A DNA stretch of 32,854 bases from a virus. Positions 1-32,854 of the stretch are shown here, in pieces. Numbering within the stretch: position 1 is the first letter of the stretch; each line of letters starts with the position of its first letter. The stretch covers positions 1-32,854 of IMG/VR virus record IMGVR_UViG_3300048064_000196, one strand, 5' to 3'. A program made the translations under genes and the position numbers. A model generated the notes under the pieces. It searched no databases and was not told the origin of the DNA. It saw nothing but the letters and a program-made list of their open reading frames with translations.

Positions 1-318
1 CTTAAACTCTGTTGTTTTATTGTGGTATTGTATTTCCCAATTTGGTTCTACAATATATAAATTAAATCTATATATGCCTTTTGGTGTTGAATTTATGTAC
101 ATAGGAATATCTAAATTGTCATCACATTTTTCTATCATAGCATCATACTTTTTCTTTTCAATAAGTAAGGTGTCGTAATGTTTACCCCTACACTTTAATT
201 CAATCCTATGATAAGTTTCAGGACTGTAACAATCCCAACGACTCATTTGACTTTTTGCCCAAACTAAATCAGGATAACAACAATCTATAAGATACTCAAA
301 AAGTTGTTTTTCTTTCAC
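1..318 (-). CDS. Hypothetical protein, left copy, C-terminus cut by window edge
   Basis: Unknown protein whose last ~20 residues lie beyond the window start. It is almost identical to the complete 126-residue protein at 32233-32613, and most base differences are silent, so it is under protein-level selection. It has no recognisable domain. It contains a CRGKHYD segment and is rich in Lys, Tyr and Asn. The start codon here is GTG (rc of cac at 316-318), where the right-hand copy has ATG. It overlaps the stop of the upstream gene by 4 bases (GTGA), suggesting translational coupling. Confidence 0.75.
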   Translation of the reverse strand, partial: MKEKQLFEYLIDCCYPDLVWAKSQMSRWDCYSPETYHRIELKCRGKHYDTLLIEKKKYDAMIEKCDDNLDIPMYINSTPKGIYRFNLYIVEPNWEIQYHNKTTEFK

Positions 319-559
319 AGATATTGATTATATACAGCTTGTAAATCTTTCCACACTACCTTACCAAAACTACAAGGAGTACATTCAACTTTGGTTTTAA
401 ATATTCTTTCGTAAATGTTTTTGTACGTTTCTTGTTCTTCAGGTGTCCACTTATTCTTTTTAGTGTCTACTGCCATCTTAATTAAATCAAACTCTTGCTC
501 TGTTAAACATTCAGGTTTTTTGTATCTAAATACTTGATTTAACTTTTCTTTTCTTTCTT
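1..559. repeat. Left copy of divergent terminal duplication
   Basis: This stretch aligns without any gap to 32296-32854 at a constant offset of 32,295 bases. By hand count there are about 10 mismatches in the first 300 bases and about 54 in the remaining 259. Divergence jumps at the boundary between the two genes carried here. Exact terminal repeats of a packaged phage would be identical, so I read this as the overlap of a circular genome assembled from two variants, or as a diverged tandem duplication. Confidence 0.9.
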
Positions 560-731
560 CACATCCACAACTTTTTTCTAACTTCTGAAACACAGTATCT
601 ACTGCTTTCTTTATTCCTGTAGCTTTTGTTATCTTCTCAACCGTATCTCCAAGTCCTTCACTCGCTTGTGCGTGTTTAGCTTTCCATTCTTTGTACGCTT
701 TAGTGCGTTTGTCTCCTTTGTATTCTTCCAT
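315..731 (-). CDS. Hypothetical Cys-containing phage protein (138 aa)
   Basis: Function unknown. The N-terminal half is very Lys-rich. Around residues 54-57 there is a CGCEER segment, then CLTEQEF, and near the C-terminus CTPCSFGK, so up to five cysteines could bind a metal; this is inferred from spacing only. The C-terminal 80 residues are repeated at the right end of the window with about 66 of 80 residues identical, and the changes concentrate in one central patch. It lies 5 bases after the sigma factor gene and overlaps the next gene by 4 bases, so it belongs to the same operon. Confidence 0.8.
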   Translation of the reverse strand: MEEYKGDKRTKAYKEWKAKHAQASEGLGDTVEKITKATGIKKAVDTVFQKLEKSCGCEERKEKLNQVFRYKKPECLTEQEFDLIKMAVDTKKNKWTPEEQETYKNIYERIFKTKVECTPCSFGKVVWKDLQAVYNQYL

Positions 732-736
732 AATAT

Positions 737-1288
737 TTATTTTAAATGTTCAAAATCTCTGTTACGATAGTCCTCCCAATCTTCTTGAAATTTATCTTTC
801 AGTTCCTGCTTTGCGTTTTTAAGCGTGTTAAATATACTAACCCAACTTATATTCGTTTCTGCTGCTATTCCTCTTATGCTTAAATCTGTATCTCTATAAA
901 GTGTAAATAGCTTTTTTTCATACCAGCGCCAGCCTTCAATATGTTCGTCAATCATTGTGCAGATTTTATGAAATGCTACTTGCTCATCCATTTGCGAATC
1001 GTTTGGAATTTGGATGGTAAACTCTTCATCATCAAGAGAAACTTTACTAATCTTTCTTTTAGAGTTGTAATACTGATAGTAAAGACTACGACAACAAAAG
1101 TAAATATAACCCCTGCTAACGACACCATTTCTAATAACTTTGTTTTCATCTGCATACTTATATATAGTTAAATACATCTCCTGTACTATATCCTCTGCAT
1201 AGTCGTATTCTCCAAAACTTTTTACAATGGCAATCCACTCTTTGTGCCTTTCAGCTACTTTTGCGAGCCATTTAGTTGGTTTATCCAT
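737..1288 (-). CDS. RNA polymerase sigma-70 family factor, phage-encoded
   Basis: Small ECF-sized sigma factor of 183 residues that should redirect host RNA polymerase. Region 2 covers about residues 5-85, with the helix 2.2-like segment YAEDIVQEMYLTIYKY at 30-45. Region 4 is the C-terminal helix-turn-helix at about 137-164 (LSIRGIAAETNISWVSIFNTL), followed by a basic/acidic tail. The next methionine is at 38, inside region 2, so the start at 1288 is needed, although it overlaps the upstream membrane-protein gene by 34 bases. Being at the end of the replication block fits control of a later gene class; the repeated ACAA-N16-TTGTA motif before virion genes is a candidate target (inference). 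Sequence similarity to sigma factors is clear but remote. Confidence 0.75.
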   Translation of the reverse strand: MDKPTKWLAKVAERHKEWIAIVKSFGEYDYAEDIVQEMYLTIYKYADENKVIRNGVVSRGYIYFCCRSLYYQYYNSKRKISKVSLDDEEFTIQIPNDSQMDEQVAFHKICTMIDEHIEGWRWYEKKLFTLYRDTDLSIRGIAAETNISWVSIFNTLKNAKQELKDKFQEDWEDYRNRDFEHLK

Positions 1289-1479
1289 ATCACATTAATA
1301 CTAATTATACCCAACAAACATTGTAAGGTAATTTCATCTTCTTGTTCGTATTGTTCTTTGTGATATAAAAAGCCAAACATTACACCTTTAATAGGGCTTA
1401 TTATAATTTCTGCACTCTTAAATTGACCAATAATCAAAAAAGTAAATGCCACTATTAATAAAAGCCCTATGAATATCAT
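1255..1479 (-). CDS. Small membrane protein (74 aa)
   Basis: Unknown protein with a strong N-terminal transmembrane helix (about residues 2-18, all aliphatic/aromatic) and a second hydrophobic stretch at about 50-67 (QCLLGIISINVIWI). The start overlaps the stop of the upstream ATPase gene as ATGA, which supports it being translated. Its 3' end overlaps the sigma factor gene by 34 bases in another frame. It could be a membrane-targeted takeover or superinfection protein, but nothing in the sequence decides this. Confidence 0.6.
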   Translation of the reverse strand: MIFIGLLLIVAFTFLIIGQFKSAEIIISPIKGVMFGFLYHKEQYEQEDEITLQCLLGIISINVIWINQLNGSQK

Positions 1480-2387
1480 ACGTTTAGTTTTTGTATTTTG
1501 TTTTCATTATGTATTAAATCTTTTCCCATATATTCAAATCCTACATTATTTACTTTCATTCTTAATTGTATAGGTTGTTCAAACGTGGTAGGTCTTGAAC
1601 CTGTTTCGTTCTCCTTAATTTTAAGCACGTGAATATGGCTATACATCCAATCAGTAGGATGTTGTACGTATCTGTGAATACACCAAATATCATCAGCACG
1701 TGAACTTATTTTAGAACCACCCTCTGCATCACTCATAGCTAATGGTCTTGTTAATCCTTCGTATTCGTGTCCTGAATGATGTACTTGACGAAGTGCAGAG
1801 GTAACACCGTGAGCATTAACACATACCTGTACATTATTCTTTTTAGTAAATATCCTTAACTCTGTCAATACTTGATAATCGTATTCGTGTGCATTACCTA
1901 CCATCTTTAATATAGAAGCATCCTTTGCTAACGAGTTATAAGGGTCTATAAGTAAACCATCAAAGTTCCAAGCATCTTTTATTTGTTGTGCTTCTTTTAA
2001 TAAACTTTTATAGGTGTACATATCTTCTACATCTATTATTTTAAAGTGTTCGTTAGACCACTCTACTGCTTTACTAATTAACTCATCAGTTGCTTCCTGT
2101 ATTGGTTTACCCATTCTAAACTCTATGATCTTTCTTAATATAGATTCAGGACTGTTTTCACTTGACCAAACAACAAACTTTAAACCGTGCAGCTTTGCCC
2201 ATAACACGTAAAAGTATATAAGCGTTGTTGTCTTACCTACGTTTGCGTGTCCTATTGCTATCAACAAATTCTTTTTAAATCTAATATGTTCATCTATTTC
2301 AGGAACTCCAATCTTTAAACCCTCTTTAACTCTTCCATATTTTATATCTAATATCCTGTCCTGTAATTTCTTTGCTTGTGCTATCAT
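1476..2387 (-). CDS. DnaB/RecA-fold ATPase, probable replicative helicase
   Basis: A 303-residue RecA-fold ATPase resembling the C-terminal motor domain of DnaB-type helicases without a primase-binding N-terminal domain. Walker A is GHANVGKT (46-53), an SSEN segment follows at 75-78, Walker B is FDGLLIDPYN with Asp148, and a sensor-like NAHG lies at 191-194. A KISSRADDIW segment follows, as in DnaB/KaiC-type motors. It would unwind the phage replication fork. It sits with SSB-like, ERF and NinG genes. The start overlaps the stop of a 44-codon gene (ATGA). A RecA-like recombination ATPase is the main alternative reading. Confidence 0.8.
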   Translation of the reverse strand: MIAQAKKLQDRILDIKYGRVKEGLKIGVPEIDEHIRFKKNLLIAIGHANVGKTTTLIYFYVLWAKLHGLKFVVWSSENSPESILRKIIEFRMGKPIQEATDELISKAVEWSNEHFKIIDVEDMYTYKSLLKEAQQIKDAWNFDGLLIDPYNSLAKDASILKMVGNAHEYDYQVLTELRIFTKKNNVQVCVNAHGVTSALRQVHHSGHEYEGLTRPLAMSDAEGGSKISSRADDIWCIHRYVQHPTDWMYSHIHVLKIKENETGSRPTTFEQPIQLRMKVNNVGFEYMGKDLIHNENKIQKLNV

Positions 2388-2518
2388 ATTCTATTGTACT
2401 TTTTTTCCATTGCTATTGTTTGCCCCTCTTCTTTTTCTATGTAATACCCTACTATTGGATTTACTTTGTAGTTCCAAAAATCAATAGGCATTTCTTCTCC
2501 ATCTTTTAACTTTCTCAT
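2384..2518 (-). CDS. Small hypothetical protein (44 aa)
   Basis: Short gene starting MRKLKDGEEMPIDFW and ending KKYNRI. Charged, with a central aromatic/aliphatic stretch (VNPIVGYYIEKEEG) that suggests a small beta-rich fold. Its TGA stop overlaps the helicase ATG as ATGA, the standard junction in this genome, and it fills the gap between the terminator after the SSB-like gene and the helicase. Function unknown. Confidence 0.65.
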   Translation of the reverse strand: MRKLKDGEEMPIDFWNYKVNPIVGYYIEKEEGQTIAMEKKYNRI

Positions 2519-2523
2519 AAATA

Positions 2524-2551
2524 TAAAAAAAAAGGGGAAATTAATCCCCTC
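2524..2551 (-). terminator. Rho-independent terminator after SSB-like gene
   Basis: In the minus-strand transcript a 6-bp stem AGGGGA/TCCCCT with a 6-base loop is followed by an unbroken run of nine U. It begins 6 bases after the stop of the SSB-like gene. Genes downstream (helicase, sigma factor) then depend on read-through or on a start within the AT-rich leader. Confidence 0.85.
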
Positions 2552-2556
2552 TTAAA

Positions 2557-2889
2557 TTAAAATGGTAAATCTGCTGTTTCTTCTCTTGCAGGGTTTTGGT
2601 CTGTGTTGTTAACGTTTCCTATTGTTGCTGCAATCTTCCAACCATTTATACTTGTGTAGTATTTACCGTTGTACTCTTTGCCTCTTAAATTAATACTAAC
2701 TGTAACAGGGTTTCCTACTTGAAAGTTGTTTATACCTTTAATAGATTCTCCCATAAAGTCAATAGCTAAATCTTGTGGATATTTTTCTGCAGTAGTTACA
2801 ACGATAGTTCTTTTTGACCATTCGTTACCTGCTTTAGAAGTTCCTGACTCAACGTCTTGAATAAGTTTGATGTTTCCTGTAATTTCCAT
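2557..2889 (-). CDS. ssDNA-binding-like protein (DUF3127 type)
   Basis: A 110-residue OB-fold-like protein matching the DUF3127 type seen in Bacteroidetes and their phages. The opening strand (MEITGNIKLIQDVESG) and the VTVSINLRGKEYNGKYY strand pair are typical of that fold. It ends in DLPF, which resembles the acidic/hydrophobic SSB C-terminal tip (DDIPF) used to recruit partner enzymes. It likely coats single-stranded DNA during replication and recombination. It lies between the ERF recombinase and the helicase and is closed by a terminator. Confidence 0.75.
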   Translation of the reverse strand: MEITGNIKLIQDVESGTSKAGNEWSKRTIVVTTAEKYPQDLAIDFMGESIKGINNFQVGNPVTVSINLRGKEYNGKYYTSINGWKIAATIGNVNNTDQNPAREETADLPF

Positions 2890-2946
2890 ATTTCTACTTT
2901 TATTGATTGATTATTATATTTAGTTGTGTAATATACTTTTTTAATT

Positions 2947-3456
2947 CTACAATTTTGCAAGTTCATCCTGTACTTTTTTAGATACATCGTACTTGCTTTT
3001 AATAGCTTCTATGCTACCACCACCCTTTATGAACTCTATTGCTTTACTAAATTCAGGTGTGTTTTGATTTAACCATTTCTTTTTTTCGGTTACACCACTC
3101 GCCACATTAGCATCATCATCTACAGCTTGTAAACCAAGAAGCGAAGCTAAAGTATATCTTCTATAATATGTAATAGCAGAACCTAACTTCTGTGGATCGT
3201 TTATTTCAGGTAGTTTTAAAGCTGATATAACACCTCCTGTTCCATCAATACAAATAAGTTTGCTATATACGCAATCCTCCTCTATTGGTTGCAATAAAAG
3301 TAACCTATACTTTTTTAGTAAAGGATTAAGTTGATTAATTAATGAATTAATATCAAAATACTTTGACTTGTAAAAAGGATTACTTGCATCCTTACTAATT
3401 GTACCTATCTCTTGTTGGAGATTAAATAACTTTTGATTAATACTTGTTTCTTTCAT
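2947..3456 (-). CDS. erf: ERF family single-strand annealing recombinase
   Basis: A 169-residue protein with the ERF superfamily core. The signature segment GSAITYYRRYTLASLLGL lies at about 92-109 and is followed by a DDDAN acidic patch at 113-117. The N-terminus (about 8-55) matches the usual ERF lead (LQQEIG, NPFYKSKYFDINSL). It is shorter than P22 Erf, with a basic C-terminal tail after residue 120. It should anneal complementary single strands made by the exonuclease at 30519-31286. Neighbours are NinG upstream and the SSB-like protein downstream, a coherent recombination set. Confidence 0.88.
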   Translation of the reverse strand: MKETSINQKLFNLQQEIGTISKDASNPFYKSKYFDINSLINQLNPLLKKYRLLLLQPIEEDCVYSKLICIDGTGGVISALKLPEINDPQKLGSAITYYRRYTLASLLGLQAVDDDANVASGVTEKKKWLNQNTPEFSKAIEFIKGGGSIEAIKSKYDVSKKVQDELAKL

Positions 3457-3547
3457 AACTTAAAATTAATTGTTCTTTGAGTTTCTCGTTTTCGTATTGC
3501 AGTTCTTGTACCTTGCCATAGAGTTCTGCTTTTGTGTATTGTTCCAT
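3440..3547 (-). CDS. Short coiled-coil protein (35 aa)
   Basis: Possible small gene reading MEQYTKAELYGKVQELQYEN then a KLKEQL segment. Leu/Val/Tyr residues recur at heptad spacing, giving one amphipathic, coiled-coil-like helix. It overlaps the ERF gene by 17 bases. It fills the gap between the terminator after NinG and ERF, where no other gene fits. Function unknown; it might be only a leader peptide or a chance frame. Confidence 0.45.
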
Positions 3548-3575
3548 ATTGTAAATTTACAAAAAAAATATTAAT

Positions 3576-3608
3576 AAAAAAAAAGGGTAAGAAATTAATC
3601 CTACCCCC
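3576..3608 (-). terminator. Rho-independent terminator after NinG gene
   Basis: The minus-strand transcript has a GGGTA/TACCC stem (3585-3606, with a loose inner part and an AT loop) followed by nine U. It starts about 30 bases after the NinG stop. It would separate NinG from the ERF/SSB block. Confidence 0.75.
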
Positions 3609-3639
3609 TTTTAACAAAGAACAATATATACAAGAATTA

Positions 3640-4047
3640 TCAAGTAAGTTTTTTCAGTCTTTTACTATAGTCAGCAATCATTTCTTCTAACTCGATATTT
3701 GTAAATTTACGCAACTCCCTACTTTCTTTAAGTAGCTTTTTAGACAAGTTATTACCAAGATATAAACTGTATTTATATTGTTCACCTGCTCTATAAACGT
3801 TACAAGCTACACATTGAGGTTTAACATTGCGTTCATCCCAACGTATAGAGTAGTGTTTTCTACTCATAAAATGCCCTGCTTGGATTTCTTTCCAAAAGAA
3901 CGTCTTATTGCAAGTAACACAAGTACAATATCCATTGTTGTCCGCATTTGATAATCTTATATACTGACTAAATACCGTATCAAGTTTTTTAACGAGTTTA
4001 CTCCTTGTAGGTTTTTTAGCAGTTCTTGGCATTGTTTTACGAATCAA
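3640..4047 (-). CDS. ninG: NinG/Rap-type recombination nuclease
   Basis: A 135-residue protein of the lambda NinG (Rap) family, structure-specific nucleases acting on branched recombination intermediates. Zinc-type ligands are visible: C43 and C46 in CVTC, H59 in the AGHFMSRKHY segment, and C79/C82 in CVACN. The RWDERNVKPQC segment is diagnostic of the family. The basic N-terminus suits DNA binding. The start may be 4047, overlapping the upstream gene by 11 bases, or the internal Met at 4032 (MPRTAKKPTRS), which leaves a 4-base gap. A general HNH nuclease is the alternative. Confidence 0.85.
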   Translation of the reverse strand: MIRKTMPRTAKKPTRSKLVKKLDTVFSQYIRLSNADNNGYCTCVTCNKTFFWKEIQAGHFMSRKHYSIRWDERNVKPQCVACNVYRAGEQYKYSLYLGNNLSKKLLKESRELRKFTNIELEEMIADYSKRLKKLT

Positions 4048-4276
4048 GATGATTCAATAACAACTTACCATCTGTTTCATTGAACCCTTTTATAAGTTTA
4101 TATAAATGTTTACTGTCTGATTTAACTTTATTTTTTTCCGTTTTAGTACTGTCAATACCCAAATTAGTATATGATATTGCATCCATTTCTAATATAGCAT
4201 CTGTTCTATCTTTTACAGATAATTGAAAATCTTTAGCAATTTTTTCTGCTAATTTTCTAATAGTTAAATCTTCCAT
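4037..4276 (-). CDS. Hypothetical protein (79 aa)
   Basis: Unknown small protein with an N-terminal helical stretch (TIRKLAEKIAKDF), a Lys/Ser-rich middle and a helical C-terminus ending LLLNHLDS. It is the first gene after the 119-base non-coding gap that separates the lysis and replication blocks, so it is probably the first gene of the replication operon. It overlaps NinG slightly. Confidence 0.65.
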   Translation of the reverse strand: MEDLTIRKLAEKIAKDFQLSVKDRTDAILEMDAISYTNLGIDSTKTEKNKVKSDSKHLYKLIKGFNETDGKLLLNHLDS

Positions 4277-4336
4277 TTATTTATATATATATTAAAGTTA
4301 GTAAATAATTATTTTAATTTATTTCCCACTACCCAC

Positions 4337-4367
4337 CAAAATTACAATCTTTTTTTTTAAGATGTAA
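4337..4367 (-). promoter_or_regulatory. Candidate promoter of the replication operon
   Basis: In the 119-base gap 4277-4395, the minus strand carries TAATTTTG (4337-4344), which fits the Bacteroidetes -7 consensus TAnnTTTG. Upstream lies TTTACAT and an A-tract. The area also holds an ACAT-N14-TTGTAAT arrangement, a weak relative of the late motif with two bases fewer between half-sites. No clear -33 TTG is present, so the call is tentative. Confidence 0.35.
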
Positions 4368-4395
4368 ACTTTTTTAATGGTAAGTTTTTAACAAT

Positions 4396-4812
4396 TTATT
4401 TATGTAGTTTGTTTCCAAACACTTTTTCTACTCCACGACTACCAAAGTAACCCCCTATAACTACCGACAAAAGTCCTGTAATACTTGTTAGTTCTAAACC
4501 GTAAAACCAACCTACAACATAAGCTATAGAAAAGAATGCTAAGGTTAATGGTCTAACATTACTTGCTAACCAACTACCTGAACGAGCATCTGCAACCCAT
4601 CTACGAGTTACTCCATCTATCTCTGCTCTCTCTAATTCAAGTTTCTTTAATGCTACGGACTTATCCTCTTCCGTCATATCAGAACCCCCTATAATGGCTT
4701 GTATAACGTTTCCTGCTAAAGTATCTCCTGCAACAGCTTCTACTACATTAGGTATCTTGTTTAATAGGAACTGTCCTACTTGGGTATCTTTGAATTTTTT
4801 TCTGTCAGACAT
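4396..4812 (-). CDS. Holin, three-transmembrane GTA/phage type
   Basis: A 138-residue protein resembling the 3-TM holins found in phages and gene transfer agents. A soluble N-terminus (1-75) leads to a conserved basic segment RRWVADARSGSWLASNVRP at about 70-88. Two hydrophobic segments follow, about 89-106 and 110-126, with glycines (VVIGGYFGSRGVEK) near the end. It would open the inner membrane at lysis. It follows the M15 endolysin by 18 bases, completing the lysis cassette. The clear hydrophobic segments number two, with an amphipathic third. Confidence 0.75.
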   Translation of the reverse strand: MSDRKKFKDTQVGQFLLNKIPNVVEAVAGDTLAGNVIQAIIGGSDMTEEDKSVALKKLELERAEIDGVTRRWVADARSGSWLASNVRPLTLAFFSIAYVVGWFYGLELTSITGLLSVVIGGYFGSRGVEKVFGNKLHK

Positions 4813-4830
4813 AGTGTACTACCAACAGTA

Positions 4831-5187
4831 TTAGTAAGTCCAAACGCTGTTTGGTTTAGAGTCATCGGTGTCACAGTGGATAAAGGTTTTAGCAACTCCG
4901 ATTCTACGGAATCCTGCTTTGATAAGTGCAGATAGTATAACGTATCTTTCGTGTCCGCTACCAACCGCAATATCTGCTGCGACTCCAATAAGGTGTGATG
5001 AGTTTGGTACTCCACCGACTTTGGTATTATGTTCTTTTGTTCTATAACCACTTGTAATCTTGAATGAGATTCCTGCAATGTCTCTTGCGTGGTCAAGTTT
5101 ATAAAGAAAGTTACTATCCATATTCTTACCTGAATTAGGTAAATCAGGACTGTCAAATTCCGATAAAGAAAAATGATTAAGGTTCAT
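4831..5187 (-). CDS. Endolysin, M15 family zinc peptidase
   Basis: A 118-residue single-domain M15 (DD-/LD-carboxypeptidase-like) peptidase that should cleave peptidoglycan stem peptides. Visible features are SGYRT at 46-50, zinc ligands H65 (NSSH) and D72 (AADI), and the third ligand H104 in FIHCDTDD. There is no signal peptide, so export relies on a holin. The start overlaps the stop of an upstream 49-codon membrane protein gene (ATGA). Size and motifs match the M15_3 type common in Bacteroidetes phages. Confidence 0.88.
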   Translation of the reverse strand: MNLNHFSLSEFDSPDLPNSGKNMDSNFLYKLDHARDIAGISFKITSGYRTKEHNTKVGGVPNSSHLIGVAADIAVGSGHERYVILSALIKAGFRRIGVAKTFIHCDTDDSKPNSVWTY

Positions 5188-5333
5188 ACAAACAAAGCTA
5201 ATAAAAACATAAGTATAAAGAAAGATACAAATATTACTTTCATTCTATCAAAACTCTCTCCGTTCCAATTAGTGATATACCAATCCTTTACCCAATCGAT
5301 TGCTTTACCACCAAGTTCTTTAATCTTATCCAT
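5184..5333 (-). CDS. Small membrane protein of lysis cassette (49 aa)
   Basis: Short gene starting MDKIKELGGKAIDWVKDWYI, with a soluble, Trp-rich amphipathic N-terminal half and a strong hydrophobic helix from about residue 31 to the end (KVIFVSFFILMFLLALFV). It overlaps the gene before it by one base (TAATG) and the endolysin by four (ATGA), so it is tightly embedded in the lysis operon. It could be a spanin-like or auxiliary holin/antiholin component; the sequence does not decide. Confidence 0.75.
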   Translation of the reverse strand: MDKIKELGGKAIDWVKDWYITNWNGESFDRMKVIFVSFFILMFLLALFV

Positions 5334-5620
5334 TACTTTCTTTTTTTATCTACTTTTAAATACTCTAAGTCTTTCATAAAATCACGCATTTCTAAGGTTA
5401 TTTCTCTAACCTCTGCTTCTAATGCTCTTTGATTCTTCCAAGTATATTCCTTTTCGTTGTATTTAAGTTTTGAGACCTCTGACGTATTAGCATCTATCTT
5501 AGCACTTAACGTATAGTAAGAACCAATAATAGAAGCAAACATTGCACCTATTGTTATTATCTGTGTGATACTAATTGAAACGTCTGCTTTACCGTCTCCG
5601 TCTAAATCAATTTTTGCCAT
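5333..5620 (-). CDS. Membrane-anchored coiled-coil protein of lysis cassette (95 aa)
   Basis: The N-terminus MAKIDLDGDGKADVS looks like an isolated calcium-binding DxDxDG loop. A transmembrane helix follows at about 17-38 (ITQIITIGAMFASIIGSYYTL), then a charged helical region (40-95) with heptad-like spacing suggesting a coiled coil. This layout resembles inner-membrane spanins or tail-lysis anchors, but no outer-membrane partner with a lipobox was found. It lies between two other small membrane proteins. Confidence 0.7.
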   Translation of the reverse strand: MAKIDLDGDGKADVSISITQIITIGAMFASIIGSYYTLSAKIDANTSEVSKLKYNEKEYTWKNQRALEAEVREITLEMRDFMKDLEYLKVDKKRK

Positions 5621-5762
5621 TATCTCTTAGTTTCTTTGTTATACTTATAATTGTGTACCCTATCGCCAACACTAATGATACAGTTTGAAGATAAGGATTT
5701 GCTTCGCTCACACTAATCCCAAGTGCAAATAGATTCGTTACTGCTATCTTCAAATCTTCCAT
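5607..5762 (-). CDS. Small membrane protein, possible holin (51 aa)
   Basis: Short gene reading MEDLKIAVTNLFALGISVSE and so on, with a hydrophobic helix at about 27-42 (TVSLVLAIGYTIISI) followed by the basic KKLRD tail, and a moderately hydrophobic N-terminal helix at 5-18. The stop lies 14 bases inside the next gene. It starts 4 bases after the tail fibre stop. Small size, one or two membrane helices and a basic tail fit a holin or holin-like protein. It makes the cassette carry three small membrane proteins besides the 3-TM holin. Confidence 0.7.
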   Translation of the reverse strand: MEDLKIAVTNLFALGISVSEANPYLQTVSLVLAIGYTIISITKKLRDNGKN

Positions 5763-5766
5763 TGTT

Positions 5767-8160
5767 TTATGCTATTGCTAAATAGATGTATGTTTCGTCA
5801 AGGGCATTTGTTCCCAAATCAGTTAAAAGTAGTTCAAACCCATCATCAGTAAAATTTAAAACATTAGTAGTTCCTTCTTGACCTGATGAATCTGCAAGTA
5901 AATATTTATTACGAGGATTTGATGGGCTTCTAACATCATCTATCATAACCCAACTATGTCCACTTGATGATGAAAGTTTATACATTACAAATCTTGGTCT
6001 AAATCCACCGTTTCCTGTAGGAGTTCCATCATCAGTAGTATAAACTCTTTTACCCGAAACACCACTTCCTAAATAAGTCCCTACCCTCTGATAACCGTCT
6101 ACTGAATGGAAGCAGTAGGCAATAATAGAACCCCAAACTGTTCCGAATGATGTTCTAAAATGTGTTGAATCAATAAATTCATTAGTTCCTGCATCTATTT
6201 TAGTATCTGTTGTATTTAAAAACAAAAAGTCAAGACTACCATCTATCTTTTTTGTCATTACATACCAATTAAGAGACGAAGTATCGTAAGGCTTAAAAAT
6301 AATTAATTCAGGCTCTTGAGTTAATCCGTGAGCAGGTCTGTTGTCTCCGTTTACATTTGTTTCGTAATTTATTATACTAAAACCTGCTTGAGTATTTACA
6401 GATGCACCGTTTAATGTTGTTACATTTGCTGAACTTAAACCTGCATCACTTGCAGTAGAATATCCTGTATCGTCAACATTATAAGTATTAGAACTTCCTC
6501 CTGCTTTCCAACACCAAGCGACTAAACCTGCATTTAATTGATTATGTGCGCCTCCTGAACCTACTGTAAATCCGTTTGAATCAAAAGATGTTAACCCTGC
6601 TAACCTTGTTGATTCGGCAGCTGTTGTATCAGATTGTATTGCCTTTGTTGCGGTTCTTATAGAATCATACAACATATGACTTTCAAAAGATGCGGTTCTA
6701 TTCTTTATCCAAACAAAATCAGGTTGAAATGCCATACCTAAAAAGTTTACGTTTGTAGGTGTTCCGTCATATTTAACATTTGCTGCTTCATCAATATATG
6801 CTGCTGTACCATTCCAAGTAGCATTATAAGAACCACTCTCATCATCGGGTGTATTGTCTAATTTATATAATGCTTTTCCATTTCCATCACCAAAATAATC
6901 TACTGTTGATGGTGAAGTTTCATTATACAAACTATCGATGTCCGATTGAGACAATTGCCTATTAAATATTCTAACTTGGTCTATTTGTCCTTCAAGATTA
7001 AATCCTCCTGAAGGATGCGAACCTAAAAATGTACCTACATTACTCGTTTGTCTATATGTACTTGCTCCTTTATAAGATTTATCAAAATATCCTTTATAAG
7101 AACTTGAACCATCAGAAGTAACAACTATATGATGCCAATTTGAATCTACTGCCCCTAAATTTATATCGCTTCCCCCTCCATTTATTAATGAGTACGCACC
7201 TGCAAAACCCCAATTAGCGTGAATTTGAAAAGTTGAATTAGTTGTTTCTGTTGAAAATACTGCATCAGTAGCTGCATTAGGAGCTTTTACCCAAAAAGAA
7301 AGACCAAAATTTTTAGTATTTAATATTGTGTCAATACCTGAAGGAAGTTGAATATAGTTTTGATTTGTATTTGTAAAAGAAGCACTCTGTCCGCTATCTA
7401 CTGATCTTCCTGTATCATTAGCATCCCCATCTAACTCATATAAAGCAACACCTGAACCATCATCAAAATAATCTGTAGTTGATTTTTTAGGGTCTGCGTA
7501 GGTTTCTAATGCTAATTGTCCTACTTCTCCACTATCTAATGCTTTGTTAAAGATTCTTACTTGGTCTATTGAACCATTAAAATATCGTATATTAGGGGTT
7601 GGTAACGCTCCAAAAGCTGATTGAGAACCAAATAAACTTAGGCTTGCGTTTGAAGTAAAGGTTAATGTTATATCTGCAGTAGTACTTCCATCTAAATATA
7701 TATTTAATGTTCCTGCAGAATTATTTAAAACAACAGCCATATGATGCCACTGTCCGTCTGTTACAGTCGTTGTACCATTAACAACGCCATTGCCCCCTAA
7801 ATTACCCTCGTGTGCTAATCTAATTACTCCATTTATAGTATAAATGTCATAACTATTAGTTGCAAAATCTCTTGCAGTAAAAATAGTTCTAAGATTTGCA
7901 TCATTAATACTTGTTTTAAACCACAAGGATAGGGTAGATGAATTTGTATTTGGATTTGAAAAAAGGGATGGTATAATTATCTCACTACTACTTCCATTAA
8001 AAGCAGCACCCTTTCTAATATACCCTGTTATCTTTTGAGTACTTCCGTTTCCCGTATAGGTTACAGTCTCAAAGTTTTGTAAAGGGTCAAATGCTGCTGC
8101 TGCAGGTGGTGTGGAAGCTACAATACCTCCTGTTGTAAAGAATTTTTTATTAAATCCCAT
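5767..8160 (-). CDS. Tail fibre / adhesin with two LamG domains
   Basis: A 797-residue virion protein likely to bind host surface glycans. Two concanavalin/LamG-like jelly rolls lie at about 50-208 and 258-415; each has a GQWHHMAVV- or NWHHIVVTS-type strand and an IDQVRIFN strand near its end. A related linker (DYFxDGxGxALYxLD) follows each domain. The region from about 461 to 797 resembles the DUF7483-type module of phage tail proteins, with FQPDFVWIKNR near 479 and the C-terminal YIYLAIA. The tandem LamG pair looks like an internal duplication. It is followed at once by a tail-fibre-assembly-like gene upstream and the lysis genes downstream. Confidence 0.8.
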   Translation of the reverse strand: MGFNKKFFTTGGIVASTPPAAAAFDPLQNFETVTYTGNGSTQKITGYIRKGAAFNGSSSEIIIPSLFSNPNTNSSTLSLWFKTSINDANLRTIFTARDFATNSYDIYTINGVIRLAHEGNLGGNGVVNGTTTVTDGQWHHMAVVLNNSAGTLNIYLDGSTTADITLTFTSNASLSLFGSQSAFGALPTPNIRYFNGSIDQVRIFNKALDSGEVGQLALETYADPKKSTTDYFDDGSGVALYELDGDANDTGRSVDSGQSASFTNTNQNYIQLPSGIDTILNTKNFGLSFWVKAPNAATDAVFSTETTNSTFQIHANWGFAGAYSLINGGGSDINLGAVDSNWHHIVVTSDGSSSYKGYFDKSYKGASTYRQTSNVGTFLGSHPSGGFNLEGQIDQVRIFNRQLSQSDIDSLYNETSPSTVDYFGDGNGKALYKLDNTPDDESGSYNATWNGTAAYIDEAANVKYDGTPTNVNFLGMAFQPDFVWIKNRTASFESHMLYDSIRTATKAIQSDTTAAESTRLAGLTSFDSNGFTVGSGGAHNQLNAGLVAWCWKAGGSSNTYNVDDTGYSTASDAGLSSANVTTLNGASVNTQAGFSIINYETNVNGDNRPAHGLTQEPELIIFKPYDTSSLNWYVMTKKIDGSLDFLFLNTTDTKIDAGTNEFIDSTHFRTSFGTVWGSIIAYCFHSVDGYQRVGTYLGSGVSGKRVYTTDDGTPTGNGGFRPRFVMYKLSSSSGHSWVMIDDVRSPSNPRNKYLLADSSGQEGTTNVLNFTDDGFELLLTDLGTNALDETYIYLAIA

Positions 8161-8628
8161 TTAGTCAAGGTTTGGTAAAGAATAAGAGGCAATCGCTGCT
8201 TTAGTTGTAAGTGCGTTAATCTCCCCTTCTTTAGTTCCACATTCAGTTCTTAAAGCTGCTCTTGCATCCAACACATCTTGTGGTGCTGAAGTACCTTCTT
8301 GGCTTCTGATAATGTACCAATCCGTTTCTGATAGTTTTCTGTTATAAATACTTTTTAGGTTTGCTATTTTGCTTTCCTTTAATTCAGCTACTGTTTGAGA
8401 CCAAGTTCTGTCAATTACAGGATATGTAAAAGTACTGCTATCTGCATCCCAAGTTAAATCTCCCAAGTATTGAATTGCTGAATCGTAGCTTGGTGTTACT
8501 ACGTCGTAGAATCCTGCTTCCTCCCAAGTATCCGAACCTAATAAATCAAACCCACAGATTACATTACCCCAAGATTTAGGGATTGTAGTATATCTTTTTA
8601 TTGCTCCTCCTATTTGTATTGCTTTCAT
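8161..8628 (-). CDS. Probable tail fibre assembly / structural protein (DUF4376-like)
   Basis: A 155-residue protein whose second half has the pattern of phage tail fibre assembly-type proteins: an ELKESKIANLKSIYNRKL helix, then SETDWYIIRSQEG and a helix with RAALRTEC. It ends one base before the LamG fibre gene begins, the usual placement for such chaperone or adaptor proteins. The N-terminal half (Trp/Asp-rich, with TWSQTV) is probably a small beta domain. It could be a structural hinge rather than a chaperone. Confidence 0.6.
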   Translation of the reverse strand: MKAIQIGGAIKRYTTIPKSWGNVICGFDLLGSDTWEEAGFYDVVTPSYDSAIQYLGDLTWDADSSTFTYPVIDRTWSQTVAELKESKIANLKSIYNRKLSETDWYIIRSQEGTSAPQDVLDARAALRTECGTKEGEINALTTKAAIASYSLPNLD

Positions 8629-8638
8629 ATTTTATTTT

Positions 8639-9208
8639 TTATACTGTTGCTCCTGATGCATAAGATGCTACTGCCCAATGTAATATTGCTCCTGCATCGT
8701 CATCGTCTGTACATAGAACTTGTAAAATGTTTGTCGTTGATGTATCTAAACTACTCGTGCCTACTTTATTAATTGTAGATGAAGTAAAGTTATCAGTTAA
8801 AGTAATAGCAGCACTTGACAAACTACCTGAAAGGATAATATCAATAACTTGACCTTTCTTAATATTTTGAATGTTTAAATCTACAGTTCCTAATGCTCCT
8901 GTTAAATTAAACCCTGAATATGAAGATGCATCTAAATTTATTGGACTTGTCGTAGAACTTATATCTTGTACTTCTGTATATCTTGCAGCTAATTGGTCGT
9001 GTCCTACTCCGTTATCTGAAATACTAACTGTTACATCTCCTGTTGTAGTATCAACTTCTAATCCTGTTCCTCCATCTACACTACCTACATCTCCTGCATC
9101 ATCATTGTATAGTTCTACAAAGTTAGCTTCTACTTTTGTAAACGCTGCAAATAGAGTATCCCCATTTCCTGCATCTTGCGCTCCTATTGTTATTGGTTGT
9201 CTTGCCAT
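8639..9208 (-). CDS. Tail appendage structural protein (189 aa)
   Basis: The N-terminal segment IGAQDAGNGDTLFAAFTKVE at about 7-26 is a recurring start of phage appendage proteins, in which a helix docks to the virion. The rest is Thr/Ser/Asp-rich beta sequence with repeated short turns (TTGDVTVSISDNG, LSSAAITLTDN). Probably a fibre-proximal or decoration protein. It is one of three closely spaced genes leading to the LamG fibre. Confidence 0.6.
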   Translation of the reverse strand: MARQPITIGAQDAGNGDTLFAAFTKVEANFVELYNDDAGDVGSVDGGTGLEVDTTTGDVTVSISDNGVGHDQLAARYTEVQDISSTTSPINLDASSYSGFNLTGALGTVDLNIQNIKKGQVIDIILSGSLSSAAITLTDNFTSSTINKVGTSSLDTSTTNILQVLCTDDDDAGAILHWAVASYASGATV

Positions 9209-9211
9209 ATC

Positions 9212-9427
9212 TTAAATTTGTGTTTGGTCTGTTCTATAAGTTGTGGTATCTGTTGTTAAAGGTGTACCTGAAATATTTGTTAAATCAACTGTTAAAGCAA
9301 ATGTTCCCCAACAAGCAGGTGCAGATATATCAGGAACAGCATTAGTAGACCAAGCAGTATCTGCTCCCCATCCACTATTGTCTATCATATCACAATATAT
9401 CTTACCCCAATTTATGTTATTTGCCAT
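9212..9427 (-). CDS. Small virion-region protein (71 aa)
   Basis: Starts MANNINWGKIYCDMIDNSGW, with further Trp residues and two Cys. I have no domain assignment. It starts immediately after motif copy 9435-9458, so it is probably the first gene of the appendage operon. Its stop lies 3 bases before the next gene. Likely a small structural protein. Confidence 0.65.
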   Translation of the reverse strand: MANNINWGKIYCDMIDNSGWGADTAWSTNAVPDISAPACWGTFALTVDLTNISGTPLTTDTTTYRTDQTQI

Positions 9428-9527
9428 ATTTAATACAATTACTTTTTTTGGTTTTTGTTATATAAGCTAAATACTGTTTTAACTTATTTACATTCTCTTG
9501 TTTTGGTTTATATCTTACAGTACCCAT
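9417..9527 (-). CDS. Possible short basic protein (36 aa)
   Basis: Short frame starting MGTVRYKPKQENVNKLKQYL and rich in Lys. It overlaps the connector gene by 13 bases and the 71-codon gene by 11 bases, the overlap style seen elsewhere. However, the motif copy 9435-9458 lies inside it, which may be why the frame stays open. Treat as uncertain. Confidence 0.35.
   Translation of the reverse strand: MGTVRYKPKQENVNKLKQYLAYITKTKKSNCIKYGK
9435..9458 (-). promoter_or_regulatory. Repeated late motif, copy E
   Basis: The minus strand reads ACAA, 16 bases, TTGT, continuing TATTAA. The TATTAA box ends right at the ATG of the 71-codon gene. Same half-sites and identical spacing as five other copies before virion genes. 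Confidence 0.7.
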
Positions 9528-10018
9528 CCTTCAAAACTTGCATCTTTATCAGGATATACATCATCATTACTATTTGTGTAGTATTCAGGAAACTTTGAAC
9601 TTGCCTCAAAACTCATATAGTTAATGAATCTATCAGTATAATACTGTGCTACGTTTCTTTCTTTTTCTATTAAGAAATCTACTTCGTTTTTTTCTACGTT
9701 TGTAGCATTCTCTGAACCGTGCTTAAATATGCCTTTATTTGCTATTGTATAAGCTGCAAAGGGTAAGTACTCAACTAATGCCCAATGTATCAGCATCGGC
9801 TTTATATGGTCGTTTACAAGCGTTAAATAATCTCCTGTTAAACTACTTGCTACAATATCAGCTTGTATCTTGTTATAAAGGTCAGTTCCTAAATAGTTTT
9901 GAATATGTATATCTTGTGCTATTTTAATATACTGTAAAAACTTGTCAGTATCTACATTTCCGTTGACAGAACTAAACTTTACTAAATCTTTTCTTGTTAT
10001 GAATAATGCGTCTGCCAT
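9515..10018 (-). CDS. Head-tail connector-like protein (DUF6712 type)
   Basis: A 167-residue, mostly helical protein. The N-terminus LFITRKDLVKFSSVNGNVD and the segment AQDIHIQNYLGTDLYNKI are typical of the Bacteroidetes phage family I associate with DUF6712, placed next to portal genes and proposed to form the head-tail adaptor ring. The C-terminal part (YYTNSNDDVYPDKD) is acidic and Tyr-rich. It follows the portal gene by 2 bases, which fits a connector role. Family assignment is from memory of the pattern, not a search. Confidence 0.65.
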   Translation of the reverse strand: MADALFITRKDLVKFSSVNGNVDTDKFLQYIKIAQDIHIQNYLGTDLYNKIQADIVASSLTGDYLTLVNDHIKPMLIHWALVEYLPFAAYTIANKGIFKHGSENATNVEKNEVDFLIEKERNVAQYYTDRFINYMSFEASSKFPEYYTNSNDDVYPDKDASFEGWVL

Positions 10019-10020
10019 TT

Positions 10021-11754
10021 CTATCTATTTTTAAATCCTTTATTAGGCATATCAATAGGTCGTTTAGCAACCTTTGGGTCATTAACTTCAGGAGTAAACC
10101 CTTCTTTCTTTGCCTTGTTTACGCTTATTTCTGCATTTGGGTTTGTAGCATCAGGTTTTACATCAACTGCCATATACGTTTTACGCATCCAAAAATGGTG
10201 ACACGCTGCTCCACCTTTGTAAAGCCATATATCGTAGGTAGCTGCTCCATTTTCTCCAAATCCTGCATTTACTGCTCTTTGACTCATTTGCATTATATCC
10301 TCTTTACGATAGATTTTTTTAGCACCAACCATTAGTTTGCAAAATTCTCTTGAATTAGATTGTGTAGCTAACGGTGCATACTGATAACGTACCTTAAACT
10401 TCATATCATCTACTTCTCCATCTTGCTCACTTGTAGCATTAGGTCTTGCAGTTCCTGTAGAAGCTAAACCAATCATTTTATCTAATGCCTCTTCTTGTTC
10501 GTAGTCAACTTCTCTTTCGTCTACTAATACCCAATTCTCTAAATCTTCTTCTTCTCCAAATTCGTCAAGTAAGTCAAACATTTTATTGTCATCAAACTCT
10601 GCAGATAATGTTAATTCATTTTTTACTCCTGTTTCTTCTTCTCTTGCTTCGTCTGTTATTGCGTTGTCTGTTTCTATAAACGCTAAAGGTTGTAAAGTCT
10701 TAAAGTATAGTTTAAGTGAAATACCATTAACCGCCAAAATATCGTCCATACAGTCCGTTAATAGATCTTGGTATGGTTTTATAGTAATATTGTCAAAAAG
10801 TAGTGCAGCAGTCTTTATTTCATCTGCATTAGACCCTAAACCGTTGTTTTCTGTTCTAATTCCTAAAAGTAATGGACTTGTTACCCTGTGTGCTACTATT
10901 AGTTTAGCTGAACACTCGTTAGATAAATACTCATAGTGTTGAGGTGCATCATTTAACGGAATATCGTCTACCGTTGTTTTAGATTCAGCGTTGTTGTTAA
11001 AGGCTATAATTACTTTTTCGCCTCTTGCTCCTGTAAGTTTACGCATCACATCAGACTTAATCTGCATTTGCTTTTCTCTATCAGGAACACCGTTATTAAA
11101 GTTGACTACCTTCGTGCCACTAAAGCCGTTTTGTACATCGTTAATTAAGTAGTCTGCTACTTCGCTTTCTAATTCAGCGTAAGCTAATCCACCTTGATAA
11201 TCTACAGGACAATAGTAATCATATCCACTAACGTATTTCTTTACTATTTTAATTTCAGGTTCGTTACCGTTACCAAAACCAAAAGCAGCTATACGTTGAG
11301 GTTTATCACTACGCTTTACTTTTGCCCAATCGTGATGATAGTAGTATGCTTCTATTTGTCCATCTTCGTTACATTTTTCTGCTCGTAGTGTTTGTCTTGG
11401 AAAGTGTTCTGCTTTTACTACTTCTCCTTTTTGATATAACACTTGAAAAGAACCCTCTCCTAATAGTTTTAAATCAAGTACTACTTTTCTTAAACAAGAG
11501 TCAGAAAATATAGAACGCATAGCAGCGTACTCATCAGGTTTTTTGCTACTATCTAAGGCATCAAGACCTTTTCCATAAATCATATTACTAATACCATTTA
11601 TAATAGAATGGTTTGTAGTTGAATTAGTGTAAAGGTCTATCAGATAAGAATAGTAGTCGTTGTCATCTCCATACTCAACCCAATCTCTGTTTTTATCTTC
11701 AGATATTTTAGGTCTATTGTAAGATGCTAAATTAACTATGTGTAAATTATCCAT
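10021..11754 (-). CDS. Portal protein with C-terminal extension
   Basis: A 577-residue portal protein, the dodecameric channel at the capsid vertex through which DNA passes. The first ~370 residues match the portal core: YDYYCPVDYQGG, a long helical part with DVQNGFSGTKVVNF, and LLLGIRTENNGLGSNADEIK near residue 300. From about 451 to the end there is a separate domain with SREFCKLM, YDIWLYKGGAACHHFWMRK (C-H-H near 518-520) and a basic tail. This extension is not part of the usual portal core and may bind metal. The start overlaps the upstream stop by one base. Confidence 0.85.
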   Translation of the reverse strand: MDNLHIVNLASYNRPKISEDKNRDWVEYGDDNDYYSYLIDLYTNSTTNHSIINGISNMIYGKGLDALDSSKKPDEYAAMRSIFSDSCLRKVVLDLKLLGEGSFQVLYQKGEVVKAEHFPRQTLRAEKCNEDGQIEAYYYHHDWAKVKRSDKPQRIAAFGFGNGNEPEIKIVKKYVSGYDYYCPVDYQGGLAYAELESEVADYLINDVQNGFSGTKVVNFNNGVPDREKQMQIKSDVMRKLTGARGEKVIIAFNNNAESKTTVDDIPLNDAPQHYEYLSNECSAKLIVAHRVTSPLLLGIRTENNGLGSNADEIKTAALLFDNITIKPYQDLLTDCMDDILAVNGISLKLYFKTLQPLAFIETDNAITDEAREEETGVKNELTLSAEFDDNKMFDLLDEFGEEEDLENWVLVDEREVDYEQEEALDKMIGLASTGTARPNATSEQDGEVDDMKFKVRYQYAPLATQSNSREFCKLMVGAKKIYRKEDIMQMSQRAVNAGFGENGAATYDIWLYKGGAACHHFWMRKTYMAVDVKPDATNPNAEISVNKAKKEGFTPEVNDPKVAKRPIDMPNKGFKNR

Positions 11755-12098
11755 TAGAATGTAATAAATTCGTTATCTGTATCGTTAGAAATAAAAGCAC
11801 CACTATTGATAGTGTAATCTGTTAAATCAGCTTGATTAGTACAAAAGATTTTATCCTTGTGTATTACTTCACTACCTTCTTTAATCGTTAACGTATAAGT
11901 TTCGTCTTGTTTTAAATTAAACACCGCATTGTAAGTATTGTAATACAGTTGTTCTGCTATAGATGTAGTATCTACGTTGTGTACTTCTGTATTTGTGGTT
12001 TCATTTACTATTGTAACATTGTAACTATCTCCACTTGTGAACTTTCGTGGTATTAAATTAATAGTTTGTGCTGATGCACTTTCTTCTAATACAATCAT
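11754..12098 (-). CDS. Small beta-rich virion protein (114 aa)
   Basis: A protein starting MIVLEESASAQTINLIPRKF and consisting largely of alternating beta-type sequence (YNVTIVNETTNTEVH, ETYTLTIKEGSEVIH). It is probably a head or tail completion protein or decoration protein with an Ig-like fold; there is no specific family call. I choose the start at 12098 because a terminator and a motif copy lie just upstream of it. A longer frame to 12170 would run through both. It overlaps the portal start by one base. Confidence 0.7.
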   Translation of the reverse strand: MIVLEESASAQTINLIPRKFTSGDSYNVTIVNETTNTEVHNVDTTSIAEQLYYNTYNAVFNLKQDETYTLTIKEGSEVIHKDKIFCTNQADLTDYTINSGAFISNDTDNEFITF

Positions 12099-12104
12099 AT
12101 TTAT

Positions 12105-12128
12105 ACAATAAAAAAACTTTGAATTTGT
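12105..12128 (-). promoter_or_regulatory. Repeated late motif, copy C
   Basis: The minus strand reads ACAA, 16 bases, TTGT, then ATAAA directly before the ATG at 12098. It sits immediately after a rho-independent terminator (12134-12160), exactly where a new promoter would be expected for the portal operon. Confidence 0.75.
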
Positions 12129-12133
12129 TATAA

Positions 12134-12160
12134 TAAAAAAGGGCAGCATATAGCCACCCT
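12134..12160 (-). terminator. Rho-independent terminator after tail tube gene
   Basis: The minus-strand RNA forms an 8-bp stem AGGGUGGC/GCUGCCCU, two pairs being G-U wobbles that exist only in this orientation. It has a 5-base UAUAU loop and a following U run. It lies 22 bases past the stop of the upstream gene. Confidence 0.85.
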
Positions 12161-12182
12161 CTTCAATCAAATGAAACTCGGT

Positions 12183-12731
12183 TTAAGAGTTTGTTCCTTC
12201 TGTAACTGTTACTGTAGAAGTAAGTCCTGCAAATGGATCTGCAGATGTTGCACCCTCTAAAAAGTTAGCAGGTTGTAATTCAGATGCTGCAAGAGTCAAA
12301 GTGTAACCACTTAAATCTCCCATAGCTGCTCCTGTAGAAATTGTGCCTCCTGTTACTTCAGCACCGTGTTCTGCTCCCATAACAAAAGCATTACCGTTAT
12401 AATCTTCTACAACTACGTGTGGTCTACCAAATGCTAATAGCTTTAATTCTTTGTTATCTTCTTTAGTCAGCTTTTTAAGCGTAAGGTTTAAAGTTTGCTC
12501 AAAGAAAGTCGTTCCGTTTTCACGGCTTGAAGTAATAGCTTGTTCAAAGCTACTATTTCCTTTTAGTTCATATTTGTATGCGGTAACTGCACCCAAGTCA
12601 TCAATTACATCAGTATCAGTTGTATCATAAGCAATAGTTATATCTCCAAAATCAATGAAGTAGACTGCCTTAATACCACCTACTACATCTTTGCAGGGTT
12701 CCTTTCTACCGCGTGTTAAATCACAAGCCAT
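12183..12731 (-). CDS. Probable major tail tube protein
   Basis: A 182-residue protein between the capsid gene and the portal gene. The middle (YELKGNSSFEQAITSSRENG, then FFEQTLNLTLKKLTKEDN) has the strand-turn-strand pattern of tail tube monomers, and the C-terminal 60 residues are Gly/Thr/Ala-rich beta sequence. It has an isolated MACDLTRGRKEPC start. Its own terminators on both sides suggest separate, high-level control, as for an abundant virion protein. A head decoration or capsid spike protein is the alternative. Confidence 0.65.
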   Translation of the reverse strand: MACDLTRGRKEPCKDVVGGIKAVYFIDFGDITIAYDTTDTDVIDDLGAVTAYKYELKGNSSFEQAITSSRENGTTFFEQTLNLTLKKLTKEDNKELKLLAFGRPHVVVEDYNGNAFVMGAEHGAEVTGGTISTGAAMGDLSGYTLTLAASELQPANFLEGATSADPFAGLTSTVTVTEGTNS

Positions 12732-12744
12732 AAGTTTTATATAT

Positions 12745-12781
12745 TAAAAAAGGGTGAGCAGGAATATACCTTACCCACCCT
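12745..12781 (-). terminator. Terminator after major capsid gene
   Basis: The minus-strand transcript has an outer stem AGGGTG/CACCCT and an inner AGG/CCT pairing around an AT-rich loop, followed by six U. It lies 22 bases past the capsid stop codon. Partial read-through is expected, since no motif copy precedes the next gene. Confidence 0.75.
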
Positions 12782-12803
12782 CTTTAGTTAGTTATTCTTT
12801 TTA

Positions 12804-13766
12804 TTAGTCGTTAGCAGAGTTAGTGATACCGTAAGTTACGATGTCATCAACAATACCATACTGTACACCTGCGGTAAATCTCATTACAACTCTTACGTTT
12901 TGAGAACCATCAATGTCAGCCATATCAATAACTTTTACTTCGTTGTGGTCAGATAATAGACCTGTACCGAAGTAGATGTTTGATTTTTCAGCAGCAATAG
13001 CTTGGTTAGAACCTAATCCGTTAGCAACAAAGATTTTGATACCATCAAAAGTCAAGGCTCCGTTGTTAAACCATTGTGTTCCCATAGAATTTGTACCTGC
13101 AGCACCTACTCCATCAGCAGCAAATCCGCCTAATGCTCTTACGTATGCTCTTGCTACGTTCTGAGAAATATAGATTGATAAATCTTCACTTCCGTATAGA
13201 GTAGAAGGAACTGCATCAGCAATCTTTCCTAACTCTGTGATTACGTTAGAGGCAGTTACTGTAGTCCCTGCAACTTCGTTTCCTGTTGGTAGGTTAGCAT
13301 CAGCAGTAAGTAAAGTCATAAGACCATCAAACTGTCCGCTTGTAGCTGTTGAACCTGCCCAAATAGAAGTTTCTGTTCTCTGTGCTACTTTAGCAGCAAC
13401 GTGAGAAATTAAGAAATCACTAAAAGATGAAGGTAGTGTATCGTGTGCTGAATATCCCATAGAGATAGCTTCCCAATCATCTTGGAAATCTTTCTTACAT
13501 AATTGTAAGTTTACTTGTTGGAATTCAGGAGTCAAAGTTCTTTCGTCTAACGTCAAAGTACTTGTCGCTGTGAAATCACAAGAAGCATCTTTTACGATGT
13601 CATCAGTAGAGATAGTTTTAATTACCTCTTGGAATTTAATGTTAGGTTTAACAGTAATCCCTCCGTTTTCAATAGTGTTAGCACTCAATAAAGCAGCAGA
13701 AATATACTGTCCTGCAAATTCTCCATTATAAGCAACACTTGCGTTTTGAGTTGTTGTTGTTGGCAT
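12804..13766 (-). CDS. Major capsid protein
   Basis: A 320-residue protein fitting an HK97-fold capsid subunit without a long delta domain. The N-terminal arm is Thr/Asn-rich (MPTTTTQNASVAYNGEF). Strand-rich parts with LTPEFQQVNLQLCKKDF and a helix TSIWAG follow, then ISQNVARAYVRALGG with the typical spine-helix context, and a C-terminal beta segment VRVVMRFTAGVQYGIVDD. It is preceded by an acidic scaffold gene and followed by a terminator, the normal setting for the most abundant virion protein. Two cysteines near 63 and 89 might be structural. Confidence 0.85.
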   Translation of the reverse strand: MPTTTTQNASVAYNGEFAGQYISAALLSANTIENGGITVKPNIKFQEVIKTISTDDIVKDASCDFTATSTLTLDERTLTPEFQQVNLQLCKKDFQDDWEAISMGYSAHDTLPSSFSDFLISHVAAKVAQRTETSIWAGSTATSGQFDGLMTLLTADANLPTGNEVAGTTVTASNVITELGKIADAVPSTLYGSEDLSIYISQNVARAYVRALGGFAADGVGAAGTNSMGTQWFNNGALTFDGIKIFVANGLGSNQAIAAEKSNIYFGTGLLSDHNEVKVIDMADIDGSQNVRVVMRFTAGVQYGIVDDIVTYGITNSAND

Positions 13767-13784
13767 TTTTAATTATTTATTTAT

Positions 13785-14372
13785 TTATTTTTTAATGTTT
13801 GCAATTCTTTGCATTACCTTATCTGCAGTAGTCATATTTCTTTTCTGTGCAAATAGGTTTAAATTCTTTTTAGTTTCAGCTTCAGGATTGTGAGTTACTT
13901 TAGCAACAGGCTCTTCTGCTGATAGTTCAACCTCTTCCTTAACTTCTTCTTCAGAAACTTCTTCGCTCATTTCTTCTTTAGGCTCAATCATAGATTTGAT
14001 TTCTTCAATCATTTCTCTAACCTCTGCTAAATCTTGTTTTGTTGCGTATGCCATTTCTTCTTCTTCTGCAGCTTCTACTTCTTCAGATGCTTCCGCTTCC
14101 TCAATTTCTTCTGCTGCTCCTATAGATGCAATAATACCTTCTTCTTCTACTTTTAGCATTTCGCCATCTTCCAAAGAGTATTCGCCTACAGGTAGTGCTA
14201 CTTTTTCGTCATCTGTTACTATGAACACTTCACTTCCTGCAGCGAAATTTTCACTTTCAATAACAGTTCCGTTTTCCAAAGTAGCTTGTGCTAATTTTAC
14301 TTCTTGAGTTTCTTCATTTAGTTCCACTCCAAGAACTTCTTTTACTTTGTTTAACATATCTGTCGCTTTCAT
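13785..14372 (-). CDS. Scaffolding protein
   Basis: A 195-residue, strongly acidic protein. Residues ~85-155 are dominated by Glu with Ala/Ser/Val (EEIEEAEASEEVEAAEEEE) and predict as a long helix or coiled coil. A basic C-terminus (FAQKRNMTTADKVMQRIANI) fits the usual scaffold element that contacts the capsid subunit. It lies 18 bases before the major capsid gene. A small beta domain occupies the first 75 residues. The gene is preceded by motif copy 14392-14415, so scaffold and capsid form one transcription unit. Confidence 0.75.
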   Translation of the reverse strand: MKATDMLNKVKEVLGVELNEETQEVKLAQATLENGTVIESENFAAGSEVFIVTDDEKVALPVGEYSLEDGEMLKVEEEGIIASIGAAEEIEEAEASEEVEAAEEEEMAYATKQDLAEVREMIEEIKSMIEPKEEMSEEVSEEEVKEEVELSAEEPVAKVTHNPEAETKKNLNLFAQKRNMTTADKVMQRIANIKK

Positions 14373-14391
14373 ATAAATTGAATATAATTAT

Positions 14392-14415
14392 ACAATAAGT
14401 TATTAATTACTTTGT
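14392..14415 (-). promoter_or_regulatory. Repeated late motif, copy B (scaffold-capsid unit)
   Basis: The minus strand reads ACAA, 16 bases, TTGT, continuing ATAATT. The bases between the half-sites are also very similar to copy A (GTANTTAATA shared). The box lies about 19 bases before the scaffold ATG. Confidence 0.78.
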
Positions 14416-14422
14416 TATATTT

Positions 14423-14569
14423 TTACTCTGTCCCTGTAATGTTTCCTATGCCTTGTGCTTGAAAGCTACCATCACAGCATTTTCTTGAATAGGTTTTACC
14501 ATCTTTACACAAACATCCTCTTCTGTCGTTTTGTGGACTTGGATTTCTATCTTTGTTTTCTCTTCTCAT
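14423..14569 (-). CDS. Cys-rich small virion-region protein (48 aa)
   Basis: A gene starting MRRENKDRNPSPQNDRRGCL. Four cysteines form a CLC...KCC pattern around GKTYSR, followed by DGSFQAQGIG, a combination I recognise as recurring in small genes of Bacteroidetes phages but without known function. The start codon overlaps the upstream stop (TAATG). A longer frame to 14620 would be inside the preceding gene and is not chosen. Metal binding or a disulfide knot is possible. Confidence 0.7.
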   Translation of the reverse strand: MRRENKDRNPSPQNDRRGCLCKDGKTYSRKCCDGSFQAQGIGNITGTE

Positions 14570-15195
14570 TAGCTTAGTGATGCGTTTTGTGTACGTTGTA
14601 TAAAATATATTACATCCCAAATTTCAGCAGTTCCACCGTGTGCTTGGATTCTAATCTCAACGCCATTTTGCACAAAGTTTGCATCGGTATAGTATTGGAA
14701 TATTTCGTGTTCGTTTTGAATGGTGTCATTTCCTTTATAAAATGCAATCACTTTATTTATTCTTTCTATCTCTCCATCCCCTACAAATCTTAAATCTAAA
14801 TGAGTTTGATTTGCATTAGGCGCTCTCATTTTAAAAACAACGGTAGTAATATAAGTGTCGTTAGCATTTAATCCAAGTATCTTTTTGGTTGCACTATTGT
14901 AAAAATCATTAGTGCCACTCTTAATTACATTTCCTGCGTTGTTTGGCATTACAACCTCAACTCCATCTGCTAAATCTAACGTATCATCTTCTCCTACATA
15001 TTCGGTATCATCATATCTTGCCCAACCTAAACTGTTTACACCTCCTTGTGGATATACAATTACGTTTTGCCCATTATGACCCATATATAAGGCATCAGAA
15101 GTACGCAACATCGCACCATTCTCTATATTGACGTTATCAACTACAGGTTGGTTTACATCTTCAACGTGAACTCTATAAGCTGTGTTTTTACTCAT
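14569..15195 (-). CDS. Virion structural protein (208 aa)
   Basis: Starts MSKNTAYRVHVEDVNQPVVD and is beta-rich, with strands such as TTVVFKMRAP and HLDLRFVGDG and an IRIQAHGGTAEIWDVIYFI C-terminus. It resembles a jelly-roll structural protein, perhaps a capsid decoration or fibre protein; no family is recognised. The start at 15195 forms ATGA with the protease stop and is preferred over 15210. Confidence 0.65.
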   Translation of the reverse strand: MSKNTAYRVHVEDVNQPVVDNVNIENGAMLRTSDALYMGHNGQNVIVYPQGGVNSLGWARYDDTEYVGEDDTLDLADGVEVVMPNNAGNVIKSGTNDFYNSATKKILGLNANDTYITTVVFKMRAPNANQTHLDLRFVGDGEIERINKVIAFYKGNDTIQNEHEIFQYYTDANFVQNGVEIRIQAHGGTAEIWDVIYFIQRTQNASLS

Positions 15196-16190
15196 TTGAT
15201 TGGAACGCAATTAGGTACTCTTCTACCGTTTTTTATTTTAAACCCTATCATCTCATATCCTTCATAACAGGGCTCTTTAAGAGATGCTTCTAATAAGTCA
15301 AGTTCTTTTAGTTTTGAACCTGCCCAGCGTAAACCTGCTTTACCTCCCCACAATAAGTAAGATATAGTTCCACACGCTTCTGAATTACCTTCATCATAAT
15401 ACTCTTCTGCACGTGATAGGTAAGAAAACATTCTTTTGATTGTCTCAACAGTAACCGCTTCTTTCTTTGCTAATTGTTGCGCTCTTACTTTACCTACTTG
15501 AGTAGCACACTTGTTGTTTACTTTTTCGTTTAGTTCAATACCTCTTTTAGCGTTGTTAGAAACTGCATCAGGATAGTCAGCATAAGATTCAAGTTGTTCG
15601 CCCTTTAACATTTGTCTCAACTCTTCTACTAACTCTTGTGCTTCCTCTTCTAAATCGTCTTTTATTGTTTTGTCTTTAGGTCTTTCTGCTTTGTCAGCAA
15701 AGTAACCTTCTATAGAGAACCCTTTTACTTTTCCTGTTTTAACGTAGTCATTCCAAACCTCATCGTTGAGTACTTTCATAGATACCATCCACGTACCAAC
15801 AGGAACTTCCATATCGTAGTGTCTTGTCTTATCCTTTTCGCTTTCTACAATCCAAGATTCAACAACACTTAATCCTGTTAATGGAACTTGATGCTCTAAT
15901 GTTGAGTTGTTTTGGTTTCCGTTTATAAAGAATAATTCACTTGCTTTGCGAACTGTATCACGTGAGAAGTAAATGTAATATTCGTTGTCATCGTTTCTTC
16001 TGTAAATAGGTTTGTTAGGTATTAAAGCTGCACCCATTAAGATACGCTTTTCTTTGTCTACCTCTGCAAGTTTAAACTCTTGGTTTTTAAGTGCTATAAA
16101 ATCTTCTTCTATTGCAGGAGATTCAACAACTGAAATAGCTTCAATTCCAATAGCATCTTCTTCATCTATAAATAGTTCTACTATATCCAT
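15192..16190 (-). CDS. XkdF-like prohead protease
   Basis: A 332-residue protein. The N-terminal ~170 residues match the XkdF-type serine protease domain (S78_2 class) that matures phage capsids: IEAISVVESPAIEEDF near the start, ALIPNKPIYRRN, an STLEHQ segment with candidate catalytic Ser/His, and VKGFSIEGYF at about 154-163. A charged helical linker follows, then a C-terminal helical domain (DAVSNNAKRGIELNEK...RMFSYLSRAEEYY). It ends GRRVPNCVP, common at the end of these proteins. It lies between the tape measure gene and head genes. Motif copy D lies directly before its start. Confidence 0.82.
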   Translation of the reverse strand: MDIVELFIDEEDAIGIEAISVVESPAIEEDFIALKNQEFKLAEVDKEKRILMGAALIPNKPIYRRNDDNEYYIYFSRDTVRKASELFFINGNQNNSTLEHQVPLTGLSVVESWIVESEKDKTRHYDMEVPVGTWMVSMKVLNDEVWNDYVKTGKVKGFSIEGYFADKAERPKDKTIKDDLEEEAQELVEELRQMLKGEQLESYADYPDAVSNNAKRGIELNEKVNNKCATQVGKVRAQQLAKKEAVTVETIKRMFSYLSRAEEYYDEGNSEACGTISYLLWGGKAGLRWAGSKLKELDLLEASLKEPCYEGYEMIGFKIKNGRRVPNCVPIK

Positions 16191-16196
16191 ACTAAT

Positions 16197-16220
16197 ACAA
16201 TAATATTTTTTAAAATTTGT
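16197..16220 (-). promoter_or_regulatory. Repeated late motif, copy D
   Basis: The minus strand reads ACAA, 16 bases, TTGT, then ATTAG and the ATG of the protease at 16190. Its upstream half-site touches the stop codon of the tape measure gene, as copy A does with its own upstream gene. Confidence 0.72.
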
Positions 16221-17728
16221 TACCCTATTGAAGCACCTTCTGTTATTTTTCTATCAAGTGCTTGTTGGTTTGTTACATCGTCTCCTACAACGTATGCTTT
16301 AACAGGTCTTTCTTCTCTTTCTCCTAATGTTTGCGCTAATTGGTTTTCAGGTGCTGCTCCTACTATATTAAAACTTGGAGGTTGTGCGCCTCTGCCTCCA
16401 CTTGGTATTGATGGGGCAGGTACAGGTTCTCCTGTAGCTTGTATTGCTTTTATATTTGCTAAACCTGCTGCAACTGCTGCTGCTGCTGCAACACCTCCCA
16501 AGGCAGGACCAACTATAGGAATACCTGCTAATGATGCATAGGCTGATGTAGCACCTTTATATGTTTCTATTGTTGTTTGACCTATAGCTGCCGCTTTTCC
16601 TGCTTTACTTTCTTCACCAAATATACTTGCTAAATTACCTAAAGTATTAGATGCTAAATCTACTTTTGCCTCGTTAGATAATTTTGTTATTTCTTCATCT
16701 TCTTTTGCAAGTTGATTTCTATTTGTTAATAATTCTCCTGTTATTTTTTTATCTGTTTCTAATTCTTTTACACCAACAGCTTCAATTTCATTTACAGTTT
16801 CTACTTTTTCCCTTTTTACATCATTAACCTTTGATTCTCTAATTCTTTTTTGTTCGGCTGCCTCTAAAGCAAGTAATTCTGTTTCTTTTGCAAAAATAGC
16901 TTCTTTGTCATCATTTGCTAATCTTAATAATCTTAATTCTTCCTCTAATAACCTTTTCTTTAAATCAAATATTTTTTTAGCAGATTTACCACTTGCTTCA
17001 GCTATTGCTATTTCTCTTTGTATTTCAGATATTACACCTTCTGTTGTTTCTTTTGTTTTAATAGCTGCACGTTCTGCTTCATCAGGTAATATTCCTAAAA
17101 ACTCTAATACAGGTCTTGCAGCATCAAATAAATTATTAAATGTATCTTTAACAAAATTTATAGCATCACCAACAAAAGGAACATTTTTAGCAAATCTTTT
17201 TACTGCTACAGTTATTTTATCCCAATTTGTTACAATAGCTGTTAATGCTATAACAAATGCACCTACACCCGTTGCAACTATAGCAGTTCTTGTTGTAGAA
17301 CCAAATAATTTAGCTGCTATACCACTCTTTTTAGCAGCTTGCGCTACCTGACTAAATCCTTCTGAAACATCTTTAATTCCTAAACCAACTGCTATAGCTG
17401 ATGCTGCTTTTTCTTCAAATTCTCCAAATGCTTCAGATTCAACACCTAAAGTTCCAAGTGTGCCTACTGCAGAAGCAAGAGAACCTGCAAATATTTTAGC
17501 TGCTCCATCTGCAGCTGTAAGTTTGTCATCTAAATTAAAACCCTCAATCTCATTATTAATTTTTTCTATTTCCTTATTTAGTATTTGAGATTTTGCAGCA
17601 GCTTCCTTAAAAGCATCTGAATTTCTATCAAGTGTTTTTAGTTCTTGATTTACATCTTCAAGTTGTTGCTCTAATTGACCAAGTGATTGTGAATTAACAT
17701 CAATGTCTATTACCTTCTTTATTGCCAT
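16220..17728 (-). CDS. Tail tape measure protein
   Basis: A 502-residue protein that should set tail length and later help DNA entry. A coiled coil fills about 14-62, a hydrophobic segment lies at 148-168 (TAIVATGVGAFVIALTAIV), and a long charged coiled coil runs from ~215 to 350. A second hydrophobic Ala/Gly stretch is at 402-425. The C-terminus is Pro-rich and then conserved in style (RPVKAYVVGDDVTNQQALDR). Short for its class, it would imply a tail of roughly 75 nm by the usual rule of about 0.15 nm per residue (inference). Confidence 0.82.
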   Translation of the reverse strand: MAIKKVIDIDVNSQSLGQLEQQLEDVNQELKTLDRNSDAFKEAAAKSQILNKEIEKINNEIEGFNLDDKLTAADGAAKIFAGSLASAVGTLGTLGVESEAFGEFEEKAASAIAVGLGIKDVSEGFSQVAQAAKKSGIAAKLFGSTTRTAIVATGVGAFVIALTAIVTNWDKITVAVKRFAKNVPFVGDAINFVKDTFNNLFDAARPVLEFLGILPDEAERAAIKTKETTEGVISEIQREIAIAEASGKSAKKIFDLKKRLLEEELRLLRLANDDKEAIFAKETELLALEAAEQKRIRESKVNDVKREKVETVNEIEAVGVKELETDKKITGELLTNRNQLAKEDEEITKLSNEAKVDLASNTLGNLASIFGEESKAGKAAAIGQTTIETYKGATSAYASLAGIPIVGPALGGVAAAAAVAAGLANIKAIQATGEPVPAPSIPSGGRGAQPPSFNIVGAAPENQLAQTLGEREERPVKAYVVGDDVTNQQALDRKITEGASIG

Positions 17729-17859
17729 TGTCTAAATTGTTTGTATGCTTCCTTAATTGATTCAGGATATTTATTTTTACCTAAAGCTATATCTATGTGT
17801 TGTCCTTTCCATTTCTCGCTTCTTGCGAACTCTAATAAATCTAACATATTTTGTATCAT
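17719..17859 (-). CDS. Small protein between tail gene and tape measure (46 aa)
   Basis: Starts MIQNMLDLLEFARSEKWKGQ, an amphipathic helical protein with several aromatic residues (ESIKEAYKQFRQW). The start overlaps the upstream stop as ATGA and the stop lies 10 bases inside the tape measure gene, so it fits the space exactly. It might act as a tape-measure chaperone, but that is a guess from position. Confidence 0.68.
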   Translation of the reverse strand: MIQNMLDLLEFARSEKWKGQHIDIALGKNKYPESIKEAYKQFRQWQ

Positions 17860-20800
17860 CCTGATGTGCTTTTAAAATCCCCTGAATTTCCGAATACTCC
17901 TTGTATATATGGTTGCTGTTCTGTGAATGTTCCACCTACTATAAATGTTGTTAGTTGATTGAAGCCATTTACAGCGTACATTATTTGAGCATCGCTAACA
18001 TCTACCATTTGATATATCATCGTACCTGTAGAATCATAATATTCAAAGGTGTGTGATATTGAGTATAATGTTTCTATTTGTGGGTTAGCTACACTTGTAA
18101 ACCATTCTACAATCTTTTTAGCATCTTGTAAGGTATAGGCTTCTGCAGTGAGTTGTGGTCTAATTTCTTGACCTGATAGACCTGCTACAAGAGGATGGTC
18201 TGAGTTAGTTGTGAAACTTTGATTTTGTAAGAAGTATGCCCAATTATTTATAGTATGGTAATCAGAGAAGTATTCACCTGTTGTATTTCTAAATTGACTA
18301 ACAGGTGCTGCTACTGTTGAAGCTGTAAATACTTCTGATATTGCAGTTGCTTCTGCGTGTGCAGGGTCTGTATTTGTTCTTGCATAGAATCTCCAATAGT
18401 ATGTTTGAGGATGTGTCAATCCTGACTTTTCGTAGTTTACTATTTTAGGAACTGCAAAGTTTGGATTAAGTGGTGTGTAAGGTACAAAATAAACATTCCC
18501 TGTATTAAATAACTGTATAACGTCATCTGATGAACTTATATCTGACAATGAAGTAGAATATACAAATCCGTATTCATCTACCTGCGGTGTGTCTCCTAAT
18601 TTACCTAATTCAGTTATTTGATGGTTAAAGAAAACGGATGTTGTAGTAGGTGCGGTTACTGTATATTCTGCAATAACAGGAGGTGTAACTTCTAAAGGTG
18701 TTTCATCGTAAACAGGTTCAGGGTCATTAGGAGGATTAGGGTCATCTAATGTAAGGTCAGGTATTACAAAGTCAGTTTCACATCCTGCATCTACTGTGAG
18801 TATGTTATTATCTGTTTGAGTTTTTGAGGTATCTACTGTTAAACAGTTTTGTGCAACGTATTTAATTGTCTTATAAGTAACCTCTTCAAATATATTTGTA
18901 AGTTCTAATGTACTTAAATTAGTTTCAAAGTTTGTAGTGATTTTATTGATTCTATATATATCGTCAAATACAATTATCTTATCAGCTAAATTTAACTTAA
19001 CTAAAAGTTCTAATGGTAAATACGCTTTTACAGTAGTCAATCTTTTGCGTTTGTCAAACATATCCTCAACATAACCTTTGTAGTATGTTTTAAATAATGT
19101 AGTTTGATTTACCTGTCTTGAATACTCTTCATACTCTGCATTAAAGTTCAGCGTTTGATAAAAACTTGTACCAAATACATTTAATATACCTGTTGAATTT
19201 GAAGGCATATAAACACCGCTTACAGCAGTAGCATTAGCACTACCATCAAGATTAATTACCCTAACAGATGACAGAGATGTATTTGCGTAAAATATTAATG
19301 GCTCACCTAAATAAGGTGCTTGTTTTTCGTCAACCGAATAACCATATTGTATTCCGCTATCTGTTTTCTTTTCATCTCCATCAGCAGTTGTTGTTGTTTG
19401 TATTACACCTGCATCAGTAGTATATAAATGCTCGTACTTAAAATGCTCAAAAGGTAATTCTACTGTGTAGTTTTTACCATCGTATTTTTCTTGCATCTTG
19501 TATTCTAATGAACCCCAATCTTTGTTAGATAGTTCTTTGTGATTGTTTGCTAAAAAACTACCTGTGCTTTTGTATTTAAAACTAATATCTTTAAAAGGTA
19601 AAATACTATTTACTGTTGTTTCCTTTTTGTCAAGGTCTTTTGTTATATCCCAAACTTTTGTACTTGCGGCAAAGAAATCATCTAACGGTTGTATTACAAT
19701 AGTTCCGCTTTCGTTTTGATAAGCAGTAAGATTAAACATTTTAAATAGTCCTGTAATGAAATCTATTACTTTCATATCAGGAATTATTGTAGTTATGTTT
19801 ACATCTTTGTCAGTAGCAAAAGAAGCAGTAGCATCTTTAACTGTTATAGTTTTGTTTCCACTAAATATACCTCTAACTTTTGAATCAACACTAAAGTCCA
19901 CATCGTAATCAGATACTACATCGGTTTCTATAAAGAATGTATAAGTACCATTAGGCAACTCAATATCTTCATTTTTAAAATCTGCTATTCCGTTTGTGGT
20001 TATTCCTGTAAGGTTGTCAAATCTTTGAAACTCTTCTCCATCTTGTTTTATAACTAAATTGTAAGAAGCAGTTGAACTTGGTCTAACATTTACCCTTAAT
20101 ACCCTTTCCTCATTCTCTTCGTTGTATGAGTTAACAAACGTTTTATTAGTTACACCCTGTATTTGTGCTACATCTCCTACAACATTGTTAAATCCTGTTA
20201 TTTGATACTGTGCGTCTTGGTCTTGGAATAAACCTCCTTCTTTATTATGTAACCACATATAAAGTTTATAGAAGTTTAAATTAGTGCTGTTAAAGAAGTC
20301 GCTACTAAATTGTAAATTATATCCTACTTGATTTTCTATTGCTTTAACAATAGCGTATAATCTAATTGCAGGTTTTAATTGACTCAAAGGAACACCGTGA
20401 TTGTTTGTTGCTCCTGCTAATGGATGTACATTGTAAATATTATTTGTAGCATCGTTTGCATTACTCACATCAAATAGCAACCTACCTGTATGTGTGATTA
20501 AAGGAAAAATAATAGCATCTTCAATAGTGCCTCCAAAGAAATTAACATCCTTACCATTTGCCATATAGGTAATAATGTTAGTATCGTTGTACTCAAAGTC
20601 AAATAAACTTAATTGTGCAAGGTTGCTTAATTTATCTTCACCTAATATATCTTTCAGGTTTATCGTATTACCAAAGAATGTTAGCTTGTATGTATGTGGC
20701 TCGTTGTTTTTTAACTGTACACCTTCAAACTTTATTCTACCCTCTTTAAATGGTTTATGGTTTAGTAGTAGTTCAGCTTCTTTCTTTTTTCGTGCATCGT

Positions 20801-21029
20801 AGGACTCAAACTCACCTGACTTTGTATTAAAGGTGCGTATATGAAAATTATAAAAGTGCTTAAATATTTTATTGTTAGCTTTTGAGGCAGGAACATTAAA
20901 GGTTCTTGTAAAATCTGTAAATACTTTAGATATATCTTTAATATCCTGTATTGATTGAGTAAGTGTTATACTCTCATCCTTATACAGTTCTACCTCTTTA
21001 CCCTCTATATATAATTGTAGCTGTAACAT
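17856..21029 (-). CDS. Large tail tip / baseplate protein (1057 aa)
   Basis: Largest protein of the window. The N-terminus (LQLYIEGKEVELYKDESITL, then DISKVFTDFTRTFNVPAS) belongs to a type common in Bacteroidetes phage tails, where it probably forms the tail tip. A middle part has many beta segments. Residues ~740-770 contain a Pro/Asp linker (LDDPNPPNDPEPVYDETP), followed by a fibronectin-III-like stretch (VTAPTTTSVFFNHQI ... YYWRFYARTNT). The final ~150 residues may be a small binding domain. It overlaps the small gene after it (ATGA) and the gene before it by one base. Exact role unknown. Confidence 0.7.
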   Translation of the reverse strand: MLQLQLYIEGKEVELYKDESITLTQSIQDIKDISKVFTDFTRTFNVPASKANNKIFKHFYNFHIRTFNTKSGEFESYDARKKKEAELLLNHKPFKEGRIKFEGVQLKNNEPHTYKLTFFGNTINLKDILGEDKLSNLAQLSLFDFEYNDTNIITYMANGKDVNFFGGTIEDAIIFPLITHTGRLLFDVSNANDATNNIYNVHPLAGATNNHGVPLSQLKPAIRLYAIVKAIENQVGYNLQFSSDFFNSTNLNFYKLYMWLHNKEGGLFQDQDAQYQITGFNNVVGDVAQIQGVTNKTFVNSYNEENEERVLRVNVRPSSTASYNLVIKQDGEEFQRFDNLTGITTNGIADFKNEDIELPNGTYTFFIETDVVSDYDVDFSVDSKVRGIFSGNKTITVKDATASFATDKDVNITTIIPDMKVIDFITGLFKMFNLTAYQNESGTIVIQPLDDFFAASTKVWDITKDLDKKETTVNSILPFKDISFKYKSTGSFLANNHKELSNKDWGSLEYKMQEKYDGKNYTVELPFEHFKYEHLYTTDAGVIQTTTTADGDEKKTDSGIQYGYSVDEKQAPYLGEPLIFYANTSLSSVRVINLDGSANATAVSGVYMPSNSTGILNVFGTSFYQTLNFNAEYEEYSRQVNQTTLFKTYYKGYVEDMFDKRKRLTTVKAYLPLELLVKLNLADKIIVFDDIYRINKITTNFETNLSTLELTNIFEEVTYKTIKYVAQNCLTVDTSKTQTDNNILTVDAGCETDFVIPDLTLDDPNPPNDPEPVYDETPLEVTPPVIAEYTVTAPTTTSVFFNHQITELGKLGDTPQVDEYGFVYSTSLSDISSSDDVIQLFNTGNVYFVPYTPLNPNFAVPKIVNYEKSGLTHPQTYYWRFYARTNTDPAHAEATAISEVFTASTVAAPVSQFRNTTGEYFSDYHTINNWAYFLQNQSFTTNSDHPLVAGLSGQEIRPQLTAEAYTLQDAKKIVEWFTSVANPQIETLYSISHTFEYYDSTGTMIYQMVDVSDAQIMYAVNGFNQLTTFIVGGTFTEQQPYIQGVFGNSGDFKSTSG

Positions 21030-22012
21030 TAACGTACATTGTTTATTCTGTCAAACGCAAATTCAAAGTTAACGGTGTAGTTTATTAGTTTGTCATTTAG
21101 TACTGTTTTATATTGTAATGATTTAGATGCAGGTATTATGGGTAATGTTTTACCCTCGTATCTTATCCACACATTTTCGCTAAAGAATAGTTCTTCAATA
21201 GTTTGATTCATATCCTCTTTAACAAATCCTGTGTTCATAGACAAACTTGTTTGTGAGTTTACATTATACCTTTGACGCTGCCCTTCGTATGTTTGATACG
21301 TTGAGGTTGCGTTTGCTATTGTGTTACGTTTAAAAGTTTCATCTGTTACATTAGTTGTTTCTGATGTTCTCTTAAAGAAGTACAAATCTTGAAACGCTCC
21401 ATATTTGTTTGCAAACGTAATTTTAAAAGGTGTGTATTTAGGTTCACATAAGTTTGTTACTGTAATTGTTTTAAGTAATGTAGAATCATCTGTATCGTAA
21501 ACCTGTATTGTGCTACTATCAGCAGGAATAGTTACATACTGTATCTTTTGATTTGTATTGCCATTGTCTGTAATTTCTGTATCTACTGAATCTATTTTAA
21601 CCTTTCCCACACCCTCTGCAAATATTGGTAGTTTTCCTGCGGTTGATTCGGGTAAATAAATATTATCTGCACTTATTAAAGCGTGTCTTGATAGTTCAGG
21701 ATTAGTGCCATCTTCAAAATATCCATACCCATCTGTTGCTATAAAATTAAATGCTTCAGGGTTGCTATATGTATAAGGACTATCTGATTCATCGTAATAA
21801 TAAACCACCGCCTTTACCCACCTTGTTTCAGAAACGTAGTCATCGTTAAATGATAATTCCAAATAATCTCTTACAAGTTCGCCTATTTCAAGCGTAATAT
21901 TGTTATGAGTGTCTATTCTTGCTTTGTTTATTTCGTATTGTGGAACTGTAGGTTGATTACCTATTAACCCTTCCCAAATATACAAATCTACTTCTACTCT
22001 TTTAAGTGCCAT
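21029..22012 (-). CDS. Tail structural protein (327 aa)
   Basis: Beta-rich protein, possibly a distal-tail or baseplate component. Visible landmarks are VDLYIWEGLIG near the start, LVRDYLELSFNDDYVSETRW, a glycine-poor middle with TIPADSSTIQVYD, and CEPKYTPFKITFANKYGAFQ near 190-210, followed by DLYFFKR. The same segments occur as neighbours of the 1057-residue type protein in related phages, to my recollection. It lies directly upstream of that gene (1-base overlap). Confidence 0.6.
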   Translation of the reverse strand: MALKRVEVDLYIWEGLIGNQPTVPQYEINKARIDTHNNITLEIGELVRDYLELSFNDDYVSETRWVKAVVYYYDESDSPYTYSNPEAFNFIATDGYGYFEDGTNPELSRHALISADNIYLPESTAGKLPIFAEGVGKVKIDSVDTEITDNGNTNQKIQYVTIPADSSTIQVYDTDDSTLLKTITVTNLCEPKYTPFKITFANKYGAFQDLYFFKRTSETTNVTDETFKRNTIANATSTYQTYEGQRQRYNVNSQTSLSMNTGFVKEDMNQTIEELFFSENVWIRYEGKTLPIIPASKSLQYKTVLNDKLINYTVNFEFAFDRINNVR

Positions 22013-22013
22013 A

Positions 22014-23486
22014 TTATAATATTATTGCGTTGCCTGTTAAACACCCTGCTTGACAATTTGCTATCTCAACTGATAATACAATTCCTGCTGAATCTATTTG
22101 TACTGCATAGTAATCACCTACACCTACACCTGCTTGTTCTGTATTTGATGTTGCTACTGCGTAGTATAAACTTTTGCCATTAAAGGCATTACCACTTCTA
22201 CATATTTGACTACCCATTAATCCTGTTATCGTAGTTGCTGTTGAAGTTATAGCAGTAGATGTTGAATACGTAGCATCACAAAAGTCACAAGGGTCTGATT
22301 TGCCAACAGATAAAAAGAAGTTATTACTACCACATATTGAAGTAGTAGCAGGTTGTATTAATTCTTTGTCACAATCTATTTCAGTTCCTGCATCTGCGTA
22401 TCCACTCGGTATCTCTACTTGAAATGTTATGGTTCTTGTAGTGTTTGTTGTCACCGTACTTAACGGAGGGTTAGGAGGTGTAAAACTATTAACAGTAGCA
22501 CCTAATGCTGCACTACCCAAAGATATACTACCATCCTTTGCAATCTTTTGTCCTGTGAGTGAAGCTAAATCACAATCAAATATTAATGGGTCAGTTCCTG
22601 CCTGTGAAAGTGTTTTAGGGCAATATATAGAATTACCTGAATTAGTGTAACCTGGAGGTACTAATAACTTAAAAAATAAATCTACAGGTTGTGAAGATGA
22701 ACCTGTATTAGGAGAAACCTCTTCAGGACTTAACAATGCTCCACCATTTGTTAAAGATACGCCTTGTATGATTGCACTTGACTGTGGTCTTGTAATTGTA
22801 CCATCTGCTGCTATTGAACCTCCGCTTAATGGACTTGGTGTACAGCTAAATGCTACTGCTGCATCTACTGTAACTGATATAGGTTGTACTGCCTCACAAG
22901 TAGTAGGATAACTTGCATCTCTACCTAAAGCATATATAGTAGTGCTTCCTCCTATTGCGTTTGATGTTATTGTAAGTGTGCTTCCACTTAAAGCAGTTGT
23001 TGTAAGTAATGGGTCATTGTTAGATACAGCGTAAGTTGTTTCTCCTGTAAAGTAACCACTCAAATCAATATCTACTGTATCTCCATCTATATCTATTGTT
23101 TGTGATGGTATAGAACCTGATGTTGTTACTGATGGTGTACAAGGTGCTGCAGTTCCTCCTGTTCCTGCTTGTATAGTAGTTAAACCACATACATAATACA
23201 AATCAGACGAATTAGAATAAAGTCCTGCAGGTATATTCAAGCTAAATAAAACCGTTCTTTCCGTATCATTTGTTTCTACTGCAAACTTGTTATTTGCAAA
23301 GTCAGGGTCTGTACTTGTATAAGAATATATAGAACCTCTGCTTGGAGTAGGAAGTGTAATCACACCTTGATTATCTATTGAAAATCCTGTAAGGTTTGCT
23401 ACATTACAATCATAAAAAGGTAGCGGAACTGTTGGCTCATCTAAATGTAAATAAAACGGACTTCTTACGTTTATCTTTGTACTCAT
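22014..23486 (-). CDS. Repeat-containing tail protein (490 aa)
   Basis: Contains three copies of an ~80-residue unit at about 24-108, 213-297 and 302-381. The shared pattern is a Cys near the start, G.I...G.I, then TN.T/ERT..F..-IP.GY/LY, a second Cys and an L..QAG ending. Between units 1 and 2 is a cadherin/Ig-like segment (about 128-208, with DIDGDTVDIDLSGYF and TIYALGRD). The C-terminus holds another Cys-rich part (DPCDFCDATY). The paired cysteines may form disulfides in the exposed virion. Probably a tail adhesin or collar fibre. ATGA overlap with the gene before it. Confidence 0.65.
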   Translation of the reverse strand: MSTKINVRSPFYLHLDEPTVPLPFYDCNVANLTGFSIDNQGVITLPTPSRGSIYSYTSTDPDFANNKFAVETNDTERTVLFSLNIPAGLYSNSSDLYYVCGLTTIQAGTGGTAAPCTPSVTTSGSIPSQTIDIDGDTVDIDLSGYFTGETTYAVSNNDPLLTTTALSGSTLTITSNAIGGSTTIYALGRDASYPTTCEAVQPISVTVDAAVAFSCTPSPLSGGSIAADGTITRPQSSAIIQGVSLTNGGALLSPEEVSPNTGSSSQPVDLFFKLLVPPGYTNSGNSIYCPKTLSQAGTDPLIFDCDLASLTGQKIAKDGSISLGSAALGATVNSFTPPNPPLSTVTTNTTRTITFQVEIPSGYADAGTEIDCDKELIQPATTSICGSNNFFLSVGKSDPCDFCDATYSTSTAITSTATTITGLMGSQICRSGNAFNGKSLYYAVATSNTEQAGVGVGDYYAVQIDSAGIVLSVEIANCQAGCLTGNAIIL

Positions 23487-24007
23487 CTTAATATATCTTC
23501 TTTTATAGTATTTTCAATATCATTAGCAAATGCTATAACTAATTCATTAGGTAGTTTATTAAATGCTTGTTCAAATGGTTTAGTAAAAAATAAACTTGGT
23601 TTTAAACCTTTTTCATATATGCTTCTTGCTATTAAATATCCTATTGTGTTATAGTTACCTTTTTTAAATTTTCCTTTTTTATCACGTAATCTTATATTAT
23701 TTTTCTTAGCCCAATCTGATAATGGTTTTACTGGAGGCATCTTTGATCTATATGAGAACGGTGTATTATATTTTGTTTTTGTACCACTTACACCTTTATC
23801 TTGAAACATACCGTAGTCCTCCATTTCAAAATATAAACGACCCTTGTCCTCTTCTAAAATATATTGAATACTTTTATAAAGTTGACCGTCTGATGATGTT
23901 GTACCTTTTGTTTTTTTTGATTTATTTTTAGAAAGTCTTGTTCTTGCTTGCTGTACTACAAACTTTCCAAATTTATTAAGTTCTTTATTTAAACTTTCTA
24001 ATCGCAT
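23483..24007 (-). CDS. HK97 gp10-like tail completion protein
   Basis: A 174-residue basic protein with the layout of the HK97 gp10 / tail-completion family: an N-terminal helix, a Lys-rich loop (KNKSKKTKGTTSSDGQLYKS), YGMFQDKGVSG at about 65-75, PVKPLSDWAKKNN, and a C-terminal YLIARSIYEKGLKPSLFF helix. It would sit at the head-tail interface. It overlaps the next gene by 4 bases and the previous one by 10. Confidence 0.72.
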   Translation of the reverse strand: MRLESLNKELNKFGKFVVQQARTRLSKNKSKKTKGTTSSDGQLYKSIQYILEEDKGRLYFEMEDYGMFQDKGVSGTKTKYNTPFSYRSKMPPVKPLSDWAKKNNIRLRDKKGKFKKGNYNTIGYLIARSIYEKGLKPSLFFTKPFEQAFNKLPNELVIAFANDIENTIKEDILR

Positions 24008-24456
24008 ATTGTCATATCGTTTTGTACTACCACATCAAATGTTGCTGCCCATCCTGCTAACTTGTTTTCAAATCTATCTACAAAAGGTTCACAGCTTACA
24101 TCTCCTTGTACTTGGTATAGGTCTGTATATAAATCACCTCTTTGCAAAATATTAATTACTCTTGTCTGTAAAGCTAATTGAGTGTTTAGTACGTCTTGTT
24201 CGTTGTCGTTTCCTACAAATATATCTTCCACCTCATCTTTGCTTATATCTACAATATCCATAGAAAGAATACTAATATTAAATGTAAGTGTTTTAGTTCC
24301 TACTGTGGTGTTGTTTACTATGATATGAGATAAAGGAAAGATAGTTTGTTTATTCAAATCAACATCATCAAGAGAACCGAATGTAACTGTATTTACAAAT
24401 GGCTCTGCTATAAGTGCATCTTTTAATTTATCTGTTACGTTGTAAAACCCTTTCAT
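23998..24456 (-). CDS. Probable tail terminator-like protein (152 aa)
   Basis: An alpha/beta protein with an N-terminal helix (FYNVTDKLKDALIAEP), a middle strand pair (KTLTFNISILSMDIVDIS), helix DVLNTQLALQTRVINILQ and a final strand AATFDVVVQND. Size, position between the gp10-like gene and the tail chaperone, and overall pattern are those of tail terminators/minor tail U-type proteins. No specific signature is seen. Its ATG overlaps the stop of the frameshifted chaperone frame (ATGA). Confidence 0.6.
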   Translation of the reverse strand: MKGFYNVTDKLKDALIAEPFVNTVTFGSLDDVDLNKQTIFPLSHIIVNNTTVGTKTLTFNISILSMDIVDISKDEVEDIFVGNDNEQDVLNTQLALQTRVINILQRGDLYTDLYQVQGDVSCEPFVDRFENKLAGWAATFDVVVQNDMTICD

Positions 24457-24704
24457 CGTTTCTTAATCAGTTTCTTTTCTAATTCTATTTTATCTTTTTC
24501 AAATGCCAAATACATTAAGCACTCGTGTACGTTGAGTTTGGTAACCTCATCAAACTTGGTAACATCTCCTTTAGAGATTCCATAGACTGATTGATACCAA
24601 CCCCACTTGCTTCCAAACGTTCCTTCTGTTGAGTAGTCAGCTTGTTCGCTTCCTTCTGTAAATAGTTCAGGATAATTTGTATTAACTCGTTGTTTAAATT
24701 CCAA
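24453..24704 (-). CDS. Tail assembly chaperone C-terminal extension, reached by -1 frameshift
   Basis: A second frame that overlaps the 3' end of the chaperone gene for 190 bases. It encodes FKQRVNTNYPELF, then an aromatic FGSKWGWYQSVYGIS segment and LNVHECLMYLAFEKDKIELE. Its only initiation-like codon is TTG inside a nine-T run, so independent translation is unlikely. A -1 slip at the T run would join residues 1-161 of the upstream protein to these 83 codons, giving ~244 residues, like the G/GT pair of lambda-type phages. The stop forms ATGA with the next gene, showing that ribosomes are expected to finish in this frame. A sequencing error in the homopolymer is the alternative. Confidence 0.7.
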   Translation of the reverse strand: MEFKQRVNTNYPELFTEGSEQADYSTEGTFGSKWGWYQSVYGISKGDVTKFDEVTKLNVHECLMYLAFEKDKIELEKKLIKKR

Positions 24705-25186
24705 AAAAAAACCATAGCAGCAAAGACAACATCTAAAGGCATATACTTTAATCTGTCGTTCATTCCGTTATAGGTTTCTATATTATACCTGTGTCCTTTC
24801 TTAAATGTAATTGGTCTGTATAGAACGCTCATAGCTTTGTGCATACTTTGCCAATCTCCCAAGTTCTCATCAAGGTCTATATACTCTCCTAAAGTCATAT
24901 CATCTAATACAGGTATAAAACCGTATTCTACACCTGCTAATTCAAAAGTAGGAATCAATGTGTGCTTTGTATCAAATACTTTGTTTAGGTGTACTGCTAT
25001 CTCTTGTACTGACTTGTATTTAATCTCTGCTACATCCTTTAAGTCAAGGTTGCAAAATATCTCTACCATCTTTTGAAGCAAGAATAAAGAATCTTTGTTA
25101 TCCTCTGTATTTAGTTTTTCAAACTTTTGATACTGCTCTAAAGTTATTTCGTTAAGACTATCAGGTACGTTTATTTCAACTCTCAT
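24515..25186 (-). CDS. Tail assembly chaperone, unshifted form (223 aa)
   Basis: Mainly helical protein starting MRVEINVPDSLNEITLEQYQ, with LLQKMVEIFCNLD, then a beta part (LAGVEYGFIPVLDDMTLGEY) and a helical C-terminus. The size, position well upstream of the tape measure gene, and an overlapping -1 frame match tail assembly chaperone G-type proteins. The last 62 residues after the slip site (e.g. LTTQQKERLEASGVGINQSM) still look like real protein, so both frames appear to be coding. It starts right after a motif copy. Confidence 0.68.
   Translation of the reverse strand: MRVEINVPDSLNEITLEQYQKFEKLNTEDNKDSLFLLQKMVEIFCNLDLKDVAEIKYKSVQEIAVHLNKVFDTKHTLIPTFELAGVEYGFIPVLDDMTLGEYIDLDENLGDWQSMHKAMSVLYRPITFKKGHRYNIETYNGMNDRLKYMPLDVVFAAMVFFWNLNNELIQIILNYLQKEANKLTTQQKERLEASGVGINQSMESLKEMLPSLMRLPNSTYTSA
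24703..24712 (-). other. Slippery site for -1 frameshift
   Basis: The minus strand reads G followed by nine T, then GG. In frame it is GTT TTT TTT TGG, so it contains the heptamer T TTT TTT in the X XXY YYZ register. After a -1 slip the next codon is TTG GAA, opening the extension frame. Confidence 0.7.
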
Positions 25187-25192
25187 ATTATT

Positions 25193-25216
25193 ACAATAAA
25201 TAAATCACTATTATGT
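25193..25216 (-). promoter_or_regulatory. Repeated late motif, copy F (one mismatch)
   Basis: The minus strand reads ACAT (one base off), 16 bases, TTGT, then AATAAT and the ATG at 25186. It lies directly after the terminator 25218-25248, parallel to copy C. Confidence 0.62.
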
Positions 25217-25217
25217 A

Positions 25218-25248
25218 TAAAAAGAAAAAGGCAACATTTCTGCTGCCT
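25218..25248 (-). terminator. Rho-independent terminator before tail operon
   Basis: The minus-strand RNA forms a 7-bp stem AGGCAGC/GUUGCCU (one G-U pair, orientation-specific) with a 6-base loop, then U5-C-U5. It ends the terminase-proximal transcripts. Confidence 0.83.
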
Positions 25249-25273
25249 AATTCCCACTTAAAAACAAATTTAA

Positions 25274-25489
25274 TTAACTATTTAAAATGAATCTTTTATA
25301 AGCGTATCTGTACGCTGTTTCTATTGCCTCTTCTAATTCTTTACTATTCTGTTGGTATGTTTCACTTCCCTCTACATTACCTTTGCCTTTGTAGTCTATA
25401 TATAAGGTTACGTCAGAACCTTTTTGACCTCCACGCTTTGTTGGTTTCTGCACTACATATATTTCTTCGTACCAACATCTTTCTCTCAT
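25274..25489 (-). CDS. Hypothetical protein (71 aa)
   Basis: Starts MRERCWYEEIYVVQKPTKRG, has a short beta part (DVTLYIDYKGKGNVEG) and a helical end (ELEEAIETAYRYAYKRFIL). Function unknown. The start one base past the upstream stop is preferred over a Met at 25504 inside the preceding gene. Its terminator marks the end of the unit. Confidence 0.62.
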   Translation of the reverse strand: MRERCWYEEIYVVQKPTKRGGQKGSDVTLYIDYKGKGNVEGSETYQQNSKELEEAIETAYRYAYKRFILNS

Positions 25490-25490
25490 C

Positions 25491-25691
25491 TTAAAATAAT
25501 CCAATTACTTTATCGCTAAATTCGTCTGCCCATAAGATAAAGTATAAGAACATATACATTGATGCGTAGGCTAATCCTACAAATGCAGCAGCTTGTGCTA
25601 TAACTTTTAATACGTTCTTCCGATTCTCTTTCTTTGTTAGTTCTTTAATTAAAATGTACTCTGTTTGATTTTCCATAATTGTTGTATTCAT
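25491..25691 (-). CDS. Small single-pass membrane protein (66 aa)
   Basis: A charged N-terminal region (EYILIKELTKKENRKN) is followed by a hydrophobic helix at about 32-56 (AAAFVGLAYASMYMFLYFILW) and a short acidic/hydrophobic tail. The start may be 25691 or the Met at 25676. It lies between the large terminase and the tail chaperone block, an unusual place for a membrane protein; superinfection exclusion is one possibility, not shown by the sequence. Confidence 0.6.
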   Translation of the reverse strand: MNTTIMENQTEYILIKELTKKENRKNVLKVIAQAAAFVGLAYASMYMFLYFILWADEFSDKVIGLF

Positions 25692-25737
25692 TAAACTTTG
25701 TTTATACGAATATATAAACTTTTTTTAACAAAACAAA

Positions 25738-26904
25738 TTAGTAGATATAATATTCTCCTTTATTAGGATTCTCTAATTGGTCTGTTAATACGTAACGTAA
25801 ACTATCTATGCAGTCAGGGTGTTCTCCTGATGGTTTATTTAGTGTATTGCCCTCTTTATCTTTTGCCCATATATAACCTTGTAGTTCTCTTTTTAGATTC
25901 CTGCTTCTTGCTGTAACGTATATTTCATTTTGATTAATAAGATTAATACCAAAGTTTACGCTATCTCTTCCTTTTGTACAGGGATATATATTATGCCCAT
26001 CTCTTCTTAAAGTTTCTATACTCTTTGGTTCTGCTGAATCTGCAATCAGGTTTTCTTTTATATTGTTTTGAGTAAGAAACAAAGATAAATCCCTTAATAC
26101 TGTATTAGATTTATAGAACACCTCATCAGCTATGTAAGCATCATTCCACTTGTATAAAGAAATTACTACAGTAGGGTCGTTATATCCAAAATCAACTCCG
26201 TGTGCTAATATACGAGCATCTTCAGGTATTCTATCTATCTCTTTCCAATCAGGAATACATACACCCTCTAAAGAACCTGTTTCTCCTAATCCATATACAC
26301 GCCACCAATTCGCCCAATATGTTGAAGTCTTAGCTTTGTCTTTAGCTTTCTCTATTTCTCTTACTATTGTATCGGGTAACGCATCATTGTCTTTGTAAGT
26401 GAGTGTGATGTAATCGGTGTCCTGCTTTCCTATCAGTTCTTTGTCAACCCAAAACAAGTTAGATGGATTGTAGTCTAACCATATAGTACCACTTGTTCTT
26501 ACAGCTAATTGTGTATAAGCATCAAAGGGTACATTGTTACACTCGTTAATATATAAGTCGGTTCTTCTTGCACCTCTTAGTTTGTCGGGTTGGTCTGTCG
26601 AAAAGAACTCAATATAGCTTCCGTTTGTAAAGGAGTACTTTAAGGTACTTTTATTGTATTGACTATCTTTATATCTATTAAGTCCTTTTAATATAGAAAT
26701 AAAATCCTTAACACAACCTCTACGCAGGTGTGGAATAGATTCAGATACTACACTAATTTCTCTGCCTTTGTTTCTTATAGCATAATCAATAAGTAAACAA
26801 AGTATGGATATGGTTTTACTCGCACTTGTTCCACCTTTAACTATTCGTGTCCTGCTTTGTAAATCCTTTAGCTTATAAAAGGCTATTGTTTTCTTTACCT
26901 TCAT
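25738..26904 (-). CDS. terL: Terminase large subunit
   Basis: A 388-residue packaging motor and nuclease. The ATPase has a Walker A-like GGTSASKT at 24-31, a coupling-type segment ending in SYIEFFSTDQPDKLRG, and Walker B LYINECNN with Glu121. The nuclease domain shows GVDFGYNDPT with Asp238, LIADSAEP with Asp289 and HPDCIDSLRYVLTD with Asp364/367. It resembles the PBSX-type terminases, slightly short compared with 400-450 residues. It follows the small subunit by 30 bases. Confidence 0.93.
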   Translation of the reverse strand: MKVKKTIAFYKLKDLQSRTRIVKGGTSASKTISILCLLIDYAIRNKGREISVVSESIPHLRRGCVKDFISILKGLNRYKDSQYNKSTLKYSFTNGSYIEFFSTDQPDKLRGARRTDLYINECNNVPFDAYTQLAVRTSGTIWLDYNPSNLFWVDKELIGKQDTDYITLTYKDNDALPDTIVREIEKAKDKAKTSTYWANWWRVYGLGETGSLEGVCIPDWKEIDRIPEDARILAHGVDFGYNDPTVVISLYKWNDAYIADEVFYKSNTVLRDLSLFLTQNNIKENLIADSAEPKSIETLRRDGHNIYPCTKGRDSVNFGINLINQNEIYVTARSRNLKRELQGYIWAKDKEGNTLNKPSGEHPDCIDSLRYVLTDQLENPNKGEYYIY

Positions 26905-26934
26905 ATAGAATGAAGTGTAGGGTTTTAGTTATCC

Positions 26935-27180
26935 CTAATCCTCCATAAACAACGGTATGTCCTCGTTGATTGTAATGTCTCTTGTTTCTCTTGGTTTACC
27001 TAAATAATAGTTGAGGTATAATTGAATCCATTTAATATCTCCTGATTTAACACCTTCTGTTAATGCAGCTAAAGCATCATCTTCTAAAGGACTTAAACGC
27101 TCTACTAATTTAATTTCATCAGCTTTAGGTTTACGCCCTGCTCCTGCTCTTGCACCTCCATTATTTATCCTTTTATCCAT
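26935..27180 (-). CDS. Terminase small subunit-like protein (81 aa)
   Basis: A short protein with a basic GGARAGAGRKPKADEIKLVE N-terminus of a type found at the start of small terminases, then a helical part (LEDDALAALTEGVKSGDIKW) and YLGKPRETRDI, also common to these. It should recognise phage DNA and load the large subunit. It is shorter than usual small subunits (about 140-180), so it may be a minimal form. It is the first gene after motif copy A. Confidence 0.72.
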   Translation of the reverse strand: MDKRINNGGARAGAGRKPKADEIKLVERLSPLEDDALAALTEGVKSGDIKWIQLYLNYYLGKPRETRDITINEDIPLFMED

Positions 27181-27206
27181 TTGAAAAAGATTGTTTATTC
27201 AATTAT

Positions 27207-27230
27207 ACAATAAAATATTAAGTACTTTGT
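27207..27230 (-). promoter_or_regulatory. Repeated late motif, copy A (terminase operon)
   Basis: The minus strand reads ACAA, 16 bases, TTGT, continuing ATAATTG. Its upstream half-site touches the TAA stop of the PAPS-reductase-like gene. Located 26 bases before the small terminase ATG. Confidence 0.78.
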
Positions 27231-28078
27231 TAAATTCCACAATAACCTGAATCACATTCGTTGAAGTCATCTTCAAACATATTCATTTGTTTAAAGCTGT
27301 TTCTTATCTGTTCGTATGTTACTCCGTTTTTAAATGTTCTTACGTTATATCCTGTTTCTTGTTCAGCTTGTACAAACCAATCATATTTACTTGGATGCTT
27401 TTCACTCATTAACTTTAACAAAACTTCATTCCTGTGGAAACATCCTATACAATTATTCATATAAGCAAATCTTACAGGTTTATCTTTCCAATACTCTTCT
27501 ATATTATCTTTGTATATATTAGCATCTATTAATGGAAACACAGGTTTTTGCCATCCTATATCTGCCCACTTGTTTTGTGTTTTTCGTTTTCCTACTATTG
27601 TTTTGTGGGTAAGCAATCCATCTTCATTTAATCTCTCGTACATTTTCTTCGCTCTACGTTGTTCATTTGCTCTATAACCTATTCTTGTTTCTATTGGTTT
27701 GTTTACTTCTTTCTGCCACCAATTAAATATAGGATTAAGTTTCATTTCCGTAGTACAAAATCTTTGTGTTACGTTTGGTAAATACTTTTTGCCATTTCTT
27801 AATATTATCTCATCAAATGTTTTTCCTGTGACCCAAGTAATCTTTCTTCCTATGTATTGTTCAAGGTCTAACATTGTATAGATTATCATATCATCTTCTG
27901 CAGTAGCAATAAATGGTGCTTGTATTCTATCTTCTACTTCTTGCCTTATCTTTTTGTCAGGAAATTTAGACTGTTCGTGTTCAATTCTTACTAAAGCGAA
28001 CACATCGTAGTCTGCAGGATAGTTAGCTGCTATGTAGGATGAGGTTTTACCTCCACTTAAAGAGTTTACAGTAATCAT
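27230..28078 (-). CDS. PP-loop protein of the PAPS reductase family
   Basis: A 282-residue N-type ATP pyrophosphatase. The PP-loop SGGKTS is at 8-13 (Thr where SGGKDS is more common), RFCTTEMKLNP at 106-116 is a typical family segment, and cysteines lie at C108, C210 and C213 (NCIGC) plus C275 and C280 at the very end (ECDSGYCG). Members activate substrates by adenylation and often move sulfur; phage versions have no proven single role. A link to DNA modification is suggested by the methyltransferase and ParB-like genes upstream. It overlaps the preceding stop by one base. Confidence 0.82.
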   Translation of the reverse strand: MITVNSLSGGKTSSYIAANYPADYDVFALVRIEHEQSKFPDKKIRQEVEDRIQAPFIATAEDDMIIYTMLDLEQYIGRKITWVTGKTFDEIILRNGKKYLPNVTQRFCTTEMKLNPIFNWWQKEVNKPIETRIGYRANEQRRAKKMYERLNEDGLLTHKTIVGKRKTQNKWADIGWQKPVFPLIDANIYKDNIEEYWKDKPVRFAYMNNCIGCFHRNEVLLKLMSEKHPSKYDWFVQAEQETGYNVRTFKNGVTYEQIRNSFKQMNMFEDDFNECDSGYCGI

Positions 28079-28533
28079 TAATTGATAAATCCATACTTAG
28101 TGTAGAACTTTTCTCTTTTATGATGCTTATTGTACAGTTGCTCATATTCTTTTGCCATTTGTTCTATTGTTTCTTCTTGGTCTTTTACCTTTTCTTTTAA
28201 GGCAGCATATCTCAGTAAGATACTTTCATCGAGTTGTAATAGTTCTTCTTTGTCATCTTCTATATTCCTTATTTTCTTTCTTAGAACTATGTAGTTGTTT
28301 TTTATTCTCGTATCTCGCTCTATCCAAATATCAAGTTGATTTATTCCGTGCAGTACACTTGCGTAATGTAAGTTCACAACCTCCCCTATTGCTGCAAGGC
28401 TTAATCTTGTATTTTGTCTTGTTAGTTTGAAGAACATTGCCCTTGCTTCTACGTATTCTCTTTTACGTGTTTTAGTGTCTAACTTTAGGTCAAAGTAGTG
28501 TTCTACTATTTCTTTAATCGTTTCTTTGTTCAT
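28078..28533 (-). CDS. DnaA domain IV-like DNA-binding protein
   Basis: A 151-residue protein. About residues 22-70 match the DnaA C-terminal DNA-binding domain: RKREYVEARAMFFKLTRQ, then the helix-turn-helix SLAAIGEVVNLHYASVLHGI, where bacterial DnaA has the DHTTVLH signature. The ATPase domains of DnaA are absent. The second half is a long charged coiled coil (about 85-140, LDESILLRYAALKEKVKDQE...). It may bind DnaA boxes of phage or host, either helping initiation or blocking host DnaA. Confidence 0.78.
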   Translation of the reverse strand: MNKETIKEIVEHYFDLKLDTKTRKREYVEARAMFFKLTRQNTRLSLAAIGEVVNLHYASVLHGINQLDIWIERDTRIKNNYIVLRKKIRNIEDDKEELLQLDESILLRYAALKEKVKDQEETIEQMAKEYEQLYNKHHKREKFYTKYGFIN

Positions 28534-28777
28534 TATCTAATTTATTAATTATATCTCTTATTGTCATATAGCCTGATTCGTGTATTGCTTTAAGGATTCC
28601 TGCGCAGGCTTCGTATTCTTCCTCTTGTTCATATAGGTCTATCGCTTCTTCAAGTTCTATTATATCTCTTCCTCCCGATATATCTATTAAAGCAAGTAAG
28701 TAAAATTCTTCTATTAAATCTTTATTCAAAATTCTTTTTATAGTTACTTCTTTCCACTTGTAATTTATAAAATTCAA
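28514..28777 (-). CDS. Hypothetical protein (87 aa)
   Basis: Acidic helical protein with two recognisable helices (LIEEFYLLALIDIS; ELEEAIDLYEQEEEYEACAG) and an ESGYMTIRDIINKL C-terminus. The start overlaps the upstream gene by 56 bases, more than is usual here; a non-ATG start nearer its end (for example GTG at 28747) would reduce this. Function unknown. Confidence 0.55.
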   Translation of the reverse strand: MNFINYKWKEVTIKRILNKDLIEEFYLLALIDISGGRDIIELEEAIDLYEQEEEYEACAGILKAIHESGYMTIRDIINKLDNEQRND

Positions 28778-29051
28778 ATGCTCTAAATCCTGTTATGTGT
28801 GAATCAGTAGGAACAAGATACTTCCATCCTTTTGACTTTCCTCTATTTATATAATAAAATAAAAAAGCTGCAAGTTTACCTGTGTTCTTTTTAAATATAA
28901 CAGTAGCTGTATGGTCGCTTGTTGGTATTATCTCTGCTATTTGAAATGTTTCTTCATTGTAATTACCTTCTCTGTTTTTTTGAGAATATCTATTACAAAC
29001 ATTATTTGCAAACAAATCAAGTTCTTTGGCTATCTCTTTATTCATTTTCAA
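28722..29051 (-). CDS. Hypothetical protein (109 aa)
   Basis: Begins KEIAKELDLFANNVCNRYSQ, followed by a beta hairpin-like part (TATVIFKKNTGKLAAFLFYY) and the motif RGKSKGWKYLVPTDSHITGF. The Gly/Trp/Pro-containing middle and basic C-terminus look like a small DNA- or nucleotide-handling protein, but no family is recognised. It overlaps the methyltransferase by 14 bases and is in the same operon. Confidence 0.6.
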   Translation of the reverse strand: MKMNKEIAKELDLFANNVCNRYSQKNREGNYNEETFQIAEIIPTSDHTATVIFKKNTGKLAAFLFYYINRGKSKGWKYLVPTDSHITGFRAFEFYKLQVERSNYKKNFE

Positions 29052-29694
29052 AAATATCTAATTGATTTTCGTTTTGTTTTCTTATTATACCTAAAGCTGT
29101 TTCAAGTATTGTTTTTCCTGCCTCATAATCTACAAGGTTTCTTGCCATTTTTTGCTTTGATTGTTTTCCTTTGTATTTAGTAAAATCATAATCGTGAAAT
29201 TTTGATAGTGCCTTAACGACTTGTGTTGTTCTGCATAAATCAGGATTTTTTCTTTCATTAATATTTGCAGGTAAATTAAAATTAGTCCAATATAAATGCC
29301 TCCCTCGTTTTTTTGCAGGTATCAAAGGTTCATAATACGGTATTACGTTTTCAACAACATACTTGCCTTCGTAAAATGTATCTAAAAATATAATCTCTTG
29401 ATATAATCTCATATCAGGATATTTCATATCTCTTACATTTTTCTGTGATAATTGTATTCTCGAATGAGTAGGACAAGGAGGAGAACTCCATATAAAATCA
29501 TATTCTTTATAATGGTCTAAAAGATATTGGTGTGCATCTGCTACTACCACTTTATCATTTGGAAATCTTTCTTGATATAATTTAGCTGCTTCAGGGTCAT
29601 ATTCTACAGCAGTAACATCTACATCGGTTACTTCATCCCATTTATATCTATTACCACCAAGACAAGCATATAGGTTTAATATTTTCATTATCAT
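29038..29694 (-). CDS. DNA (cytosine-5) methyltransferase, compact
   Basis: A 218-residue C5-type cytosine methyltransferase. The motif I-like LNLYACLGGN is at 6-15 (usual FxGxGG altered), VEYDPEAAKLY at 30-40 fits motif II, SSPPCPTHSR at 70-79 is motif IV with catalytic C74, VVENVIPYY at 113-121 is motif VI, and RRHLYW-like GRHLYW (131-136) resembles motif VIII. It is shorter than standalone bacterial enzymes (usually above 300), and a target-recognition region between VIII and IX is hardly present. Probably protects phage DNA. Overlaps ParB-like stop (ATGA). Confidence 0.8.
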   Translation of the reverse strand: MIMKILNLYACLGGNRYKWDEVTDVDVTAVEYDPEAAKLYQERFPNDKVVVADAHQYLLDHYKEYDFIWSSPPCPTHSRIQLSQKNVRDMKYPDMRLYQEIIFLDTFYEGKYVVENVIPYYEPLIPAKKRGRHLYWTNFNLPANINERKNPDLCRTTQVVKALSKFHDYDFTKYKGKQSKQKMARNLVDYEAGKTILETALGIIRKQNENQLDIFENE

Positions 29695-30467
29695 ATCATA
29701 TTTTGTTTTATAATTGGGTAATATGTTTTCATAACAACCTCTTCAAACCAATAATCAAATCCTTTATCTCCATCAGGTAATGGTTCTTCTGTTGTGTTTA
29801 AGTGAGTGTTTGCGGCTAATAAGAAGGCTTGTAGAACTTTATATCTTATATCATCTCCACTATTATAGATTAATTCAGCTGCGCAATAAGTTATTTTAGA
29901 GTTTGCTTTTTTCTTACCATTTGATACAACAAAGTTCTTCATTGCCTCTAATAGTGTTTCGGAAAAATCTTTATCTAATATCTTTAATTTTCCTTTCTTC
30001 ACTGAATTGTGTTGCCTCCTGACTCCATCAAAACAACTTACTATAGAACCTACAGAAAGTACATTATTATAATTCTTAACTTTATCTAAAAGATATTCGT
30101 AATTTTCTTTTTTCAAATCTGCCCAAGATTTTATACTATCTATTAAATCCCAAGCCTTATTGTGAGCATTAAGAGAAATGATAAATCTTTGTATTTCTTC
30201 TACATCATCATCTAACCAATCTATAATACTACAAGGAACTTCTTTAACTCCGTGTAATTTTAAAGCAGAAACCCTATGTTGTCCTTCTGCTGCCCAATAA
30301 AAATCATCTTCAGGAATTACTTTAATTGTATCTGCAAATCCATAAGTGTCTATTAAATCATACATCTTTTGTATATGTGATTCATAAGTACCCCTATTCC
30401 CTTTAATAAACCTTATTTTGTTGATAGGTATCATTTCAACTCTTGCTATTTTAATATTTGTTCTCAT
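29691..30467 (-). CDS. ParB-like nuclease/CTPase-fold protein
   Basis: A 258-residue protein. The N-terminal ParB/Srx-type domain runs from about 10 to 85: PINKIRFIKGNRG, a helix with MYDLIDTYGFADTIKVIPED and the signature AEGQHRVSALKLHG (60-73, GQHR at 62-65). The rest is helical with no HTH I can identify. In phages such proteins adjoin DNA-modification genes rather than partition systems; no ParA is present here. It starts after a 51-base gap that may hold a promoter. Its role may be nuclease or modification accessory. Confidence 0.78.
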   Translation of the reverse strand: MRTNIKIARVEMIPINKIRFIKGNRGTYESHIQKMYDLIDTYGFADTIKVIPEDDFYWAAEGQHRVSALKLHGVKEVPCSIIDWLDDDVEEIQRFIISLNAHNKAWDLIDSIKSWADLKKENYEYLLDKVKNYNNVLSVGSIVSCFDGVRRQHNSVKKGKLKILDKDFSETLLEAMKNFVVSNGKKKANSKITYCAAELIYNSGDDIRYKVLQAFLLAANTHLNTTEEPLPDGDKGFDYWFEEVVMKTYYPIIKQNMI

Positions 30468-30518
30468 AATTATTGTATTTATTCTTTGTGCTTACTCTAT
30501 TAGGTTTTCAGCTTCCCC

Positions 30519-31286
30519 TTATAATATTCCTCTCATTACATATTGGTCTAAATCATTCTCTTCTTGAAAGAAGTATTTATAGTTGTCTACTGCTTGTCTG
30601 AATTTGTTCTCGCCTCTTGCTAAAAACTCATCACTAACATCAAATATTCCTATATCAGTACTTGCTTTGTCAATCACTAAAAAGGTAAACTTCTCCTTCT
30701 TAAACATTTTAAGATACAACCACGCTTGTAAATCATATCCATACTTGTCTGCACTATACCTAAATGTAGAAAGGTCGGCAGAGGTCTTTAAATCAATTAA
30801 AGTATCTCCCTGTATAATATCCGCTTTGCCTCTAAAAGCTAATCCCTCTATCATATCTATTGCAGGTACTTCAAACTCTGATTTAGTAAGTAGTTTGAGT
30901 GCTGCTTCATTTCTTAATACTGCATCTGCTAATCTTTCCGCTGCACTTCTTTCTTTTGTAAGAAACACTTCTCCATATTGTTTTTTTGCATCCTTGTACT
31001 TGTTAGTATTCTTTGTGGAAGCATCTACAAAATGTAGCTTATCTACTTTGTGTGGTTCAAGTACCATCCAATGCACTAACTTACCTGCTGCTAATGCAGG
31101 GCTGTCTCCGTTAGTATCTCCATACTTTAAAATATTCCTGTAAGTCTTTGGACTCTTTAAGATTGTTTTAAGGGATGAACTACTTAATGCGTGTTGCCCA
31201 AGATGACCATAGTAAAAAGTGTCATCGTGCATCTGTGCAAGGATTTCTTCCTTACCCCAAGTTTCTCCGTTTAATAGTGTAATCAT
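30519..31286 (-). CDS. PD-(D/E)XK exonuclease (RecE/DUF3799-like)
   Basis: A 255-residue 5'-3' exonuclease of the RecE/YqaJ superfamily. AAGKLVHWMVLEP at about 66-78 is the conserved helix seen in this family, FRGKADII at 151-158 holds the catalytic Asp156, and LIDLKTS at 163-169 provides D165-x-K167. YDLQAWLYLKMF (184-195) is the usual following helix. It should resect DNA ends for the ERF annealing protein. I choose MITLLNGETW at 31286 because the stop of a 50-codon gene overlaps it as ATGA; an earlier Met at 31340 would run inside that gene. Confidence 0.86.
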   Translation of the reverse strand: MITLLNGETWGKEEILAQMHDDTFYYGHLGQHALSSSSLKTILKSPKTYRNILKYGDTNGDSPALAAGKLVHWMVLEPHKVDKLHFVDASTKNTNKYKDAKKQYGEVFLTKERSAAERLADAVLRNEAALKLLTKSEFEVPAIDMIEGLAFRGKADIIQGDTLIDLKTSADLSTFRYSADKYGYDLQAWLYLKMFKKEKFTFLVIDKASTDIGIFDVSDEFLARGENKFRQAVDNYKYFFQEENDLDQYVMRGIL

Positions 31287-31435
31287 AATCTTGTAATTTC
31301 TGTTTGTTGTTCTTTTCTTCTGTTCAATTCTTGCTGACACCTATCTACGTATCCATCAAGAAATTCGTGAGTATTAATTACTCTTTGTAATTCGTGGTCT
31401 GTCATAGACCTGTAATAAAGTTCTTCGTATGTCAT
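31283..31435 (-). CDS. Small charged protein (50 aa)
   Basis: Starts MTYEELYYRSMTDHELQRVI and is helical and strongly charged (NRRKEQQTEITRL at the end). Its TGA overlaps the exonuclease ATG (ATGA), and it follows an AT-rich leader of 26 bases. It may modulate the exonuclease by position; function unknown. Confidence 0.68.
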   Translation of the reverse strand: MTYEELYYRSMTDHELQRVINTHEFLDGYVDRCQQELNRRKEQQTEITRL

Positions 31436-31461
31436 AATATTGTTTTTGTAAATATAAACAA

Positions 31462-31590
31462 TTATTTAACATCTTCCTCTTTTGGGAAAACTTTTTTTTC
31501 TAATTTCTCTAATCTGTTTAGTGCAACTACTAAGGCTTGTTGTGTTAGCTTTAAATCGTGTTGCATCTTTACTAATGTAGATTCTTTCAT
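31462..31590 (-). CDS. Short coiled-coil protein (42 aa)
   Basis: Starts MKESTLVKMQHDLKLTQQAL and has Leu/Val at heptad positions (VALNRLEKLEKKVF), giving a clear coiled-coil prediction, with an acidic end. The start overlaps the stop of the upstream gene as ATGA, which favours 31590 over a longer frame to 31662. Function unknown. Confidence 0.66.
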   Translation of the reverse strand: MKESTLVKMQHDLKLTQQALVVALNRLEKLEKKVFPKEEDVK

Positions 31591-31853
31591 TTGTTTAGAT
31601 TTTTTATCTTTTCTAAATACAGTATGAAATCCATAGCTTCTTCCTGTGCGTGTTGTACCCACTTATAGAATCCATCAGGAGAATCGTACAGGGTAGTTCC
31701 GTATTTCAAGATACCATCTCTACTTCTTGCCCTCATAGTATTTATAACATCTTCAACTATTGGGTCTTTCTTTATATCATTGTGAGAATAAGTTGAATCA
31801 GCTGTCCATCTATCCTCATTCATTTCAAACCATTTTTTTACACTATCGCTCAT
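31587..31853 (-). CDS. Possible nucleotide pyrophosphohydrolase-like protein (88 aa)
   Basis: Starts MSDSVKKWFEMNEDRWTADS. The second half, RSRDGILKYGTTLYDSPDGF followed by WVQHAQEEAMDFILYLEK, resembles small MazG/dATPase-related phage proteins in which an EExxD cluster binds metal. Here E-E-A-M-D is at about 71-75. It might trim the nucleotide pool, but it is short and not conclusive. Confidence 0.5.
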   Translation of the reverse strand: MSDSVKKWFEMNEDRWTADSTYSHNDIKKDPIVEDVINTMRARSRDGILKYGTTLYDSPDGFYKWVQHAQEEAMDFILYLEKIKNLNK

Positions 31854-31935
31854 TTCTTTCTTTATATGTTTTTACTATCATTGCTTCTAACATTCTTAAA
31901 ACACCGTAACCAAGTAATATTTTAAAGACCAACAT
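31843..31935 (-). CDS. Possible tiny membrane peptide (30 aa)
   Basis: Short frame reading MLVFKILLGYGVLRMLEAMI followed by a basic VKTYKERNER end. It overlaps both neighbours by 11-14 bases and fills the only gap between them. A single hydrophobic helix with a basic tail is plausible, but a chance frame is possible. Confidence 0.4.
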   Translation of the reverse strand: MLVFKILLGYGVLRMLEAMIVKTYKERNER

Positions 31936-32236
31936 TTAATTTTGTTCTTAGTTTATCTACTTCTGTTCTTAAATGTGCCACTTCTTTTTCTGCACTTCTT
32001 GCTCTTTCTACTGCACGTATCTTATCACTACGGTATTCGCTTAGTGATTGTTCGTATAACCTCTCATTAGTTATTAGATTGTGTACATAGAATCCTACTT
32101 CTTGCCAAGCGAAGTACATTTCGTTTAATGGTTCGTTTTCAGGTTTTGCTTTTCTTGATTTAACAATGTACTCACCAACGTAATTAAAGTTAGCGTAGTA
32201 CTCCCCTTCCTTGAAATTGTTTAGTTTCTTGTTCAT
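31922..32236 (-). CDS. Hypothetical protein with C-terminal coiled coil (104 aa)
   Basis: The N-terminal 55 residues are beta-like (GEYYANFNYVGEYIVKSRK, then MYFAWQEVGFYVHN). The C-terminal 40 residues form a clear coiled coil (AEKEVAHLRTEVDKLRTKL). Function unknown. The start overlaps the previous stop by 4 bases. Confidence 0.65.
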   Translation of the reverse strand: MNKKLNNFKEGEYYANFNYVGEYIVKSRKAKPENEPLNEMYFAWQEVGFYVHNLITNERLYEQSLSEYRSDKIRAVERARSAEKEVAHLRTEVDKLRTKLNVGL

Positions 32237-32613
32237 AATATTTCTGCATCAGTTACATCTAACATTGCAACTTCTTTTGGTATTTTATTATTGTTCTTAA
32301 ACTCTGTTGTTTTGTTGTGATATTGTATTTCCCAATTTGGTTCTACAATATATAAATTAAATCTATATATGCCTTTGGGTGTTGAATTTATGTACATAGG
32401 AATATCTAAATTGTCATTACATTTTTCTATCATAGCATCATACTTTTTCTTTTCAATAAGTAAAGTGTCGTAATGTTTGCCTCTACACTTTAATTCAATC
32501 CTATGATAAGTTTCGGGACTGTAACAATCCCAACGACTCATTTGACTTTTTGCCCAAACTAAATCGGAATAACAACAATCTATAAGATACTCAAAAAGTT
32601 GTTTTTCCTTCAT
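32233..32613 (-). CDS. Hypothetical protein, right copy (126 aa, complete)
   Basis: Complete version of the protein truncated at the left edge. It has an N-terminal helical part (KEKQLFEYLIDCCYSDLVWA), a segment with CRGKHYDTLLIEKKKYD and a beta-like second half (GIYRFNLYIVEPNWEIQYHN). Base differences from the left copy are mostly silent. The ATG overlaps the previous stop as ATGA. Unknown function; could be a PD-(D/E)XK- or VRR-like small fold, but no catalytic motif is clear. Confidence 0.75.
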   Translation of the reverse strand: MKEKQLFEYLIDCCYSDLVWAKSQMSRWDCYSPETYHRIELKCRGKHYDTLLIEKKKYDAMIEKCNDNLDIPMYINSTPKGIYRFNLYIVEPNWEIQYHNKTTEFKNNNKIPKEVAMLDVTDAEIL

Positions 32614-32854
32614 AAATATTGATTATAAACCGCTACTAAATCCTTGTAAACTATTTTACCAAAACTACAAGGTGTGCATTCTACTTTTGTTTTAAAAATT
32701 CTCTCATAGATAGCTACAAAAACATTTTGTTCATCAGGAGTAAATCTATTCTTTTTAGTATCTACTGCCATCTTAATTAACTCAAATTCCGATTCCGTTA
32801 AACATTCGGGTTTCTTATATCTAAATACTTGATTTAATTTTTCTTGCCTTTCGT
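32296..32854. repeat. Right copy of divergent terminal duplication
   Basis: Colinear partner of 1-559, without indels. It carries most of the 126-codon gene and the 3' part of the 138-codon gene. The window ends inside the repeat. Confidence 0.9.
32610..32854 (-). CDS. Hypothetical Cys-containing protein, right copy, 5' end cut off
   Basis: C-terminal ~80 residues of a homologue of the protein at 315-731, including YKKPECLTE and KVECTPCSFGK with all Cys preserved in this part. About 66 of 80 residues are identical; the differences cluster in a short stretch around TPDEQNVFVAIYER. Its 5' end lies outside the window. Confidence 0.75.
   Translation of the reverse strand, partial: ERQEKLNQVFRYKKPECLTESEFELIKMAVDTKKNRFTPDEQNVFVAIYERIFKTKVECTPCSFGKIVYKDLVAVYNQYL

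Follow-up and report, generated by a model that had tools for sequence, protein, structure and literature searches.

Gene content of the locus

The window, by which we mean the whole stretch of DNA analysed, is a 32,854-bp virus record from IMG/VR (IMGVR_UViG_3300048064_000196). The six ORFs named in the initial annotation were all found in our ORF check, on the minus strand and mutually overlapping, and that annotation read them as one operon-wide modification system. The six genes are present, yet they are not one system. The DNA-modification function and the association of ParB with the methylase were retained, while the membership of the PAPS-reductase-like gene and the supply of a recognition domain by the 109-aa or the 87-aa protein were not. 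In the list below, the cassette is the proposed pair of ParB and methylase, and the exchange slot is the interval between the RecE-like gene and the 87-aa gene.

30519..31340, minus strand: RecE-like exonuclease (DUF3799 / PHROG exonuclease VIII; Pfam 1.9e-21, PHROG 1.5e-37), left border of the exchange slot, outside the cassette
30489..30521, minus strand: cis-regulatory RNA element Rfam DUF805b (RF02914), located between the stop codon of RecE and the start of ParB (38.4 bits, gathering 35.6)
29691..30467, minus strand: ParB/Srx-fold protein, 258 aa, containing an EGQHR box; gene paired with the methylase
29038..29694, minus strand: compact C5 DNA methylase, 218 aa, with a complete catalytic core (Pfam, motifs and fold)
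29152..29490, minus strand: methylase codons 69-181, the exchangeable block presumed to serve recognition
29416..29457, minus strand: hypervariable segment 1 of the methylase, codons 80-93, following the catalytic PPC motif
29191..29268, minus strand: hypervariable segment 2 of the methylase, codons 143-168
28722..29051, minus strand: 109-aa ORF, whose relatives begin at the residue encoded by ATG 29045; optional cargo that by neighbour counts does not accompany the methylase constantly
28514..28777, minus strand: 87-aa ORF, near-constant in this phage group, outside the cassette
28078..28533, minus strand: DnaA C-terminal-domain protein (Pfam Bac_DnaA_C 1.2e-9), constant gene, outside the cassette
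27230..28078, minus strand: protein resembling PP-loop ATP-pyrophosphatases (PHROG 424; SspD-like); by profiles, fold and neighbours a separate cargo gene next to the terminase
26935..27180, minus strand: presumed terminase small subunit, from its position before TerL; its sole PHROG match is a family without known function
25738..26904, minus strand: terminase large subunit (TerL; Pfam Terminase_3 3.2e-14), anchor of the co-occurrence test

The ParB and methylase genes share a 4-base ATGA overlap. The true start of the 87-aa ORF is probably further in, because 27 of its 37 thinned relatives are 70-76 aa long by coordinates.

Co-occurrence was evaluated in a set of 54 loci that includes the window and spans RecE to TerL; the other 27 of the 81 TerL loci have no upstream RecE match within the DNA covered. 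The 80-locus sets comprise the best 80 of at least 597, 138, at least 597 or 233 confirmed loci, the scan with the ParB alignment being the best 80 of 233. Thinning at 82% identity left 45 of 101 methylase ORFs, which together with the window's make up the methylase alignment (46 aligned); the PP-loop alignment holds the window and 40 of 84 ORFs thinned at 88% (41 aligned), and the ParB alignment the window and 16 of 23 representatives (17 aligned). A scan of the viral contigs with the window's ParB alone gave 4 relatives, and therefore an alignment of the window and 12 of these 16 ParB representatives was used as the query; a search of phage records with the ParB protein gave no match. Several contigs of the ParB scan recur from the other scans; L278, L289, L303, L314 and L332, for example, are those of L170, L119, L144, L077 and L036. 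Many loci end at contig ends, and ORFs were chosen by a greedy script, longest first, so that overlapping genes may be missed. Near-duplicate contigs (L206/L207, L234/L235, L271/L273 and others) were kept, and the p-values below are therefore optimistic.

The exchange slot and the ParB-like protein

The constant genes of the 54 loci are the DnaA-like gene (54/54) and the 87-aa gene (47/54). The interval from RecE to the 87-aa gene is an exchange slot; it contains a recognised DNA-modification enzyme in 35 loci and is empty in 9. According to cluster representatives, the slot enzymes belong to the N6_N4 methylase, MT-A70, Tet_JBP, TAGT, thymidylate synthase and Mom families. One phage group thereby switches kinds of modification (5mC, amino-methylation, Mom, TET/glycosyl and thymidylate-synthase-type) at one place.

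The protein at the RecE end of the window's slot matches PHROG ParB families (best 3.5e-9). Its Pfam matches, taken up to E = 1, include no ParB family, and its NCBIfam match to SerK (1.1e-7) is below the cut-off of that model. Residues N24, R25, G62 and R65 are invariant, and the Gly and Arg of the nucleotide-pocket P-motif are thus present as G62 and R65 in 17/17 aligned proteins; the P-motif Arg is described as necessary for nucleotide binding (PMC12704722).

In the ParB scan (best 80 of 233 loci, 4-kb flanks), the next gene was taken as the next plus-strand ORF of at least 60 aa. Among 79 loci it is a compact C5 methylase 33 times, an amino-methylase 24 times and a large C5 methylase twice, the latter two clusters being named by eye from motifs. 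A methylase is thus next in 59/79 and no recognised methylase in 20/79, in a scan that was not blind to methylases because 4 of the 12 query relatives came from methylase-anchored loci. Among the slot-A ParB genes, window included, a methylase or Mom is next in 12/14. The association of ParB with the methylase suggested by the initial annotation is borne out by these two counts. ParB adjoins only 8 of the compact methylases in the best 80 methylase loci, and the link within the 54 loci alone has a p-value of 0.067. In relatives, the position of ParB is taken by a PD-(D/E)XK-like gene: among the 25 slot loci that carry a base methylase or Mom, ParB is found in 12, the PD-(D/E)XK-like gene in 9, and both in 0.

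ParB-methylase fusions (Bce_0392; phage ParB-N6N4) likewise tie the ParB fold to a DNA methylase, whereas here the two are separate overlapping genes and the partners are C5 methylases, amino-methylases and Mom. Such fusions are described as frequent in phages (PMC12704722), and the ParB domain of Bce_0392 reportedly acts as an endonuclease that nicks DNA nonspecifically (PMC5512222). By analogy, the window's ParB perhaps has nuclease or clamp activity.

An alternative is that ParB regulates transcription of the cassette, or is a partition protein, and has no direct role in modification. We regard this as possible but rather unlikely. The DUF805b element, for which a literature search gave no match, is conserved and lies about 21 nt upstream of the window's ParB; it is found in 11/14 slot-A ParB loci compared with 1/40 loci without ParB, and DndB, a ParB-superfamily protein, is described as an ATP-dependent repressor (PMC10853773). 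However, methylases follow ParB also without the element (7 strong element matches in the same best 80 ParB loci that gave 59/79), and ParB has no ParA gene beside it, its neighbours in the window being the RecE-like exonuclease and the methylase. We prefer to see ParB as a general partner of DNA-modification enzymes, since it serves several unrelated methylase families and stays when the methylase block changes.

The compact C5 methylase and its exchanged block

Pfam C5 DNA_methylase matches the methylase at 2.8e-9 and covers residues 3-82 only (PF00145, 37.3 bits, above the cut-off of 22), while TIGR00675 gives 20.4 bits, below its cut-off of 100.65. The SAM-binding and catalytic motifs are present: CLGG, PPC, ENV and RH.YW are invariant in the 46 aligned proteins, as are C74 in SPPCP, E115-N116-V117, R132-H133 and N186. 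We take these to be the PPC, ENV, arginine and C-terminal Asn motifs of C5 enzymes. Five models were evaluated, with mean pLDDT from 80.8 down to 50.8; the best has weak blocks at residues 71-80 (mean 66), 121-130 (50) and 131-150 (69-72). Structure comparison aligns 195 residues of the model with positions 10-327 of M.HhaI (1fjx; Z 13.3) and 197 with one chain of the Dnmt3a-Dnmt3L complex (Z 14.0), and gives Z 12.4 for Dnmt2 (6fdf). The protein resembles known C5 DNA methylases (M.HhaI, M.HaeIII, DNMT3A; PF00145) in its PPC/ENV core and in a fold match over almost its whole length. It differs from them between R132 and N186, where it has 54 residues that are hypervariable and within the exchanged block; about 140 residues lie between the corresponding motifs of M.HhaI. 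The earlier remark that the methylase all but lacks a target-recognition domain holds for size: a full-sized domain is absent from the 218 aa, but a short hypervariable region is nevertheless present.

Two segments, chosen after viewing the alignment, have mean entropies of 1.98 bits (segment 1) and 1.89 bits (segment 2) compared with 0.56 elsewhere in the methylase, and 40 of the 218 positions account for 25 of the 40 columns with the highest variability. Segment 2 lies where C5 methylases usually have their target-recognition domain.

The variation is also arranged as a block. One relative is 96-100% identical to the window's methylase over most of both ends and 42-84% identical over codons ~65-181. 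When the window was compared with L122/L039, third positions differed at 49/111 sites inside codons 69-181 and 8/95 outside (p 4e-9, with block limits picked after viewing the alignments), amino acids differed at 43/111 and 4/95 respectively, and the last ~300 bases of ParB were 98-100% identical. With L121 (p 0.11) and L002 (p 0.19, opposite direction) the same test of third positions gave no significant difference. Among 18 gene pairs with ends at least 95% identical, 6 have blocks less than 85% identical, while blocks of the same length placed elsewhere in the methylase gave 1, 0, 0 and 0 pairs; these counts are small, involving 10/110 genes in pairs that share members. Judged from sequence, the recognition region is likely inside the methylase and itself exchanged.

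A Dnmt2-like role, with tRNA cytosines and not DNA as the substrate, is very unlikely for the small enzyme. In its favour, DNMT2 proteins head the sequence matches in the PDB (E 0.0055), and human DNMT2 is the top Foldseek row. Against it, the Z-scores of Dnmt3a and M.HhaI are slightly above that of Dnmt2, close to a tie; DNA-modification enzymes neighbour the methylase in several phages; and exchanged hypervariable segments fit the evasion of restriction at particular sites better than a fixed tRNA position. In Flavobacterium phage stinky9-1, for example, the methylase is between two annotated DNA methylases. A stand-alone enzyme is suggested by Gordonia phage Margaret, where it is between terminase genes, and by 81 methylase loci in which there is no constant neighbour, the commonest being the DnaA-like gene, within two genes in 26. 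The best reading is a stand-alone minimal phage C5 enzyme whose specificity would be exchanged and which is paired with ParB. The titles and opening abstract lines of the literature searched mention neither a small C5 methylase from a phage that lacks the normal recognition domain nor the pairing of such a methylase with ParB.

Downstream genes and the proposed cassette

The PP-loop protein matches PHROG 424 'PAPS reductase' (3.7e-24) and PADLOC SspD (1.6e-11). The SspD profile matches 41/41 aligned PP-loop proteins and DndC 8/41 (E <= 0.01). CysH-type sulfate assimilation was rejected, as none of the 41 members has a Pfam PAPS-reductase match at E <= 0.01. The best row of the fold comparison is PAPS reductase 7rge (Z 11.5, rmsd 3.6, 155 aligned), followed by GMP synthetase (Z 10.7) and LarE (10.2), with NcsA and TtuA also close, and because these rows lie so near each other the chemistry cannot be read from the fold. 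Foldseek alone returned no row at E <= 0.001. Cys 108, 210 and 213 and the C-terminal pair Cys 275 and 280 are invariant.

That ParB, the methylase and the PP-loop enzyme form one DNA hypermodification pathway, sulfur-containing or other, is highly improbable. The three genes lie within one run of overlapping genes and are also together in L039 and L170. The protein is like the phosphorothioation enzymes DndC/SspD in its PP-loop fold, its profile matches and its cysteines, which resemble the three-Cys cluster and Cys dyad described for DndC in PMC10853773, where SspD is treated as the DndC equivalent and DndB as a ParB-superfamily protein. However, no Dnd or Ssp partner (DndD-DndE, SspB-SspC) was detected in the 16 window proteins scanned against PADLOC (the six-gene run and ten more). 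The PP-loop gene is found in only 5 of the best 80 ParB loci (of 233) and 6 of the best 80 methylase loci, adjoins the terminase in 41 of the best 80 of its own loci, and is not associated with the methylase in the 54 loci (p 0.26). On this co-occurrence we discarded the three-enzyme pathway, and with it the place given to the PAPS-reductase-like gene in the initial annotation; most likely that gene is a passenger independent of the pair.

Also highly improbable is a split methylase with the 109-aa or the 87-aa protein as its separate target-recognition subunit, one of the possibilities first proposed. Both ORFs are directly downstream of an enzyme without a normal-sized recognition domain; the 109-aa ORF has a weak Type I specificity-subunit match (E 0.016) and co-occurs in the 54 loci with the methylase (2/3 loci with the 109-aa gene, 3/51 without; p 0.02) and with ParB (p 0.009). 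Despite these p-values it was rejected, as the 109-aa gene is in only 7 of the best 80 methylase loci and the methylase in 6/38 loci of the 109-aa gene, 42 of the 47 loci with the 87-aa gene lack the methylase, L122, whose methylase carries a different block, retains ParB and has no match to the 109-aa gene, and by annotated neighbours the methylase occurs in other phages without either ORF.

We consider it probable that ParB (29691-30467) and the minimal C5 methylase (29038-29694) constitute a phage DNA-modification cassette inserted in the slot between RecE and the 87-aa/DnaA-like genes. The methylase would probably make 5-methylcytosine in the phage's own DNA and would recognise its sites unaided, by means of the loop that follows the PPC motif and the ~26-residue hypervariable region that replaces a normal recognition domain. 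The observed recombinational swap of codons ~69-181 would then change the protected sites and may shield the phage DNA from differing host restriction enzymes. ParB, as the general partner of unrelated methylase families, would most likely be an NTP-binding DNA clamp or a nicking nuclease directed against incompletely modified or competing DNA, or a timer of modification. The PP-loop gene would have been gained independently near the terminase.

A stronger version is rather unlikely. In it, the methylase belongs to a self-sufficient minimal C5 family, widespread in phages, that reads its site by a loop and ~26 residues and is re-targeted by a ~110-codon swap, and an allele-blind ParB is the nuclease arm of a two-gene restriction-modification-like system, serving C5, N6/N4 and Mom enzymes.

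If the proposal is true, these enzymes would be sequence-specific C5 methylases of very small size, whose natural alleles differ mainly in the recognition block. Such alleles would be a direct route to learning the minimum number of residues needed to recognise DNA, and could supply small laboratory methylases of chosen specificity. The link with ParB also makes a role for orphan phage ParB proteins testable.

The cassette can further be compared with the phage TET/TAGT cytosine hypermodification cassettes. No TET/TAGT relative is among the ORFs of window positions 18001-32854, and the methylase product is therefore probably plain 5mC. In relatives, however, TET and TAGT occupy the same slot, and in L008 the small methylase is near both, the consecutive genes on one strand being the same methylase, a 56-aa ORF, a 72-aa ORF, TET, a 151-aa ORF and the TET-associated glycosyltransferase.

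Constant genes and variable cargo between RecE and the terminase

The genes on the minus strand of the 32,854-bp IMG/VR virus record, whose coordinates in this region were given correctly in the initial annotation, are transcribed in the order RecE-like exonuclease, ParB-like protein, C5 methylase (218 aa), 109-aa ORF, 87-aa ORF, DnaA-C-like protein, PP-loop protein, presumed small terminase and large terminase. The ParB and methylase genes overlap by four bases. Relatives of the large terminase (the best 80 of at least 597 loci) were compared together with the window, and 54 of these 81 loci had an upstream RecE match and thus a complete RecE-to-TerL stretch. The DnaA-like gene was present in 54/54 of these stretches and the 87-aa gene in 47/54, while 12 contained ParB (by profile), 5 the compact methylase, and 3 each the PP-loop and the 109-aa gene. 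In the same 54 loci, the 109-aa gene co-occurred with ParB (p = 0.009) and with the methylase (p = 0.02); for methylase and ParB the value was p = 0.067, and methylase and PP-loop gene were not associated (p = 0.26). Because presence counts and associations differ by gene, the overlapping run is a mixture of constant genes and cargo.

The cargo lies in a slot between RecE and the 87-aa/DnaA-like genes, which holds a recognised DNA-modification enzyme in 35 of the 54 loci, other content in 10 and nothing in 9. This supports the earlier view of the region as a site of DNA modification.

DNA-modification cargo of the slot, named by Pfam or PHROG from one representative per cluster
N6_N4 methylase: 13 loci, with a second type in 3 more
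Tet_JBP dioxygenase: 7 loci, 3 of these with a direct match to a TET-associated glycosyltransferase
MT-A70: 3 loci
Thymidylate synthase and MazG-like protein: 3 loci
Compact C5 methylase: 3 loci
Mom: 2 loci
Further methylase: 1 locus

The thymidylate synthase-like gene and MazG-like protein share the slot in L208, L221 and L233, possibly as a route to a modified-pyrimidine nucleotide. Neither kind of C5 methylase was present in the locus DNA examined for 8 of 10 TET loci (L151, L239, L245, L248, L249, L250, L267 and L268), which carry a TET/JBP dioxygenase and, in three cases, a match to the TET-associated glycosyltransferase; thymine may be the oxidised base there, or the methylase may be located elsewhere.

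The PP-loop gene had been proposed as a sulfur-type enzyme of the same system. Its lack of association with the methylase speaks against this membership; the methylase occurs anywhere in 9 of the best 80 viral PP-loop loci, and TerS or TerL directly adjoins the PP-loop gene in 41 of these 80. Among cultured flavophages, Cellulophaga phage phi19:3 carries the PP-loop protein. The SspD profile matches every one of the 41 aligned members and DndC 8 of them, while a Pfam PAPS reductase match was found in none. SGGKTS, C108, C210, C213, C275 and C280 are invariant in this alignment. For DndC, a 4Fe-4S centre on three cysteines and an additional cysteine dyad are described in PMC10853773, a cysteine count similar to that of the PP-loop protein. 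The protein is likely a sulfur-transfer enzyme and DNA is a possible substrate; no Dnd/Ssp partner was found among the 16 window proteins scanned.

ParB and its methylase neighbour

A methylase or Mom gene directly follows 12 of the 14 slot ParB genes, the window included. A second scan was performed with aligned ParB proteins as query, in which 4 of the 12 relatives came from methylase-anchored loci, and its best 80 of 233 loci were considered. In 79 loci the gene after ParB was a compact C5 methylase (33), a DPPY-type amino-methylase (24), a large C5 methylase (2) or another gene (20). The converse is weaker, with ParB adjoining 8 of the compact methylases in the best 80 methylase loci. The pair is therefore real, ParB being mostly with a methylase and the methylase mostly without ParB, and the suspected link of ParB to DNA modification is borne out.

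The window carries a leader element ahead of this pair:
30489-30521, minus strand: DUF805b cis-regulatory RNA (Rfam), between the RecE stop and ParB, directly ahead of ParB; 38.4 bits against a cut-off of 35.6

With the Rfam model, the element was detected in 6/8 ParB loci versus 0/8 loci without ParB (p = 0.007). Our own seven-copy model detected it in 11/14 slot ParB loci, 6 of the 11 being also in its building set, versus 1/40 others; the exception is L241, where the element precedes an amino-methylase. In the wider ParB set (best 80 of 233 loci), only 7/80 gave a strong match, and DUF805b thus marks the ParB cassette of this lineage rather than ParB generally.

A base methylase or Mom is present in 25 slot loci; ParB accompanies it in 12 of them, and 9 others contain a small protein in which the G-E...D...(E/D)-V-K pattern of PD-(D/E)XK nucleases was recognised by eye. 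No locus among the 25 combines the two (Fisher p = 0.0005; p = 0.09 in all 54 loci, both uncorrected for kinship). This exclusion suggests that ParB occupies the place of a nuclease. Published support comes from the ParB domain of Bce_0392, which is fused to an adenine methylase and described as a nonspecific nicking endonuclease (PMC5512222). In phages, ParB-CTPase folds that bind various NTPs are described as often fused to predicted DNA methylases (PMC12704722), and 17/17 of our aligned ParB sequences share the glycine and arginine of this pocket for nucleotides. ParB is most likely a general partner to modification enzymes and perhaps acts as their nicking or clamp arm. The PD-(D/E)XK-like protein adjoins the methylase in all nine of its slot loci (L206, L207, L241, L251, L271, L272, L273, L275 and L124), which are possible phage-borne restriction-modification pairs.

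The compact methylase and its exchange block

The catalytic motifs are kept across an alignment of 46 methylase sequences. The AlphaFold2 model has a mean pLDDT of 80.8 and a pTM of 0.82 (five models, 80.8 down to 50.8), with residues 121-130 as its weakest interior part. Structural matches are M.HhaI, with Z 13.3 and 195 residues spread over HhaI 10-327, and one chain of the Dnmt3a-Dnmt3L complex, with Z 14.0 and 197 residues. The protein is thus a whole C5 core that lacks most of the target-recognition domain.

What is left of the recognition part is not inert. Two segments were selected post hoc after the alignment had been seen: mean entropy is 1.98 bits in columns 80-93 and 1.89 bits in columns 143-168, versus 0.56 in the other 178. 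Of the 40 columns with the highest variability, 25 lie in these two segments, a number reached by 0 of 217 circular shifts.

Recognition by a partner protein had also been proposed. No constant neighbour was found in 81 methylase loci (best 80 plus the window) or in 32 confirmed loci from one-per-species bacterial and archaeal genomes, and this outside subunit drops out of the initial reading, as does the sulfur enzyme; DNA modification and the ParB link stay. In Gordonia phage Margaret the methylase and small hypothetical genes separate the terminase genes; in Flavobacterium phage stinky9-1 it is flanked by two DNA methylases, and in a Vibrio phage its neighbours are small genes. The viral locus L008 has TET and a TET-associated glycosyltransferase downstream of the methylase on one strand, a complete-looking 5mC hypermodification cassette, which argues for 5mC in DNA as its product.

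The window was compared with two related loci, L122 and L039. Identity is 98-100% over the last ~300 bases of ParB, 84% near the methylase start, 96-100% over codons ~15-65, 42-84% up to codon ~181, and then 100% and 90%; farther out it is 90% in RecE and 82% in the 87-aa gene, and the 109-aa gene is absent. The third codon positions differ at 49/111 inside the block (codons 69-181, the presumed recognition part) and 8/95 outside (p = 4e-9), and this excess shows an imported block rather than amino-acid selection alone. L121 repeats the amino-acid pattern (41/113 inside, 6/95 outside) without a matching third-position excess (p = 0.11), and L002, a locus without ParB, has a methylase that is window-like throughout (6/113 and 8/95).

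Among 110 distinct methylase genes, 18 pairs have ends at least 95% identical; the block is below 85% (64-74%) in six of these and at least 95% in nine. The six swap pairs draw on 10 of the 110 genes, and equal-length blocks at other positions gave 1, 0, 0 and 0 such pairs. The reverse pattern (block at least 93%, ends below 85%) occurred in three pairs, and in none when the block had to reach 95%. In the most likely reading, this minimal enzyme methylates the DNA of the phage itself, recombination of the block would change its site preference, and the altered methylation sites would let the phage escape host restriction. Gene content, association, exchange block and fold are shown by the data, from which activity, target, protection and the function of ParB are inferred.

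Base composition and ends of the window

Positions 18001-19000, within a long ORF, form the only 1-kb block with positive GC skew (+0.158), the remaining 31 being negative; no tandem repeat was found there. The two window ends (1-557 and 32296-32852) form a 557-base direct repeat at 88.7% identity. The record may therefore represent a circular or permuted genome that is nearly complete, with strains differing at the junction, or have a duplicated end.
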